This document shows positions 1 to 52,313 of a stretch of DNA of 52,313 nt, in pieces; positions within the stretch are counted from its first letter, which is position 1; each line of letters begins with the position of its first letter. The stretch spans positions 1-52,313 of the IMG/VR virus record IMGVR_UViG_3300009494_000005; one strand, 5' to 3'. Both the position numbers and the translations under genes were made by a program. This DNA comes from a virus. A model generated the notes under the pieces. It had not been told where the DNA came from and did no database searches. It saw nothing but the letters and a program-made list of their open reading frames with translations.

Positions 1-27
1 GCGGGCCCACCAACAGCGGCCGGCTAG
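1..27 (+). CDS. 3' end of a gene homologous to the zinc-finger protein at 41095-41682 (partial)
   Basis: Only the last eight codons and a TAG stop are present. They read AGPPTAAG, matching SGPPTAAG at the end of the complete gene that ends at 41682. The sequence between this stop and the next start is also nearly identical to 41683-41738. This shows that the copy-1 module was preceded by its own late-head genes outside the window. Confidence 0.7.
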   Translation, partial: AGPPTAAG

Positions 28-84
28 AGCGCGGATCGACGTCAATCGCGACCACAGCTAAGGGGCCCCGAGCTCGGAGGGATC

Positions 85-1716
85 ATGCCCTACAGATCAA
101 TGAAGCAAGCCGAGGAGGCAGGAGCTAAGACCGAGCTCGGAGGGGCGAAGCTCAGCCTCGCGCAGATCAACGCGGTCGCGGCCGTGGCCGACCGATTGAA
201 GTCGGAGGATAAGGTCGACTCCCCCTACGCGGTCGCGATCGCGGCCTTCCAGAAGTCGCACAAGATCGAGAACGGAAGATGGATCGAGAAGAAGCCCAAG
301 AAGGTCGAGCTCAGCGCGGCAGAGGAGGATCTCGCCGCTCTGATCTACGCTGACAGGGTCTATGCGGCCAACGAACACGGAGTGATCGAGTTCTCGGAGT
401 TCGAGAACCCGCCCGGGACCCGGACAGTCAAGGACGTGGAGCTCCTCGAGGAAGGCGTTCACGTCGACAAGCATCACAAGGTGCTCGTCGTCGACGAGGC
501 CAAGATTAAGGCGATCCCTGAGATGTTCGATCGCCTCGCGGCTCTCGGATTCCGGCCGCCCGTGCGCCTGACTCACGACCCGGATCACCCGCTCGCCTCG
601 GGCTTCCCGTCCCTCGGATGGCCCACACGCCCGCGGCCGTGGTACGACATCAAGAACGAGAAGTGGAAGCTCACTTCCGACTTCGTCGGTGTCCCGAACG
701 TGTTCGCGGACATCATGGAGGCCGGCGGCTACGATTTTATTAGCTCCGGGCTATATCAGGACGTGAAAGTGGGCGACTACACCGCGCCGTTGGCGATCGA
801 CCACGTCGCCGTGCTCGGTGTTGTTCACCCGGCCATAACGGGCTTGAAGGGGATCACTGGGATCCACAGGCTCTACGAAAACGAGATGGCCGCAAGGGAC
901 GGTGTGACAGTGAGCGCCGCGTATCTGTTCGAGGATGGCGGGCTCAAGCCCGATGGCGAGAAGGAGGGAGGAGCGACAATGCCCGACCAGTTGACGCCGG
1001 AACAGCTTGCATCCTACGGGGTGACGAGCGAGACCGACCTTCGTGCGAAGATCGCGAAGGCCGGGGAGGCAGACAAGATCCAGAGCGATGCCAAGATCGA
1101 GCTCGAGGCCGCGCGGGGTCAGATGCGACTCGCCGCGGCGAACGGATTCATCGCCGCGGCCAAGGAGAAGATCCCACCGGCCCTGCACGACGATTTCCGC
1201 GTGGTGCATATGGGGCTCGCGGAGCACGGGAATGCGATCGAGTTCGCTCGCCCGTCGAAGGACGGCCTCAGTGCTGAGACCGTCAAGAAGGATCCCATGA
1301 CCGCTCTGACGACGATCGTCGGGAAGCTCGGGAAGGCGATCGAGCTACAGGACGAGAACGCGCCGGAGGGCGGGAAGGATCAGGAGCATCTCACGGACGA
1401 GGAGAAGGCCGCGAAGAAGATCGCGGACGATGCCGCGGCCGCGAAGAAGAAGGAGGAGGGCGGCGACGACAAGCCGGAGGAGGGCAAGACTGACGACGTC
1501 GTGGAGCTCGCACGGGGTGGTGTCGCCTCCCGCACGTTGATGGCCGTCGAGCAGAAGAAGCTCAGCCGGATCATCGAGGAGCGCGACGGTGTCGATCGTG
1601 GCACGGCCATGTCGATAGCCGCGGTCGAGCTCGCCCGCGCCGGCTATGGTACGGATGCGTACGTGCCGCCGGAGGGCCTCGAGGAGCCCAAGAAGGAGAA
1701 GGACGACAAGAAGTAG
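85..1716 (+). CDS. Mu gpI-like prohead protease with C-terminal scaffold domain
   Basis: This 543-residue protein is read as a capsid maturation protease joined to a scaffold, as in the Mu gpI family. Residues 1-70 form a charged helical segment (AGAKTELGGAKLSLAQINAV). Residues 110-270 are the protease-like part, with a conserved LTHDPDHPLASGFPSLGW block and an AIDHVAVLGVVHPAI block that resembles the LDHVAL-TNNPAI signature of gpI proteins. Residues 299-543 are rich in Lys, Glu and Ala and predicted helical, as expected of a scaffold. A separate in-frame start at 979 allows this part to be made alone. The gene lies between the late head genes and the decoration and capsid genes. I cannot assign the catalytic residues with certainty. 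Confidence 0.75.
   Translation: MPYRSMKQAEEAGAKTELGGAKLSLAQINAVAAVADRLKSEDKVDSPYAVAIAAFQKSHKIENGRWIEKKPKKVELSAAEEDLAALIYADRVYAANEHGVIEFSEFENPPGTRTVKDVELLEEGVHVDKHHKVLVVDEAKIKAIPEMFDRLAALGFRPPVRLTHDPDHPLASGFPSLGWPTRPRPWYDIKNEKWKLTSDFVGVPNVFADIMEAGGYDFISSGLYQDVKVGDYTAPLAIDHVAVLGVVHPAITGLKGITGIHRLYENEMAARDGVTVSAAYLFEDGGLKPDGEKEGGATMPDQLTPEQLASYGVTSETDLRAKIAKAGEADKIQSDAKIELEAARGQMRLAAANGFIAAAKEKIPPALHDDFRVVHMGLAEHGNAIEFARPSKDGLSAETVKKDPMTALTTIVGKLGKAIELQDENAPEGGKDQEHLTDEEKAAKKIADDAAAAKKKEEGGDDKPEEGKTDDVVELARGGVASRTLMAVEQKKLSRIIEERDGVDRGTAMSIAAVELARAGYGTDAYVPPEGLEEPKKEKDDKK
979..1716 (+). CDS. Nested in-frame scaffold protein
   Basis: An ATG at 979, in frame with the protease gene, is preceded by a very strong ribosome site (AAGGAGGGAGGAGCGACA). 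It would give a 245-residue protein starting MPDQLTPEQLASYGVTSE. The second copy has the same arrangement at 42636, including the ribosome site, although flanking codons differ. Lambda C/Nu3 and similar pairs set a clear precedent: the scaffold is the C-terminal part of the protease gene, translated from an internal start. The product is acidic, Lys/Glu/Ala-rich and largely helical. Confidence 0.75.
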   Translation: MPDQLTPEQLASYGVTSETDLRAKIAKAGEADKIQSDAKIELEAARGQMRLAAANGFIAAAKEKIPPALHDDFRVVHMGLAEHGNAIEFARPSKDGLSAETVKKDPMTALTTIVGKLGKAIELQDENAPEGGKDQEHLTDEEKAAKKIADDAAAAKKKEEGGDDKPEEGKTDDVVELARGGVASRTLMAVEQKKLSRIIEERDGVDRGTAMSIAAVELARAGYGTDAYVPPEGLEEPKKEKDDKK

Positions 1717-1731
1717 TGCTGGCCAAGTCAC

Positions 1732-1749
1732 GGGGGGCCCGGGTCCCCC
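1732..1749 (+). promoter_or_regulatory. GC-rich hairpin between scaffold and decoration genes
   Basis: A run of six G and a matching TCCCCC flank a CCCGGG core, folding into a seven-pair stem with a CCGG loop. It lies 16 bases after the scaffold stop and about 20 bases before the next ribosome site. Copy 2 has a seven-pair stem with a different loop at the same place (43369-43386). There is no U tract, so it may attenuate transcription or define an mRNA end rather than fully terminate. Confidence 0.6.
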
Positions 1750-1782
1750 ACCCACACTTTCTGTCAGAGGAGGTGAACACCA

Positions 1783-2268
1783 ATGGCAGATACCGCATAC
1801 GACGAAGTGTGTCAGCACGGCCAGTTCCGTGAGGACATTCAGTATGCAGTCACGGAGGACGACGCGGTTGTGCTCTATCAGGGCGTCGCGTACGGCGCGA
1901 CCTCGGGTTACATCACGAGCACTACCGTGGCTACGGATGGCAGACTCGCGGGCTTCGCTCAGCAGTCAGTCACCGCGGCCCAGACCGACTATACCGGAGA
2001 TGGTGCGGCCGGCGTGGCGATGCCGATCTTCCGCATCCCGGTCATGATCCACGGCTCCACGCGATTCATGTGTGGTGCGAACACGAGCGTGACCTACGGC
2101 ATGTGGCAGGTGCTCGAGGGCACAGATGGTCGGCTGGTCGACGCCGGCGCGACCTCGAACACGCTCTACGTCACACACGGGATCGCACAGGACGACCCGG
2201 ACGCGGACGGCGAGTGGGGGCACATCATCATCAACCTCAACGTGCCGTACTACTCGGCCACGACATAG
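1783..2268 (+). CDS. Putative capsid decoration (head stabilisation) protein
   Basis: This 161-residue protein starts at an ATG behind an AGAGGAGGTG ribosome site. It sits directly between scaffold and major capsid genes, the usual place of lambda gpD-like or DUF2190-like decoration proteins. The sequence is rich in Gly, Thr and Val with short beta-like segments (GVAYGATSGYITSTT, GSTRFMCGANTSVTYG) and has no membrane or signal segment. The second copy (43421-43906) is very similar. The role is inferred from position, size and composition, not from a recognised signature. Confidence 0.5.
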   Translation: MADTAYDEVCQHGQFREDIQYAVTEDDAVVLYQGVAYGATSGYITSTTVATDGRLAGFAQQSVTAAQTDYTGDGAAGVAMPIFRIPVMIHGSTRFMCGANTSVTYGMWQVLEGTDGRLVDAGATSNTLYVTHGIAQDDPDADGEWGHIIINLNVPYYSATT

Positions 2269-2308
2269 GCCGACTGACCGAACAGATCAGGCAAGAGGAC
2301 TCCGGCTC

Positions 2309-2347
2309 CCCGAGTTCCTCGGGACGGCCTCTGCTTCGCAGAGCGCC
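2309..2347 (+). promoter_or_regulatory. Two tandem hairpins in the major capsid leader
   Basis: Hairpin 1 is CCCGAG-TTC-CTCGGG at 2309-2323. Hairpin 2 is CTCTGC-TTC-GCAGAG at 2329-2343, extended by GGC/GCC across one bulged C (2326-2347). In copy 2, hairpin 1 is unchanged. In hairpin 2 a T-A pair has become C-G, and two outer pairs have become wobble pairs, so the fold is kept although bases differ. Both lie in the 123-base gap between the decoration and capsid genes. They could stabilise or process the capsid mRNA, or bind a regulator. Confidence 0.75.
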
Positions 2348-2391
2348 GGGATCCTGCCTCAACTACGGATGCAGACTACGGAGGGAGGACC

Positions 2392-3348
2392 ATGCCTGCC
2401 CCGACAGAAGTCCAGGCGCAGGACGAGGTTCTGAACAACATAGCCTCGTACTACCACCACGAAGGCACGGTGCATCAGACCATCGCGCCGATCGTGGATG
2501 TGAAGCGGATCACGGGCCGCTACTACGTGTTCGGACGTGAGGAACTTCGCGTCATGAACGACACCCTCGGCCGCCGCTCTCACGCGAACGAGCTCGAATG
2601 GCACACGACCACGTCGATGTACAGGACCGTGGCTCGTGGCTTGCGGACATTCATCGGGACCGAGGACCGCGAGAACGCGGATCCTGTGATCCAGCTTGAG
2701 ACCACAGGGACCGAGAAGATCATTCGGGCTCTCGATCTCGCCGCGGAGGTTCGTTGTGTGGCGGCTGTCTCGGCCGCGATTACGGCGACAAGTGCGACCG
2801 CGGCTGGTACTGCTTGGCAGACCGGCGGGACGACAGGGAAGCCCCTGACGGACATCGCCGCGGCCAAGTTCAACTTCAAGCGGGCATGCGGACGCCCGCC
2901 GAACGCGATTGTGATTCCTGACCAGTGCGTAGCCAAGATGGTCTTGTGCGACGAGTGGCGGGAGCAGTTCACGACCACTGAGGGTGCGGCCAAGACGATT
3001 GGCACGTACTCGGCGCTTCCCCCGCTCATCGACGGCATGACGCCGTTGGTGCCGTCGCAGTTGAAGCTCTCCGGCTCGCCCGGAGTGTCCGACGGCCTCG
3101 GTCCAGGCGGGACTCCCAGTCTCACCTCTGTGTGGGGTGACAACGTGTATCTGCTGTGGGTGAACCCTCGCCCGGCGATCATGGATGCCTCGTTCATGTA
3201 CACCTTCGCCACCACTCGTCAGCGTGTCAGGAGATACGACGACGAGTCCGTGGGCATCGGTGGCGGGACGTACATTCAGGTCGAGAAGCAGGACACCATG
3301 AAAACCGTCAACGTCTACATGGCTCGAGAGATCTCGAACGTCATCTAG
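2392..3348 (+). CDS. Major capsid protein
   Basis: This 318-residue protein follows the protease/scaffold and decoration genes and is read as the HK97-fold major capsid subunit. It opens with VQAQDEVLNNIASYYH, and has a loop-like region rich in charged residues around 55-100 (REELRVMNDTLGRRSHANEL). An Ala/Thr-rich helix follows near residue 125, then a C-terminal domain ending TVNVYMAREISNVI. It has no cysteine-rich, signal or membrane segment. Its start follows a GGAGGGAGGACC ribosome site. Copy 2 encodes the same length with scattered substitutions. Assignment rests on genomic position, length and this architecture. Confidence 0.8.
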   Translation: MPAPTEVQAQDEVLNNIASYYHHEGTVHQTIAPIVDVKRITGRYYVFGREELRVMNDTLGRRSHANELEWHTTTSMYRTVARGLRTFIGTEDRENADPVIQLETTGTEKIIRALDLAAEVRCVAAVSAAITATSATAAGTAWQTGGTTGKPLTDIAAAKFNFKRACGRPPNAIVIPDQCVAKMVLCDEWREQFTTTEGAAKTIGTYSALPPLIDGMTPLVPSQLKLSGSPGVSDGLGPGGTPSLTSVWGDNVYLLWVNPRPAIMDASFMYTFATTRQRVRRYDDESVGIGGGTYIQVEKQDTMKTVNVYMAREISNVI

Positions 3349-3428
3349 GCTGCGGCGGGATGCTAGGGGTGCGTCGAATGGGAGGAAGGGCCCGGACGGC
3401 GCGCCCCCGGCGGCGAAGGAGGTCAAGC

Positions 3429-3812
3429 GTGGCGAAGTCGAAGAAAAAGAAGGCAGCCGCACAGAAGCGGTGCAAGGCGAACCGCAACAGGATCTTCGTC
3501 CATCCACAGGGCGACGTGCTCCAGTGCGAGCAAGGCGTATTCGCTCCTGGACAGTACGTCCCCGTCGAGGATCTCCCGGCCGACATGGTCGGGGACTGGT
3601 TTCAGACGGGCCTTCTGATCGAAGAGCAGATGTACCGGATGTATCACGGGGCTGACTGGAACGCACGACACCCGAAGGATCAAATCAAACCCGGGCAGGG
3701 CGGCGTCGACATTCACCACGTCGTGCCCACGACCGGCGATGAGATCACGGATCCCGGCGGGGCGGCTCCGACGATCGGGGGCGGTGACGGAGCCGCCGAT
3801 CTCACCGATTGA
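3429..3812 (+). CDS. Unknown head-associated protein with GDEITDP C-terminal motif
   Basis: This 127-residue protein starts at GTG behind AAGGAGGTCAAGC. The first 20 residues are strongly basic (AKSKKKKAAAQKRCKANRNR), suggesting nucleic-acid or capsid-interior contact. The middle carries FVHPQGDVLQCEQGVFAPGQ, and then MYRMYHGADWNARHP. The end is acidic and Gly-rich and holds TGDEITDPGGAAPT. Copy 2 (45063-45425) keeps all three parts but has a shorter basic start. A similar GDEITDP tail occurs in the unrelated product at 26353-26640. It could be a head-completion or tail-joining factor; I do not recognise the family. Confidence 0.6.
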   Translation: MAKSKKKKAAAQKRCKANRNRIFVHPQGDVLQCEQGVFAPGQYVPVEDLPADMVGDWFQTGLLIEEQMYRMYHGADWNARHPKDQIKPGQGGVDIHHVVPTTGDEITDPGGAAPTIGGGDGAADLTD

Positions 3813-3822
3813 GAGGCGAATC

Positions 3823-4536
3823 ATGCCGGCATACTGCACCGATGGTCAACTACGGCGAGCGTGGAAAACGCTTCACGAGGACACGGACTACGACGAGCTC
3901 GCGGAGCTCCGCAAGCGTGCTATGGACACGATCGACGCATGGATCGGGACGGTGTTCAACGTCCCGTTCTGTCCGTGGTTGCACGTCAACGCCGTGGATG
4001 GCAACACCCTGACCATCGACCTACAGGACGTGGGCTACCTCAAGGCTGGTGACACGATCATGTTCTATGACAACTCCGAGGAGAAGATGGGGCAGAGCGC
4101 GGGCACGATCAGCACTGTGAGTACCGCGACTATCACGATCTCGGGATTGACGGGAATCGCGGCCGGCGACGAGATCGCCGTCTACTCGGACATCACGGTG
4201 TCGAGTGGACGCACGATCCGCGTCGTCGGCCCTCCGCCGGAGGTCAACGCGAAGGCCGTCGATGTCAGCCGCTACTATGGGCACACCGACCTGAGCTCAC
4301 TCCAGGACGCGACCGATTCGATCGTCAAATCGTATGAATCGGCCGTCGAGTGGGGCGGCCTCCTCCGTGATGGCACGGCAGATCTCACGGGTGCGGATGC
4401 TCAGACCGTCGGATACATGACCACCTACGAGACCGAGCCCGCGATGAACGTCGACCATCCTGTGACGTGGGGCTTCGACGAGAATCATCCTGCCCGTGAC
4501 CAGGACGCGAACACTGATACCGGACTTGATCCGTAG
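3823..4536 (+). CDS. Mu gp36-like (DUF1320-type) head-tail adaptor with inserted beta domain
   Basis: The 237-residue product starts MPAYCTDGQLRRAW, like the opening of Mu gp36/DUF1320 neck proteins. Its C-terminal half carries the matching AVDVSRYYGHTDLSSLQ and YESAVEWGGLLRDGTADL helical parts. Between them, residues about 60-135 form a Thr/Val/Gly-rich insertion (TIMFYDNSEEKMGQ, ITISGLTGIAAGDEIAVYSD) that looks like an added beta domain. The insertion is present in both copies. The likely role is in the neck, joining portal and tail. Family assignment is by sequence resemblance from memory and should be treated as moderate. Confidence 0.6.
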   Translation: MPAYCTDGQLRRAWKTLHEDTDYDELAELRKRAMDTIDAWIGTVFNVPFCPWLHVNAVDGNTLTIDLQDVGYLKAGDTIMFYDNSEEKMGQSAGTISTVSTATITISGLTGIAAGDEIAVYSDITVSSGRTIRVVGPPPEVNAKAVDVSRYYGHTDLSSLQDATDSIVKSYESAVEWGGLLRDGTADLTGADAQTVGYMTTYETEPAMNVDHPVTWGFDENHPARDQDANTDTGLDP

Positions 4537-4544
4537 GAGGCGAC

Positions 4545-5072
4545 GTGCGGAGCTATCAGGCCGGAGCGACCCAACAGGGAGCCGCCTTTGTCATGGACAA
4601 AGGTGATCTCCTCAAGTTCACGGGTCTGCTCAACCAGCTTCGGATCAACGCCATGCATCCCGAGCCGTTCCTCACGCTCGCCGGCGAAGCGGTTCGGATC
4701 GAGACTCTCAAGTCCTTCGAACTCCAGTCTGAGCCCCAACATCGCCGGCCGTGGAAGCGGCTCGCGAAGCCGACCACGGCTCGCCGGCCCAAGGGGAAGC
4801 GCAAGACCACCAAGCGGTACAGCGCGAAGATCCTTCTCGATACCGGCCGCCTCCGTGGCTCTATCACGATCAGGAAAACCATGCTCCCGCCGACGGTCTG
4901 GATCGGGACGAACATCATATACGCACGGACCCATCAGTTCGGGGATCCCGCACGGAACATCGCCGCGCGTGCGTTCCTGCCGACGGGTTGGACGGCGCCT
5001 CTATCTATCCGAACCAAGAGAGCTCTACAGTCGCAGATCAAGAAGGGCGGCGCGGGCCGCCATGTGAGGTGA
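4545..5072 (+). CDS. Virion morphogenesis / tail completion protein (Mu gpG-like)
   Basis: This 175-residue basic protein starts at GTG behind TAGGAGGCGAC. The pattern of a helical N-terminus (MDKGDLLKFTGLLNQL), a basic middle (RRPKGKRKTTKRYSAK), then LLDTGRLRGSI, a VWIGTNIIYARTHQFG segment and a terminal ARAFLPTGW is typical of phage virion morphogenesis proteins of the Mu gpG/P2 gpS type. These complete the neck or the tail end that meets it. The gene lies between the gp36-like neck gene and small tail genes. Copy 2 starts at ATG 46168 with a few extra N-terminal residues. Confidence 0.75.
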   Translation: MRSYQAGATQQGAAFVMDKGDLLKFTGLLNQLRINAMHPEPFLTLAGEAVRIETLKSFELQSEPQHRRPWKRLAKPTTARRPKGKRKTTKRYSAKILLDTGRLRGSITIRKTMLPPTVWIGTNIIYARTHQFGDPARNIAARAFLPTGWTAPLSIRTKRALQSQIKKGGAGRHVR

Positions 5073-5074
5073 CA

Positions 5075-5431
5075 ATGCCTAGTCAAGATATTCTGGAGTG
5101 GCTGGCCGACAACGGTATGACTGAGGTGTTCACGAGCGACGAGGTAGACAACCCGACCTCGGGCCCCGGCGCGGTTCTGTTTCAGTACACCGCGACCGCA
5201 CCGCTCCTGACTCTCCGGTACTCCTTCATCAACGACTCAACCAACGTCGTGATCTACGAGATCCGACTCGACGGTGAGGTCGTGCACAAGCCGATCGCGC
5301 ATCCCAACCTAGTTGAGCCGGTCAACGTCGTGATTCCGGTTGCCGTGGGGCAGACGATCCTCGTCGGGACGGTGACGGACGAGAGCGCGAACGGGACGAG
5401 CCGCGTCGTCGTGGAGTATATCAAGGGTTGA
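5075..5431 (+). CDS. Small beta-rich structural protein, unknown
   Basis: This 118-residue protein starts MPSQDILEWLADNGMTEVF, two bases after the preceding stop. The rest alternates hydrophobic and polar residues (LLTLRYSFINDSTNVVIYEI, VNVVIPVAVGQTILVGTV), suggesting a beta sandwich. Copy 2 has exactly the same length with conservative changes. No signal or membrane segment is visible. Its place between tail completion and appendage genes suggests a minor tail or neck component. I do not recognise a family. Confidence 0.6.
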   Translation: MPSQDILEWLADNGMTEVFTSDEVDNPTSGPGAVLFQYTATAPLLTLRYSFINDSTNVVIYEIRLDGEVVHKPIAHPNLVEPVNVVIPVAVGQTILVGTVTDESANGTSRVVVEYIKG

Positions 5432-5452
5432 TTCCGGCAGGAGGTCGCGGTC

Positions 5453-6136
5453 GTGGCTGAGGACACATTCTATCCGAGTCCGTACGGGTACATAGGCGAC
5501 AGCGGTTCGACCGCCTACGACAACACCGGGACCGCCTCTAAGTGTTACACGCTGGCCAACATCGTAACGGGGAGTGTCGAGCGGGCCTACTTCTCCTTTG
5601 ATACCTCGTCGATTCCGGAAGTTGCGACAATCGTCGATGTGTCGATTCGAGCATACTGCGACTTTCTCTCGTTCTCAGTTGAAATAAACCTGTTAACGAT
5701 CGCGGGCATGGTCTGGTGGGAACACGACGTGATCGGCGCCAGCATCACGACGGGGGACTGGGGTCTTGCGAACTTCGGAGCCTACAAGCTTTGGGGATCT
5801 GGTCAGCCTCCTCCGAGCCTTCCATCCTCAGCGGACATAGATCTGCCGAACGCAAGTGTGAACGTCGATGGTGACAGCGACTACGAGTTCAGAGACGCGA
5901 GTAATTGGACCGACAGCTCTGAGGGTCCTCGACTTGGGTACTACGCGAAGAAACCTATCGGGACTGTGAGGATGTGGCTCACCGTGACGTTTTCGATTCC
6001 CAAAGGACTGTTCAACCGCTGGAACTGGCGGCTTCCCGCTATGCCCGGGTTCTCGAACGTGATCGCGGCCGTCGTCCTCCCCTCGGGCGATCTCAAGGTC
6101 TTGGCCCGGTTCTATCCGCGGCCTCTGGAGGCGTAA
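5453..6136 (+). CDS. Putative virion appendage protein with DNRLRE-like domain; hypervariable between copies
   Basis: The 227-residue product starts at GTG. Residues about 45-75 (RAYFSFDTSSIPEVATIVDV) fit the opening of DNRLRE/CBM96-like carbohydrate-associated domains. The last 45 residues (GLFNRWNWRLPAMPGF to the end) are well conserved in copy 2, as are the first few. The roughly 150 residues between are strongly diverged, far more than neighbouring genes. A conserved virion-anchoring end and a fast-changing body suggest a surface-exposed protein that may touch the host or its glycans. That role is inferred. Confidence 0.55.
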   Translation: MAEDTFYPSPYGYIGDSGSTAYDNTGTASKCYTLANIVTGSVERAYFSFDTSSIPEVATIVDVSIRAYCDFLSFSVEINLLTIAGMVWWEHDVIGASITTGDWGLANFGAYKLWGSGQPPPSLPSSADIDLPNASVNVDGDSDYEFRDASNWTDSSEGPRLGYYAKKPIGTVRMWLTVTFSIPKGLFNRWNWRLPAMPGFSNVIAAVVLPSGDLKVLARFYPRPLEA

Positions 6137-6137
6137 C

Positions 6138-6875
6138 ATGCAGATGGTCAAGCAGAGCGTAGAGCGGAAGATCCCTTGCCTCCTAATCGAGTCCTCCGAT
6201 GGTCAGACGCCGGACACCGGCGTTGCCGCTGGCTCCGTGACGATCAGCTACCGCAAGGAAGCCGCGACATCGTTGACCGCCAAGACCGCAACGGGCAACT
6301 GGACGGAGGTGGGCAAGGGCGTCTACCTGATAACGTGGTCGACGACCGACCTCAACACTGTTGGGCGGTTCGACTTCATCGTGGAGGTGTCGGGCGACAT
6401 CAACTACTACGGGTCGCTCGTGGTCAGCGCGAATCTCCTCGACGACCTTGCGACTGACATCGCCGCGCTCAACGACCTCGACGCGGCCGGCGTGCTCGCG
6501 GCCGTGACCAACGACGACACCAAGTGGGCCGGCGCGCATGTCGACGCGGCGATTTCGACGCGGAGTTCACACAGTGCGGCCGACGTCGTCGCGCTACTGA
6601 ACGATCCGACTGTGGCTGCAATTGTGACCGGGATCTGGACCGAGGCGCAGGCAGGCTACACGACTCCAGGCACGTTCGGTTACTTCCTCGATTTGCAGGT
6701 CTCGGCGGCCGGCGGGGGCGCCGCTCCCACGGTCGCGCAGATCGCGGAGGCGGTCCACGACGTCAAGGTGACATTCAACAAGACCACAGGTGGGCTCGTA
6801 ATCACGATGGCCGACGACATGCCTCTGACCTCTGTCACGATCACTGACACGGCTGGGGAGGTGACGCGCGAATGA
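6138..6875 (+). CDS. Tail-associated protein with conserved N- and C-termini and variable centre
   Basis: The 245-residue protein begins MQMVKQSVERKIPCLLIESS and continues with a beta-rich domain to about residue 100 (VGKGVYLITWSTTDLNTVGR, GDINYYGSLVVSANLLDDLA). This resembles N-terminal domains of phage fibre or baseplate proteins. The last 60 residues (APTVAQIAEAVHDVKVTFNK) are also conserved in copy 2, whereas residues about 110-185 are replaced by a shorter unrelated segment there. It shares a four-base ATGA overlap with the next gene. A tail appendage or fibre-support role is inferred. Confidence 0.5.
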   Translation: MQMVKQSVERKIPCLLIESSDGQTPDTGVAAGSVTISYRKEAATSLTAKTATGNWTEVGKGVYLITWSTTDLNTVGRFDFIVEVSGDINYYGSLVVSANLLDDLATDIAALNDLDAAGVLAAVTNDDTKWAGAHVDAAISTRSSHSAADVVALLNDPTVAAIVTGIWTEAQAGYTTPGTFGYFLDLQVSAAGGGAAPTVAQIAEAVHDVKVTFNKTTGGLVITMADDMPLTSVTITDTAGEVTRE

Positions 6876-7690
6876 GCTTCGATGCCGTAGGGCTCCTGAC
6901 CGACGGGCACGCCTCGGGCTTCAACACGTCGTTTCTCAACTACTGCCCGGTCATGGTCCGTGTGATCGACGAGGCTGGCGCCGCGATCTCCGGCGCGACA
7001 GTCACGATCGGATCCACGGCTCTGACTACGGATGGGAGCGGGCTCATCACTGAGACCGAGTTCGCGGCTGGTGCGTATTCCTTCCTGATTACGGCTCCAG
7101 GGCACCGATCGGTGCTCTCGCAGGTGACGCTCGCCGGCCGACGGGACTGGACAATCCCTCTGAAACCGACGAGCTATCCGGGCACAACGCCCGAGATGAT
7201 GGAGGTGGTCGACGCTCTCAAGGCCGATCTCGACGCGGATCCCACGCTCACCGCTATGGACGGTTGGCAACCGGCCGTGAGGTGCTACGACTCAACGATG
7301 CCGGATCTCGAGGGATCCGGGCTACGCACCGTCTATATCTGCCCCGTCCTCGATGAGCACCGCGGAGGAGCGGATCAAGGTCAGGGACTACGGGCCGACG
7401 GCACCGAAACTCAGATGTTCGGGCTCTACTACCACATCTCTCTCTACCCCTGTGTCACGATGGAGGGTAAGGGCGCTGAGGGCCTCCTGACGGACGACGA
7501 AGGGCTCGAGGCTATGACGACCGCCGTCAAGAATCTCATTCGCTTCAATGACCTCGACGGGCTCGTGGGATGGCTTGAGCGACCGATCGGCGTCCAGAGG
7601 GATGTCGGAGCCGATGAGCATGCAGGGCAATTCTATCACAAGCTCAATCGTGTTATGCTCCGCGCGTTCGTGGGCGAGGACGACACGTAG
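6872..7690 (+). CDS. Ig-like domain protein with possible tail-terminator C-terminal domain
   Basis: In this 272-residue protein, residues about 25-95 form a carboxypeptidase-regulatory/Ig-like beta sandwich (VMVRVIDEAGAAISGATVTI, GLITETEFAAGAYSFLITAP). Residues 110-272 start EMMEVVDALKADLDADPTLT and then carry VYICPVLDE and long strands, broadly like tail terminator or minor tail proteins that sit one gene before the tail tube. It overlaps the preceding gene by ATGA. Copy 2 differs by small indels around residues 145-165. The domain reading is clear for the Ig-like part and tentative for the rest. Confidence 0.5.
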   Translation: MSFDAVGLLTDGHASGFNTSFLNYCPVMVRVIDEAGAAISGATVTIGSTALTTDGSGLITETEFAAGAYSFLITAPGHRSVLSQVTLAGRRDWTIPLKPTSYPGTTPEMMEVVDALKADLDADPTLTAMDGWQPAVRCYDSTMPDLEGSGLRTVYICPVLDEHRGGADQGQGLRADGTETQMFGLYYHISLYPCVTMEGKGAEGLLTDDEGLEAMTTAVKNLIRFNDLDGLVGWLERPIGVQRDVGADEHAGQFYHKLNRVMLRAFVGEDDT

Positions 7691-7698
7691 GAGGACCG

Positions 7699-7875
7699 AT
7701 GCCGACACCGATGCAGTCCATGCACGCTAGGTGGAAACGAGAGCGAGAGGCGGCCGAGGCGGGCAAGGCCCCGGCCACGCGCCGAACACGGCGCACCACG
7801 CCGGCGACGCCGGCGACAGCGGACCCCGGGGCGGCTACCGAGCCGGACCCGACACGAGAGGAGGACGATAGCTAG
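7699..7875 (+). CDS. Small charged protein, unknown
   Basis: A 58-residue ORF starts at ATG behind GTAGGAGGACCG and ends with TAG immediately before the tail tube ATG. It opens PTPMQSMHARWKREREAAEA, passes through a Thr/Pro/Ala-rich stretch and ends acidic (TREEDDS). Copy 2 has a 57-residue equivalent (49245-49418) that keeps the SMHARWK start and EEDDS end with a diverged middle. That pattern supports real coding. Function is unknown; translational coupling to the tail tube gene is likely. Confidence 0.55.
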   Translation: MPTPMQSMHARWKREREAAEAGKAPATRRTRRTTPATPATADPGAATEPDPTREEDDS

Positions 7876-8391
7876 ATGAGCGTCACAAAGGACAACATCT
7901 GCAACGGCCCTAGTACCTGCTCGCTGAACATCGCGGCAGCCGGCCTTGTTGATGTTGGGGCCATCGCACCCGGAGGCGTGACGATCACGCGCGAGCCGGA
8001 GATCCTCTTGATTCACCCGGAGCAGACCATGGGTCCCATCAAGGGGTATCCGACGAGCGAGTCGTATGTGATCGCGTTCACGATCTGGGAAATGACGACG
8101 CGCAACGTCGACCTCATGGTGTTCGGGGGCGACGGGAGCTACGACGCGACGCCGGCGGCGGCTGACGACTTTGGAGGCACCGACGTGTGCACCGAGGCGG
8201 TTCTCACGGTTTACGGAACCTGCCCCGGCCAGCTTCAGCGGGCTATCACCTTCAATCAGGCGATCCCCGTAGAGCCCGGCGACTGGATACAGTCCCGGGA
8301 AGCGGAGCACAACATCGGCGCGAAGTGGCGATCTCTCTGCGATCCGGACGACAACACGATCGGGTCAATGGAGGACACCGCGCCCGCGTAG
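7876..8391 (+). CDS. Major tail tube protein (putative)
   Basis: This 171-residue protein lies just before the frameshifted chaperone genes and tape measure gene, the standard place of the tail tube subunit. It has beta-rich segments (VDVGAIAPGGVTITREPEIL, ESYVIAFTIWEMTTRNVDLM) of the kind found in siphophage tube proteins. It is the most conserved gene between the two copies; by eye about 96% of bases match over the first 235, with the same length. The size is close to that of other tube proteins. Function is assigned by context. Confidence 0.65.
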   Translation: MSVTKDNICNGPSTCSLNIAAAGLVDVGAIAPGGVTITREPEILLIHPEQTMGPIKGYPTSESYVIAFTIWEMTTRNVDLMVFGGDGSYDATPAAADDFGGTDVCTEAVLTVYGTCPGQLQRAITFNQAIPVEPGDWIQSREAEHNIGAKWRSLCDPDDNTIGSMEDTAPA

Positions 8392-8407
8392 CCTCCTCCT
8401 AAAACCA

Positions 8408-8427
8408 CGGCCGAAGAAGAAAGGCCG
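8408..8427 (+). promoter_or_regulatory. Short hairpin overlapping a ribosome site
   Basis: CGGCC (8408-8412) pairs with GGCCG (8423-8427) around a purine loop GAAGAAGAAA. The 3' arm and loop end form the only purine-rich ribosome site before ATG 8431. The stem, loop and spacing are identical at 49950-49969. It may hold down translation of the next gene relative to the tail tube. Confidence 0.45.
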
Positions 8428-8430
8428 ACA

Positions 8431-9036
8431 ATGGCACTGTGGCGACAAAAACAAGGCTATTGGTGCTGCTCGGATGTGAACCTCGTCGCCGCGATGATGG
8501 TCGAAAACTACGTCATCAAGGACGGCGTGATCGACGACACGGACGCGCTACCCCCGGTAGACCTCGCGTTCGCGTACATCGAACTCGTGCCGAGGAAGAT
8601 CCCGAAGAAAGGGCGACGAGGTTCGTCTGGCAAGGACCGGCTAGTCTACACCGGGCCCAACGATGTCCGACGGCGGGAACTCCGCGAGTGGAAGCCGGTC
8701 ATCATGTTTGCGCTCGCACCGTTCGAGCACTCACACCGACTAGCCAACGCGAAGAAAGATATGTGGTTCAATGGCACACTGTTCAGTCCTCCGGTCTACG
8801 GCGTCCAGCATCACGCACTGATGCGGATAGTCGAGCAGATCAGGGAGGAGTTCGAGCGAAAAACCGGCCGGCCGACGAGTCTCAAGAACAAGGCGTTCGC
8901 GGTGAACCTCATCGACGGCGTCGCGCGGTTGGCCACCGAGAGATCAGAACTCTCGGCAGAAGCGAAGGAGATCCCGAGTGTCGCAGTTAGAGGAGAAGAA
9001 GCCCGAATCGGGGCCCGAGGACTCATCCACAAGTGA
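8431..9036 (+). CDS. Conserved tail-region protein, unknown
   Basis: The 201-residue protein starts MALWRQKQGYWCCSDVNLVA. It has a basic middle (VPRKIPKKGRRGSSGKDRLV), an EWKPVIMFALAP strand and a helical, charged C-terminus. The last 59 bases overlap the start of the next gene in another frame. Copy 2 is highly similar. Position between the tail tube and tail chaperone genes suggests a tail assembly or minor tail role. I do not recognise the family. Confidence 0.6.
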   Translation: MALWRQKQGYWCCSDVNLVAAMMVENYVIKDGVIDDTDALPPVDLAFAYIELVPRKIPKKGRRGSSGKDRLVYTGPNDVRRRELREWKPVIMFALAPFEHSHRLANAKKDMWFNGTLFSPPVYGVQHHALMRIVEQIREEFERKTGRPTSLKNKAFAVNLIDGVARLATERSELSAEAKEIPSVAVRGEEARIGARGLIHK

Positions 9037-9802
9037 GACGAAAAAGGACGGAGCGAAGGCGCTCCTCCGTCGCGTTGTAGTTGAAGGCGCTCCCGAGAAG
9101 CCGGCCGTGGGGGCCGCGGCTGACGCCCTCACGGTCTCGCTCGACGTCGATACGCCGCCCGAGGTGGCCGATGAGGGCCCGAAGAAGCCCAAGAAGAAAA
9201 CGGCGGCAGAGAAGCGCAAGGAGCGCATCGAGGCTGAGATCGAGAAGATCATCGAGGCAGGGACCTACAAGGCGAAGTATCTCCCCGATCCCCTCCTGAT
9301 CAAGCCGATGGGTCCCTTCGTTGAGGTGGTCTCGACAGCGTTCGCCGCACTCATGGAGAAGGCTGAGACCCCGCCGATCGACCATTTCCAGACTCAGGTC
9401 AGAGATGAGCACCCGGACTGGCACCCCGAACGTGTCGCCGGCGTTGCCGTGCAACGGTACGTCGGGGAGCGCGGGAGGTTGGCGGTGATCGCCGCGGCTA
9501 AGGTGTCGGCCGAGTCGAACCTGATGTATGAGCTCGCCGGACTCGCGGTCGGACAGGATCGCGCATGGGCCGAGGAGCATCTTCTTCCTGGTGAGGCTAT
9601 GCGGATCACCCGTGCGGCTATCATCATCGGTGAGGTACGCGATTTCTTGGGGGAATCCCTCTCGATCCTCGGAACAGAAGTGGTCGAGGAGGACGAGGAG
9701 GAGGACGAGGCTACAGCGTCTACGCCCGCACCGTCGGGCGCAGGATCCGCGGAGCCGTCGTCCGACTCTACGGCCTCGGGCCCCGAGGATTCGACGAGCT
9801 AG
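8978..9802 (+). CDS. Tail assembly chaperone, short form (lambda gpG-like)
   Basis: The 274-residue product starts at GTG behind GAAGGAG, inside the end of the previous gene. A charged, disordered N-terminus of about 70 residues leads into KPKKKTAAEKRKERIEAEIE and a compact helical domain (DEHPDWHPERVAGVAVQRYV). The end is a low-complexity acidic/Ser-rich tail. A small acidic protein followed by an overlapping -1 frame and then the tape measure gene is the G/GT arrangement of siphophages. These proteins bind the tape measure protein during tail assembly and are absent from the virion. Confidence 0.75.
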   Translation: MSQLEEKKPESGPEDSSTSETKKDGAKALLRRVVVEGAPEKPAVGAAADALTVSLDVDTPPEVADEGPKKPKKKTAAEKRKERIEAEIEKIIEAGTYKAKYLPDPLLIKPMGPFVEVVSTAFAALMEKAETPPIDHFQTQVRDEHPDWHPERVAGVAVQRYVGERGRLAVIAAAKVSAESNLMYELAGLAVGQDRAWAEEHLLPGEAMRITRAAIIIGEVRDFLGESLSILGTEVVEEDEEEDEATASTPAPSGAGSAEPSSDSTASGPEDSTS

Positions 9803-10092
9803 AAGCCCGCGACGCGATCGAGGGCTATCGAACCGCTCAGGCTGTCACGAAGGAGGACATATTCCACGTCGGAGTCGCCGCCGCGTGCGGGACTACCGGC
9901 AAGATCGCAGAGCTTGCGGCCTACCTGATGGGGGACGATCCGAGCAGGATCAACGAACCGATCGAGGCCAAGGGCGAGACACCGGAACCCTTCCTCCGGC
10001 GCATACTCGAAACGCCCGGGGAGCACGTCGAGGTGGCACTAACACCCGACGGCGAGTACGACCTCGCGGCCTTCTTCGACGACGAGGAATAG
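8978..10092 (+). CDS. Tail assembly chaperone, -1 frameshift fusion (gpGT-like)
   Basis: The -1 frame is open from 9634, just after a TGA at 9631, to a TAG at 10090. It has no convincing start of its own. The sequence GGGGGAA at 9649-9655, read G GGG GAA in the chaperone frame, lies at the very beginning of this open stretch and in the longest run of identical bases near it between copies. A shift there gives about 371 residues. The -1 product has conserved protein before the chaperone stop (RGAVVRLYGLG, then LEARD in both copies) and a conserved end (PGEHVEVA, DLAAFFDDEE). Confidence 0.7.
9649..9655 (+). other. Candidate -1 slippery site
   Basis: GGGGGAA in phase G GGG GAA. The first codon can re-pair perfectly after a -1 slip; the second would re-pair imperfectly, so the exact slip codon is uncertain. 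Sequence from 9646 onward is identical to copy 2 for about 33 bases, more than expected from flanking divergence. Confidence 0.6.
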
Positions 10093-10096
10093 CCAA

Positions 10097-12529
10097 GTGC
10101 CAGTCGTGGGTTTCGGCGGTGAGATGGCCTTGCGAACGGCCGTCACACTCGGCAACAAGCAGTTTCTAAAGAGCATCGATCAGATGGAGCGGCGGATGGG
10201 CGGTTTTACTTCGTTCATGCGCCGCTCCTCTCGCACGTTCGCTGCTGGGTCTCTCGCCATAGGCGCCGGCCTCGGTCTTGCCGTGAAGGCAGCCGGGGAC
10301 TTCGAGCAGTCGATGGCGAACATGGACTCTGTAGCCAACACGACCGGCGCGGAGTTCGCCCGGTTGAGGCAGCTCGCATTCGACATGAGTACGACGACGA
10401 TGCGATCTGCGACCGAAGCGGCCGGGGCGATGTACGAGCTTGCGTCGGCTGGCCAACGGGCTGAACAGATCTTCTCGACGCTCCCGTCCGTGATCAAGCT
10501 CGCAGACGCGACGCAGTACGACCTCTCCCAAACGACCTCAACTGTCGTCGCCACAATGAACGCCTTTGGTTTGGAAGCGTCCGACACCGAACGTATCATC
10601 AACGTCATGGCGGCCTCGATCGGTGGCTCGATGGCAAAGATGGACAAGCTGTCGGCGTCGTTCGCCTACATCGGCCCCGTGGCGCGTTCCGCTGGACTGA
10701 GCATAGAGGAAACGTCCGCCGCCCTGATGGTCCTCTACAATGCTGGCCTTGATGGGTCTGCGGCCGGCACATCGCTCCGTCGAATCCTTGCATCACTACT
10801 CAAGCCGACCGAGAGCCTCACGAAGCGCATCGAGGATCTCGGGCTCGAAATGTCTGACATCGACCCTCGCGTGAATTCGATGAGCGAGATCATGCAGACG
10901 TTGAAGGACTCCGGGCTCGATGCGACTGCCGCCTTCGAGGACTTCGGACTTCGTGGAGCTCCGGCTCTGCTTGCCCTCCTTGCGGCGGGCGACGGACTCG
11001 ACGAGTTCGAGACCATGATCACCGGCACGGATCGCGCCGCCGAAATGCTCGCGCGGCAGATGGACGCTGTAGGCGCGCAAGCGACCATCCTTAAGAACAC
11101 GCTGATCACGCTCGGCATTAAGATCGGGGAGAAGCTCCTGCCGATGGTTCGGGACGTGACTGGCTGGCTCCAACGGCTACTGGAGAAGTTCGACGGGCTG
11201 AGCGATTCGAGTTTCGAGCTCATAGCAAAGATAGCGCTTCTGGCCGGCGGGCTGTTGGGTGTCCTGTCGATCGTTGGGCGAATGGCGCCACTCCTCGGAG
11301 CGGCGGCCGGGCCGATAGGGATTCTGGCGATCGCGGTCGGTGCGCTCGCGACGGCCTACGTCCTCGCCGACAAGACCATGTCCGATTACTACGACGCACT
11401 TCGGGACGGCAACGCGGCCGAGGCTGAGGCGCTACGCAACAAGACCGAGTGGGCCGCCATGATGAAGGCCCTGTTCTCGCCCGAGTACTGGGAGGCAGTC
11501 GGCTCTGACATTTTCATCTTCTTCCAGCGGCTTGGTGCGGGAATGTCAGCGTTCTTCGCGGCACTCAAGAACGACGCCAGGCTGATAGGCGAGGCATTCG
11601 ATCCCAAGAACTGGATCGACCCTGACTGGAGGCGGCAGTTTGCCGAGAGCTTCCAGCTAGGGGACGTCGGACAGTTGATGTCGGACGCATGGGAGAACGC
11701 GCCTGTTGATCTGCCGGAGGGTGCGACCTCCTGGACGGCTGATTTCTATGACCGTATGTTCACCCCTCCCGCGGATGCCGCCGAGAAGATCGTCGCTGGC
11801 ATCGCCGAGGTCACGGCGGTTGCCGCTGAAGCCTTGACGGGGGGCGGGCTCGCGGTCCCGATGCCGAACCTGCTTGGTGAGATTGCCGATGTCACGGACG
11901 AGACCTTGACGGGAGTAGAGGAGCGGTTCCGTGCGATGCGCTCCCGCATCGAGGAAGAAATGCAGTTCGCGGGCGCCGCACTGACCGCATTCATGGTCGA
12001 CATCGGGCAGAGTCTCGAGGAGAACATCAAGAAGGAGAAGTCGTTCACGCTCGCGATGGTCAAGACCGTCGGGAAGGCGTATGCTGATCTCGTCGAGAAG
12101 TTCGCTATGAAGGCGGTGACCAACACTCTCATGGCGCAAGCCGAGACGGTCGGCATCCTATCGATGCAAGGCTTGTTCGACTGGTCCGCGTGGGCGAAGA
12201 TCGGGCCCGCGATTGCCAAGGGCGCTGCCACGATCGCGCTCATCAAGGCGATCAAGGGCCGACTCGGGTTCCACACAGGTGGGCCGAACTACCAGGAGGG
12301 ATTCAAGTTCCTCAAGTCGAACGAGCTCGTCATGGACCGGAGTACCGTGCAGCGCGGGGGCTATGGAAGAGCAACGCTCGACGCCGCCGGTGAGGTTGGC
12401 ATGGGAACAAACGTCAGCGTCGTCGTCAACATCGCCCACGCGACAATGACGAACCCGGAGGTGGACGCCCGGGCTATGGCGCAGATCATAGGTGATGAGG
12501 TAGAAGCTCTGTTGAACGGAGGAGCGTAA
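10097..12529 (+). CDS. Tape measure protein
   Basis: The 810-residue protein starts at GTG and is the longest gene after the chaperone pair. Residues about 70-330 fit the phage tail tape measure core (DFEQSMANMDSVANTTGAEF, then ELASAGQRAEQIFSTLPSV and SIEETSAALMVLYNAGLDGS). A long hydrophobic stretch around residues 375-425 (LIAKIALLAGGLLGVLSIVG, PIGILAIAVGALATAYVLAD) could insert in the host membrane during DNA entry. The C-terminus has helical parts and an FHTGGPNYQEG segment. At about 810 residues the tail would be fairly short, near 120 nm if the usual 0.15 nm per residue holds. Confidence 0.9.
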   Translation: MPVVGFGGEMALRTAVTLGNKQFLKSIDQMERRMGGFTSFMRRSSRTFAAGSLAIGAGLGLAVKAAGDFEQSMANMDSVANTTGAEFARLRQLAFDMSTTTMRSATEAAGAMYELASAGQRAEQIFSTLPSVIKLADATQYDLSQTTSTVVATMNAFGLEASDTERIINVMAASIGGSMAKMDKLSASFAYIGPVARSAGLSIEETSAALMVLYNAGLDGSAAGTSLRRILASLLKPTESLTKRIEDLGLEMSDIDPRVNSMSEIMQTLKDSGLDATAAFEDFGLRGAPALLALLAAGDGLDEFETMITGTDRAAEMLARQMDAVGAQATILKNTLITLGIKIGEKLLPMVRDVTGWLQRLLEKFDGLSDSSFELIAKIALLAGGLLGVLSIVGRMAPLLGAAAGPIGILAIAVGALATAYVLADKTMSDYYDALRDGNAAEAEALRNKTEWAAMMKALFSPEYWEAVGSDIFIFFQRLGAGMSAFFAALKNDARLIGEAFDPKNWIDPDWRRQFAESFQLGDVGQLMSDAWENAPVDLPEGATSWTADFYDRMFTPPADAAEKIVAGIAEVTAVAAEALTGGGLAVPMPNLLGEIADVTDETLTGVEERFRAMRSRIEEEMQFAGAALTAFMVDIGQSLEENIKKEKSFTLAMVKTVGKAYADLVEKFAMKAVTNTLMAQAETVGILSMQGLFDWSAWAKIGPAIAKGAATIALIKAIKGRLGFHTGGPNYQEGFKFLKSNELVMDRSTVQRGGYGRATLDAAGEVGMGTNVSVVVNIAHATMTNPEVDARAMAQIIGDEVEALLNGGA

Positions 12530-12531
12530 CC

Positions 12532-12987
12532 GTGGGCGCCATCTTCAAGGTCGTTCTCGCAGACAACGCGGCCGGTACGACGAACGTGTACGTGCTCCCG
12601 CTCGATACGTTCATTCCCTCGCCGGCGAAGCGCAAGAAGACGAGCGTCAAGCAGATACCTGGGAAAAGCGGGGGGATCGACACCGCCGACGGCAAGCTGG
12701 CTCCGAGCGTGCTCGACGTCACGATGCAGATAGACGACGACGACCCCGTCGACGTCAAGACCCTTCGACAATTGCTGTGGACGAAGTTCCACACCTACGC
12801 AGGCAAGTACATCGTCGTGTTCGACACACTTGCCGATCCTGACGTCGTGATGGACTGGTGGCTCTATGACGACGTCGTAGCGTTTGTCGAGTCGCGTGTT
12901 CGCCGGATGCACATGCGCGCGACCAGGCTCAAGGTGCAGTTGTCGCTCAACACTCAGCCCTACGAGGGCGGGGGAGATATACCCTAG
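12532..12987 (+). CDS. Tail-tip protein, distal-tail-like (putative)
   Basis: The 151-residue product starts at GTG behind GGAGGAGCGTAACC and overlaps the next start in TAGTG. It has an N-terminal beta segment (GAIFKVVLADNAAGTTNVYV) and a SVLDVTMQIDDDDPVDVKTL stretch followed by VKLQVQ-like terminal strands. Position right after the tape measure gene is that of distal tail or tail-tip assembly proteins. No equivalent from the second genome is in the window. Function is inferred from order only. Confidence 0.45.
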   Translation: MGAIFKVVLADNAAGTTNVYVLPLDTFIPSPAKRKKTSVKQIPGKSGGIDTADGKLAPSVLDVTMQIDDDDPVDVKTLRQLLWTKFHTYAGKYIVVFDTLADPDVVMDWWLYDDVVAFVESRVRRMHMRATRLKVQLSLNTQPYEGGGDIP

Positions 12988-15900
12988 TGGCCGCGCATCT
13001 GGAAGATTGGGAGATCGTTGTTGATCGGCAGGGCGTCGAGAAACTCGCGTTTGGCATGACCGACAATCCGTTTCAGGACACCGAGGCGACTACGTTCGGT
13101 TTCTCGTGGACGAACGCGGCACTGGGCGGGTGCGGTAAGGCAAGCATCAACCTCATGTCGCAGAGTGCCTCCTACCTCGCCGGCCTGGATCTCCTCCCGG
13201 ACGACCGGATGCTGATCAGACTCCAGTGCGGCAACGAAAGCTCGCTCAAGGATCGCTACGTCGGAACGATCCGGCGTGTCGATCTGGGCTATGGAACTGA
13301 GCCGAAGATCCGCGGGCTCGAAGCCAACGGGATCGTCGGACAGTTTCGGAAGATCCCCTTGTTCCTGTTCCTCGATGACTCAACAGTCTCGGCCATAGTG
13401 ATGGCGTTGGTCGCGGATCTTGCCGACAAGTCGGACCTGACAAACTACACCCCATATATCACCTACGGAGCAGACTACACCGTAGCCCACACGGACTTCT
13501 TCCATCATTACGCTGACCGTGCAATCAAGCGGCTCGCGGAGCTCGCGGGTCCCGACTGCGTATGGGGTGTCGTGCCTGGCGATTCTGGTACGCCGACAGA
13601 CGCGCGATTCTACTTCCAGCAATTCGGCGACACAGCCGAGGATCTCGGATTCGAGGTCAACGTAAACGTGGAGGATGCCAAGGGGTCAGTAACCCGTGAT
13701 CGGATCCTCAATGGGATGCTAGTCACCTGCCAACGCAAAATCGGAGGCGGTGATCTGTGGATGTTTATCCCACCGCCGGCGGACTCGATCCCTTACCGCG
13801 TGGGGCTAGAACGAGTGCCGGAGCTCGTCGAGCCGCTTGATGCTTATGCGTGGGCAGAGGCTAAACTCAGCTCCTTCCCGACCGACGACGAGAAGATCTC
13901 TTTCAAGGTTCCGAACTTCGGAGAGCAGATCTGGGCGAACGAGATCATCAATACCCCTCTGGCGATCGCCCTCGTTGGAGGAGGGACCGACTATGAAATC
14001 ATGTGCCGATCGTACACCACGACCGTCGATGGGAGCGGGAGCGTTGATACTGCGTTCGTGCTCGGGACGTTGCCGAGCTTCGGACTAGCCGAGCAGTTCG
14101 GGGATCTGTACCGCGATACGATCGTGGCGAAGGCGCGAGAGTTCTGGAGTGGTGCAGAGCTAGCGGCGCGAGACAGTGACGTGATCCGTGAGTGGAGGCG
14201 AGCAGCGGCAAAGACCCATGGGATCATGAACCTGTGGGGAACGAACCTAGATAACATCGAGTCGATCTTGACTGCTGGCGCGTGGAATGATGGGGGCTTC
14301 GAGGAACCATCCACCTTCCCTAATTACGGGTGGGACTATGATCCCGACAAGCAACGTGCCTTCGGGAAGAACTCTAACGGAACGATTGGCACCATCGCAA
14401 TCCCTACGGGCATCACAGCGGGAGCAGCGATCGTCTATCTCAAGACCGGTGGGGCGAGTTACTACCAGAACGAGACAGAGGAGTTCGTGCTCAACGAGCA
14501 CACAGAACCTAACGAGTACTGGTATTGGACTAGCGACTGGTGGGGTTTGCACCCGAAGCTCGTAGGGGCACCGACGAACACATGGCGGATGGCAGTAACA
14601 CTCAACCACAAGTTCACCACTGGTGTTCCCGAGGCCCCGATGAAGATATGGATGGGCCCAGTTGAGAACCTCGCTCAAAGCTACTTATCAGTGACTACCT
14701 ATGCCCACATGAAAGCGCTCACTCACTACTACGACATCATTTTTGCGGCGACAACAACAGATCCAACGACAGCATCAGGTTACTGCCTGCGGGTGTTTCG
14801 TGGCGCCGACGAGCCATGGGGGAACGTGCTGATGGCTCTCGGATGGGTGAGTGGCGGGACATTCCACTCGAACTGGTGGGATGCAGGAGCAACGCCGGAT
14901 GGGACATGGGCTCACAGTATCGCACTCGGAACTGACGGAACCGGAGGCGACGGGCACACTTTCGAGTTAGACGTATGGCTTCCAACCACCGGGGGCGAAG
15001 GGGAGTTCCGTGTCCGAGTGAGGAAGAACAAAACCACGCAGGTGTTGTGGGATTCGGCCGACGACTTCGGCGACGGAGAGGTGTCATCTAGCGCGCCTAG
15101 TCCTGTTGGTGGCTACTACGTGATGTGCGCCTATCACAAGAGCACCGGTGACACGAACACTGATTACTGCATGGGGTTGAGAAATGTCGACATCCAAAGC
15201 CCGGGTGGGATAGAGATCGCGGTCACTCGTGACGGAGAGTACTGGACTATCGGGAACCCGAATACGCTTCTGACTCTACTGGGGGACACATACCTGGACG
15301 CCGAACGGCAGCTGATGTTCGCGGTTAAGCTTGGGGAGGGGAACAGTCTGAGTTCATGGGCGGTTGGCTTCACCCACGAGACGCCCTCGGCGGAGCTTGC
15401 CTGGGAGGATAACACCGGGGACGAGGGCACTGGGGACGCGTACTTCAAGCAGCCCAAGGACTGCACCGTAGACGCGGATTACATCTACGTCACCGACTAC
15501 AGCAACCATCGCGTGCAAATCCTCACGAACGCGGACCCCCCGGTCTACTCGGCACAATTCGGGACCGAGGGCACAGGGGACGCACAGTTCGATCATCCGT
15601 GGGGGATCGACCACGATGACACCTATCTCTACATAGCGGACCAGACGAATCACCGCGTCAAGGTTCATCTCAAAGCGTCACCGTACACGTTCATCCGGTC
15701 TATCGGCTCCTTTGCTCATGGGGTCAAGGGCGTGACAGTCACGGGACGCACCTACAGTGCTGACGATCTCGTGTATGTGTCATGTGAGGACGACTACATC
15801 TGGATCTACAAGAAGGACGGGACGTACGTCGACAAGTTCCGTCCGTTCAGTGATCTTAGTACAGAGAACCCGGAGGACGTGAAGGTCAGCGGTGATGAAA

Positions 15901-16298
15901 ACCACCTGTACATCACGAACCCGGGCGGCTCCCTCACTGACGATGCTTCCAACATCATTCGCAAGGTGAAGCGCACGAGCCCATACACAGAGGTATGGTC
16001 GTGGGGGCAGCGCGGTTGGGATCCACCAAACGGAAAATGGGAATGGCCGTGGGCGGTCTGTCGACTCGGCGATCTGCTCATCGTGTCGTCAGGAGCAAGC
16101 GCCGTCTATCCGGTAAAGAACTTCCTGACGATTCTCGCCGATCGCGGAACCTACGCTGAGTACATGGATCACCTCGATGGGAGCGGAGGAGAGTCGGGCA
16201 AGGGCTTCCTCCAAGCCTACGCCGGCGACATCAAAGACAACATCCTCTACGTATGCGAGGCGGGGTATTGCCAACTCAAGAGGTTTACGATCAGCTAG
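12987..16298 (+). CDS. Large tail-tip protein with C-terminal NHL-type beta propeller
   Basis: The 1103-residue protein starts at GTG, overlapping the previous stop. Residues 1-330 read like a baseplate hub or tail-tip domain (LLPDDRMLIRLQCGNESS, DRYVGTIRRVDLGYG). The middle, about 440-790, is rich in aromatic and Gly residues and may be a carbohydrate-binding or lectin-like region. From about residue 811 there are repeats of the NHL type (QPKDCTVDADYIYVTDYSNH, HPWGIDHDDTYLYIADQTNH, NPEDVKVSGDENHLYITN), enough for a propeller. This is a strong candidate for receptor binding. Its codon use appears more A/T-rich than the genes after 16.5 kb. Confidence 0.65.
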   Translation: MAAHLEDWEIVVDRQGVEKLAFGMTDNPFQDTEATTFGFSWTNAALGGCGKASINLMSQSASYLAGLDLLPDDRMLIRLQCGNESSLKDRYVGTIRRVDLGYGTEPKIRGLEANGIVGQFRKIPLFLFLDDSTVSAIVMALVADLADKSDLTNYTPYITYGADYTVAHTDFFHHYADRAIKRLAELAGPDCVWGVVPGDSGTPTDARFYFQQFGDTAEDLGFEVNVNVEDAKGSVTRDRILNGMLVTCQRKIGGGDLWMFIPPPADSIPYRVGLERVPELVEPLDAYAWAEAKLSSFPTDDEKISFKVPNFGEQIWANEIINTPLAIALVGGGTDYEIMCRSYTTTVDGSGSVDTAFVLGTLPSFGLAEQFGDLYRDTIVAKAREFWSGAELAARDSDVIREWRRAAAKTHGIMNLWGTNLDNIESILTAGAWNDGGFEEPSTFPNYGWDYDPDKQRAFGKNSNGTIGTIAIPTGITAGAAIVYLKTGGASYYQNETEEFVLNEHTEPNEYWYWTSDWWGLHPKLVGAPTNTWRMAVTLNHKFTTGVPEAPMKIWMGPVENLAQSYLSVTTYAHMKALTHYYDIIFAATTTDPTTASGYCLRVFRGADEPWGNVLMALGWVSGGTFHSNWWDAGATPDGTWAHSIALGTDGTGGDGHTFELDVWLPTTGGEGEFRVRVRKNKTTQVLWDSADDFGDGEVSSSAPSPVGGYYVMCAYHKSTGDTNTDYCMGLRNVDIQSPGGIEIAVTRDGEYWTIGNPNTLLTLLGDTYLDAERQLMFAVKLGEGNSLSSWAVGFTHETPSAELAWEDNTGDEGTGDAYFKQPKDCTVDADYIYVTDYSNHRVQILTNADPPVYSAQFGTEGTGDAQFDHPWGIDHDDTYLYIADQTNHRVKVHLKASPYTFIRSIGSFAHGVKGVTVTGRTYSADDLVYVSCEDDYIWIYKKDGTYVDKFRPFSDLSTENPEDVKVSGDENHLYITNPGGSLTDDASNIIRKVKRTSPYTEVWSWGQRGWDPPNGKWEWPWAVCRLGDLLIVSSGASAVYPVKNFLTILADRGTYAEYMDHLDGSGGESGKGFLQAYAGDIKDNILYVCEAGYCQLKRFTIS

Positions 16299-16307
16299 GA
16301 GCAACCT

Positions 16308-16571
16308 GTGGGCGACGGCGCGACAGCGAACGAGCTCAGACACATAAACGCGAGTCTCGGCGGTCTTCACCGGAAGGCTGACAAGACCAACGGCGCGATC
16401 GGGGAGCACGGCAACCGACTGACCGCGCTCGAGACTAAGGCCGACACCTACGTCACCGGGGAGGTCTGCGCCGAACAGCGCGGGTCAAACTGGAAGCGGG
16501 CCGCGTGGTTGATTATCGGCGCCGTCCTCGCGGTCGCGGTGGGATTCATCAAGACAGGAGGGATACCATGA
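16308..16571 (+). CDS. Small single-TM protein, possible holin or lysis accessory (XhlA-like)
   Basis: The 87-residue product starts at GTG behind AGGAGCAACC. It has a charged helical N-terminus (NELRHINASLGGLHRKADKT) and one membrane segment near the end (AAWLIIGAVLAVAVGFIKTG). The shape matches XhlA/hemolysin-type accessory lysis proteins and some class III holins. It overlaps the amidase start by ATGA, which supports a lysis role. Confidence 0.6.
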   Translation: MGDGATANELRHINASLGGLHRKADKTNGAIGEHGNRLTALETKADTYVTGEVCAEQRGSNWKRAAWLIIGAVLAVAVGFIKTGGIP

Positions 16572-17248
16572 GCAAGCGCGTCGTCGTCCTGACCGGCCAC
16601 TACGGGCCCGGGTCGGGGGCGTGGTGGCGCGATCCCGCCGGCACGCTAGACGAGTGGGAGCTCAACGCCCGGGTGTCGACCGCCCTCCTCTATCGGCTGT
16701 CGTCCCTCGGGTGGATTGCTATTCCCGGCACTACCGGGCAGAGAAACCCGATGGGCCTCCGCGCGAAACGCGCGTACGTCAACGCGATCGCGCCCGATCT
16801 CTGCGTAGAGGTCCACTTCAACATAGCAAGCAAGCGGGGAGCCCGAGGCGTAGAGTGGCCGGGGTGTTCCGGTTCACCGTTCCTCCGAGGGAACATCCCG
16901 ATTGAGGGGGCACGCGGCGTCAGCGTGCTCTACAACGAACGCAACGCATCTACCCTCGACCTAGCACACTGGATCGTCGCCGGAGTGTGGGCCGCGTCCG
17001 GGCTCCCTGCGGCCTACGGCGACGGACTAGATCCTCGTCCGGTCCAGCGGTGGAAGCCCGGATACATCTACCTCATCGCCAAGACCAACTGCCCGACCGT
17101 GCTCCTCGAGACGGCGTTTCTGTCTGACGCCGAAGATCGGGCCCGCATCCGCGAGGATTGGGCGTTCTTCGAGAAGGTCGGACGCGGCACCGGCGACGCG
17201 ATTCAAGCGTGGTGGGCGGCCGAGGTCAGGAGGAGGGAGGGATCGTGA
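16568..17248 (+). CDS. N-acetylmuramoyl-L-alanine amidase (endolysin, Amidase_3 type)
   Basis: The 226-residue enzyme would cleave the amide between N-acetylmuramic acid and the peptide stem. The Amidase_3 signature is visible: TGH at residues 9-11, a Glu at 29-31 (DEWELN), the second zinc His in CVEVHFN (His83), and the catalytic-type Glu in TVLLETAFL near residue 182. The ATG at 16568 overlaps the TM protein stop and follows a GGAGGGATACC ribosome site. There is no signal peptide, so it would depend on the upstream membrane protein for release. Confidence 0.85.
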   Translation: MSKRVVVLTGHYGPGSGAWWRDPAGTLDEWELNARVSTALLYRLSSLGWIAIPGTTGQRNPMGLRAKRAYVNAIAPDLCVEVHFNIASKRGARGVEWPGCSGSPFLRGNIPIEGARGVSVLYNERNASTLDLAHWIVAGVWAASGLPAAYGDGLDPRPVQRWKPGYIYLIAKTNCPTVLLETAFLSDAEDRARIREDWAFFEKVGRGTGDAIQAWWAAEVRRREGS

Positions 17249-17982
17249 TGCTCTCCGGCATAATGATCGTCATGGAGCGCGCCCCGCTCGGGTTAGGGAT
17301 TCGGTTCGCAACTCAGAGCGGCGACGAGGGCCCGGGGTTCTCGAATCACACGGGCAACTGGTTCCTAGACGACGACGGCGTGGAGTTCCTGATTCACTCG
17401 ACAGGGAAGGGCACGCACGAGCTCCGCGATTGGAGGCGACACTACGACACCGACAAGCACTGGGGCGTCGTCGTCGTTCCGATCGGCTACGGGCAGGAGG
17501 ATCACTGGGCCGTCCTGACGAAGTCGCGCGAGTACGAGGGCATGAAGTACGACCGATGCGCGATCGCCAAGCACTTCCTCGACGGGATCGCCGGCAAGGT
17601 GATCCGGCGTCCGGTCTACTTCTTTCGCCGGTTCCGGCTCAAGTTCTGGAAGCGCGGCGACCGATACAACATCTGCTCATGGCTGTCGTGCTGTACGTGG
17701 CTCGAGATCGGGCACGGTGTGATGGGGCTCGTCCGCGACAAGGTCAAGGTGCGATGGTGGCCGCCCGGCCTCAAGCGCACCTACCGCAAGGAGCGAATCG
17801 GTTGCCGGTTCGTCGCACCTAACGATTGGGAGCGCGCCGTGTTCGTGCACGAGCCCGACCGCTACCGGGTGATCGACGAGATCGGCACCCGCCCCGACGA
17901 TCTCCCGCTCTCGTACGTCCACAAGATCGCGGCCGACCGCGCCGAATGCGCGGACTGGCGCGCCGGACTCCTCGCCTCCTGA
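17248..17982 (+). CDS. Papain-like / NlpC-P60-like protein, putative second lysis enzyme
   Basis: The 244-residue product starts at ATG (or GTG 17245) overlapping the amidase stop. It carries the layout of YiiX/NlpC-like papain folds: an EFLIHSTGKG segment, a strand HWGVVVVPIGYG, and a later YNICSWLSCCTWL segment whose Cys could be catalytic. The order differs from classical NlpC and suggests a permuted papain-like fold. It ends the lysis cluster, 17 bases before a strong terminator. It may cut peptidoglycan cross-links. The fold assignment is by pattern only. Confidence 0.5.
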   Translation: MLSGIMIVMERAPLGLGIRFATQSGDEGPGFSNHTGNWFLDDDGVEFLIHSTGKGTHELRDWRRHYDTDKHWGVVVVPIGYGQEDHWAVLTKSREYEGMKYDRCAIAKHFLDGIAGKVIRRPVYFFRRFRLKFWKRGDRYNICSWLSCCTWLEIGHGVMGLVRDKVKVRWWPPGLKRTYRKERIGCRFVAPNDWERAVFVHEPDRYRVIDEIGTRPDDLPLSYVHKIAADRAECADWRAGLLAS

Positions 17983-17999
17983 CCCCGTGGAGATCGGCA

Positions 18000-18028
18000 C
18001 GGGGGCCCGTTCTGCCGGCGGGCCCCCG
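18000..18028 (+). terminator. Terminator hairpin after the late/lysis operon
   Basis: CGGGGGCCCG (18000-18009) and CGGGCCCCCG (18019-18028) form a perfect ten-pair stem with a nine-base loop, followed by ATTTCGTCC. It lies 17 bases after the last lysis stop. The T-run is short, as is common in high-GC genomes. Confidence 0.8.
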
Positions 18029-18233
18029 ATTTCGTCCCTCACGGCCTCAACCGTCCCGAAGCCACTCCCGCCCGTTTCCGGGCTAAACTCTCCTCCAGCG
18101 CAACGCACGGGGCCCTGTTAGGGCTCTGAGGGCTCCGCTTGACGCCTCCGGGCTCGCCGGCACCCGCCCGGGAGCCCCGGGGGGCGTTGCGCGATGCAAG
18201 GACAGCGTTGCAACCCGCACCGTGGACCCGGCG
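18029..18233. other. Non-coding regulatory interval between late and early genes
   Basis: No gene is supported between the terminator and 18370. The interval holds the 17-mer TAAACTCTCCTCCAGCG at 18084-18100, repeated exactly at 26249-26265. It also holds several GTTGC-type words, including the palindrome GTTGCAAC near 18207, which recurs at 28923. These lie upstream of two promoter-like elements (18234 and 18302) and may be regulator sites. Confidence 0.5.
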
Positions 18234-18263
18234 TTGACACCGGGTAGCACCCCGCGGTAGACT
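18234..18263 (+). promoter_or_regulatory. Sigma-70-like promoter
   Basis: TTGACA at 18234-18239 and TAGACT at 18258-18263 are separated by 18 bases. The -35 is perfect and the -10 matches four of six bases. It reads into the first gene of the 18-20 kb cluster through the sigma-54-like element at 18302. A similar CGCGGTA..T context precedes the -10 at 22309. Confidence 0.6.
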
Positions 18264-18275
18264 TGGGCAAGGTCG

Positions 18276-18332
18276 AAATGACCACCACGTAACACGGGAG
18301 TTGGAATCGGGCTTGCACCCTAGAGGAATAGA
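18276..18332 (+). promoter_or_regulatory. Sigma-54-like promoter element A
   Basis: TGGAATC-N4-TTGCA at 18302-18317 places GG (18303-18304) exactly ten bases from GC (18315-18316), the fixed geometry of RpoN -24/-12 promoters. The surrounding block, ATGACC then GTAACAC upstream and CCTAGAGG downstream, recurs at 20361, 21596 and, in part, 29036. It lies about 50 bases before the gene at 18370. Confidence 0.55.
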
Positions 18333-18369
18333 AGGAAGCAACGAAGGCCCCAACACGGAGGGACGGAAG

Positions 18370-18963
18370 ATGAGGCCAAGAATGGTAACCAGCGAAACCA
18401 GCACAGCCCCGATCACCGAGCACGAAGCACTGATCGACTACGCCGGCACCCGATACGTGATCGTGAGCATTAGCGACATCAAACACGACGAGCGACCCGA
18501 CCAATGGCAGATCTTCGCCATGAGGCCCGGAGGGCGCAAGGTGGTGATGGGGACGCTCTTCGGATTCGACGACGAAGGTTCCCCGAGGGTCTGGATCGGG
18601 CGCGACCTCGGGCTCCCCGTCAGAGCGCAGGACAAGTCCGCCGACGACGACAGCTGGACGAAGCCGAAGCGCGACGCGGCCGCCCGGGTGATGGAGCTCC
18701 GCGACAACGGATGGGTGATCGCGGGCGACGAGCGATTCAAGACCTTTCGGACGAGTCGGCACGGGGAACTGAACGAATACTGGAGCTACAACTACCGGGC
18801 CCCGAACGGGGAGAAGTTCAGCACAATAGCCGACACCTTGGAGGAGTGTCGAGCCCGCCGTGACAGTTGGCTAGCCGAGCACGACGCGGAAGTCTACTAC
18901 GACCTCAAGGCCGCCGAAGATGATGCCGGCGACAACAGCCTCAACGAAGGGAGCGGACGATGA
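18370..18963 (+). CDS. Unknown early protein
   Basis: The 197-residue product starts at ATG 18370 behind CGGAGGGACGG; an ATG at 18382 is an alternative. The sequence is acidic with a beta-rich first half (LIDYAGTRYVIVSISDIKHD, GGRKVVMGTLFGFDDEG) and a helical C-terminus (EECRARRDSWLAEHDAEVYY). There are no membrane segments. It heads an operon-like run driven by the promoters at 18234 and 18302, and its stop overlaps the next start. I do not recognise the family. Confidence 0.65.
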   Translation: MRPRMVTSETSTAPITEHEALIDYAGTRYVIVSISDIKHDERPDQWQIFAMRPGGRKVVMGTLFGFDDEGSPRVWIGRDLGLPVRAQDKSADDDSWTKPKRDAAARVMELRDNGWVIAGDERFKTFRTSRHGELNEYWSYNYRAPNGEKFSTIADTLEECRARRDSWLAEHDAEVYYDLKAAEDDAGDNSLNEGSGR

Positions 18964-19343
18964 ACACGCACGAGATCCAGAAACTCAAGGTGGTCGGGAT
19001 CGGCCTAGGGGCCGCAATCAACGCCACCGGAGGCCCCGGCCTCCCCGCGAACGTGATCGTCAGAATCACACCCCGTCGCGGCGACGTCCTCGAGACGGAC
19101 GACTACGACGAGGCGATGGACCACCTCTGCGGGAACAAGCTCGACAGGATCAGCCTCCGGCCGGCCGAGGTCGTCGGAGCGGAGGACACGCGCGACGGCA
19201 CGGTGATCTGCCGGCCTTGCCTCCTCAACGAACCCGCGCGGATGAGCGACCGATTCCGGCACCTCTCGCCCCGGGAGCTCAAGGCGATGCTCGCCCACCT
19301 CGACAGCGAGAAGTGCTCGCGGTGCGGAAGGGGCCTCAAGTGA
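18960..19343 (+). CDS. Small protein with C-terminal zinc-binding cysteines, unknown
   Basis: The 127-residue product overlaps the previous gene by ATGA and the next by GTGA. Its second half contains CRPC (near residue 83) and CSRC (near 120), a spacing consistent with one zinc site. The N-terminus is beta-rich (LKVVGIGLGAAINATGG). Small zinc proteins of this kind in phage early regions often bind nucleic acid or host proteins. No specific function can be given. Confidence 0.6.
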   Translation: MNTHEIQKLKVVGIGLGAAINATGGPGLPANVIVRITPRRGDVLETDDYDEAMDHLCGNKLDRISLRPAEVVGAEDTRDGTVICRPCLLNEPARMSDRFRHLSPRELKAMLAHLDSEKCSRCGRGLK

Positions 19344-19747
19344 GCACCCCACTCCGCAAACGGCACGCGCGGACCCTACTCGTCGAGACAGTGGAGGAGT
19401 TCAGCAAAATGCTCAGCGAGTCGTGCCGCCGGCACGGGATCGTCCGGGGCACCGGCGACACCCGGCGATGGGACAAGGTCACGCAGGAAGTGTTGACGAC
19501 CATCGGCCTCCGGGTGCCCATGACGACCCGGCAACTGTGGGACTACCTCGCCCGGGTAGCGAAGCAGAACGGCGGGACGTTCGAGACTCGATTCGAGAGC
19601 AAGATCGGCCCGAGCTTGTGCGACACGACAGGCTGGAGCCGGTCGCGGCTACGCCTCCAGCTAGTCGAGTGGGAGCGGGCTGGCGCGCTCAAGTTCCGGT
19701 GCCTGACGGCCGGACGCGGCACGCTCATCACAGGCATAAACGAGTAG
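19340..19747 (+). CDS. Winged-helix-like DNA-binding protein (putative regulator)
   Basis: The 135-residue basic product starts at GTG overlapping the previous stop. Residues about 85-130 read as a winged helix: LCDTTGWSRSRLRLQLVEWE as helix-turn-recognition helix, then AGALKFRCL and a Gly-rich wing (TAGRGTLITG). An upstream helical part (TTRQLWDYLARVAKQNGG) may serve in dimer contacts. It sits in the early cluster and is a candidate activator or replication-associated DNA binder. No AAA+ motif is present, so it is not a classic sigma-54 activator. Confidence 0.5.
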   Translation: MSTPLRKRHARTLLVETVEEFSKMLSESCRRHGIVRGTGDTRRWDKVTQEVLTTIGLRVPMTTRQLWDYLARVAKQNGGTFETRFESKIGPSLCDTTGWSRSRLRLQLVEWERAGALKFRCLTAGRGTLITGINE

Positions 19748-19756
19748 GAGGGCGAC

Positions 19757-20368
19757 GTGAGCTTTCACGACGGCGACATAGCCGCAATCGACGGCACGAT
19801 CGACGCTCAACACGCAGGGATCGTCAGGCGCGTGATAGGCGGCCGCGCGGAGGTCGCACTGACGACCGGGACCTCGACGCTGGCGCCGGCCTCCGACCTA
19901 GTCCTCCTCTGGACGTTCGACGCGGTGCGCGACACGCTAGGGGTCCGATTCATGACCTCCAAAGCCGAGCTCCAGTTCACCCGCGCGGCCGTGCTCGGAG
20001 GCGCGACGCTCACAGAGGCGCAAGCCGAGCAGATCCGGCGCGACGTCGAGGGCGCGATTGCCAAGGTCAAGCGGCAATTCCTCGACCACCGCGTGACCCT
20101 CCGGTGGCTGCACAACCTCGCGGAGCCCCGCCCGGTGATCGTCGTGATCCGGGAGCACCGAGGGAACGAGGACACCGCGACCGCACTGGAGATCCTACGG
20201 TGCCCGGCATCGGCCGCGGATTTCCTCCGGCGCGAGGCCCGAATCCCGGCCGTTGCAGGAAGCCCGCCACCCGTTGCACCTTGCGGCGGCCGGCACGCGG
20301 GCCGGGTAAGCTCCCGCCCGCAGGATCAGCGGACCCGTCAGAAGCCCACGAAACGGACCCGTAAATGA
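19757..20368 (+). CDS. Unknown early protein ending in a promoter cassette
   Basis: The 203-residue product starts at GTG behind GTAGGAGGGCGAC. The N-terminal 60 residues look beta-rich (AGIVRRVIGGRAEVALTTGT), followed by a helical region (TEAQAEQIRRDVEGAIAKVK). From about residue 160 the sequence becomes a low-complexity basic/Pro-rich tail. The stop codon lies inside promoter cassette B. The gene at 21327-21602 also ends RTRK at the same place of cassette C, so the 3' end may have been exchanged with the cassette. Confidence 0.55.
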   Translation: MSFHDGDIAAIDGTIDAQHAGIVRRVIGGRAEVALTTGTSTLAPASDLVLLWTFDAVRDTLGVRFMTSKAELQFTRAAVLGGATLTEAQAEQIRRDVEGAIAKVKRQFLDHRVTLRWLHNLAEPRPVIVVIREHRGNEDTATALEILRCPASAADFLRREARIPAVAGSPPPVAPCGGRHAGRVSSRPQDQRTRQKPTKRTRK

Positions 20369-20425
20369 CCCTCCGTAACACGACTTCTGGAATCGCCCTT
20401 GCACTACTAGGAGCCAGAACGAGGC
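20361..20425 (+). promoter_or_regulatory. Sigma-54-like promoter element B
   Basis: TGGAATC-N4-TTGCA at 20388-20403 keeps GG (20389-20390) and GC (20401-20402) ten bases apart. The upstream part GTAAATGACCCTCCGTAACAC is almost identical to element C, and the downstream leader shares GGCAAGGGAGCAGGACC with it. It precedes the gene at 20456 by about 50 bases. Confidence 0.55.
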
Positions 20426-20455
20426 AAGGGAGCAGGACCAACGGAGGAGGACGCG

Positions 20456-20830
20456 ATGAGCAAGACGAGCGCCCGAGAGCGACCGACCAAGGGCACGGCC
20501 GCCACCAGTTGCAAGCAGTGCAAGCACTACGAGGAGTTCAGCGCGGCCCGCACGAGCGGCACCTGCCACTACTGGATCGAGCAGACCGGCGAGGCCGGGT
20601 TGAGGTGCACGACCGCCGAGGAATGGACCTGCACGAAGTGGAACCCGCCGACCGAGGCCGGGAACCCGTGGCCGACAGTGATCGAGTTCGACGCGGCCGC
20701 CGAATACTACGGCGACGAGGGCGACGCGACGAGCGAAGCGACGGATGACTACTTCGCAGGATACGAGGTGCCGAGGGACGCGCGCACACTGATCACGCCC
20801 GAGGGCACGAGTCAGGCCGGCGACCACTAG
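20456..20830 (+). CDS. Cysteine-rich small protein, probable zinc binder
   Basis: The 124-residue product is the first gene after promoter element B. It carries CKQCKHY near residue 19, then CHYW, RCTT and CTKW, five Cys in 45 residues, suggesting a zinc-bound or disulfide-containing domain like those in small phage proteins with the CxxC-HYE pattern. The C-terminal half is acidic and lacks Cys. A strong GGAGGAGGACGCG ribosome site precedes the ATG. Confidence 0.6.
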   Translation: MSKTSARERPTKGTAATSCKQCKHYEEFSAARTSGTCHYWIEQTGEAGLRCTTAEEWTCTKWNPPTEAGNPWPTVIEFDAAAEYYGDEGDATSEATDDYFAGYEVPRDARTLITPEGTSQAGDH

Positions 20831-20865
20831 CCGCCCGGCACAACCGAGGAAGGGAGGACGGAGAA

Positions 20866-21330
20866 ATGCAGAGGACAATCGGCAGTTGCAAACGCAAGGC
20901 GCGGTTTCTGAGCGAGGCACACGGGGTCGACCTCCAGATCAACGTCGAATACGGTCAGCCTTCCGTGCTCGCACGGAGCCCGGGAGGCAAGAGGTGGCGC
21001 ACCGTCGTGACCCGACGCTCGACCGGGGAGGTGTTCGACGCGCTCTGCCACATGGAGGAGGCGTGGGAGCTCGTCGACAAGAACGCGCCCGCGATCAAGC
21101 CGGCATTCGTGATCGTGGAGGTCAGCGGCGGCACCGCCGAGGTGACACACTTCAGCGCACACGCGGTGGTGACCGTGATCGACCACGACACCCCCATGGA
21201 CGCCGAGGGCTCGCCGCGAACCTGCACCACGGCGGCCGACCTTGTGATGCTCGAACTGCGGCACTCGGGCAACCGGCAGGTCCGAACCGAAACCGCGAGC
21301 CGCGAGGCCCTAGAGAGGACAGAAGAATGA
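20866..21330 (+). CDS. Unknown early protein
   Basis: The 154-residue product starts at ATG behind GGAAGGGAGGACGGAGAA. It shows mixed alpha/beta pattern (VDLQINVEYGQPSVLARSPG, FVIVEVSGGTAEVTHF) and an acidic, helical end. Its stop overlaps the start of the next gene by ATGA, showing coupled translation. No motif I recognise. Confidence 0.6.
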   Translation: MQRTIGSCKRKARFLSEAHGVDLQINVEYGQPSVLARSPGGKRWRTVVTRRSTGEVFDALCHMEEAWELVDKNAPAIKPAFVIVEVSGGTAEVTHFSAHAVVTVIDHDTPMDAEGSPRTCTTAADLVMLELRHSGNRQVRTETASREALERTEE

Positions 21331-21602
21331 GCACTAGACGCAAGCTCCCGACGGTCTACCGGGCCCGCCTCCCGCTCAAGGCGGGAGGCCCGGCCGCGAT
21401 GGACGCCCGACTACGGCGCGCGGTCGCGGAGTTCGAGCGGATGTTCGGCCGGCCGGTGGTCCGAATCCGCTACCCCGTGACCGGCGGGGTGCACTCGCGG
21501 ATCGCAACGGTCACATCGCAAAACGCAATCAAGCCGACGGAGGACGCCGACCTGCCGGCCGGGATGATCGTTCTGGAGGCTCCCCGGCGCACCCGTAAAT
21601 GA
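21327..21602 (+). CDS. Small basic protein, unknown
   Basis: The 91-residue product overlaps the previous gene by ATGA. It has a helical centre (MDARLRRAVAEFERMFGRPV) and a beta-like segment (SRIATVTSQNAIK). The last residues RRTRK and the stop are encoded inside promoter cassette C, as in the gene that ends at 20368. Function is unknown. Confidence 0.55.
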   Translation: MSTRRKLPTVYRARLPLKAGGPAAMDARLRRAVAEFERMFGRPVVRIRYPVTGGVHSRIATVTSQNAIKPTEDADLPAGMIVLEAPRRTRK

Positions 21603-21660
21603 CCCTCTGTAACACCCGTTTTGGAATCGGCCTTGCACCCTAGAGGGGCAGAAGGACGGA
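21596..21660 (+). promoter_or_regulatory. Sigma-54-like promoter element C
   Basis: TGGAATC-N4-TTGCA at 21622-21637 keeps GG (21623-21624) and GC (21635-21636) ten bases apart. The block shares GTAAATGACCCTC and GTAACAC with element B, and CCTAGAGG and CAGAAGGA with elements A and D. It lies about 65 bases before the gene at 21701. Confidence 0.55.
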
Positions 21661-21700
21661 AGGAACCGGCAAGGGAGCAGGACCGAACAGGGAGGAAGCA

Positions 21701-21961
21701 ATGAGCACACGCAAGACGATCAGCCTGAGCCTGACGCGCGACGAGACCGTGACGCTTGGAGCCCTCGCGCAGAACGCGCTGACGAAGGAAGCCGTGACGG
21801 CGGCCTTCCCGAACCCGGACGCCGACCGCGCCCGGCGAGACTACGCCGAGGTCGGGACGGCACTTCTCGACGCGAGCACGACCGCGCTCCGAGAGTTCAA
21901 CAAGGACGAGGGGGCCGCGCGCGGCCTCAGCATCGACGGCCTCAGACGCGCCGGGAAGTAG
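21701..21961 (+). CDS. Small helical protein, unknown
   Basis: The 86-residue product is the first gene behind promoter element C, with a GGGAGGAAGCA ribosome site. The start STRKTISLSLTRDETVTLGA looks like a short strand followed by helices, loosely like a ribbon-helix-helix N-terminus. The remainder (DYAEVGTALLDASTTALREF) is amphipathic. A DNA-binding role is possible but not shown. Confidence 0.55.
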   Translation: MSTRKTISLSLTRDETVTLGALAQNALTKEAVTAAFPNPDADRARRDYAEVGTALLDASTTALREFNKDEGAARGLSIDGLRRAGK

Positions 21962-22025
21962 ACACACCACCGCCGGCGGGAGGAGCACAGGCGACCCCTC
22001 CCGCCGGCACCGACGAGGAGGACAG

Positions 22026-22289
22026 ATGCCAGCACGCAAGAAACCGCAGAAGCCGACAGTCCCGATCCGGGGCCTCACGAGGGGCCCGGCCTCCTGCATC
22101 AGGCCGCTGATCGTGATGGGCACGAACGAACGGCCGGGCGGCCGGGTCGAGTGGGACGCCCCCGCCGGCACGGTCAGGGGCTCGATTTTGGCAGTCTGGA
22201 GCGACGGCGTGACCCTCAGACGCATGGACACCGGCACCGAGCAGTTCCTCTACCGTGGCGACTACCGGGTGCTCAATCCGAAGGGTTGA
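22026..22289 (+). CDS. Small basic protein, unknown
   Basis: The 87-residue product starts MPARKKPQKPTVPIRGLTRG and continues with beta-like strands (SILAVWSDGVTLRRMDTG, QFLYRGDYRVLN). Its end overlaps the -35 of the promoter at 22286. An AGGAGGACAG ribosome site precedes the ATG. Function is unknown. Confidence 0.5.
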   Translation: MPARKKPQKPTVPIRGLTRGPASCIRPLIVMGTNERPGGRVEWDAPAGTVRGSILAVWSDGVTLRRMDTGTEQFLYRGDYRVLNPKG

Positions 22290-22314
22290 CACCCGGGGGC
22301 CCTCGCGGTATAAT
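22286..22314 (+). promoter_or_regulatory. Perfect-consensus sigma-70 promoter
   Basis: TTGACA at 22286-22291 and TATAAT at 22309-22314 are both perfect with a 17-base spacer. The start point would fall near 22321, giving a leader of about 20 bases before GTG 22343. This is the strongest promoter-like sequence found in the window. Confidence 0.88.
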
Positions 22315-22342
22315 CGACACATCGCCCCGGAAAGGAGCACAG

Positions 22343-22561
22343 GTGAAGAAGGACAGAGACACAGGCCCGAAGTTCCCGACCTCGATCAGGGTCAAGTGCA
22401 CGGAGGAGTTCAAGGCCGGCCTCGGCCGGGTCGCGGACTCGTGGACCGGGCGCAAGGGGCAAGAGTTCGACGTGAGCAAGCTGATCCGCACGCTCGGGGA
22501 GCGCGCGATCGCACGCGAGGCGCGACTGACTGCGAAGCGGAGGCGACGTGACAAAGCGTAG
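22343..22561 (+). CDS. Ribbon-helix-helix-like small regulator (putative)
   Basis: The 72-residue basic product starts at GTG behind AAAGGAGCACAG, directly downstream of the perfect promoter. A strand-like segment (FPTSIRVKCTEEFKAGLGRV) followed by helices with DVSKLIRTLGERAIAREARL fits the ribbon-helix-helix layout of small phage and plasmid repressors. Strong expression from a constitutive promoter would suit an early regulator. It overlaps the next gene by 14 bases. Confidence 0.5.
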   Translation: MKKDRDTGPKFPTSIRVKCTEEFKAGLGRVADSWTGRKGQEFDVSKLIRTLGERAIAREARLTAKRRRRDKA

Positions 22562-22982
22562 ACGCAAGCCGATCATCTGGCCCGACTACCGCACCTACCT
22601 GATCACGCGATTCACTCACACGAGGGACGCGGAGGAGTTCACGCGGAGGACCGGTCAACCGAGCAACATGATCTCGGACGGCCAGCTTCGCGGGTTCCTC
22701 ATCGACCATGCGAGGTGGGGAGTCGCGGCCCGGCCGGAACTGTGGCCGACCCTCCGACCCCACATCTACCTGCCGCGCTCCGAGGAGCCGTGGAACCTTG
22801 AGGTGGTGATCACCGACGGCCGGCTCATCGCGCAGACCATCGGAGATCCGCGCCACACCCGCGCTGGCATTCGGTCCTTCGCTGACCTCTGGGGCCCGCA
22901 CGGACCGCTTGAGATCCCCGACGAGGAGTGGCGACAAGACCCGGACTTTCAGAAGTGGCTTGACGAACGGAGGACGAAATAG
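22548..22982 (+). CDS. Unknown early protein
   Basis: The 144-residue product starts at GTG inside the end of the previous gene, behind GCGGAGGCGAC. It is rich in Trp, Arg and Pro (PIIWPDYRTYLITRFTHTRD, LWPTLRPHIYLPRSEEPWNL) and has a helical acidic end. No domain is recognised. It is co-transcribed with the small regulator from the 22286 promoter. Confidence 0.6.
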   Translation: MTKRRRKPIIWPDYRTYLITRFTHTRDAEEFTRRTGQPSNMISDGQLRGFLIDHARWGVAARPELWPTLRPHIYLPRSEEPWNLEVVITDGRLIAQTIGDPRHTRAGIRSFADLWGPHGPLEIPDEEWRQDPDFQKWLDERRTK

Positions 22983-23002
22983 CATGATCACCCCGATGGT
23001 TT

Positions 23003-23074
23003 CCCCCATCAACGGAGCCGGAGCCGGAGCACGCGGGTTGCCCCGCGCCTGACTCCGGTTCTCGTTGACGGGGG
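23003..23074. repeat. 72-base imperfect inverted repeat (long hairpin)
   Basis: CCCCCATCAACG (23003-23014) pairs with CGTTGACGGGGG (23063-23074) with one mismatch. After a five-base bulge, 23020-23029 pairs with 23053-23062 over ten pairs. Finally CGCGGG (23032-23037) pairs with CCCGCG (23042-23047) around a TTGC loop. The whole forms a 27-pair branched-free hairpin between two genes. It could be a terminator without U tract, a structured leader for the TTG gene at 23103, or a small RNA. Confidence 0.7.
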
Positions 23075-23102
23075 CCGTCGGACAACAGAACGGGGGAAGC
23101 CA

Positions 23103-23441
23103 TTGAAGGAGCACGAGAAGTGCCCACCGACCGAGACCCACGACACATCCCGCGCCAGCACCGCCGACACGGGCACAAGAACAGACGCCCCAAGCACCGA
23201 TGCGCCCGCCGTGGTGAGCATCGGCACTCGCGCCGTCGTCGAGATCGGGCCCGAGGAAGCGACCCCGACATGGGAGGAACGGGTCGCGGCCGACCCGACG
23301 CTCCTGACGCCCGATTGCGAGTGGGATCGGACGGACGACTACGCAATGACCGGTCAGCGCGCCCACGACAATGACATGGAGGAGCTCAGACAGGCCAACA
23401 CAGAGGCCCGCATCAAGCGCAACGGCGTGAGGTTCGGCTAG
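23103..23441 (+). CDS. Acidic/Thr-rich small protein, unknown
   Basis: The 112-residue product begins at TTG 23103 behind GGGGGAAGCCA, directly after the long hairpin. It is disordered-looking and Thr/Asp-rich at first (ETHDTSRASTADTGTRTDAP), then has a short strand-helix part (AVVEIGPEEATPTWEERVA). The TTG start and nearby hairpin suggest restrained translation. The start is uncertain. Confidence 0.45.
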   Translation: MKEHEKCPPTETHDTSRASTADTGTRTDAPSTDAPAVVSIGTRAVVEIGPEEATPTWEERVAADPTLLTPDCEWDRTDDYAMTGQRAHDNDMEELRQANTEARIKRNGVRFG

Positions 23442-23454
23442 GAGGCCCGACACC

Positions 23455-24930
23455 ATGAGCGACAAAGCCCCGGAAACGGAGAAGGCACCGGCGGTGCACA
23501 AGGATGGCGACAGCCCGTTCGACGCCTGTGACAACCGCGACATGGACTACCTCGACGCACAGTGTCGAGGGCTCGACCTGATTCAACCGCTCGCCCATTT
23601 TTGGATCGAGGACGAGAGCGGCGAGGCGACCTACGCGCTCACCAAGTCGGGCGTAGAGGAAGCCGGTAGACTCGGAGGAGGCGTCGACTGCCCGCTCGCG
23701 GGGCTCAGAGTCGAAGCCGATGGCACCCTCTGGAACGCGGAGCAGGAAGGTCAGAGCATGACGACCAAGCTCCGGCGGGTCGGGTCGGCCTCCGCGAGCA
23801 TCCTCAACTACCACGGCAAGCCCGACAGGTTCGGTCGGCGCAAGGCGGTCAGCCTCGCACAGCGGAACGCGATCAACGCGCTCCTGACGCCCGAGCAGAA
23901 AGCCAAGATGATCACGCACGCAATCGACATCGGGAGCGTTGAGCAGATCACCGAGCCGTGGAAGAAGGAGGACAAGAAGAAGCGCGGACGTCCGGCCGCC
24001 GGCAAGGCCCCGGGAGCACCGCAGAAGCGCGAGCAACCGAAGGGACGTGCACCGACGAAGGACGAAGCACTCGACTACTTCAACAGCGTGATGGGCGAGG
24101 TGATCGCGGCCGTCGCCATGAGGACCGACCGCGACCCGAAGGAAGTCAAGCGCGACATGATCCGCGCGACGGTCCGACGCGGCACGCGGCAGAGGTTCCA
24201 CAACGCCGAAGAAATGCCGCTCCAAGAACTGGTCGCCCTGATCCGCAAGGTAGAGGGCGCAACCGCCGAGGCCGTGAGGTGGTTGAACACCGACGAGTGG
24301 GAGGACGTGCTCGAGACTGGAGGGAGTGGCGCGGAACTGACAAAGCCGACGCCCGCTCCCGTGGTGGGGGGGGGAAACACTGGGGCTACGCCTCCCCCGC
24401 CCGAACCTCCTGACGGCGAAGATCCGGGGCCGACCGAGGAGCTCCCTGCGGGCGACGCGGAGAAAGATGCACCTGATTCGGGCTCCTCCTCCGGGGGCAG
24501 CGCCTCCGGTGCGGGGGGAGAGCTCCCCGACGGTGCAACTTGCGCGGAGTCTAACGCGGACGCGGACGAGCCGGTCCCGGACGAACCGGAGAACCTCGAC
24601 GCCGCACGCGCGAACGCGGCCGAGATCGTGGGACGGATTCTCAAGGCGGTGCCGGTAGAGGGCATCGGAGAGACTCGGGCGAAGCGACAGAGGGCAATCG
24701 ACGCGGTCCGAGCCAACATGACCAAGGCCGTGGTCAGGACCGGGACCGGAGGGAGGACGGAGGACGCGAGCACGCTGACCGTGGCCGAGCTCCTCAACCT
24801 GACCGCCCTCATCGCCCGGGACGAGCGCGCGATCGTGAAGTGGCTGACGAACGGCCGATACTTGAGCTCGGAGATCGCACCGCCGGACACGCAGTGCGAC
24901 CTTCTCAAAAGCTCTACGAACCCTAATTAA
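23455..24930 (+). CDS. Recombination/annealing-type protein with duplicated C-terminal domain (putative)
   Basis: In this 491-residue protein, residues about 120-150 carry GRRKAVSLAQRNAINALLTP, close to the ekavSkAQRNAi-L-P motif near the end of Rad52/Erf-like single-strand annealing domains. A basic linker and a helical domain follow (DPKEVKRDMIRATVRRGT to EAVRWLN, about 223-278). After a long Pro/Gly/Asp-rich linker (about 285-385) a second copy of that helical domain appears (RAIDAVRANMTKAVVRTGT to AIVKWLT). A run of nine G at 24366-24374 encodes part of the linker. It lies beside the candidate origin and the RusA-like gene. Confidence 0.45.
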   Translation: MSDKAPETEKAPAVHKDGDSPFDACDNRDMDYLDAQCRGLDLIQPLAHFWIEDESGEATYALTKSGVEEAGRLGGGVDCPLAGLRVEADGTLWNAEQEGQSMTTKLRRVGSASASILNYHGKPDRFGRRKAVSLAQRNAINALLTPEQKAKMITHAIDIGSVEQITEPWKKEDKKKRGRPAAGKAPGAPQKREQPKGRAPTKDEALDYFNSVMGEVIAAVAMRTDRDPKEVKRDMIRATVRRGTRQRFHNAEEMPLQELVALIRKVEGATAEAVRWLNTDEWEDVLETGGSGAELTKPTPAPVVGGGNTGATPPPPEPPDGEDPGPTEELPAGDAEKDAPDSGSSSGGSASGAGGELPDGATCAESNADADEPVPDEPENLDAARANAAEIVGRILKAVPVEGIGETRAKRQRAIDAVRANMTKAVVRTGTGGRTEDASTLTVAELLNLTALIARDERAIVKWLTNGRYLSSEIAPPDTQCDLLKSSTNPN

Positions 24931-25132
24931 GTACAAAACTAGTAGTAGTAGTAGGGACGGTGGAAATGTGGACGGGAGGGTGCAAAGCGTTGAGGCTAAA
25001 AGGGGAGCCGGAGGCGCGGGGCGGTGGAGAACCGGTTGACAACTGGGGACCGGTGTGGACCGAAAAGGGGCGGTCCGCACTTACACACCGCCCTGCACCG
25101 CCCGTTCACAGACTTATCAACAGGATGTGCAC
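24915..25132. other. Candidate replication origin region
   Basis: This interval holds no gene apart from the last codons of the upstream one. It begins with locally A/T-rich DNA and a TAG trinucleotide repeat (24942-24958). Further on are the palindromes AACCGGTT (25030-25037) and GTTGACAAC (25035-25043), and a ten-pair inverted repeat GTGTGGACCG / CGGTCCGCAC (25053-25080). TTATCAACA at 25114-25122 is one base from the DnaA box. A melting region, inverted repeats and a DnaA-box-like word next to recombination genes suggest an origin; this is inference. Confidence 0.4.
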
Positions 25133-25717
25133 ATGACCGGGTTCGAGTTCATAATCATAGGCGGCCCGCACGGAGGAGAGATCGAGAACCCGACGTGCTA
25201 CGCGCGGACGACGCAACGGAGCAAGCACATCAGGTGGACCCGGTCGCGGATCTCGGAGGCGACCGGCAAGGTGCTCCCGCCACGGCTCACACAGTGGGCC
25301 CGTTATCAAGACTACGTCGAGCACGTCAGGCGGGCCTTCGGGGTTTACGAACGAGACCAGCTGATCGAGGAGATCTGGCCGATCCTCCACGCCAAGGAGG
25401 GCAAGGTTGTGGTGGACGTCGTCGCGCAGTTCCGGGGCCGCCAGCACTCCGACGCCGACCACGTCGCCAGCACGGTTGCCGACGCACTGTTCCCGAGGCC
25501 GCCGACTAAGCGACCGCGTCGGAGGAGCGGGGCAACGTGGGGATACGACACACTCCGACATTCGCCGGGCGACGGCCTCGTGCTTGCCCGGATGCTCGAT
25601 TTCATCGACGGCGCCGATTCGGCTTTCGTCGTGGTCAAGATACACGGGCCCTACCCGCGCGACTGGTGGGGTGCGGGCCCGATTCCGAACCTGACACGAC
25701 TACGGGGGGGCGCGTGA
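25133..25717 (+). CDS. RusA-like Holliday junction resolvase (putative)
   Basis: In this 194-residue protein, the segment VVDVVAQFRGRQHSDADHVA (about residues 86-105) followed by TVADALF matches the RusA pattern of a strand, then D-x-D with a downstream Asp. RusA dimers cut four-way junctions that arise in phage replication and recombination. The start FEFIIIGGP is a first strand, and the C-terminal SAFVVVKIHGPYP another. ATG 25133 has a modest AGGA ribosome site. Neighbours are the annealing-type protein and the candidate origin. Confidence 0.5.
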   Translation: MTGFEFIIIGGPHGGEIENPTCYARTTQRSKHIRWTRSRISEATGKVLPPRLTQWARYQDYVEHVRRAFGVYERDQLIEEIWPILHAKEGKVVVDVVAQFRGRQHSDADHVASTVADALFPRPPTKRPRRRSGATWGYDTLRHSPGDGLVLARMLDFIDGADSAFVVVKIHGPYPRDWWGAGPIPNLTRLRGGA

Positions 25718-26640
25718 CACACCTCGTTAGCAGGCTGATCCGCTGGGCGACCGGTCGGGCGCGAATAGAGGGCGCGACCCGGTCAGACCTCGTCGACCTT
25801 ACATCAGCCGAACGCCGCGCGTCCTCCGGGGTAGACCACCTAGCACGGGCAATCAGAGGTGCGATCTACGACGGGCTCTGCGAAGGGCTCACCGTCAAGC
25901 AGATCTCCGACCAGATAGAGGTACTCTGGTCGACGGTGATCGCAACCGACGAGATCCGGCGGCTCCTCCGCGCCGAGCTCAAGCGCATGACGAGGGTTCC
26001 AGTGCGGGTGCTGAGCCCTCGCGACCACGGCAAGATGATCGAGCTCACCATCCTCGACGACGTCGCGCCGATCCCCGCGCACCTCCTCAAGCCCGAGCAT
26101 ACCGAGGCCGGCGACCGCGAAAGCAACCGCATCGAGTGTGGAGTCTACGCGCGGATCGAGGCTCAACGGCGGGCCCTCGCGCGAGACTTCCCGGGCTTCG
26201 CTGAGCGGTTCCTTGCCCATAGTCCAGTGGCGGAGGCGTCGGAGGGGGTAAACTCTCCTCCAGCGTCGCCAACGGAGCCCACGGAGCAGGTTTGGGGGCC
26301 TTCCCCGCTCCGACGGGCCTTGTCATGGTGGAGGCTCCTGACAGGAGGACGAGTGAAGGAGAACTGGAGAGTGGTGGTCGACGTCCCGATTGCGGACGTG
26401 CAGGAGGAGGACAAGGACGCGGCGATGCTCGACATCTGCCGAGCGTGGGCTTCGGACATTGGCGTCGAGGTGCCGGAGGGCACGAGCATCAAGATTCTCT
26501 GCAATGATGAGGCAGGGAACATCGTGGCCTACCCGCTCAGGGCGGCCGTCGAGGAGCCCGCCCCCGCGTCAGGCGACGAGATCACCGACCCGGACGGCAA
26601 GGCTCCGGTGCTGGAGGACGACGACCCCGCGCCTGAGTAG
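25714..26640 (+). CDS. Unknown protein; probable read-through of two coding segments
   Basis: The frame is open for 308 codons from GTG 25714, which overlaps the RusA-like stop. Residues 1-175 are well ordered by pattern (IRGAIYDGLCEGLTVKQISD, PVRVLSPRDHGKMIELTILD). Residues about 176-212 are low-complexity (SPPASPTEPTEQ) and coincide with a non-coding-like stretch that repeats a 17-mer found at 18084. The last part has its own strong in-frame start at 26353. It is thus either one long protein or a protein with an independently translated C-terminal part. Confidence 0.5.
   Translation: MTHLVSRLIRWATGRARIEGATRSDLVDLTSAERRASSGVDHLARAIRGAIYDGLCEGLTVKQISDQIEVLWSTVIATDEIRRLLRAELKRMTRVPVRVLSPRDHGKMIELTILDDVAPIPAHLLKPEHTEAGDRESNRIECGVYARIEAQRRALARDFPGFAERFLAHSPVAEASEGVNSPPASPTEPTEQVWGPSPLRRALSWWRLLTGGRVKENWRVVVDVPIADVQEEDKDAAMLDICRAWASDIGVEVPEGTSIKILCNDEAGNIVAYPLRAAVEEPAPASGDEITDPDGKAPVLEDDDPAPE
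26353..26640 (+). CDS. Nested in-frame protein with GDEITDP C-terminal motif
   Basis: GTG 26353 is preceded by ACAGGAGGACGA, a very strong ribosome site, and would give 95 residues starting VKENWRVVVDVPIADVQEED. The compact helical/strand part reads like an independent domain. The end, SGDEITDPDGKAPVLEDDD, closely matches the C-terminus of the head-associated protein (TGDEITDP at 3429-3812 and 45063-45425). At DNA level GGCGACGAGATCACCGACCC is shared exactly with copy 2. This links an early-region protein to a virion protein by a common tail. Confidence 0.5.
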   Translation: MKENWRVVVDVPIADVQEEDKDAAMLDICRAWASDIGVEVPEGTSIKILCNDEAGNIVAYPLRAAVEEPAPASGDEITDPDGKAPVLEDDDPAPE

Positions 26641-26732
26641 ACAATGGCCGGCGGCTCCGGCACCTGACAAGCAGGGAACGCGCCCGGCCGAATGGCCGTA
26701 GCACCGGGGCCGCCACCGAGGAGGGGGAAACC

Positions 26733-26930
26733 GTGACAGAGAATCAGGCGATCAAGCACGCCATGGCCGCACACCGAGCAGGGCACGACGCTTGCGCGCA
26801 GACCGTAGGCGGCACGACGTCGGGCCGTTGGGCGGTTCACCTAGACCACGGCCGTCGGATCATGGAGGACCACAGCGAGTGCGTGACTGAGATCCGGCGG
26901 CTCCAAGCGATCAACAGGAGGAAGCGTTGA
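26733..26930 (+). CDS. Small basic His-rich protein, unknown
   Basis: The 65-residue product starts at GTG behind CGAGGAGGGGGAAACC. It contains several His and Arg (AIKHAMAAHRAGHDACAQTV, HLDHGRRIMEDHSEC) and a basic end that overlaps the next start in TTGA. No family is recognised. The 92 bases before it hold no gene. Confidence 0.5.
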   Translation: MTENQAIKHAMAAHRAGHDACAQTVGGTTSGRWAVHLDHGRRIMEDHSECVTEIRRLQAINRRKR

Positions 26931-27526
26931 CCTCGATCTTCGACAAGGTGCTCCGGTACGACCGAGCGAGCTTCCCGTCGGCGGTCCTCGTCACCGGTCC
27001 ACAGCGGGCCGGCACGCGGATCGCAGCCAAGATGGTCGCGGCCGACATCGGGCACACCTACTACGACGAGACCACCATCGGCATCAACAAGCTAGACCTC
27101 GCGCTCACCGTTATGCGACGGGGCGCGGTCGTGCTCCACGCGCCCGGGCTCTGCCACCTGTCACACCTCCTAACGGACGCGCGACTCGCCCGGGTGCCGA
27201 TCAATGTGATCATCGTCCGGCGCGCTCTGCCCGACATCATCAAGTCATGCGAGCGGATCAACTGGAACGACCGCGACGAGCGCGCGGCCTATCGGGGCCG
27301 GCCGGAGTTTGGCCCCTACATGACCGACGGCGCGCACGTCGCGCAGTGGAAATACGAAGTCCTCGACTGCTACCAACGCCCTTACGCCGGCCGGCTCGTT
27401 GGGACGTTCTACTTCCAGATTGCCTATGAGGACTTGCGCGCGCACCCGTTGTGGTTGCCGAAGGAGGACCGCACTGATTGGGAGTGGGACCGCACCGCTC
27501 CCGGCAAAGGAGGCAGGAACGCATGA
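26927..27526 (+). CDS. P-loop sulfotransferase-like protein
   Basis: The 199-residue product starts at TTG overlapping the previous stop, behind ACAGGAGGAAGCG. VLVTGPQRAGTRIAAKMVA (residues about 20-38) matches the PAPS 5'-phosphosulfate-binding loop (GPxRxGT) better than a kinase Walker A. INVIIVRRALPDIIKSCERI (about 91-110) resembles the RxxxDxxxS 3'-phosphate loop. WKYEVLDCYQ and YFQIAYEDL fit later family motifs. If active it would transfer sulfate to a sugar, protein or small molecule. A P-loop kinase is the alternative. Confidence 0.5.
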   Translation: MTSIFDKVLRYDRASFPSAVLVTGPQRAGTRIAAKMVAADIGHTYYDETTIGINKLDLALTVMRRGAVVLHAPGLCHLSHLLTDARLARVPINVIIVRRALPDIIKSCERINWNDRDERAAYRGRPEFGPYMTDGAHVAQWKYEVLDCYQRPYAGRLVGTFYFQIAYEDLRAHPLWLPKEDRTDWEWDRTAPGKGGRNA

Positions 27527-27921
27527 GCAGACACACAATCAGAGCGGCCGTGCAGAGCCTTGAGGGGTTCGACACGGAGGACATGGCGGCCGTGATCTCC
27601 GCACTGGAGGCCGCCAAGGTTGCCGACCTCGCGATAGTCGAGGAGGCAGGGACCATGCTCGCGGTCGACGACCGGACCGTTCACCTAGTGGCATGGCCCG
27701 CCGGGGTTCTGATTCCCGAGATCGGGGAGAACCTCACCCCGACACTGGAGGTGTCGGAGTGCGAGAACTGCCGCCGGCAGAGCATCCTGATCGGGCAACA
27801 GCACGACGCGATTCGGCAACTGACCCACCTCGTCAGGAGCCTGACCCGGATCGTCGAGGTCTACACCAACGCGACGGTCTACACGACCATGAACCCGGAG
27901 GGAGGCGACAGTGGCCAATGA
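27523..27921 (+). CDS. Unknown protein with CxxC motif
   Basis: The 132-residue product overlaps the previous gene by ATGA. It begins helical (TIRAAVQSLEGFDTEDMAAV), has a beta middle (VDDRTVHLVAWPAGVLIPEI), one CENC motif near residue 82, and a long amphipathic helix (HDAIRQLTHLVRSLTRIVEV) that may drive oligomerisation. Its end overlaps the next start by 11 bases. Function is unknown. Confidence 0.6.
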   Translation: MSRHTIRAAVQSLEGFDTEDMAAVISALEAAKVADLAIVEEAGTMLAVDDRTVHLVAWPAGVLIPEIGENLTPTLEVSECENCRRQSILIGQQHDAIRQLTHLVRSLTRIVEVYTNATVYTTMNPEGGDSGQ

Positions 27922-28567
27922 TCCGCGGATAGTGCCGGTCGGAATCCCGGTCGACAGTCTCGCGGTCGCGGCATACATGAGCTACGCCGTGACGAAGCTC
28001 AAGAACGACGGCGATCTCGAGGAGGAAGGGCGGCCCGAGGATCAGGTGCCGCCGTTCAAGGATCTCCCGCCGGCCGAGCAAGCCGGTTGGCTCGCGGCGG
28101 TTCAGGGCGTGCTCTCCAACGGAGGCATGACATTCGCCACGCGGCCGCCGGGCCAACTAGCGATCGACCTCGGCGTAATGACCGTGGAGGAGATCGCAGA
28201 GACCTACCCGATCCGGCAAGCGGAGGACGGCAACGTGCGGCTCCCGTCGACACCCGACGCGACGACTTGGCAGATGTTCGGCCGGATCACCGCGCGGTTC
28301 CTCGGGCACGCCGGGCTCATCGTGCCGGCCGCCATGACACAGGGCATCCTCAAGGAGACAATCGGGCCGACCGGCGACGAGACCGAGGGCGCACCGATCA
28401 TCGGCGCGGTCGCGGTTGTCGAGATCCCCTACGAGTGCTTCCGCGCGCTGACCGATGCAGGGTTCGAGGACGGCGAAACCGTGAGCCTCGGAATCCTTAA
28501 CCCGATGAGCGCGAAGGACAAGCCCAACGACGCGATGCTCGAACCTACGGAGGGAGGAGCACATTGA
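27911..28567 (+). CDS. Unknown protein
   Basis: The 218-residue product starts at GTG behind GGAGGGAGGCGACA. It is acidic and mixed alpha/beta (VDSLAVAAYMSYAVTKLKND, GLIVPAAMTQGILKETIG, VAVVEIPYECFRALTDAGF). The stop overlaps the start of the following gene in TGATG. No motif is recognised; it belongs to a tightly coupled run from 25714 to 28998. Confidence 0.6.
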   Translation: MANDPRIVPVGIPVDSLAVAAYMSYAVTKLKNDGDLEEEGRPEDQVPPFKDLPPAEQAGWLAAVQGVLSNGGMTFATRPPGQLAIDLGVMTVEEIAETYPIRQAEDGNVRLPSTPDATTWQMFGRITARFLGHAGLIVPAAMTQGILKETIGPTGDETEGAPIIGAVAVVEIPYECFRALTDAGFEDGETVSLGILNPMSAKDKPNDAMLEPTEGGAH

Positions 28568-28998
28568 TGGCACACGACGAGGAGGTGGTCACAATCACGG
28601 AGCTCGCGAGCACGCCCGAGCTCATCAAGATCCGTGACGTGTTCGCGGCCGGCCGGCCGGAGGAACTTGGAGCCCTCCGTAACGACATCCTCGCCGCCGT
28701 GCTGACGGAGCTCGTCGGCTACCGGACGATGCAGGACGCCGAGGAGCAAGCCGCCCGGGCTCTCGCGGAAGGGCACGAGGTTGACACGCTCACCCTGACG
28801 GCCGCCCGCTTCAAGCTCGCCCTCTCCAAGCTCCAACAGGAGCTTGATCGGAGGATCGGGGTCAGCACCTCCCAGTACGGGCAGAACATCATCGAGTGCC
28901 TCGACCTTCTCACCGCCCTCCTGTTGCAACACGCAACGGAGCCGGGCGATTTGCCCGGCCGAGGCGACATGGCCGGGCGGGACCGTTCGGGGGGGTAA
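28567..28998 (+). CDS. Helical protein, unknown
   Basis: The 143-residue product starts at ATG 28567, overlapping the previous stop. It is mostly helical (ALRNDILAAVLTELVGYRTM, ARFKLALSKLQQELDRRIGV) and ends in a Gly/Arg-rich tail. The DNA for the tail contains GTTGCAAC and the seven-pair inverted repeat GCCGGGC/GCCCGGC (28941-28959), so the end of the gene overlaps regulatory-looking sequence. Function is unknown. Confidence 0.6.
   Translation: MAHDEEVVTITELASTPELIKIRDVFAAGRPEELGALRNDILAAVLTELVGYRTMQDAEEQAARALAEGHEVDTLTLTAARFKLALSKLQQELDRRIGVSTSQYGQNIIECLDLLTALLLQHATEPGDLPGRGDMAGRDRSGG
28941..28959. repeat. Short inverted repeat at the end of an operon-like run
   Basis: GCCGGGC (28941-28947) and GCCCGGC (28953-28959) form a seven-pair stem with a GATTT loop, inside the final codons of the gene ending at 28998. 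It is just upstream of the promoter pair at 29005-29064 and may act as a weak terminator or operator. Confidence 0.4.
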
Positions 28999-29004
28999 AT
29001 CCGG

Positions 29005-29033
29005 TTGCCCCCGCGTTGCCCCCGTGGTAGGGT
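29005..29033 (+). promoter_or_regulatory. Weak sigma-70-like promoter
   Basis: TTGCCC at 29005-29010 and TAGGGT at 29028-29033 with a 17-base spacer. The match is only moderate, but placement just before a sigma-54-like element mirrors the pair at 18234/18302. Confidence 0.35.
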
Positions 29034-29035
29034 TG

Positions 29036-29085
29036 TAATAGACGGAGTTGGAATCAGACTTGCACTACAGAGGGGCAGAAGGGAG
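29036..29085 (+). promoter_or_regulatory. Sigma-54-like promoter element D
   Basis: TGGAATC-N4-TTGCA at 29049-29064 keeps GG (29050-29051) and GC (29062-29063) ten bases apart. GGAGTTGGAATC is shared with element A, and AGAGGGGCAGAAGG with element C. It stands about 28 bases before ATG 29092 and would drive the cargo region. Confidence 0.55.
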
Positions 29086-29091
29086 GACAAG

Positions 29092-29238
29092 ATGAGAACA
29101 CTGACCCTGACACTAGCAATCGCCGGCCCGATGGCACTGACCCTGAGCACGGCGATGATCCTGATTCTAGCCGCCGTCGCGCTGACCGCCGGCCTGACAG
29201 TGGACGGACTGAGCGATCTGAGGAGGGCGAAATGCTGA
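29092..29238 (+). CDS. Small membrane protein, unknown
   Basis: The 48-residue product starts at ATG behind AGGGAGGACAAG and is the first gene after promoter element D. Nearly all of it is hydrophobic (LTLAIAGPMALTLSTAMILI, LAAVALTAGLTVDG), enough for one long or two short membrane segments, followed by a basic end. It overlaps the next small gene by seven bases. It may be an inner-membrane peptide, holin-like or an exclusion factor. Confidence 0.5.
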   Translation: MRTLTLTLAIAGPMALTLSTAMILILAAVALTAGLTVDGLSDLRRAKC

Positions 29239-29354
29239 CGACCCTGACCGACTACCTGAGCGCGACTAGCCCGATGATCTGGACTTGCACCGGCGCGGTG
29301 ATAGTGGTAGTGGTGATTTACCGAGTGCTGATCAAGCCGATAATCGACGCCTAG
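29232..29354 (+). CDS. Tiny membrane protein, unknown
   Basis: A 40-residue ORF starts at ATG behind GAGGAGGGCGAA, overlapping the previous gene. It has a polar start (LTTLTDYLSATSPM) and one membrane segment rich in Val (TGAVIVVVVIYRVLI), then a short basic tail. The strong ribosome site and the tight overlap support expression. It likely works with the preceding membrane protein. Confidence 0.45.
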   Translation: MLTTLTDYLSATSPMIWTCTGAVIVVVVIYRVLIKPIIDA

Positions 29355-29362
29355 GAGGAGGA

Positions 29363-29953
29363 GTGAGCGCGACCCTGCACGAACTGGCCGTGGAGCACGG
29401 GACCGACAAGGCCCGTCACGGCTACTGCCCGTTCTACGAGGAGGTGTTCGGCCCCTACCGCGACAAGATCGCGCGGGTGCTGGAGATCGGCGTCAAGGAC
29501 GGGGCATCGCTCAGGGTTTGGCTCGACTACTTCCCGAACGCGCACATCTTCGGGCTCGACAACGGCACGACCGCCGACCCCGACCGTTGGCCGCGCGGCC
29601 CGCGCGTCACCATCATCGCCGGCGATCAAGGCACGGTGCCCGACCTGTTCCGGGCCGGCATGATCGCGGGGCTCTGCGACATCATCCTCGACGACGGCGG
29701 GCACACGATGTGGCAACAGCAACTGAGCTTCGCCGCGCTCTGGCCGCACGTTTTCCCGGGCGGCTTCTACGTGATCGAAGATACGCACACGAGCCGCATC
29801 CTTGACGGGTTCGGCCGGAACGATTCCCCTGAGACCACCGAGGCGATGCTTGGCCGGCTCCAGTTCGAGCTCGGGTTCGAGATCGAGAGCATGGCCGGCT
29901 CCGAGCGTGATGCAACGTCGGTGATTCATAAGCCACCAAGGAGGCTGGCATGA
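29363..29953 (+). CDS. Class I SAM methyltransferase (CmcI/TylF/Methyltransf_24-like)
   Basis: The 196-residue product starts at GTG behind AGGAGGAGGA. It begins HELAVEHGTDKARHGYCPFY, the GTDK-HGY opening of O-methyltransferases linked to antibiotic and glycan synthesis. The SAM-binding loop is VLEIGVKDGASLRVW (residues 39-53), followed by HIFGLD, an acidic DIILDDGGHTMWQQQ block, and GGFYVIEDTHTS. These proteins methylate sugar or small-molecule hydroxyls, not DNA bases. Glycosyltransferases lie 2-4 kb downstream, so a glycan substrate is plausible. Confidence 0.75.
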   Translation: MSATLHELAVEHGTDKARHGYCPFYEEVFGPYRDKIARVLEIGVKDGASLRVWLDYFPNAHIFGLDNGTTADPDRWPRGPRVTIIAGDQGTVPDLFRAGMIAGLCDIILDDGGHTMWQQQLSFAALWPHVFPGGFYVIEDTHTSRILDGFGRNDSPETTEAMLGRLQFELGFEIESMAGSERDATSVIHKPPRRLA

Positions 29954-30156
29954 TGAGCCGATGGTTGGCCCGAGAGCACATGAGGCAGATCCCCAACGGT
30001 TTCGAGGACACGACATGGCCCGATCTTGGCCGAGCGTTCTACCACTTCGCCGCCGCGATCTTCTGGCTCGGAGTGCTCGTCCTCCACCAAGGAGCATGGC
30101 ACATCTACTACCGGACGCTCGACGGCCTCCGGGGAGAGGGAGCGCGCAAGTGGTGA
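29950..30156 (+). CDS. Small single-TM protein, unknown
   Basis: The 68-residue product overlaps the methyltransferase stop (ATGATGA). After a polar N-terminus it has one membrane helix (AFYHFAAAIFWLGVLVLHQG) and a basic end. It overlaps the start of the following secreted protein. It may be a membrane anchor for cargo-region enzymes. Confidence 0.45.
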   Translation: MMSRWLAREHMRQIPNGFEDTTWPDLGRAFYHFAAAIFWLGVLVLHQGAWHIYYRTLDGLRGEGARKW

Positions 30157-30818
30157 GGACGCTGACGATCATGGTCCTGATGGCCGCGTTCCAGTTGAGC
30201 ATCCTCGCGATTGGCGGCGCGTTCGCAGGCCCGCCCTCGCACGTCGATTGGCTGACGACGTTCGAGATCGCGCCCGGTGACACCATCGCCGCTTGGAGCA
30301 TCGTCGACCCGAGCCCGGCCGCGCTCGACGCCGTGGGGCACAAACTCCTCACCGCCGGCCGGCTCGACGCCTACCGTTACATGCACAAGGAAGCGGGCGA
30401 CTACCTTCGGGTAATCGTCTACGTCAAGGACGGCTCGCGGTGGAAGCTCACAGCGAACACGCGCATTGTGTTCTGCTACCCGGAGCGGGAGATCGGGACG
30501 GTAGAGGTACTGTTCCCGACCGCCGACGGTCGCGCCGTCCTAAGTTCGCGGAGCGGAGTCGTCGTCGGATCGGCGGGGGTTGAGTTGGCCCGGTCGACCG
30601 ACGGCGGCTACCGTGGTTATCTGCGATTCGCACCGGGTTCCCTGCCCCGCCCGGAGCGGAGGTGGTTCGGGGGCGGCAACAGGTGGGGGGTTCTGCCCCC
30701 CGAGTTCGCGGAGGTTCAGGAGGTGCACGATGAAGCTGACCCTGATCCTGCTCGTAGTCTGCCTGATAGCACTCGGGCCGATGGTGACCGCGTCGTTGCC
30801 GGTGCAGGTGGCCGGTGA
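30153..30818 (+). CDS. Secreted protein, unknown
   Basis: The 221-residue product starts at GTG 30153 (or 30150), overlapping the previous gene. It has a clear signal peptide: basic start, hydrophobic core (IMVLMAAFQLSILAIGGAFA) and a likely cut near residue 24. The mature part is beta-rich (DYLRVIVYVKDGSRWKLTAN, RIVFCYPEREIGTVEVLFPT). Its last 89 bases overlap the next gene in another frame, so the true end of the ordered protein may be near residue 195. It is probably exported to the periplasm or cell surface. Confidence 0.5.
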   Translation: MRTLTIMVLMAAFQLSILAIGGAFAGPPSHVDWLTTFEIAPGDTIAAWSIVDPSPAALDAVGHKLLTAGRLDAYRYMHKEAGDYLRVIVYVKDGSRWKLTANTRIVFCYPEREIGTVEVLFPTADGRAVLSSRSGVVVGSAGVELARSTDGGYRGYLRFAPGSLPRPERRWFGGGNRWGVLPPEFAEVQEVHDEADPDPARSLPDSTRADGDRVVAGAGGR

Positions 30819-30918
30819 TGTCGCGATCGCGTCCGGCGTTGGCGACGACGACAACTGGGACCTGTGGGATTGGCTGGTCCTCTACTGGACTACCAACTGG
30901 GACGACTGGCCGATGTAG
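30730..30918 (+). CDS. Small secreted Trp/Asp-rich peptide
   Basis: The 62-residue product starts at ATG behind GGAGGTGCACG. A signal-like N-terminus (KLTLILLVVCLIALGPMVTA) is followed by about 40 residues ending DDDNWDLWDWLVLYWTTNWD and DWPM, with six Trp and many Asp. Such a tail could sit at a membrane surface or bind sugars. The ORF overlaps the previous gene in another frame. Coding is likely but not certain. Confidence 0.45.
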   Translation: MKLTLILLVVCLIALGPMVTASLPVQVAGDVAIASGVGDDDNWDLWDWLVLYWTTNWDDWPM

Positions 30919-31207
30919 GGTTCCGATCGCGCGGACGGTCCTCGCGGTGGCAATCATCGCGGGGACGCCCGCTGTCGCCGGTCGAGACGTTCTGATCGGC
31001 GTGACGCCGGACACCTGCTACACCGTGACCGTTGACGGCTCACTGATTCACGAGGCGATCGCGGCTGACAGCCTCGGGATCTTCGAGTTCGCGCTCGAGA
31101 CCCTTCCGGCGGGCCGTCACACGGTCACACTTGAACCGACCGGGTGCGACACGACAGCGTTCGTGATCTGCCCGGGCGAATGCGGCATAAGGCCGCAGGA
31201 GGATTGA
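30815..31207 (+). CDS. Secreted protein with C-terminal CPGECG motif; start uncertain
   Basis: The convincing part reads RTVLAVAIIAGTPAVAG, a signal-peptide-like segment, then a beta-rich body (TCYTVTVDGSLIHEAIAADS, GRHTVTLEPTGCDTTAF) and the end FVICPGECGIRPQED. No normal start lies just before the signal-like segment; the nearest in-frame ATG/GTG are at 30815-30818 inside the previous gene, and GTG 30947 would lose half of the hydrophobic core. A frameshift or sequencing error near 30920 is possible. The ending is shared with the next gene. Confidence 0.4.
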   Translation: MMSRSRPALATTTTGTCGIGWSSTGLPTGTTGRCRVPIARTVLAVAIIAGTPAVAGRDVLIGVTPDTCYTVTVDGSLIHEAIAADSLGIFEFALETLPAGRHTVTLEPTGCDTTAFVICPGECGIRPQED

Positions 31208-31208
31208 C

Positions 31209-31613
31209 ATGCGGACGTTCCAGATCTTCGCTCTGATTCTGCTCCTCGGGGTGCTGTCGCCGTTCGCGGCAACGGCCGCCGTCTACCTGCCGGACGCTTT
31301 CGGCGTCCTCTACTGGTCCGGGTTCGGCGGGCCCGGGTGCGAGGAGTTCCCGACCGAGGCCGTGGTGCACTACACAGTCGAGTGGGCACCGACCGGCTCT
31401 GAGCTCTACGCCGTTCTCATCGACGACCTGCCACACCTCGGAGTCGGAGTCGAACACACAACGACCTTCACCCTCCCCGATTTCGACGGCTACGACTACC
31501 GGATCACATGCACCGCAGAGCTAGACGGTCAGACCTTCACCGCTGATTGCGAGGTGGTCGACGTTAGGATCTTCGTGGTGTGTCCCGGAGAATGCGGAGC
31601 ACGGACCGAATGA
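31209..31613 (+). CDS. Secreted protein with C-terminal CPGECG motif
   Basis: The 134-residue product starts at ATG right after the previous stop, behind GCAGGAGGATTGAC. Residues 1-23 are a signal peptide (TFQIFALILLLGVLSPFAATA). The mature part is a beta-rich domain with Cys (ITCTAELDGQTFTADCEVVD) and ends RIFVVCPGECGARTE, nearly the same as the preceding product. The pair are probably paralogues, with a Cys pair that could form a disulfide or bind metal. The role outside the cytoplasm is unknown. Confidence 0.6.
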   Translation: MRTFQIFALILLLGVLSPFAATAAVYLPDAFGVLYWSGFGGPGCEEFPTEAVVHYTVEWAPTGSELYAVLIDDLPHLGVGVEHTTTFTLPDFDGYDYRITCTAELDGQTFTADCEVVDVRIFVVCPGECGARTE

Positions 31614-32431
31614 GCCGGAACACGAACATCATCGGGGTCGTGATGCTGACGAGCACGCCCGCCCTAGCGGCTCAGGCGATTCGCTCGGTCAAGCTCACGA
31701 CCCCGCCCGGCGTGACCCTAGCGTGGGGCCTTGGACTGTATAAAGTCGCGTTGAGCGAGACTGACGGGCTCCCTGACGTCGATCTGGCGATTCACTTCGA
31801 CGAGCCCGAGTTCTCCTTCTCGAGATTCAACAACATCATGGCGGCCAAGCTCTGCGCCCGCTATGTCTCTGCCGGCGGGCTCGACTTCCTCCTGTTCATC
31901 AACGACGACATCGCGGCCCGGCCGGACTCGAACTGGCTCGGGGCGATGATCCTCGCGCACACATGGGCCGGCGCGTCTGAGGTGGGGATCAAGCTCGTCT
32001 ACCCGGAGGACCGCGTCGCGCCCGGGAAGATTCAACACTGCGGGCACTACCGAGGGCACGGCGGGACCGGCACGCATCGCGGCCTCTACGCCGATCCCGA
32101 CGCCCCACAGTTCTCGAAGCCGGCATGGGTGCCGACGTGGGCCGTCACCGGAGCCGTAGTGCTCGTGACGCCGGCCGACTTCTGGAAGGTGGGCGGGTTC
32201 GACGAGGGATACCGCACGCTCTGGCAGGACGTCGACTTGTCGCTGGCCCTCCGGCGCACGACAGGACGCCCCGTGGTCTGCGTGCAGGACGAGTGGCTCT
32301 ACCACTTCGAGGGCGCGACGCAAGGCGGCAGGTTCGACGAGGAACCGTGGTGGCTCACGCGCCCCGACGTGCAGGAGGACCGCGATCGGTTCATCAAGAA
32401 ATGGCCCCCATCGGAGGATGGAGCACTATGA
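31610..32431 (+). CDS. Family 2-like (GT-A) glycosyltransferase
   Basis: The 273-residue enzyme overlaps the previous gene by ATGA. GT2-like features are the early strand IIGVVMLTSTPALAAQAIRS, an acidic metal-site segment FLLFINDDIAARPD (residues about 93-106), and the acceptor-side block VGGFDEGYRTLWQDVDLSLA (about 203-222), typical of rhamnosyl- and other GT2 enzymes. It likely moves a sugar from a nucleotide donor to a glycan, protein or modified base. It overlaps the next glycosyltransferase by ATGA, so both act in one pathway. Confidence 0.75.
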   Translation: MSRNTNIIGVVMLTSTPALAAQAIRSVKLTTPPGVTLAWGLGLYKVALSETDGLPDVDLAIHFDEPEFSFSRFNNIMAAKLCARYVSAGGLDFLLFINDDIAARPDSNWLGAMILAHTWAGASEVGIKLVYPEDRVAPGKIQHCGHYRGHGGTGTHRGLYADPDAPQFSKPAWVPTWAVTGAVVLVTPADFWKVGGFDEGYRTLWQDVDLSLALRRTTGRPVVCVQDEWLYHFEGATQGGRFDEEPWWLTRPDVQEDRDRFIKKWPPSEDGAL

Positions 32432-33531
32432 GAATCGCGCTCGCGACGACGAGCCTTGCGAAGCACGGAGGGGCCGCGTCGTTTCAGGACCACCTCGCCG
32501 CTCAACTACGCGACGCCGGTAATCAGGTAACTCAATACCGGATTGGCCGAACGGACGAGAAGAAGGGCCGAATCATCTGCGTCGACAAGGACTGTATCAA
32601 GCGGCCCGACGAGGAGTTCATCGCGGAGGAACGGCTGACCTGTGGATGGGAGGACCTGTGGGAGCGGAACGATCTCGTCCACATCACGAACCCGGGGAGC
32701 CTACACCTCGGGTTCAACTGGGATCAGCTGTTCGCAACGAAGCACGGGCCCCTTGCCCTCACGATCCACGACCCCCACGAGATCGAGGTGCTCGGGCCGA
32801 CCCTGATCGAACTGTGCAAGACCGCCGACCTCGTGACGTTTCTGAGCCCACGGTATTTGGAACACTTCGTGTCGGCCGGCTACGTGGACGCCGAGATCAT
32901 GCGACTCAAGGCCGTCTACGTCCGACAGCCGTATGTCAGGAGGAACGACCCCGCGCGGATCTTCGAGAAGGCCCGTCGCGTCGTGTGCACGTCGGGATGG
33001 CGGCCGGTGAAACGGATCGACCTCATCGTCAAGGCGGCCGAGTTCCTGCCTGTCGAGAGCGGCAACGTCAAGCCTCTGGAGTTCTGGAGCGGTGACGGGG
33101 TCGCCTACGTCGAGGACATGGTCGAGAATCTGCCGGGTATGGCGAACTGCGAGGATCACGGCGAGTGGGACGACGAGCAGATGGACGACGTCTACGGCAC
33201 CGCCGGCGCGGTTGTGAACATGACGATGTTCGACGAGTCCGACACCGGGCGAACGGAATACCCGATACTGGAGGCGTGGGACTATCAGGTAATGCCGGTG
33301 ATCGGGACGGACTTCGCCGGTGACGCCGAGTTCGGCCAGCTTCAACCGGGATTCAACTGCTTCACGGCCGAGCCGACACCGGAGGCGGTCGCGGCCCGGA
33401 TCATCGACGCCCTCGACAACCCGAAACCGCCGGCCTACTTCGCCAAGTCGCTTGAGCCCCACGAGGACGCCGGCAGGGACTACCTTGCAGCATATGAGGA
33501 GGCGATCGCGCGATGCGTGACCAAGGAGTGA
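32428..33531 (+). CDS. GT-B-like glycosyltransferase (GT4-type, putative)
   Basis: The 367-residue enzyme overlaps the GT2-like gene. The N-terminal Rossmann half opens MRIALATTSLAKHGGAASFQ, like the GT4 start with a Gly-rich loop, and includes LALTIHDPHEIEVLGP and DLVTFLSPRYLEHF. The second half carries VCTSGWRPVKRIDLIVKAA, where a GT4 enzyme has its donor-binding Arg/Lys, then TEYPILEAWDYQVMPVIGTD, which fits the E-x7-E region. This pairing suggests two successive sugar additions. Confidence 0.65.
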   Translation: MRIALATTSLAKHGGAASFQDHLAAQLRDAGNQVTQYRIGRTDEKKGRIICVDKDCIKRPDEEFIAEERLTCGWEDLWERNDLVHITNPGSLHLGFNWDQLFATKHGPLALTIHDPHEIEVLGPTLIELCKTADLVTFLSPRYLEHFVSAGYVDAEIMRLKAVYVRQPYVRRNDPARIFEKARRVVCTSGWRPVKRIDLIVKAAEFLPVESGNVKPLEFWSGDGVAYVEDMVENLPGMANCEDHGEWDDEQMDDVYGTAGAVVNMTMFDESDTGRTEYPILEAWDYQVMPVIGTDFAGDAEFGQLQPGFNCFTAEPTPEAVAARIIDALDNPKPPAYFAKSLEPHEDAGRDYLAAYEEAIARCVTKE

Positions 33532-33812
33532 TCTTCGAGTTGCGGGTTCTGTTCTGGCTTGCCGTCAGGATCGCGGGGGGGGTTGTCGAGCACATCGGGG
33601 CCCGCCTCCGCGAGATCCGCGAGAGCCCGCCGTGCTACGGGTCCGGTCTCGAGCCGCCGGGGCCTGACGACGTGTTCACCGCGCCTCTCGAGGACGACAA
33701 GTGGGGCGCGCCTAGTGTCGGAGGGCCCTTGACCGCCGAGGAGTTCGACCGCCTCCGCGATCGCATGAACAGTGGCGAGCCGGTAGACCTCAACCGCGAG
33801 GAGATCAACTGA
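33513..33812 (+). CDS. Small protein, unknown
   Basis: The 99-residue product overlaps the end of the glycosyltransferase by 19 bases and the next gene by TGATG. The first 30 residues are amphipathic and hydrophobic (VIFELRVLFWLAVRIAGGVV), possibly membrane-associated, and the rest is acidic with a helix (TAEEFDRLRDRMNSGEPVDL). A run of eight G at 33575-33582 lies near its start. Function is unknown. Confidence 0.5.
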   Translation: MRDQGVIFELRVLFWLAVRIAGGVVEHIGARLREIRESPPCYGSGLEPPGPDDVFTAPLEDDKWGAPSVGGPLTAEEFDRLRDRMNSGEPVDLNREEIN

Positions 33813-34360
33813 TGGGCAAGCTGACCATGGAATACCGGAGGCTCGACGACGTCGTGCCGGCCGACGAGAACCCGAAGGGGCACAAGATCGGCGCCATCAT
33901 CGAGTCGATCAAGCGGCGCGGGTTCGCTGACGGACTCGTGGAGGACGGGCGCACAGGGAAGCTTGTCGGGGGGCACGGCCGCCTCCAAGCTCTCCAGCAG
34001 ATGCGGGACGCGCACGAGCCGGAACCGGAGGGGATCATGGTGAGCGACGCCGGGTGGTTCGTGCCTGTGCAGGTGGGATGGCGGTCGAAGAACGACGCCG
34101 ACGCCCGCGCGATGCTCGTCGCGCTCAACAAGATCGTCGAGCTCGGGGGATGGGACGAGGTCATACTCGGGCCGTTCCTGCGGGGGATCAACGACGACGG
34201 CGAGCTCATAGGAACCGGGTTCAACGAGCACGACCTCAAGGGATTCGGTGACGCCGGGCCTGACGGTGGGTTCGGAGGAGAGCCCGGCGGTGGAGGGCCC
34301 CGCGAGGGCGTGCACCGCACCTGTCCGAAATGCGGCTTCCAGTGGACGGAGGACGCTTGA
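33812..34360 (+). CDS. ParB/sulfiredoxin-fold (ParB-like nuclease domain) protein with zinc motif
   Basis: In this 182-residue protein, residues 7-65 match the ParB-N/sulfiredoxin fold: YRRLDDVVPADENPKGH, then IIESIKRRGFADGLVED, and the hallmark GGHGRLQAL (53-61). The C-terminus ends in a Gly-rich linker and CPKCGFQW with a preceding Cys-lacking stretch, perhaps half of a zinc site. Phage ParB-like proteins act as nucleases, NTP-using enzymes or DNA-modification partners. It overlaps the radical-SAM gene by TGATG, suggesting joint action. Confidence 0.65.
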   Translation: MGKLTMEYRRLDDVVPADENPKGHKIGAIIESIKRRGFADGLVEDGRTGKLVGGHGRLQALQQMRDAHEPEPEGIMVSDAGWFVPVQVGWRSKNDADARAMLVALNKIVELGGWDEVILGPFLRGINDDGELIGTGFNEHDLKGFGDAGPDGGFGGEPGGGGPREGVHRTCPKCGFQWTEDA

Positions 34361-35787
34361 TGCAGAAGATCGGATGGTTGATGTATGAGGGCCCATACAA
34401 GAACTCGCGCGGCACGTCGGCCTCCTTCCTCAGGCAAGGGAACATCGGCGCCCTCGTGGTGTTCGACATCCTCCGGCGCGCGGGCTTCGAGTGTGTCCCG
34501 GTCGTTCCTCGAGACGCCCACCAGTTCGACGTCGTCGCGTTCTCCCTGACGAGCTCGTTCGACTACTACAACTTCCTCCGGGCTGTCGGGAAGCTCCCGG
34601 AGTGGCAGCCGGGACGGCGCAAGTTCAAGGTGATCGCCGGCGGGGCCGGCCTCAACAACGCGCTCGCCCTCCGGAATTACGTCGACTACGCCGCCTACGG
34701 CCGGGCCGAGGTGTTCATCGCGAATCTCGTTGCCGACGCGATCGCCGGCCGTCCGAGCAAGAGCCCGCACGTCCTCAACCTCCCCGAGATCCGGCCCGTG
34801 ACCTACGCTCAGGTTGACGAGCTCTACGAGCACGAGGTTGACGTGCCGGCGGTACACAGCGGGAAGTGGTGCGAGCACAACATCGGATGCCACCGGTGTT
34901 GCTACTTCTGCTTCTACCGCTACTCCCGGAAGTTCGTCAGCGAGCGCGAGACCTACAAGTACTCAGGAGCGGACGGACCGGGGGGAGGAATGCAGATCGA
35001 GCTCACCATGCTCGACGTGATCGAGAAGTGGCACGGTGAGTGGCCCCGCCTCCTGCCGGCGGCCGACGGATTCTCAGAGCGGCTCCGGTTCGCGTTCAAC
35101 AAGAAGATCAGCCGCGACATGATCGCGGAGGTCGGCCGGCACCTTGCCGACGTGTGGACCCTCACCCGAGGGCACGAGCCCGAGAAGCGGCTCCGGTGCA
35201 TGGTCTACAACATCGCCAACCTGCCGACCGAGACTGACGAGGACCGGGCCGAACTGCCCGCGGATCTTGTCAACGCCGCACCTGACGGCCGCGTGACCTA
35301 CGTTCTACACTCGACCCCGTTCCGTCCCTCGCCGCTCACGCCCTCCGCGTACCTCCCCGTTGCACTGTTCCCCGCTCACCGCCTCCAGCCGGGCGAGAGC
35401 AAGCTGCTCGGGAAGGAAGGGAACACGCAGGTGTTCGTGTCAGGGACTCAGGAATCCCCGATCTCGCAACTGATGAGCCTCATCATCGAGCGTGCCACCG
35501 ACCCCGATCTGACCGACAAGATCCTCGGGTCGATGCTGTTCGGCAAGGACTACCGCCGGCAGAAAACGTGGCGCGACAAGCTCCGCGCCCTGTCGGGATG
35601 GTTCGACCTCGACGGCTACCTCCGCAGTTATAGCCTTGACGAGCCCCTGCCGACGTGGTATCTCGGCTCGTACACGAAGCCGGCGACGGTTCGCCGGCAA
35701 GCCAAGCGACTCAAGGGTGCGCTCGGCATACTGGAGCCCGGGGAGGGTGACGACGTTGACGACGCTACACCTGCCAATCATCCGTAG
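34360..35787 (+). CDS. Radical SAM protein with B12-binding-like N-terminal domain
   Basis: In this 485-residue protein, Cys177-x3-Cys181-x2-Cys184 (GCHRCCYFCFYR) is the CX3CX2C signature that binds the 4Fe-4S cluster and SAM. Two extra Cys (171 and 180) flank it. Residues 25-130 look like a Rossmann domain (DVVAFSLTSSFDYYNFLRAV, FKVIAGGAGLNNALALRNYV), the place of the cobalamin-binding domain in B12-dependent radical SAM methylases, but the DxHxxG motif is not evident. Residues 230-400 would form the barrel. It may carry out a difficult C-H chemistry on a glycan, nucleic acid or peptide. The gene overlaps the ParB-like gene. Confidence 0.7.
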   Translation: MQKIGWLMYEGPYKNSRGTSASFLRQGNIGALVVFDILRRAGFECVPVVPRDAHQFDVVAFSLTSSFDYYNFLRAVGKLPEWQPGRRKFKVIAGGAGLNNALALRNYVDYAAYGRAEVFIANLVADAIAGRPSKSPHVLNLPEIRPVTYAQVDELYEHEVDVPAVHSGKWCEHNIGCHRCCYFCFYRYSRKFVSERETYKYSGADGPGGGMQIELTMLDVIEKWHGEWPRLLPAADGFSERLRFAFNKKISRDMIAEVGRHLADVWTLTRGHEPEKRLRCMVYNIANLPTETDEDRAELPADLVNAAPDGRVTYVLHSTPFRPSPLTPSAYLPVALFPAHRLQPGESKLLGKEGNTQVFVSGTQESPISQLMSLIIERATDPDLTDKILGSMLFGKDYRRQKTWRDKLRALSGWFDLDGYLRSYSLDEPLPTWYLGSYTKPATVRRQAKRLKGALGILEPGEGDDVDDATPANHP

Positions 35788-36169
35788 ATGGTTCGACCTC
35801 ATCGCGGTCAAGGAGAAGCTGGTCGAGTTCCGGGCCTGTTCTCCGTATTGGCAGAGCCGGATCGACGGCAAGGAACCGACGCACGTTAGGCTCGTCAACG
35901 GCTACGGTGCCGGCAGACCTTGGATGCTTGTGGAGATCCGGGGCATCGAGCAGGTCTACCGCTCCCCGGGTGCGAGTGGCGCCGGCCCGACCGGGATGGT
36001 CTACGCGATCACGCTCGGGGCAATCGTCGACCACGGCAACATCGACCTCCACGCCCTCCGGTTGTGGGCGATCGCGCGCGCCTACACTGACGATTCGCTG
36101 GTGTCGTCGGCCCTCGCGCCCCTCGACGGCTCGGACTCCTTCACGTTCGAGAGGGTCGACCATGCCTGA
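35756..36169 (+). CDS. ASCH/PUA-like domain protein (putative)
   Basis: The 137-residue product, starting at TTG 35756 (GTG 35747 is possible), overlaps the radical-SAM gene. RRWFDLIAVKEKLVEFRACS, then HVRLVNGYGAGRPWMLVEIR and VYAITLG, follow the ASCH pattern of an N-terminal W-F-x-I-G-x-K-x-E-R motif, a strand with NG, and a final strand. ASCH domains bind RNA or modified nucleosides. Placement between a radical-SAM gene and the small terminase gene is unusual. Confidence 0.6.
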   Translation: MTTLHLPIIRRWFDLIAVKEKLVEFRACSPYWQSRIDGKEPTHVRLVNGYGAGRPWMLVEIRGIEQVYRSPGASGAGPTGMVYAITLGAIVDHGNIDLHALRLWAIARAYTDDSLVSSALAPLDGSDSFTFERVDHA

Positions 36170-36734
36170 CCCCGCCAAACCCGTGACCTACCTCAATCCC
36201 AAGGACGAATACGTGCGGTCGCCGGAGAAGGTGACGATCTCCGCTCTTGCCAACAAGTGGCATCACGAGGACCGCGATGGATACTCTGAGCCGTGGCTGA
36301 AAAAGCGTTGCTCCAAGGAGGGTTGGAGGAATCTGAGGCTCGCCCACTGGGAGCGCGCACGGTCAGTTACTATAGCTAAGGAACTCGACGACACCGCCGA
36401 GGCACACGCGACGGTGATCAAACGCTACACGACGCTACTCGACGGCATGATGGGAGGTGCCGTACGCTACCTCAAGCAGTTCGAGCCCCCCGAAGGGACC
36501 CCGCCGGAGGAACGAAGCACCTTCATGCCGCCGTTCAAGGGACCGGGCGAGGCGGCCGCCGTCCTCCAGAAGTGCATCGAGCTAGATCGCAAGGTTCGCG
36601 GCATGGACGTACAGAAGATCGCGGACGTGACCGGCGAGGACATCGCTACCGATTACTACTCCGAGGCGGGCGACGAGGAACTGGAGCGGATCATTGCCGA
36701 AGCCGACGCGGTCAGCGGCGAGAGCGCGGGCTGA
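36162..36734 (+). CDS. Terminase small subunit
   Basis: The 190-residue product overlaps the previous gene and ends within the start of the large subunit gene. Residues 20-60 form a helix-turn-helix like that of small terminases (VTISALANKWHHEDRDGYSE, LKKRCSKEGWRNL). A helical central part for ring formation and an acidic C-terminus (EDIATDYYSEAGDEELERII) follow. It would recognise the packaging site and regulate the large subunit. Confidence 0.75.
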   Translation: MPDPAKPVTYLNPKDEYVRSPEKVTISALANKWHHEDRDGYSEPWLKKRCSKEGWRNLRLAHWERARSVTIAKELDDTAEAHATVIKRYTTLLDGMMGGAVRYLKQFEPPEGTPPEERSTFMPPFKGPGEAAAVLQKCIELDRKVRGMDVQKIADVTGEDIATDYYSEAGDEELERIIAEADAVSGESAG

Positions 36735-38250
36735 GCTCGCGCGCCGTGAGCGTGCCCGTCGTTCCTTCGTCCACTTCTGCGAGTATGTCTATGGCTGGCC
36801 GGCCTTTACTCCCGAGGGCCGGCCTGTTGTTCCTCTACACCACGAGTGGGCCGACCACACCGACGACTCATGGGCCCACCACCTCCGCGCCGGCGTCATG
36901 GCCCCCCGCGATCACGGCAAGACTCAGCAGATGCGCGCCCGGATCGTGTTCGAGCTCGGGCGGTCGACCATCCCACGCCTCGCGTGGAGGGCGAACCTCC
37001 GCATCAAGCTGTTCAAGAACACCCACGAGAACGCGGCCGAGATCGTCGGGCAGGTGGCCCGCGACATCGAGAGCAACGACGCCCTCCGGCGTCTGTTCCC
37101 GAACCTCCGGCCGGCCCGCAAGGGCAAGTGGACCGAGCACAAGATCTACATTCGCCGCACCGAGAACCTGCCCGACGCCTCGTTCGAGGGGCGCGGCATT
37201 CTGTCGTCCGCTACCGGCGGCCGCGCCGACATCATATTCCTCGACGACGTCTGCGACCTCAAGAACTCCGTCCTAGAGCCCGCCTCCCGGGAGAAGATCC
37301 TCGTTGCGCTCGACTCCGTAATCTTCCACCTCCGGGAGCCGTGGACCCGCTGGTTCGCCATCGGCACGTCATGGCACGAGCTCGACGCGAACGCGCAACT
37401 CCAGAAGCGCACCGAGGACTGGTCGTGGATGATCTACCGTATTCAGCGCGAGCCCGGCGGCCCGATGGAGGTGCTCTGGCCCGGGAAGTGGGACATCCCC
37501 GCTCTCGAGGAGTCCCTGCGGAACAACGAGCGCGAGTTTGAGCGAGGATTCAACAACCGGCCGTTCGGTGACAAGGAGTCGCTGGTCAACTGGGACGACG
37601 TCAAGGCGTGCTTCGATCCGAACCTCGCGATGGGCGAGGAGCCGTTCCGAACGCGGATCAGAGTCAGCGGCTACGACCTCGCGATCGGCAAGTCCGACCA
37701 TTCCAGCTTCTTCTTCGCTACGACCCTCGGGCGCGCCGGCGGGGGCAAGATCGTGATTCTGTCCATGTTCCGGGCGCGCATCCCGTTCCGTCAGCAGGTC
37801 GGAACCGTCGTCAACGACTACAAGCGGTGGCATCCGCTCTGGCACATGGTCGAGAACAACGTGTATCAGGAGGCCCTCGTCGAGCAGCTCCAGTTCGAGC
37901 ATCCCGAGATCCCCGTCGAGGCGCACACGACCGGCAAACAGAAGATGGACCCCTACGTGGGGCTTCCTGGGCTCGCGCCTCTGTTCCAACAGCGGCGAAT
38001 CGTGATCCCCACGAAGGGCGGGCACGACGGCTCAGACCTGACGTGTCAGTGCTCGCTCTGCGTGTTCCTCCGCGAGCTCCGGTGGTTCCCGGCCGGCACG
38101 ACCGACGGCGTCATGTCGTTCTGGATCGCGGTCAACAAGATCCGGCAACTGGAGGGCTCGGCCGGCGAAGTGGTCGACGTGCAATCCGAGTTCGCGGCGT
38201 GGGGGGAGGAGCTAGAGGAATCCGGGCTTGACGGTGACGCCGACATGTGA
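36694..38250 (+). CDS. Terminase large subunit
   Basis: The 518-residue packaging motor starts at TTG, overlapping the small subunit by 41 bases. Walker A is APRDHGKT (residues 70-77) and Walker B is IIFLDD (180-185), followed by the coupling motif region SFAIGTSW (RWFAIGTSWHELD). The nuclease half begins near residue 325 with VSGYDLAIGKSDHSSFFFA, whose Asp residues fit the metal site. It drives DNA into the prohead. Only one copy is present in the window. Confidence 0.9.
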   Translation: MPKPTRSAARARAELARRERARRSFVHFCEYVYGWPAFTPEGRPVVPLHHEWADHTDDSWAHHLRAGVMAPRDHGKTQQMRARIVFELGRSTIPRLAWRANLRIKLFKNTHENAAEIVGQVARDIESNDALRRLFPNLRPARKGKWTEHKIYIRRTENLPDASFEGRGILSSATGGRADIIFLDDVCDLKNSVLEPASREKILVALDSVIFHLREPWTRWFAIGTSWHELDANAQLQKRTEDWSWMIYRIQREPGGPMEVLWPGKWDIPALEESLRNNEREFERGFNNRPFGDKESLVNWDDVKACFDPNLAMGEEPFRTRIRVSGYDLAIGKSDHSSFFFATTLGRAGGGKIVILSMFRARIPFRQQVGTVVNDYKRWHPLWHMVENNVYQEALVEQLQFEHPEIPVEAHTTGKQKMDPYVGLPGLAPLFQQRRIVIPTKGGHDGSDLTCQCSLCVFLRELRWFPAGTTDGVMSFWIAVNKIRQLEGSAGEVVDVQSEFAAWGEELEESGLDGDADM

Positions 38251-38318
38251 TACCACGACGGCGGTTGTCTCTGCCGTCGGGTTCCTCGTCGGCTCCCCAT
38301 CGAGACTGGAGGCCCGCC

Positions 38319-40871
38319 TTGCGGCTCCGAATCAAAGACAAAGTTATCGGGTATCACCCGCCGAGCCGGACGTTCTACTATGTCGACGCGCCGCTCGATC
38401 CCGTGCCTGTCGAACTGGCGCGTTCCTCGGGCCCCGACACGGGCGAGGTCGGCGCCATAATGACCAAGTGGGATGCCGAGTTCGAGCAGAACCCTGACGA
38501 CCTCGTTCGCAAGGTTGGACTCCGCACCTACGAGAAGATGATGACCTACCCGACGGTCAAGGCCGGCTCACGGCTGACCGCACTCGGGATCGTCGGGCCC
38601 GGTTGGCAGATGACGCCGGCCAAGTCCGACGACCCCGCCGCACAAGAGATGGCAGAGGCGGTCGATTGGAACTTCCGCGAGCTACCCGGCGCGTTCAAGA
38701 ACGTCGAGCTCGGAATCCTCACGGGGAGAGACTTCGGTTTCTCCCTGTCGACGTTGAAGTGGGGCATCATCGAGGAGGGGCCGTGGGCGGGGAAGTGGGG
38801 CATCATCAGCATCAAGACCAAGCCCCCGTTTTCCTACGGCTTCAAGCGTGACGAGTACGGCAACCTCGAAGCGATCACACACGAGAAGGTCGTCGGTGGT
38901 CAGGAGGAGTTTGCCAAGCTCAAGAAGTGGATCATCTACGCGCACGACGTCGGCTCCGTGTTCGGCTCACCATACGGCCGGTCACAACTCCGGCCGGCCT
39001 ACGACTACTGGAAAGCTCTGATCCTCGTGTTCAGGATGCGCGGCGTGTTCGTCGAGCGGACGGCCTCGGGCATTCCGGTGATCAAGTACAAGCGCGGAAT
39101 CCGCAACGCCGAACGGTCGCTATACGAGCGCATGGTCAAGAAGATCCAGACTGCGGCGGGGATGGCCGTGCCCGACGACGTCGACCTGTCGTGGGCCGAG
39201 AAGAAGGGGCAGAGCCACGACGAGTTCGACAAGTTCACCACCTACTGCGAGACCTCCATCCTCCGGTCGATGCTCGTCCCGTCGCAGGTCGGAATCGGGC
39301 CCGAGACTCAGGTGGGGTCGATGGCCAAGGCCCGCGTGCACCAGATGATCTACGAGTGGGTCATGAACGACGGCGACACGGATCTGACCGCGTGCGTCAA
39401 CGAGCAGGTCGTTCGCCGGTTCTGCGACAACAATTTCCCCAACGCCGCGACGATCGGCTATCCGACGTGGTCCCACCTCGAACGCTCATCCGACGACGCG
39501 ATCAAGCTCGTGGCCGCCTACGGCAAGCTCATCGACGGCAAGGGCCTCGGGCCGCTCCAGCTTGACGACGTGAACACCGAGCGGCGACGCCTCGGACACC
39601 GCGAGCTCACGCAGAAGGAATGGGACGAGCAGGAGGAGGCCGGCGTCGCTCAGCCGGCAGAGCTCCGGCCGGAGGAAGTCGACCCCAACGCTGACCCCGA
39701 CGCCGAGCCGATCAAGCCCGAGGAGGAAAGCAAGACGACCGTGACCGTTCCTGCCGGCGTCCCGGGCGACAAAGAGAAGATCGTCCAACTGGAGAACCCG
39801 GACCCGTTCGTGTTCGCGCGGTATCAGCCGTTTGTGCGTGAGACCATGTACCGCGCGACGACAGCCGGCCAGCATCCGAATCCGCAGTACCTACGAGAGC
39901 TCACCGCGCCCGAGCGGGAGCAGGGCGTCAACCCGAAGGCATATCAGGCACGCATCGACAAGATCGAGGAGGCCGGGGCAAGACAAGTTATCGGCGCATT
40001 CTCGTTGGTCCGCGAGAAGCTCGTCCCGCAGTTGGAGCGTCGCGGCCTCCTCGACGGGACAGCGAAGCAAGCGGAGCTCTGGAAGTTCGGCGGGCTCAAC
40101 GGCACCGCGAAGAAGAACCTCACGAACGCGGTGCACCGCACGCTCCTGACGGGCTACATCAACGGGGCCCTGTCCGCGAAGTCAGAGCTAGAGAAGGGGC
40201 TCGGCCGCTCGTTCGAGTTCGAGATTTTCGGCGGGGTCCCGGTGATGGAGTTCGCAGAGCTCCGGCCCGAGTTCCTGATTGAGCCGAACGAGGCCAAGGC
40301 GTTTTGGGCCGATCTGATCCCCCTGCCGGCCGACGTGGCGCAAGCCTACAAGGCCGAGTCGATATGGGTGACGGGGCTCTATCTCGACGACACCGGCGAG
40401 CTCCTCCGCTCCGTCAAGGAGGCGATACGGCGCGGGTTCGAGACCGGCAACTGGCACGCCGTGGAGGGGTCGATCAACAAGATGTTCGAGGAGTGGGTCG
40501 GCTCCGGCCGCATCGCTCAGACCGGCCAGCTGTTCACGCCGTGGCACACGGAGGTGATCGTTCGGAACGCGGTGATGCGGTCCTACAACGCCGGCCGGTA
40601 TGCGACCTTCCAGCAAGCGCGCCAGTGGATCGAAGCCTACCAGTGGGCGTCGGTGATCGACCAGCGCACGTCGGACTTCTGCGACGCGATGGATGGCGTG
40701 ATCTTCGCGCCCGGGCAGGTCGAGTGGCCCCCGGCGCACCACCAGTGCCGGTCGATTGTCGTTGCCATCCTCAAGGGCATGACGTATACCATGACCTCAC
40801 AGTCACAACTCACCCGGATCGCGGCTACTCGAGATCCGTCATTCACGAGCGGAGTCGTAGGGGCACTATGA
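38319..40871 (+). CDS. Portal protein (Mu gp29/DUF935-like) fused to gpF-like minor head protein
   Basis: An 850-residue product starts at TTG 38319 behind CTGGAGGCCC. Residues about 20-440 follow the DUF935 portal pattern (YEKMMTYPTVKAGSRLTALG, GWQMTP, GILTGRDFGFSLSTLKW, YGRSQLRPAYDYWKALILVF). After an acidic linker (about 470-510), residues 600-850 form a gpF/gp30-type domain, ending with SVIDQRTSDFCDAMDGVIFA and PPAHHQCRSI, the RTS-C-x-G and P-x-H-x-x-C-R signature. In Mu these are separate proteins. The fusion fixes their ratio. Confidence 0.85.
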   Translation: MRLRIKDKVIGYHPPSRTFYYVDAPLDPVPVELARSSGPDTGEVGAIMTKWDAEFEQNPDDLVRKVGLRTYEKMMTYPTVKAGSRLTALGIVGPGWQMTPAKSDDPAAQEMAEAVDWNFRELPGAFKNVELGILTGRDFGFSLSTLKWGIIEEGPWAGKWGIISIKTKPPFSYGFKRDEYGNLEAITHEKVVGGQEEFAKLKKWIIYAHDVGSVFGSPYGRSQLRPAYDYWKALILVFRMRGVFVERTASGIPVIKYKRGIRNAERSLYERMVKKIQTAAGMAVPDDVDLSWAEKKGQSHDEFDKFTTYCETSILRSMLVPSQVGIGPETQVGSMAKARVHQMIYEWVMNDGDTDLTACVNEQVVRRFCDNNFPNAATIGYPTWSHLERSSDDAIKLVAAYGKLIDGKGLGPLQLDDVNTERRRLGHRELTQKEWDEQEEAGVAQPAELRPEEVDPNADPDAEPIKPEEESKTTVTVPAGVPGDKEKIVQLENPDPFVFARYQPFVRETMYRATTAGQHPNPQYLRELTAPEREQGVNPKAYQARIDKIEEAGARQVIGAFSLVREKLVPQLERRGLLDGTAKQAELWKFGGLNGTAKKNLTNAVHRTLLTGYINGALSAKSELEKGLGRSFEFEIFGGVPVMEFAELRPEFLIEPNEAKAFWADLIPLPADVAQAYKAESIWVTGLYLDDTGELLRSVKEAIRRGFETGNWHAVEGSINKMFEEWVGSGRIAQTGQLFTPWHTEVIVRNAVMRSYNAGRYATFQQARQWIEAYQWASVIDQRTSDFCDAMDGVIFAPGQVEWPPAHHQCRSIVVAILKGMTYTMTSQSQLTRIAATRDPSFTSGVVGAL

Positions 40872-41086
40872 GAATCGAGTTCTCAACCGAGGTCAGCCGG
40901 TATCACTGCCCGAAGTGCGGAATGCGCGTGTCGGGGGAGGCGGTAGAGTCCGCGCCCTTCAACGCGCTGTTTGTTTGTGACTGCGGGTGGCAGGGCGACT
41001 CGGACGATCTGCTCGTCAAGCAGTTCACTGTTCGCGGGCTCGACGCTCTCCGGGCAGTTACGCCGGCGAGCCCGAGGCCGCACTAG
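40868..41086 (+). CDS. Small zinc-ribbon-like protein
   Basis: The 72-residue product overlaps the portal gene stop (ATGA). YHCPKCGMRVSG (residues about 11-22) and CDCGWQGD (about 39-46) give four Cys in two pairs, a zinc ribbon. The remainder is helical. Small ribbons next to portal genes are common in phages but their role is unclear. No copy-1 equivalent is in the window because it would lie left of position 1. Confidence 0.6.
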   Translation: MRIEFSTEVSRYHCPKCGMRVSGEAVESAPFNALFVCDCGWQGDSDDLLVKQFTVRGLDALRAVTPASPRPH

Positions 41087-41094
41087 GGGAAACC

Positions 41095-41682
41095 GTGCCG
41101 AAGCGAAGAAGGAAGGGCAAGCGCAAGAACCGGCGACAGATCGTGCACCCGCGAATGTGGATCATCCTCGCGGCACCGAAGCGGCCGCACGACAACGCGA
41201 TGTGGTGCGACGTCTGCGACCAGTGGAAACGCAAGACCTACCGCGTGGCCCCGACCCGCAACGAGCAAGGGTTGATCGCCACGCCGAGCTACCGGCTCTG
41301 CGTCAAGTGCCTCCGCGCGAACTTCGACGGCTCCGGGATCGACCTGATCCGCGCCACAAACGAGTGGAGCGCGCGAGAGGAGGCCCTGCTAGGACTCATC
41401 ACTGACGAGCAGGTGGAAGCGAAGATGCTCCAGTTGCTAGGGGCACTCCAGCGGTCCGGCCGTGTTGAGGAGCCCGGATTCCGCAAGGGACACGTACCGA
41501 TCCCCGTCCTTCGTCGCCGGTTCCAAGACAAGCTGATCGTCGCCGCGATGGAGGAGCTCCTGATCGAGAACATGAACCGACTCGGGGCCCCGACCGTGGA
41601 CCACACGACCGCGAGCGTGCCCGAGGCACGGCAGGAATCCGCGGCCCATTCTCAGTCCGGCCCGCCAACAGCGGCCGGGTAG
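41095..41682 (+). CDS. Basic zinc-finger-like protein, unknown
   Basis: The 195-residue product starts at GTG behind TAGGGGAAACC. The first 18 residues are extremely basic (PKRRRKGKRKNRRQIVHP). Then come CDVCDQW and CVKCLRANFD, two pairs of Cys about 38 residues apart forming a zinc site, and a helical C-terminal half. The end GPPTAAG is repeated at positions 4-24 of the window, the remnant of the copy-1 gene. A DNA-contacting head or packaging-associated role is possible. Confidence 0.6.
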   Translation: MPKRRRKGKRKNRRQIVHPRMWIILAAPKRPHDNAMWCDVCDQWKRKTYRVAPTRNEQGLIATPSYRLCVKCLRANFDGSGIDLIRATNEWSAREEALLGLITDEQVEAKMLQLLGALQRSGRVEEPGFRKGHVPIPVLRRRFQDKLIVAAMEELLIENMNRLGAPTVDHTTASVPEARQESAAHSQSGPPTAAG

Positions 41683-41738
41683 AGCGCGGATCGACGTCAA
41701 TCGCGACCACAGCGAAGGGCCCCGAGCCCGGAGGAGCC

Positions 41739-43358
41739 ATGCCCTACAAGTCACTGGCAGAAGCGAAGGAAGCCGGCGCGAAGACCGAGCTCGACGGGGC
41801 CCGGCTCAGCCTGACACAGATCAACGCGATAGCGGCCGTGGCCGACCGGTTGAAGTCGCAGGACAAGGTCGACTCCCCCTACGCGGTCGCTATCTCCGCG
41901 TTCAAGAAGTCGCACAAGGTCGAGGGCGGGAAGTGGGTCGAGCGGAACCCGGAGAAGGAACTCAGCGCGGAGGAGGAGTCGTTGACCTCGTTCATCTACG
42001 GCGAGGTCAAGAACTGCGAGTGCACGATGCTCCCGACGCGCGCCGGCGAGCCTCTTGAGTTCACCGACCCGCCCGGAACGCGCACCGTCAAGAACGTCGA
42101 GCTACTGGAGGAGGGAGTGCACGTCGACCGGCACCACCGGGTGCTAGTGGTCGACGAGCGGAAGATCAAGGCGATCCCGGAGGCGTATCGGGAGCTCGCC
42201 CGTGTCGGGTTCCGGCCACCGGTGCGCTTGACGCACGACCCGGCCCACCCGCTTGCGGCGGGCTTCCCGTCCCTCGGGTGGCCGATCAACCCGCGCGCGT
42301 GGTATGACGAGGAGGCCAAGAAGTGGAAGCTGTCGAGCGACTTCGCCGGCGTCCCGAATGTGTTTGCCGACATCATGGAGGCGGGCGGCTACGACCGCGT
42401 GAGCTCCGGGCTCCATGAGGACGTGAAAGTGGGTGACTTCACCGCGCCACTGGCGATTGACCACGTCGCCGTGCTAGGGGTCGTGCACCCGGCCATTGCA
42501 GGCTTGAAGGGGATCAGTGGTATCCACAAGCTCTATGAAAACGAGATGGCCGCGAGGGACGGAGTCAGTGTCAGTGCCGCCTATCTGTTCGAGGATGGCG
42601 GCCTCAAGCCCGAAGGAATGAAGGGAGGAGCGACAATGCCGGAGTTGACCCCGGAACAGCTCGCGTCCTACGGTGTTACGTCGGAGGCAGAGCTCAAGGA
42701 GAAGCTGGCGAAGGGCGCGACCGCCGAGACCGAGCGTGCCGCGCAGACGATCGAACTGGAGAAGGCGAGGACGACGATGCGCCTCGCGACGGCCGAGGGG
42801 TTCATCGGGAAGAACGCCGAGAAGATCCCGCCGGCCCTGCACGACGACTTCCGCGTGGTCCACATGGGCCTAGGGGAGCGCACCGGTCCCGTCGAGTTCG
42901 CAAGACCCGGAACCGACGGCACCATCGAGAACATCAGTAAGGACGGCCTCGCGGCTCTGACCCGGATCGTCGGGCACTTCGGCAAGGCGATCGAGCTCAC
43001 GGAGGAGCCCGCGCCGGAGGGCGGCACCGACACCACGCACGAGACCGAGGCCGAGAAGGCGACGCGGCTCAAGGCCGAGGCCGACAAGAAGGCGGCCGAC
43101 GTCAAGGCGGCCGAGGGCGACAAGCCGGAGGAGGGCAAGACCGACGAGGTCGTGGAGCTCCAGCGCGGCGGTGTCGCCACGAGAACCGCGATGGCGGTCG
43201 AGCAGAAGAAGCTCGCGACGTTCCTCATGGGGAACGACGACCAGCTGGACAAGGGCACGGCGATGTCGATAGCGGCCGTCGAGCTCGCGCGCGCCAACTG
43301 GGGCACGGACGCCTACGTGGCGCCGGAGGGTCTCGAGAAGCCGCCCGAGAAGAAGTAG
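41739..43358 (+). CDS. Mu gpI-like prohead protease/scaffold, copy 2
   Basis: The 539-residue counterpart of the gene at 85-1716. The block LTHDPAHPLAAGFPSLGW and the AIDHVAVLGVVHPAI signature are kept. Differences concentrate at residues 75-100 (a different segment FIYGEVKNCECTMLPT) and in the scaffold linker, where indels are multiples of three. It directly follows the zinc-finger protein gene, the canonical position after portal and gpF. The nested scaffold start is conserved at 42636. Confidence 0.75.
   Translation: MPYKSLAEAKEAGAKTELDGARLSLTQINAIAAVADRLKSQDKVDSPYAVAISAFKKSHKVEGGKWVERNPEKELSAEEESLTSFIYGEVKNCECTMLPTRAGEPLEFTDPPGTRTVKNVELLEEGVHVDRHHRVLVVDERKIKAIPEAYRELARVGFRPPVRLTHDPAHPLAAGFPSLGWPINPRAWYDEEAKKWKLSSDFAGVPNVFADIMEAGGYDRVSSGLHEDVKVGDFTAPLAIDHVAVLGVVHPAIAGLKGISGIHKLYENEMAARDGVSVSAAYLFEDGGLKPEGMKGGATMPELTPEQLASYGVTSEAELKEKLAKGATAETERAAQTIELEKARTTMRLATAEGFIGKNAEKIPPALHDDFRVVHMGLGERTGPVEFARPGTDGTIENISKDGLAALTRIVGHFGKAIELTEEPAPEGGTDTTHETEAEKATRLKAEADKKAADVKAAEGDKPEEGKTDEVVELQRGGVATRTAMAVEQKKLATFLMGNDDQLDKGTAMSIAAVELARANWGTDAYVAPEGLEKPPEKK
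42636..43358 (+). CDS. Nested in-frame scaffold protein, copy 2
   Basis: ATG 42636 behind AAGGGAGGAGCGACA starts a 240-residue scaffold (MPELTPEQLASYGVTSEAEL). The ribosome site is almost the same as that of copy 1, although the overlying codons (EGMKGGAT versus GEKEGGAT) differ, which indicates selection for the signal. Confidence 0.75.
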   Translation: MPELTPEQLASYGVTSEAELKEKLAKGATAETERAAQTIELEKARTTMRLATAEGFIGKNAEKIPPALHDDFRVVHMGLGERTGPVEFARPGTDGTIENISKDGLAALTRIVGHFGKAIELTEEPAPEGGTDTTHETEAEKATRLKAEADKKAADVKAAEGDKPEEGKTDEVVELQRGGVATRTAMAVEQKKLATFLMGNDDQLDKGTAMSIAAVELARANWGTDAYVAPEGLEKPPEKK

Positions 43359-43368
43359 CGGCAACCTA

Positions 43369-43386
43369 GGGGGCCCGCCGGCCCCC
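43369..43386 (+). promoter_or_regulatory. GC-rich hairpin after scaffold gene, copy 2
   Basis: GGGGGCC (43369-43375) pairs with GGCCCCC (43380-43386) around CGCC. The stem is kept relative to 1732-1749 although loop and two pairs differ. No U tract follows. Confidence 0.6.
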
Positions 43387-43420
43387 GCACACTCTCTGCT
43401 TGAGAGGAGGTGTCAGGCAA

Positions 43421-43906
43421 ATGGCAGTCACCGCATACGACGAGGTTGTCCAGCACGGGCAGTTCCGACAGGATCTGCAGTACGCCGTGACGGAGGACGA
43501 CGCGGTCACGATCTTTCAGGGTGTCGCGTACGGAGCGACCCCCGGGTACATCACCATGACGACCGTGGCGACGGAGGGCAGACTGGCGGGCTTCGCTCAG
43601 CAGTCATGCACCGCCGCGTCGACGGACTATTCGGGTGACGGCGCGGCCGGCGTAGCAATGCCGATCGTCCGCATCCCGGTGATGTTCCACGGCTCGACAC
43701 GATTCATCTGCGGTGCGAACTCGAGCGTGACCTACGGCATGTGGCAGGTGCTACAGGGAACCGACGGCCGGCTGGTGGACGCCGGCGCGGTGTCGAATAC
43801 CCTGTACGTCACGCACGGAATCGCACAGGACGACCCCGACGCCGACGAGGAGTGGGGGCACATCGTTATCAACCTCAACGTCCCGTACTACTCGGCCGTC
43901 ACGTAG
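43421..43906 (+). CDS. Putative capsid decoration protein, copy 2
   Basis: The 161-residue counterpart of 1783-2268, of identical length. Substitutions are few and conservative (for instance SSVTYGMWQVLQGTDG). The start follows AGAGGAGGTGTCAGGCAA. The same position between scaffold and capsid supports a decoration or head-stabilising role. Confidence 0.5.
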   Translation: MAVTAYDEVVQHGQFRQDLQYAVTEDDAVTIFQGVAYGATPGYITMTTVATEGRLAGFAQQSCTAASTDYSGDGAAGVAMPIVRIPVMFHGSTRFICGANSSVTYGMWQVLQGTDGRLVDAGAVSNTLYVTHGIAQDDPDADEEWGHIVINLNVPYYSAVT

Positions 43907-43946
43907 GCCGAGCCAAGGATCACGAACGGCTAGAGAACTCTGGCTC

Positions 43947-43985
43947 CCCGAGTTCCTCGGGACGGTCCCTGCTTCGCAGGGCGTC
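43947..43985 (+). promoter_or_regulatory. Tandem hairpins in the major capsid leader, copy 2
   Basis: CCCGAG-TTC-CTCGGG at 43947-43961 is unchanged from copy 1. CCCTGC-TTC-GCAGGG at 43967-43981 carries a compensatory C-G pair where copy 1 has T-A, and the outer stem 43964-43985 keeps pairing through wobble pairs. Confidence 0.75.
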
Positions 43986-44029
43986 AGGTTCCTGCCTCGA
44001 CTACGGAATTACATCACGGAGGGAGGACC

Positions 44030-44986
44030 ATGCCTGCGGGAATCGAAGTTCAAGCGCAGGACGAGGTTCTGAACAACATAGCCTCGTACTACCACCACGA
44101 GGGAACGGTGCACGGACAGATCGCGCCCATCGTGGGCGTCAAACGGATCACCGGCCGGTACTACGTGTTCGGACGCGAGGAGCTTCGCGTCATGAACGAC
44201 ACCCTCGGCCGGCGATCGCACGCGAACGAGCTTGAGTGGCACACGTCGACCTCGATGTACCGGACGGTCCCGCGTGGACTCAGGACGTTCATCGGTCAGG
44301 AGGACCGCGAGAACGCCGACCCCGTGCTCCAGCTGGAGGCCACGGGAACGGAGAAGATCATTCGCGCCCTCGACCTGACGGCAGAGGTCCGGTGCGTGGC
44401 GGCCATCACCGCCGCGATCACCGCGACTAGCGCGACTGCCGCCGGCACCGCGTGGCAGACCGGCGGGACGACAGGCAAGCCGTTGTCCGACATCACGGCT
44501 GCCAAGTTCAACTTCGCCCGTGCCTGTGGGCGCGAGGCGAACGTGATCGTCATTCCCGATCAGTGCAAGGCGGCCATGATCCTGTGCGACGAGTGGCGGG
44601 ACGTGTTCACCTACAACGAGGGCGCGCAGAAGCGCATCGGGAATTACTCGGGTCTGCCCCCGCTCATCGACGGCATGGTTCCGCTGGTGCCGTCGCAGTT
44701 GAAGCTCGCCGGTTCTCCGGGCAACGCCGACGGCCTTGGCCCGGGCGGTACGCCGACGCTGTCAGGCGTGTGGGGCGACAACGTCTACCTGCTCTGGGTG
44801 AACCCGCGCCCGGCGATCAACGACGCCTCGTTCATGTACCGCTTCACCACGACCCGTCAGAGGGTCAGGCGGTACGACGATCCGTCGGTAGGGATCGGCG
44901 GCGGGACGTGGATTCAGGTCGAGAAGCAGGACGTTCTCAAGACCGTCAACGTCTACATGGCACGCGAGATTTCCAACGTCATCTAG
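44030..44986 (+). CDS. Major capsid protein, copy 2
   Basis: The 318-residue counterpart of 2392-3348, of the same length. Stretches such as QDEVLNNIASYYHHEGTV and FGREELRVMNDTLGRRSHA are identical, with most changes in residues 1-10, 190-215 and the surface-like loop near 235-250. Base-level divergence is higher than in the tail tube gene. The ribosome site GGAGGGAGGACC is the same. Confidence 0.8.
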   Translation: MPAGIEVQAQDEVLNNIASYYHHEGTVHGQIAPIVGVKRITGRYYVFGREELRVMNDTLGRRSHANELEWHTSTSMYRTVPRGLRTFIGQEDRENADPVLQLEATGTEKIIRALDLTAEVRCVAAITAAITATSATAAGTAWQTGGTTGKPLSDITAAKFNFARACGREANVIVIPDQCKAAMILCDEWRDVFTYNEGAQKRIGNYSGLPPLIDGMVPLVPSQLKLAGSPGNADGLGPGGTPTLSGVWGDNVYLLWVNPRPAINDASFMYRFTTTRQRVRRYDDPSVGIGGGTWIQVEKQDVLKTVNVYMAREISNVI

Positions 44987-45062
44987 GCGCGACGGATGCT
45001 GTGGGGCGCGTCCGACGGGAGGAAGGGCCCGGACGACGCGCCCTCGGCGACGAGGAGGAACG

Positions 45063-45425
45063 GTGAGCAAGGCATCGAAAAACTGGCGGACCAAGAAGGA
45101 CCGCAACCGGATATACGTGCACCCGCAGGAGGACTTGCTCCAGTGTGAGGAGGGCGTGTTCGCTCCGGGTCAGCGTGTGCCGGATCACATCGCGGACAGC
45201 GACATGGGCCGCGAGTGGCTACAGATGGGCCTCCTGATCGAGGAGGTGATGTATCGGATGTACCACGGGGCAGACTTCAACGCCCGCTATCCGCAGGACA
45301 AGGTCAAGCCCGGCGAGGGCGGGGTCGACATTCTCACAGTCACGCCCGTCACCGGCGACGAGATCACCGACCCGAGCGGGGCGGCACCGACGATCTCTGG
45401 AGGCGGGCCCGCCGACCTCGACTGA
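45063..45425 (+). CDS. Head-associated protein with GDEITDP motif, copy 2
   Basis: The 120-residue counterpart of 3429-3812, starting at GTG behind GACGAGGAGGAACG. The basic start is shorter and partly different (SKASKNWRTKKDRNR). The centre and the TGDEITDPSGAAPT end are conserved. The DNA for GDEITDP is identical to that at 26571-26591 in the early region. Confidence 0.6.
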   Translation: MSKASKNWRTKKDRNRIYVHPQEDLLQCEEGVFAPGQRVPDHIADSDMGREWLQMGLLIEEVMYRMYHGADFNARYPQDKVKPGEGGVDILTVTPVTGDEITDPSGAAPTISGGGPADLD

Positions 45426-45435
45426 GAGGCGAATC

Positions 45436-46158
45436 ATGCCGGCATACTGCACTGATGGCCAGCTACGGCGCGCATGGAAGGTCGTTCACGAGGACACGGA
45501 CTACGACGTGCTCGCGGAGCTCCGCAAGCGCGCCAAGGACGTGATAGACGGCTGGCTCGGGACGGTGTTCGACGTGCCGTTCTGCCCGTGGCTGTCCGTC
45601 ACGACCGTCGTTGACACCACGCTGACCCTCGACTTGCAGGACGTCGGCTACCTCGTCGTAGGTGACACGCTGATGTTCTACGATAACTCCGCGAAGAAGA
45701 TGGGGCAGGTGGTCGGCGCAGTCGTGTCGATCACTGACGCGGAGGTCGTGATCTCAGGGCTGACGGGGATCGCGGCCGGCGACGAGATCGCCGTTTACTC
45801 CGACGTGCCGGTCTCGAGCGGCCGCACCACGAGGGTCGTCGGACCGCCCCCGGAGGTCAACGCGAGGGCAATCGACATCAGCCGCTACTACGGCCACACC
45901 GACGTCAGTACGTTGGAGAACGCGACCGATCCGGTCGTCAAGGCGTTCGAGTCGGCCCTTGAGTGGGGCGGCATGATCCGGGAGGGCACGGCAGACCTGA
46001 CCGGAGCCTCGGCGCAGAGCATCGGCTACCTGACGACGATCAACACCGAGCCGGCGATGAACGTGTCAGACACAACGACGTGGGGCTTCGACCCCGCGCA
46101 CCCGGCACGAGCAGAGGGCGACGACGGGGACAATTCCGATCTCGGCCTCGGGGGGTAA
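45436..46158 (+). CDS. Mu gp36-like neck protein with inserted beta domain, copy 2
   Basis: The 240-residue counterpart of 3823-4536. Both the DUF1320-like ends (MPAYCTDGQLRRAW; AIDISRYYGHTDVSTLE) and the beta insertion (LMFYDNSAKKMGQ, VVISGLTGIAAGDEIAVYSD) are present. The C-terminal acidic tail is longer. The head-tail joining role is inferred. Confidence 0.6.
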   Translation: MPAYCTDGQLRRAWKVVHEDTDYDVLAELRKRAKDVIDGWLGTVFDVPFCPWLSVTTVVDTTLTLDLQDVGYLVVGDTLMFYDNSAKKMGQVVGAVVSITDAEVVISGLTGIAAGDEIAVYSDVPVSSGRTTRVVGPPPEVNARAIDISRYYGHTDVSTLENATDPVVKAFESALEWGGMIREGTADLTGASAQSIGYLTTINTEPAMNVSDTTTWGFDPAHPARAEGDDGDNSDLGLGG

Positions 46159-46167
46159 GGATGCGTC

Positions 46168-46713
46168 ATGGCCTACATGACCCACGCGCGGACCTATCAA
46201 ACGGCAGGTTCCCGACAGGGGGTCGCCTTTGTCATGGACAAGGGCGATCTGCTCAAGTTCTCCTCCCTGCTCAACACGCTGAAAATCAACGTGGCGAACC
46301 CCGAGCCGTTCCTGACCCTCGCGGGGGAAGCGGTCAGGATCGAAACGCTCAAGTCGTTCTCGCTCCAAGCGGAACCCCAGCACCGCCGGCCGTGGAAACC
46401 TCTGGCTCCCGCCACGGTCGCCGGCCGGCGCAAGGGCAAGCGGAAGCAGTCGGCACGGTTCAGCGCGAAGATCCTCATGGACACCGGCCGGCTTCGCGGT
46501 TCGATCACCACGAAGAAGTCAATGCTCCCGCCGACCGTCTGGATCGGCACGAACATCATCTACGCGAGGACTCATCAGTTCGGAGATCCGGGGCGCAACA
46601 TCGTCGCGCGGCCGTTCCTGCCGACAGGCTGGACCGCCCCGCTTTCGATGCGGATAACGCGCGCCCTCAAGGCGCAGGTCAAGCAACGCGGCGCGGGCCG
46701 CTATGTGAGGTAG
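46168..46713 (+). CDS. Virion morphogenesis / tail completion protein, copy 2
   Basis: The 181-residue counterpart of 4545-5072. It starts at ATG 46168 with about six extra residues (MAYMTHARTYQ) and keeps LMDTGRLRGSI, VWIGTNIIYARTHQFGDPGR and ARPFLPTGW. ARPFL is closer to the usual family ending than the ARAFL of copy 1. Confidence 0.75.
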   Translation: MAYMTHARTYQTAGSRQGVAFVMDKGDLLKFSSLLNTLKINVANPEPFLTLAGEAVRIETLKSFSLQAEPQHRRPWKPLAPATVAGRRKGKRKQSARFSAKILMDTGRLRGSITTKKSMLPPTVWIGTNIIYARTHQFGDPGRNIVARPFLPTGWTAPLSMRITRALKAQVKQRGAGRYVR

Positions 46714-46716
46714 ACG

Positions 46717-47073
46717 ATGCCTAGTCAGGACATTCTGGAGTGGTTGTCGGACCACGGCATGACCGAGGTGTTCACCAGCAACGCCATCGACAACCCTACG
46801 AGCGGGGAGGGCGCGGTTCTGTTCCAGCACACCGCGACGGAGGCGATCCTGACCCTCCGGTTCACGTTCGTCAACGACTCGACGAACGCCGTGATCTACG
46901 CGATCCGGCTCGACGGTGTTGACGTTCTCAAGCCCGTCGCGCACCCGAACCTGACCGAACCGGTCAGCCTCGTCGTCCCGGTCGAGGTGGGTCAGACGAT
47001 TCTCGTCGGGGCCCTAGCGGACCCGGACGCGAATGGGACTAGCCGCGTCGTAGTGGAGTACCTCAAGGGGTGA
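46717..47073 (+). CDS. Small beta-rich structural protein, copy 2
   Basis: The 118-residue counterpart of 5075-5431 with equal length and start (MPSQDILEWLSDHGMTEVF). Changes are scattered and conservative, fitting a structural protein under purifying selection. Family unknown. Confidence 0.6.
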   Translation: MPSQDILEWLSDHGMTEVFTSNAIDNPTSGEGAVLFQHTATEAILTLRFTFVNDSTNAVIYAIRLDGVDVLKPVAHPNLTEPVSLVVPVEVGQTILVGALADPDANGTSRVVVEYLKG

Positions 47074-47094
47074 TTCTGGCGGGAGGTCGCGGTC

Positions 47095-47775
47095 GTGGCT
47101 GAGACTCGGTTCGACCCGCATGTGTGGGGTTGGATAAAGAAGAACAACGGCACGACGGTGGTCTACGACCAGACCGGCGGCGACTTCAACCCCAATGTGT
47201 CGCAGGACGACGGCGCAGGCTACAAAAAACGAGCGTACTTTTCATTCGACACGTCAGCGATCCCGGCGGGTGCGACGATCGACTCGGCGGTGCTGGCTTT
47301 CAAGTTCAGCATAGTGGCAGAACCCGTCGGATTCAGCGGGACGTGGCAATTCAGCTTCTACTACGACCACGACCGGATTGGCTCTACGCTGTCGGCGGAC
47401 GATTGGGGTTTCCCTGATCTAGCGGGCACGAAATCGTGGCCGTCGACGCCGTCAACGTGGGTAGAGTACGAGGCGACACTCGTAGTTGCTTCGGTCAACA
47501 AGAACGGAGACACGGACATAGAAGCGCGATGCACGGGGGCATACACCGATCCCGAGGGTCCGGTTCAGTGGAGATTCGTCGCACGGCGATCGCCGCCCAT
47601 CGTGCATCATGTTTATCTGACCGTGACATACACTGTGCCAGCCGGGCTGTTCAACCGATGGAACTGGAAGCTCCCGGCTCTCCCGGGTTTCTCGTCAGTG
47701 ATCGGGACCGTCGTCCTTGCGTCGGGCGACCTCCAAGTGGTCGAGCGGTTCTATCCGCGGACGGTGGAGGCGTGA
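47095..47775 (+). CDS. Putative appendage protein with DNRLRE-like domain, copy 2 (diverged)
   Basis: The 226-residue counterpart of 5453-6136. The ends are conserved (GTG start with AE; GLFNRWNWKLPALPGF and RFYPR near the end), as is the RAYFSFDTSAIPAGATIDSA signature, here a better DNRLRE match. The rest, about 150 residues, shares little with copy 1. Flanking genes differ far less. This is the sharpest contrast between the two copies. Confidence 0.55.
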   Translation: MAETRFDPHVWGWIKKNNGTTVVYDQTGGDFNPNVSQDDGAGYKKRAYFSFDTSAIPAGATIDSAVLAFKFSIVAEPVGFSGTWQFSFYYDHDRIGSTLSADDWGFPDLAGTKSWPSTPSTWVEYEATLVVASVNKNGDTDIEARCTGAYTDPEGPVQWRFVARRSPPIVHHVYLTVTYTVPAGLFNRWNWKLPALPGFSSVIGTVVLASGDLQVVERFYPRTVEA

Positions 47776-47776
47776 C

Positions 47777-48427
47777 ATGCAGATCGTCAAGCAGAGCGTA
47801 GCGCGGGACATCCCTTGCCTCCTCATCGACCTCGACGGCTCGACGCCCGACACGGGCGTTGTCGCGGGTTCGGTGACGATTAGCTCCCGCAAGGAGGGCG
47901 CGTCGGCGTGGACCGCCAAGACCGCAACCGGCAACTGGACCGAGGTGGGCAAGGGCGCATACCTAATCTCGTGGTCGACGACGGACCTCAACACCGTCGG
48001 CCGCTTCGACTTCGTGGTGGAGGTGTCGGGCGACATCAACTACTACGGGTCGCTCGTCGTGAGTGCGAACCTCCTCGACGACCTCGCAACCGACATCGGC
48101 GCGCTCAACGACCTCGCGCTCACGGACATCCTGTCAGACTCGACGGCCTTCGCGGGAGCCAACATCGCGGCGATTGTCAGCGCGATCGCGGCACTGGAGA
48201 ACATCAGCGCGGCCGACGTCGACGCGGAGTTGATCATCGCCCACGGACCGGGTAGTTGGGAGGGCGGCGGTGCCGCACCGACAGTCGCGGCGATTGCGGA
48301 GGCGGTGCACGACGTCAAGGTGACATTCAACAAGACCACCGGCGGCCTCGTAATCACCATGGCCGACGACACCCCGTTGACGTCCGTGACCATCACCGAC
48401 ACGGCCGGGGAGGTGACGCGCGAATGA
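47777..48427 (+). CDS. Tail-associated protein, copy 2, shorter variable centre
   Basis: The 216-residue counterpart of 6138-6875. The N-terminal beta domain and the C-terminal APTVAAIAEAVHDVKVTFNK end are conserved. The central segment is replaced by a shorter Ala/Ile-rich one (GANIAAIVSAIAALENISAA). It begins at ATG 47777 right after the previous stop and overlaps the next gene by ATGA. Confidence 0.5.
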   Translation: MQIVKQSVARDIPCLLIDLDGSTPDTGVVAGSVTISSRKEGASAWTAKTATGNWTEVGKGAYLISWSTTDLNTVGRFDFVVEVSGDINYYGSLVVSANLLDDLATDIGALNDLALTDILSDSTAFAGANIAAIVSAIAALENISAADVDAELIIAHGPGSWEGGGAAPTVAAIAEAVHDVKVTFNKTTGGLVITMADDTPLTSVTITDTAGEVTRE

Positions 48428-49236
48428 GCCACGACCCCGTAGGGCTGATGACTGACGGCCTCGCCTCGGGCTTCAACACCTCCTTTCTCAACTACTGCCC
48501 CGTGATGGTGCGGGTCATAGGGGAGGACGGGGCGGCGATCTCCGGCGCAACGGTCACGATAGGGTCGACCGCTCTGACGACTGACGGGAGCGGTCTGATC
48601 ACAGAGACTGAGTTTGCGGCCGGCGCGTATTCCTTCCTCGTCGCCGCCCCGGGGCACCGGTCCGTGCTGTCGGAGGTGACGCTCGACGGCCGGCGGGATT
48701 GGACGATCCCGCTCAAACCGACGAGTTACCCGGGCACAATTCCCGAAATGATGGACGTGGTCGACGCGCTCAAGGCCGACCTCGACGCCGACCCGACGCT
48801 CACCGCGATGGACGGATGGCAACCGTGCCCTAGGTGCTACGACTCGACAATGCCCGACCTGTTCGGTGCGGGGCTCCGCACCGTCTACGTCTGCCCTATT
48901 CCCGACGAGCACAGGGAAGGCGCGAGCGAGGGGCTACGCGCCGACGGCACCGAGACTCAATCGTTCGGGGTCTATCGGCACGTCGCGCTGTACCCGTGCG
49001 TCACGATGGCCGGCAAAGGGTCAGCGGGGCTCCTCACGGACGACGAAGGGCTCGAAGCCATGACAGTGGCGGTGACGAACCTACTGCGATACAACGACCT
49101 CGACGGCCTCGTGGCGTGGATCGAGCGACCCATCGGCGTCCAGCGCGACGTCGGCACGCAGGAGCACGGCGGGCTGTTCTATCACAAGCTCAACCGTGTT
49201 ATGCTCCGCGCGTTCGTCGGGCAGGACGAGACGTAG
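48424..49236 (+). CDS. Ig-like domain / possible tail terminator protein, copy 2
   Basis: The 270-residue counterpart of 6872-7690. The Ig-like part (MVRVIGEDGAAISGATVTIG) and the start of the second domain (EMMDVVDALKADLDADPTLT) are nearly unchanged. Differences lie at residues 140-170, where two residues are missing. The overlap with the preceding gene is kept. Confidence 0.5.
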   Translation: MSHDPVGLMTDGLASGFNTSFLNYCPVMVRVIGEDGAAISGATVTIGSTALTTDGSGLITETEFAAGAYSFLVAAPGHRSVLSEVTLDGRRDWTIPLKPTSYPGTIPEMMDVVDALKADLDADPTLTAMDGWQPCPRCYDSTMPDLFGAGLRTVYVCPIPDEHREGASEGLRADGTETQSFGVYRHVALYPCVTMAGKGSAGLLTDDEGLEAMTVAVTNLLRYNDLDGLVAWIERPIGVQRDVGTQEHGGLFYHKLNRVMLRAFVGQDET

Positions 49237-49244
49237 GAGGGACC

Positions 49245-49418
49245 ATGAAGAACACACCGATGAGTTCCATGCACGCGCGGTGGAAGTGCGAGAGGGAAGC
49301 GAAGGCGGCCAAGCCGGCCGAGCCGGTTGCGCGGGGGACGACGTCCCGTGGGCCGGCAAACGAGGACCCGGGCACGGCGGCCGAGCCGGACCCGACAGGA
49401 GAGGAGGACGATAGCTAG
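49245..49418 (+). CDS. Small charged protein, copy 2
   Basis: The 57-residue counterpart of 7699-7875. It starts at ATG behind GTAGGAGGGACC, keeps SMHARWK and EEDDS, and has a different middle. It ends directly at the ATG of the tail tube gene, as in copy 1. Confidence 0.55.
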   Translation: MKNTPMSSMHARWKCEREAKAAKPAEPVARGTTSRGPANEDPGTAAEPDPTGEEDDS

Positions 49419-49934
49419 ATGAGCGTCTCAAAGGACAACATCTGCAACGGCCCTAGCACCTGCTCGCTGAACATCGCGGCGGGCGGCCTTGTTGATGTTG
49501 GGGCCCTCGCACCCGGAGGCGTGACGATCACGCGCGAGCCGGAGATCCTCTTGATTCACCCGGAGCAGACCATGGGTCCGATCAAGGGGTATCCGACGAG
49601 CGAGTCGTATGTGATAGCGTTCACGATCTGGGAAATGACGACGCGAAACGTCGACCTCATGGTGTTCGGGGGCGACGGGAGCTACGACGCGACGCCGGCG
49701 GCGCCCGACGACTTTGGAGGCACCGACGAGTGCACCGAGGCGGTTCTGACGGTTTACGGAACCTGCCCCGGCCAGCTTCAGCGGGCGATCACGTTCAATC
49801 AGGCGATCCCCGTAGAGCCCGGCGACTGGGTTCAGTCCCGGGAAGCGGAGCACAACATCGGCGCGAAATGGCGATCTCTCTGCGACCCGGCCGACAACAC
49901 GATCGGGGCGATGGAGGACAGCCTGCCCGCGTAG
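49419..49934 (+). CDS. Major tail tube protein, copy 2 (putative)
   Basis: The 171-residue counterpart of 7876-8391 and the most similar pair in the window. The few changes include AAG to GGG around residue 22. Such closeness, beside more diverged genes, suggests recent exchange between the two lineages or very strong constraint; since many third positions are also the same, exchange is favoured. Confidence 0.65.
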   Translation: MSVSKDNICNGPSTCSLNIAAGGLVDVGALAPGGVTITREPEILLIHPEQTMGPIKGYPTSESYVIAFTIWEMTTRNVDLMVFGGDGSYDATPAAPDDFGGTDECTEAVLTVYGTCPGQLQRAITFNQAIPVEPGDWVQSREAEHNIGAKWRSLCDPADNTIGAMEDSLPA

Positions 49935-49949
49935 CCTCCTCCTAAATCA

Positions 49950-49969
49950 CGGCCGAAGAAGAAAGGCCG
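49950..49969 (+). promoter_or_regulatory. Short hairpin overlapping a ribosome site, copy 2
   Basis: CGGCC (49950-49954) and GGCCG (49965-49969) pair around GAAGAAGAAA, identical to 8408-8427, just before ATG 49973. Confidence 0.45.
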
Positions 49970-49972
49970 ACA

Positions 49973-50578
49973 ATGGCACTGTGGCAAGAAAAACGAGGCT
50001 ATTGGTGCTGTTCGGATGTAAACCTCGTCGCCGCGATGATGGTCGAGAACTACGTCATCAAGGACGGCGTGATCGACGACACGGACGCACTCCCTCCGGT
50101 TGACCTCGCGTTCGCGTACATCGAACTCGTGCCGAGGAAGATTCCGAAGAAACGGCGACGAGGCACATCCGGCAAGAACCGGCTAGTCTACACCGGGCCC
50201 AACGAGGTCCGGCGTCGAGAACTCCGCGAGTGGAAACCTGTGATCATGTTTGCACTCGCGCCGTACGAGCACTCGCACCGGCTAGCCAACGCGAAGAAAG
50301 ACATGTGGTTCAACGGCACGTTGTTTAGCTCTCCCGTCTACGGCGTCCAGCACCACGCACTGATGCGGATAGTCGAGCAGATCCGGGAGGAGTTCGAGCG
50401 AAAAACCGGCCGACCGACGAGTCTCAAGAACAAGGCGTTCGCCGTGAACCTCATCGACGGCGTCGCGCGGTTGGCCCCCGAGAGGACAGAACTCTCGGCA
50501 GAAGCTAAGGAGATCCCGAGTGTCGCCATCAGAGGAGAAGAAGCCCGAATCGGAGCCCGCGGACTCATCCACAAGTAA
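49973..50578 (+). CDS. Conserved tail-region protein, copy 2
   Basis: The 201-residue counterpart of 8431-9036, equal in length and highly similar (QKRGYWCCSDVNLVA changed only at the start; FEHSHR becomes YEHSHR). Its end overlaps the chaperone gene by 59 bases as in copy 1. Unknown function. Confidence 0.6.
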   Translation: MALWQEKRGYWCCSDVNLVAAMMVENYVIKDGVIDDTDALPPVDLAFAYIELVPRKIPKKRRRGTSGKNRLVYTGPNEVRRRELREWKPVIMFALAPYEHSHRLANAKKDMWFNGTLFSSPVYGVQHHALMRIVEQIREEFERKTGRPTSLKNKAFAVNLIDGVARLAPERTELSAEAKEIPSVAIRGEEARIGARGLIHK

Positions 50579-51329
50579 GCCGCTGCTTCGCCGCGTTGTC
50601 GTGGAGGGAGAGGAGGGCGCAGCGTCGCCCGACACCCCGCCCGACAGGATCGTGAAGATCGAAGTCCCGCCGCCCGACGCACCGCCGGCCGGCGACGATC
50701 CGGTGATAGAGAAGAAGCCGAAGAAGAAGAGCGCATCGACGCTCAGGACCGAGCGGCTCAAGGCCGAGGTGGACGTGATCATCGAGGCCGGGACGTTCAA
50801 GGCGAAGCACGTCGCGGACCCGCTCATCATCAAGCCGATGGGCAAGTTCGTTGAGGTCGTGTCGGTCGCGTTCGCGGAGCTCATGGAGAAGGCCAAGACC
50901 CCGCCGATAGACACCTTCCAGTCTATCGTGCGCGACGAGCATCCCGACTGGCACCCCGACCGCGTCGCCGGCGTTGCGATTCAGCGGTTCGTGGCCGAGC
51001 GCGGGCAGTTGTCCGTGGTCGCGGCCGCGAAGGTGGCGGCCGAGTCGAATCTGATGTACGAGCTCGCCGGCCTCGCCGTGGAACACGACCGCGACTGGGC
51101 CGAGAAGAACCTCATGCCGGGTGAGGCCATGCGGATCACGCGGGCCGCGCTCGAGATCGGTGAGGTTCGGGACTACTTGGGGGAATCCCTCTCGATCCTC
51201 GGAACAGAGGTAGTGGAGGAGGTCGACGAGGAGGAGGATGGAGCCGAAACGCCGTCGCCGTCGGGCGTCGCGTCAGAGGTGCCGTCGTCAGACTCTACGG
51301 CCTCGGGCACGGAGGATTTGAGCAGCTAG
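50520..51329 (+). CDS. Tail assembly chaperone, short form, copy 2
   Basis: The 269-residue counterpart of 8978-9802, starting at GTG behind TAAGGAGATCCCGA. The disordered N-terminus has diverged and is shorter, while the helical domain (DEHPDWHPDRVAGVAIQRFV) and the acidic/Ser-rich end are kept. Confidence 0.75.
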   Translation: MSPSEEKKPESEPADSSTSKPLLRRVVVEGEEGAASPDTPPDRIVKIEVPPPDAPPAGDDPVIEKKPKKKSASTLRTERLKAEVDVIIEAGTFKAKHVADPLIIKPMGKFVEVVSVAFAELMEKAKTPPIDTFQSIVRDEHPDWHPDRVAGVAIQRFVAERGQLSVVAAAKVAAESNLMYELAGLAVEHDRDWAEKNLMPGEAMRITRAALEIGEVRDYLGESLSILGTEVVEEVDEEEDGAETPSPSGVASEVPSSDSTASGTEDLSS

Positions 51330-51622
51330 AAGCCCGGGACGTGATCGAGGGCTATCTCACCGCCAAGGCTGTCACGAAGGAGGACACATTCCATGCCGGC
51401 GTCGCCGTTGCTTGCGGATCGACCGGCAGGATCGCAGAGCTAGCGGCGTATCTGACGGGCGGCGACCCGAACACGGTTCACGCTCCTGACGAGATCGACG
51501 CGGCCGACAAACCGGAACCCTTCCTCCGGCGCATACTCCAGACGCCCGGGGAGCACGTCGAGGTGGCTATGACACCCGACGGCCAGTACGACCTCGCGGC
51601 ATTCTTCGACGACGAGGAATAG
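50520..51622 (+). CDS. Tail assembly chaperone, -1 frameshift fusion, copy 2
   Basis: The -1 frame is open from 51164 (after TGA 51161) to TAG 51620. GGGGGAA at 51179-51185, in phase G GGG GAA, is the candidate slip site, giving about 367 residues. Conserved -1 protein before the short-form stop (GRRVRGAVVRLYGLG) and after it (TPGEHVEVA) supports translation. Indels between copies in the shared region are all multiples of three, keeping both frames. Confidence 0.7.
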
Positions 51623-51626
51623 CAAC

Positions 51627-52313
51627 GTGCCAGCTGTGGGTTTCGGTGGACAGATGGCCCTCCGTACGGCCGTCACTCTTGGCAACAAGCAGTTTCTCAA
51701 GAGCATCGACCAGATGGAGCGGCGCATGGGCGGCTTTACTGCGTTCATGCACCGCTCCTCGCGCACGATGGGTGCCGGGGCACTCGCCATAGGTGCGGGC
51801 CTCGGGCTCGCCACGAAGGCGGCCGCTGACTTCGAGCAGTCGATGGCAAACATGGACTCCGTCGCCAACACCACCGGCGCGGAGTTCGGCCGGTTGAAGC
51901 AGCTTGCGTTCGACATGAGCACGACGACGATGCGATCTGCGACCGAGGCGGCGGGGGCGATGTATGAGCTTGCGTCGGCCGGCCAACGGGCCGGGCAGAT
52001 CTACTCCACGCTCCCGTCCGTGATCAAACTCGCAGACGCTACGCAGTACGGGCTTTCGGAAACGACCTCGACTGTCGTTGCCACGATGAACGCCTTTGGT
52101 CTGGAGGCGTCCGACACCGAGCGGATCGTCAACGTCATGGCGGCCTCCATCGGCGGCTCGATGGCCAAGATGGACAAGCTGTCGAACTCGTTCTCCTACA
52201 TCGGGCCCGTGGCGCGATCCGCAGGACTGAGCATCGAGGAAACGTCGGCCGCGCTGATGGTCCTCTACAACGCCGGCCTTGACGGGTCGGCCGCCGGCAC
52301 GACGCTACGCCGA
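51627..52313 (+). CDS. Tape measure protein, copy 2 (cut by window end)
   Basis: The first 229 codons of the counterpart of 10097-12529, starting at GTG. The tape measure core (DFEQSMANMDSVANTTGAEF, SIEETSAALMVLYNAGLDGS) is nearly identical, and no stop is reached. Differences include SASFAYIG to SNSFSYIG. The rest lies outside the window. Confidence 0.88.
   Translation, partial: MPAVGFGGQMALRTAVTLGNKQFLKSIDQMERRMGGFTAFMHRSSRTMGAGALAIGAGLGLATKAAADFEQSMANMDSVANTTGAEFGRLKQLAFDMSTTTMRSATEAAGAMYELASAGQRAGQIYSTLPSVIKLADATQYGLSETTSTVVATMNAFGLEASDTERIVNVMAASIGGSMAKMDKLSNSFSYIGPVARSAGLSIEETSAALMVLYNAGLDGSAAGTTLRR

Follow-up and report, generated by a model that had tools for sequence, protein, structure and literature searches.

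The DNA analyzed here is the IMG/VR virus record IMGVR_UViG_3300009494_000005, taken at its full length of 52,313 bases and called the window below. Its gene set is that of a Mu-type head cluster: the portal gene carries the Mu F domain, a head protease is present, and the major head protein gave a profile match to PHROG 1005. The gene ahead of the major capsid gene is a putative head decoration gene, whose product gave no family match of its own in the family searches. In a sequence comparison, positions 1–10,783 and 41,659–52,313 were diverged versions of one head–tail module (76–83% identical), and the record thus amounts to roughly one genome of 41.65 kb, to which 10.6 kb of another, related version is added. 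The duplication at the contig ends is probably two related phages joined in assembly, which may have switched strains, or else a tandem arrangement. The sequence-only reading had treated the capsid gene leader as present in a copy 1 and a copy 2. Both are there (Table 1), but because the contig ends are diverged versions of one module, the two leaders are orthologues from two related phages and not a repeat within one leader.

An IMG/VR scan with the capsid, portal, terminase, and decoration proteins and two DNA patterns recovered a sole close relative, IMGVR_UViG_3300009494_000008 (G001; 43,239 bases), which is colinear with the window and has a single capsid gene; the next relatives were about 28% identical. 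A relaxed hairpin pattern hit 23 loci, and a relative of the capsid protein was encoded only on G001. Searches of species genomes and of plasmids found no relative, and the phage collection gave no match at 1e-5 and weak matches only at relaxed E values. The lineage is little known, and a cultured member was not found in the collections searched.

Outside the head module, four sigma-54-type (−24/−12) promoter-like sites (TGGAATCNNNCTTGCA) lie on the plus strand of the window at 18302–18317, 20388–20403, 21622–21637, and 29049–29064, against 0.05 expected, and G001 carries sites of the form TGGCACG-N4-TTGCA on its minus strand at 40955, 40476, and 31817. Each site is followed within about 90 nt by a ribosome site and an ATG. 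Three of the four sites in the window lie inside diverged dispersed repeats; the ends of G001 (1–144, 1128–1242, 40395–40976, and 42867–43239) hold at least six such repeats of about 100 nt, two of them with sigma-54-like sites. Sigma-54 control of phage non-structural genes would be notable, if true. An ORF at 34330–35787 (485 aa) gave weak matches, below the curated cut-offs, to a radical SAM N-terminal domain and a B12-binding domain, which is unusual for a phage.

From the decoration stop to the capsid start, the three sequences (copy 1, copy 2, and G001) all have a gap of 123 nt. The equivalent gap had a median of 14.5 nt in 70 distant relatives, so that 123 nt is unusually long for the family, and the distant relatives mostly have no long gap there. 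The tandem TTC-loop hairpins described from the letters alone are indeed present in both copies, CCCGAG-TTC-CTCGGG being followed by CYCTGC-TTC-GCAGRG as the consensus of the second; the G001 hairpins are those of copy 1 without change. They are located about 48–83 nt upstream of the capsid start. In shuffled sequence, tandem perfect hairpins turned up at a rate of only about 0.7 per 52 kb, so that chance is unlikely to have placed such a pair within a single 123-nt gap; we infer a probability of about 0.002. A covariance-model search recovered the leader from no sequence other than the window, where it occurs once per module, and G001; a weak match in two distant relatives (L061/L063; E 0.013) fell upstream of their 69-nt pre-capsid gap. 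A leader peptide was considered and rejected, as a start codon common to the copies was absent by eye.

Table 1. Features of the decoration–capsid region in the window.
Feature	Position	Strand	Remarks
Gap before decoration gene	1732..1775	+	GGGGGG/CCCCC hairpin and stem over ribosome site; z −3.4
Putative head decoration gene	1783..2268	+	161 aa; name based on synteny with DUF2190 genes of related phages
Intercistronic leader (copy 1), putative decoration gene to major capsid gene	2269..2391	+	123 nt
Alternative closing helix CCGGC/GCCGG	2302-2306 pairing 2345-2349 (span 2302..2349)	+	gives three-way junction; CTGGC/GTCAG in copy 2, second double change
Hairpin 1	2309..2323	+	CCCGAG-TTC-CTCGGG; invariant in 3/3 sequences
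Outer stem GGC/GCC of the sequence-only reading	2326-2328 pairing 2345-2347 (span 2326..2347)	+	in copy 2 weak, with G.U pairs, and followed by a broken pair
Hairpin 2	2329..2343	+	CTCTGC-TTC-GCAGAG; one double change (2330/2342) in copy 2
Possible ribosome-site occluding helix	2349-2360 (GGATCCTGCCTC) pairing 2381-2391 (GAGGGAGGACC)	+	probability ≥0.94 in 3/3 sequences
Major capsid gene	2392..3348	+	318 aa; PHROG 1005 (major head protein), E 1.6e-30
Hairpin directly 3′ of capsid gene	3366..3407	+	GGGGTGCGTC/GGCGCGCCCC; z −3.1; 45003-45044 in copy 2
Orthologous leader (copy 2), upstream of second capsid gene	43907..44029	+	
Copy 2 hairpin 1	43947-43961		
Copy 2 hairpin 2	43967-43981		
Second capsid gene, behind copy 2 leader	44030-44986		

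Compensatory changes had been put forward as direct evidence for selection on the structure. The T-A to C-G double change in hairpin 2 is real (2330/2342 versus 43968/43980), and so is the change of the outer stem from GGC/GCC to GGU/GUC, but in copy 2 the outer stem is not the fold predicted: it contains two G.U pairs, the next pair changes from C-G to C.A, and its probability in the ensemble is 0.0. Hairpin 1 does not vary in any sequence and is uninformative on covariation. Since the copies are orthologous and the G001 hairpins are identical to those of copy 1, the claim comes down to a single comparison of the only two distinct leader sequences in the collections. When gapless windows of the module were tested in the same way, 71 of 297 (24%) had two or more double-compensated pairs, as did 5% of random core mutants. 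The covariation is therefore not significant and is too weak to prove selection on shape; when two G+C-rich phage sequences are compared, double changes often arise by chance and should not be taken as proof of RNA structure.

Joint stability is better evidence for structure than covariation. A consensus-fold scan of the two sequences covered the 5.4-kb head module in 297 gapless 70-nt windows, among which the leader had the lowest consensus energy (−31.9; next, −27.1) with a z score of −4.35, although a few coding windows had similar z scores. Against coding controls (mean −0.97, SD 1.08), the z score of the leader was −4.0. The core also evolves four times more slowly than fourfold sites, with differences between copies 1 and 2 at 9 of 76 core sites versus 112 of 229 fourfold sites (p 2.5e-9). 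A conserved RNA structure adjoining the capsid gene, as proposed from the sequence, is thus upheld on these grounds. Copy 1 and G001 differ at only 2 of 123 leader positions (p 9e-13), but this conservation was set aside as main evidence because these two sequences are likewise free of differences in parts of the capsid coding sequence. Identity between these two shifts along the module, with difference-free stretches, and that of the leader may come partly from recombination or mosaicism. No difference-free tract was present between copies 1 and 2, and the core is conserved nonetheless.

The leader is predicted to have several rival folds. When the core was folded alone, copy 2 and the consensus preferred a three-way junction closed by the alternative helix, which adds the second double change, breaks no pairs, and uses the same 3′ strand as the outer stem. 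In the fold of the whole leader, the junction was absent from the ensemble, with a probability of about zero. There, hairpin 2 had a probability of 1.0 in copy 1 and 0.48 in copy 2 (register counted), and hairpin 1 one of 0.10–0.35 in competition with other pairings; hairpin 1 and the junction were outcompeted by pairings that include the helix over the ribosome site.

The gaps on either side are structured as well, so that hairpins occupy three gaps in and around the decoration–capsid pair. Upstream of the decoration gene, the G5/C5 hairpin is retained despite sequence divergence between the copies. The hairpin directly after the capsid gene has a 10-bp stem that keeps its pairing in copy 2 through exchanges of G.U to G-C and A-U. 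Since it folds far better on the plus (coding) strand (−28.4) than on the minus strand (−12.6), the folding energies point to a hairpin acting as RNA. The strand preference of the leader is weak (−41.6 on the plus versus −38.2 on the minus strand). Of the two forms envisaged in the sequence-only reading, RNA is favored and cruciform DNA is less likely, in view of the G.U pairs used and the strand specificity of the capsid 3′ hairpin. The gap before the protease is unstructured (z 0.5). In a set of 66 distant relatives, the sequence immediately behind the capsid stop is enriched in strong hairpins (z below −2 in 12% versus 1%; rank test p 0.023), and similar strong hairpins were seen in L045, L064, L102, L108, L037, and L049. 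Because the neighboring gaps are structured and post-stop hairpins are enriched in relatives, the structured gaps of this region form a pattern of which the leader is one part.

Here, we propose, with a probability of about 0.5, that the leader and the neighboring hairpins tune the decoration–capsid part of a polycistronic late mRNA through stability, processing, and ribosome access. The decoration and capsid genes presumably share one transcript and are probably the most expressed ones. The leader would be a cis-acting structured segment of this mRNA and, together with the hairpins upstream of the decoration gene and downstream of the capsid gene, would delimit the two cistrons. The stems most likely act post-transcriptionally, by holding back nucleases or guiding mRNA processing around both cistrons and by shaping ribosome access to the capsid start; each of the two abundant shell proteins would then be made at its own level. 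The leader has a conserved stem in an intercistronic gap, as is characteristic of intercistronic stability or processing hairpins. If confirmed, this would show how a Mu-type head operon sets its decoration-to-capsid ratio at the RNA level.

A translational switch is a tentative alternative that we consider unlikely. The 3′ part of the leader (GGATCCTGCCTC) would hide the capsid ribosome site, and pairing of this strand with the upstream junction, or the binding of a phage protein, would free it. The occluding helix is highly probable in each of the three sequences, the outer part of the three-way junction competes with it, a comparable stem covers the ribosome site of the decoration gene, and T4 genes e and soc offer a precedent (PMC3014915); but the occlusion of the ribosome site did not exceed that in composition-matched shuffled leaders (0.38–0.40; 0.14–0.23 in a second run), and the junction is nearly absent from the full leader. 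The more elaborate version, in which the junction and the occluding helix compete for 2349–2360 as two states and the choice falls to a phage protein, for instance the capsid or decoration protein, with shell-protein synthesis thereby limiting itself, is very improbable.

It is improbable that the gap is simply a conserved boundary, a recombination joint between mosaic head genes whose folding is incidental to G+C richness: the genomes are mosaic, as the shifting identity between copy 1 and G001 illustrates, but the core is conserved between copies 1 and 2, which share no difference-free tract, and the hairpins of the pre-decoration gap persist in diverged sequence. Stable G+C-rich stems in an intercistronic gap could also attenuate or terminate transcription on the way from the decoration gene to the capsid gene, and some distant relatives carry a hairpin with a T-run after the capsid gene (L037). 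This is quite improbable here, since neither hairpin is followed by a T-run (the sequence after 2343 is CGCCGGGATCC), a terminator scan found none at this place, and ending transcription ahead of the most needed gene would be odd. That a G+C-rich intercistronic sequence folds well by chance, its fold having no role, agrees with double changes at chance level and with single-sequence folding only mildly above shuffles (z −2.1 and −1.2 for the two copies). It is very improbable given the top consensus stability among the 297 windows, the conserved core, and a gap unusually long for the family. Tuning of the decoration–capsid mRNA is the reading we prefer.

No Rfam family reached the gathering score in the window or in 20 relatives, and none matched the region at a relaxed E value; a riboswitch or other known RNA was rejected for want of such a match. 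The Mu-gpT-DE RNA motif is a structured RNA located downstream of Mu gpT-like capsid genes. The leader resembles it as a structured RNA adjoining a Mu-type capsid gene and differs in lying upstream and in having no Rfam match. The motif is named in PMC7657543. In T4 (PMC3014915), intramolecular hairpins likewise lie at or near the ribosome sites of structural or late genes, and at least the gene 25 structure is conserved among close relatives only, which is a further likeness. Unlike the leader, the T4 structures cover or shorten the start region, several cases having been tested by experiment, whereas the main hairpins of the leader lie well upstream of the start and its occlusion is not above chance. 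In the T4 e and soc type, a late promoter lies within the leader and removes the inhibitory strand; a sigma-70-like site was not found in the leader, and the late promoters of this phage may be of another type. The ESAS of Cluster K mycobacteriophages (PMC3203893) are 17-bp repeats of unknown function; each genome has many of them, set next to a 13-bp start-associated motif. Like the leader, they are inverted repeats just upstream of translation starts and are conserved between related phages; in contrast to their many copies, the covariance model finds the leader element once in each module, and there ahead of the capsid gene alone. Compared with the open-licence literature, the leader is by position and build best classed as a phage intercistronic or leader RNA structure, akin to the initiation-region structures of T4 and the ESAS of Cluster K.

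Follow-up and report, generated by a model that had tools for sequence, protein, structure and literature searches.

Repeated putative sigma-54-type promoter cassettes before small genes in a phage genome and its closest detected relative

The analyzed window, a 52,313-nt IMG/VR record from an uncultured phage, carries four oriented copies of a repeat that, judging by sequence and context, are on balance probably sigma-54-type (RpoN) promoter cassettes; that they act as DNA-level promoters of some kind is clearly more probable. Both gradings are our judgement and were not computed. As the initial annotation had reported, TGGAATC-N4-TTGCA occurs exactly at positions 18302, 20388, 21622 and 29049, always on the + strand and in gaps between genes, and in all four copies GG is followed after ten bases by GC. 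The window contains no further exact copies, and a chance origin of the repeats is ruled out, with four exact matches against 0.002 expected from base composition on both strands. The repeat-bearing stretch is presumably the early region, a label that follows from its position behind the late tail operon and the terminator-like hairpin of that operon. The copies, the adjacent sigma-70-like promoters and the genes behind them are as follows.

18234..18263, + strand: sigma-70-like promoter TTGACA-N18-TAGACT, 38 bp 5' of copy 1
18289..18317, + strand: copy 1, with GTAACAC (18289-18295), candidate -24 box TGGAATC (18302-18308) and candidate -12 box TTGCA (18313-18317)
18370..18963, + strand: gene after copy 1, 197 aa, DUF3873 domain
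20375..20403, + strand: copy 2, with GTAACAC (20375-20381), TGGAATC (20388-20394) and TTGCA (20399-20403); no sigma-70-like promoter nearby
20456..20830, + strand: gene after copy 2, 124 aa, no family match
21609..21637, + strand: copy 3, with GTAACAC (21609-21615), TGGAATC (21622-21628) and TTGCA (21633-21637); no sigma-70-like promoter nearby
21701..21961, + strand: gene after copy 3, 86 aa, no family match
29005..29033, + strand: weak sigma-70-like promoter TTGCCC-N17-TAGGGT, just 5' of copy 4
29036..29064, + strand: copy 4, with TAATAG (29036-29041, a degenerate TAACAC box), TGGAATC (29049-29055) and TTGCA (29060-29064)
29092..29238, + strand: gene after copy 4, 48 aa, ortholog of the gene after the last copy in the closest relative (72% identical)

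The distance from the C of GC to the ATG is 54, 54, 65 and 29 bp, near the 28-65 bp claimed earlier, and each of the genes starting at 18370, 20456, 21701 and 29092 has a Shine-Dalgarno site. Copy 3 begins 6 bp past the stop codon of the preceding gene. The conservation of the flanks, also claimed earlier, is only partial. Upstream, GTAACAC stands six bases 5' of TGG in three of the four copies, and the copy at 29049 carries TGTAATAG with the spacing one base longer; downstream, the AGAGG..CAGAAGG segment is degenerate at 20388 and 18302.

The first 25 kb of the window were compared with 50,697 phage records, none of which matches closely. A terminase search identified the relatives G1 (IMGVR_UViG_3300009494_000008, 83% identical), G2 (IMGVR_UViG_3300011118_000010, 57%) and G3 (IMGVR_UViG_3300028920_000137, 51%), as well as the distant G4 (IMGVR_UViG_3300031772_000034) and G5 (31%). 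G1 contains six distinct cassette copies and one hybrid duplicate at the overlapping contig ends. The cassette common to the window and G1 is GTAACA-N7-TGG(C/A)A-N8-TGCAC. In G1, GTAACA precedes a core of TGGCACG or TGGCACA, N4, and TTGCA or ATGCA, and three copies have the canonical form TGGCACG-N4-TTGCA. The candidate -12 box is TTGCA in all four window copies and in three G1 copies, and ATGCA in three G1 copies. A comparison with relatives had been proposed in the initial annotation and was carried out here: GG-N10-GC is unvarying in the ten copies of the two phages (four in the window, six in G1), while the flanks and the other positions of the -24 box vary. Within the core, TGG.A, TGCA and the C that directly follows are identical in all ten copies, at sigma-54 spacing. 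In five G1 copies CTGTAGGTAGTCGGAAG is found 3' of the core, and conservation in G1 extends through the leader up to the Shine-Dalgarno site; the downstream leaders of the window and G1 differ, with the boxes kept. Among viral contigs, multiple copies were found only in G1, and a looser scan gave single, chance-like matches among the matches listed. G2 has CGGCACA-N4-TTGCA at the position syntenic to copy 1, and G3 lacks the element at the syntenic place.

The sigma-54 (RpoN) consensus of the -24/-12 elements is TGGCACG-N4-TTGC (PMC3224663, PMC3844500). The copies of both phages resemble it in the GG-N10-GC spacing, T-14 and the A after GG (TGG.A), as well as in orientation and distance to genes, and the three canonical G1 copies match it fully. 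For scoring, we used a matrix built from the 29 intergenic Salmonella RpoN ChIP-chip sites printed in PMC3844500; its own known sites score 14.0-20.1. The G1 copies are the seven best matches on both strands of that genome (six sites and the duplicate), scoring 17.3-20.1, with the next match at 10.6; the probability that a random GC-matched position reaches a score of 20 is 1.6e-7. The G2 site scores 12.6. The window copies, in which the -24 half departs from TGGCAC as noticed earlier, score 7.9 and rank only 8th-11th in the window, below the known-site minimum of 14.0. The score is lowered by two substitutions in the -24 box, A for C following GG and C for G at the last position. Among the invariant bases are GG and the A (bottom-strand T), which sigma-54 contacts (PMC3844500). 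By our estimate, the variable positions taken alone speak for sigma-54 in G1 and against it in the window, and together they are roughly neutral, so that the weight rests on the invariant bases, the spacing and the context. The TGGAATC variant is the weakest point of the sigma-54 reading and also the most interesting one, because it is common to all four window copies.

The genomic context argues for a promoter function. Most copies sit before genes that are unrelated between the window and G1, namely ORFans of a hypervariable region; the window at 18.0-22.0 kb is barely alignable to G1. Such behaviour is expected of portable expression cassettes. Copy 4 is different, being the ortholog of the G1 reverse-strand copy 11424 (TGGCACGGGGCTTGCA). 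The first site of the window, G1 and G2 has a sigma-70-like promoter 29-38 bp 5' of the element, the counterparts of 18234..18263 being TTGACA-N18-TATGAT in G1 and TTGACA-N17-TACAAT in G2; the G1 counterpart of the weak promoter before copy 4 is TTGCAC-N17-TATCCT. Copies 1 and 4 could thus form tandem sigma-70/sigma-54 promoters, or be operators, as far as their sequences suggest. Since a sigma-70-like promoter is adjacent, the element is dispensable for expression at these two places, a point against the sigma-54 reading. Near the middle copies there is no sigma-70-like promoter, though the window and G1 each have a perfect consensus one elsewhere, TTGACA-N17-TATAAT at 22286-22314 of the window, adjoining the hypervariable region, and likewise at reverse-strand position 3637 of G1. 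Two G1 copies (43123 and 2765) lie directly behind terminator-like hairpins of -30 and -33 kcal/mol; no more than 1.3% of random stretches fold as strongly. These two reverse-strand hairpins are GC-rich and alike, share GGGATCTCCTCCCC and have no T run.

The same arrangement would be found if the repeats were asymmetric sites bound by a regulator of the phage, like those of mycobacteriophage L5. Copies 1 and 4, next to sigma-70-like promoters, would then be operators, and copies 2 and 3, in the short intergenic gaps, would be "stoperators" that halt elongation. We consider this explanation unlikely, though it is the most probable of the alternatives. The L5-type sites of cluster A mycobacteriophages, as PMC9283540 describes them, are asymmetric, oriented with transcription and located in promoters and short intergenic gaps, and the layout of our cassettes matches them in all these respects. 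However, the cassettes are a longer, three-block element whose copies, six at most, all lie in a single part of the genome; lysogeny genes were not detected, and a search of the window, G1, G2 and G3, which was not exhaustive, found neither a tyrosine integrase nor an HTH_3 repressor. Besides, the almost perfect agreement of the G1 copies with sigma-54 would have to be a coincidence, an extra stop site would be of little use at the two G1 copies behind strong hairpins, and conservation in G1 runs through the leader to the Shine-Dalgarno site.

That last property, together with the location of the copy 1 element inside the predicted sigma-70 leader, would suit a leader-RNA element acting in antitermination, in translation control or like a riboswitch. 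Such an element is very improbable. The ten copies have no stable or shared fold (z-scores from -1.7 to +1.1 relative to shuffled sequences), and Rfam gives no match; on these grounds an RNA element was rejected. Moreover, the TAACAC box of copy 4 overlaps the predicted transcription start, most of this box would not be in the RNA, and the leaders of the window and G1 differ downstream with the boxes retained. A DNA promoter fits best because unrelated ORFans lie behind the copies, the middle copies have no sigma-70-like promoter, hairpins stand upstream of two G1 copies and no RNA fold is conserved.

The GTAACAC box, at about -39 to -33, is conserved yet lies outside the sigma-54 consensus, and it speaks against sigma-54. 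It would be accounted for by another kind of promoter, read either by a sigma-70-family factor or activator recognizing TAACAC-N17-TTGCAC, or by a regulator bound to three direct repeats of TNNCAC, spaced by roughly one turn of the helix. The distance from TAACAC to TTGCAC is exactly the -35/-10 spacing, and the G1 boxes TAACAC, TGGCAC and TTGCAC share TNNCAC at intervals of 12 and 11 bp. On the other hand, TTGCAC or TATGCA is poor as a -10 box, with no TANNNT at the right distance; every window copy has TGGAAT as its middle repeat; TAACAC decays in the last copy, whereas TGG and TGCA do not; and no phage sigma-70-family factor was found. This possibility appears rather improbable, slightly more so than the L5-type sites. 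The RpoN reading of the initial annotation is sustained in part: GG-N10-GC is kept in relatives, the G1 -24 box is the canonical TGGCACG, and the obvious alternatives gain no support from RNA folds, from a sigma-70-family factor of the phage or from lysogeny genes, but the window score is below the known minimum and GTAACAC is unexplained.

Under the sigma-54 reading, the cassette would consist of the GTAACAC box, a -24 element TGG(C/A)A(C/T), a -12 element (T/A)TGCA and a short leader ending in the Shine-Dalgarno site. Host RNA polymerase with sigma-54 would form a closed complex at each copy, before a small phage gene or mini-operon. Opening of this complex would depend on a host AAA+ activator, and the genes would hence fire only while the activator is on. 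Transcription would start at the cassettes, and both sigma-54 and the activator would come from the host. Genes for RpoN or a bEBP were not found in the window, G1 or G2, a scan for the GAFTGA motif gave only a short opposite-strand ORF, and no sigma-70-family factor was detected in the window or G1-G3. With none found, a phage-encoded RpoN, bEBP or sigma-70-family factor as the driver was rejected. Besides TGGAATC in the window and the GTAACAC box, differences from known sigma-54 promoters are the occurrence as a repeated set in a phage and the lack of a recognized activator site: no shared dyad or activator motif above random was found in the 220 bp upstream of the copies. Activator sites of bEBPs have no common consensus and may lie elsewhere. 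As to the host, a terminase search of genome contigs and plasmids gave no match, and the cassette pattern had two single matches in genome contigs, about the chance level. Matches in the phage collection are at most about 40% identical and come from phages of many different hosts. Codon use (CTC 53-64% of Leu, GAG 83-84%, AAG 88-93%) and a GC content near 64% are not decisive for the host.

Among phages with studied transcription, most rely on promoters of the sigma-70 type, on a polymerase of their own or on a sigma factor that they encode; use of the host sigma-54 pathway is seldom reported. A literature search of partial coverage found no description of a phage with a repeated set of sigma-54-type promoters. 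If the proposed reading is true, infection would be wired to a host stress or nutrient signal via accessory genes, through promoters that do not open spontaneously when the activator is absent. A broader scenario, to which we give somewhat less than an even chance, is that this phage lineage uses a three-block sigma-54-type promoter (GTAACAC / -24 / -12) as the standard cassette of its hypervariable accessory early genes, tied to the state of a host AAA+ activator. The joint shift of the window copies to TGGAATC would then imply an altered sigma-54 specificity or a helper protein reading GTAACAC.

Another set of repeated elements is provided by cluster K mycobacteriophages, where the start-associated sequence (SAS) is the 13-bp sequence GGGATAGGAGCCC at the start codon and ESAS has 17-bp inverted repeats (PMC3203893). 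Similarly to the cassettes, SAS/ESAS precede some of the non-structural genes and are oriented like them, as described there. Identity with them was rejected: the cassettes have three spaced blocks 29-65 bp upstream of the gene, a different sequence and no paired arms. A closer parallel in layout is found in G4, which has repeated promoter-leader-Shine-Dalgarno blocks before many small genes; these sigma-70 early-promoter cassettes differ in having TTGACA and a TATAAT-like box instead of the -24/-12 core. The G4 block, TTGACACAAA..TTATAATTAAAGTAAGAAAGGAGG, recurs in the gaps starting at 425, 4182, 5403, 7344, 9331, 10185, 17730 and 28776.

Elsewhere in the window, the gene at 33812-34360 encodes a ParB-like protein with an additional match to a phage DNA methyltransferase family. 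The gene at 34360-35787 encodes a protein of 475 aa whose radical-SAM N-terminal and B12-binding matches are weak and fall short of the Pfam cut-offs, and its match in G1 is limited to a short piece. The ends of the window, 1-10783 and 41659-52313, are homologous (76-83% identical) and encode the same head and tail genes twice; these genes occur once in G1. Probably, two related strains were joined in this record, across a circularly permuted genome of roughly 41.6 kb.
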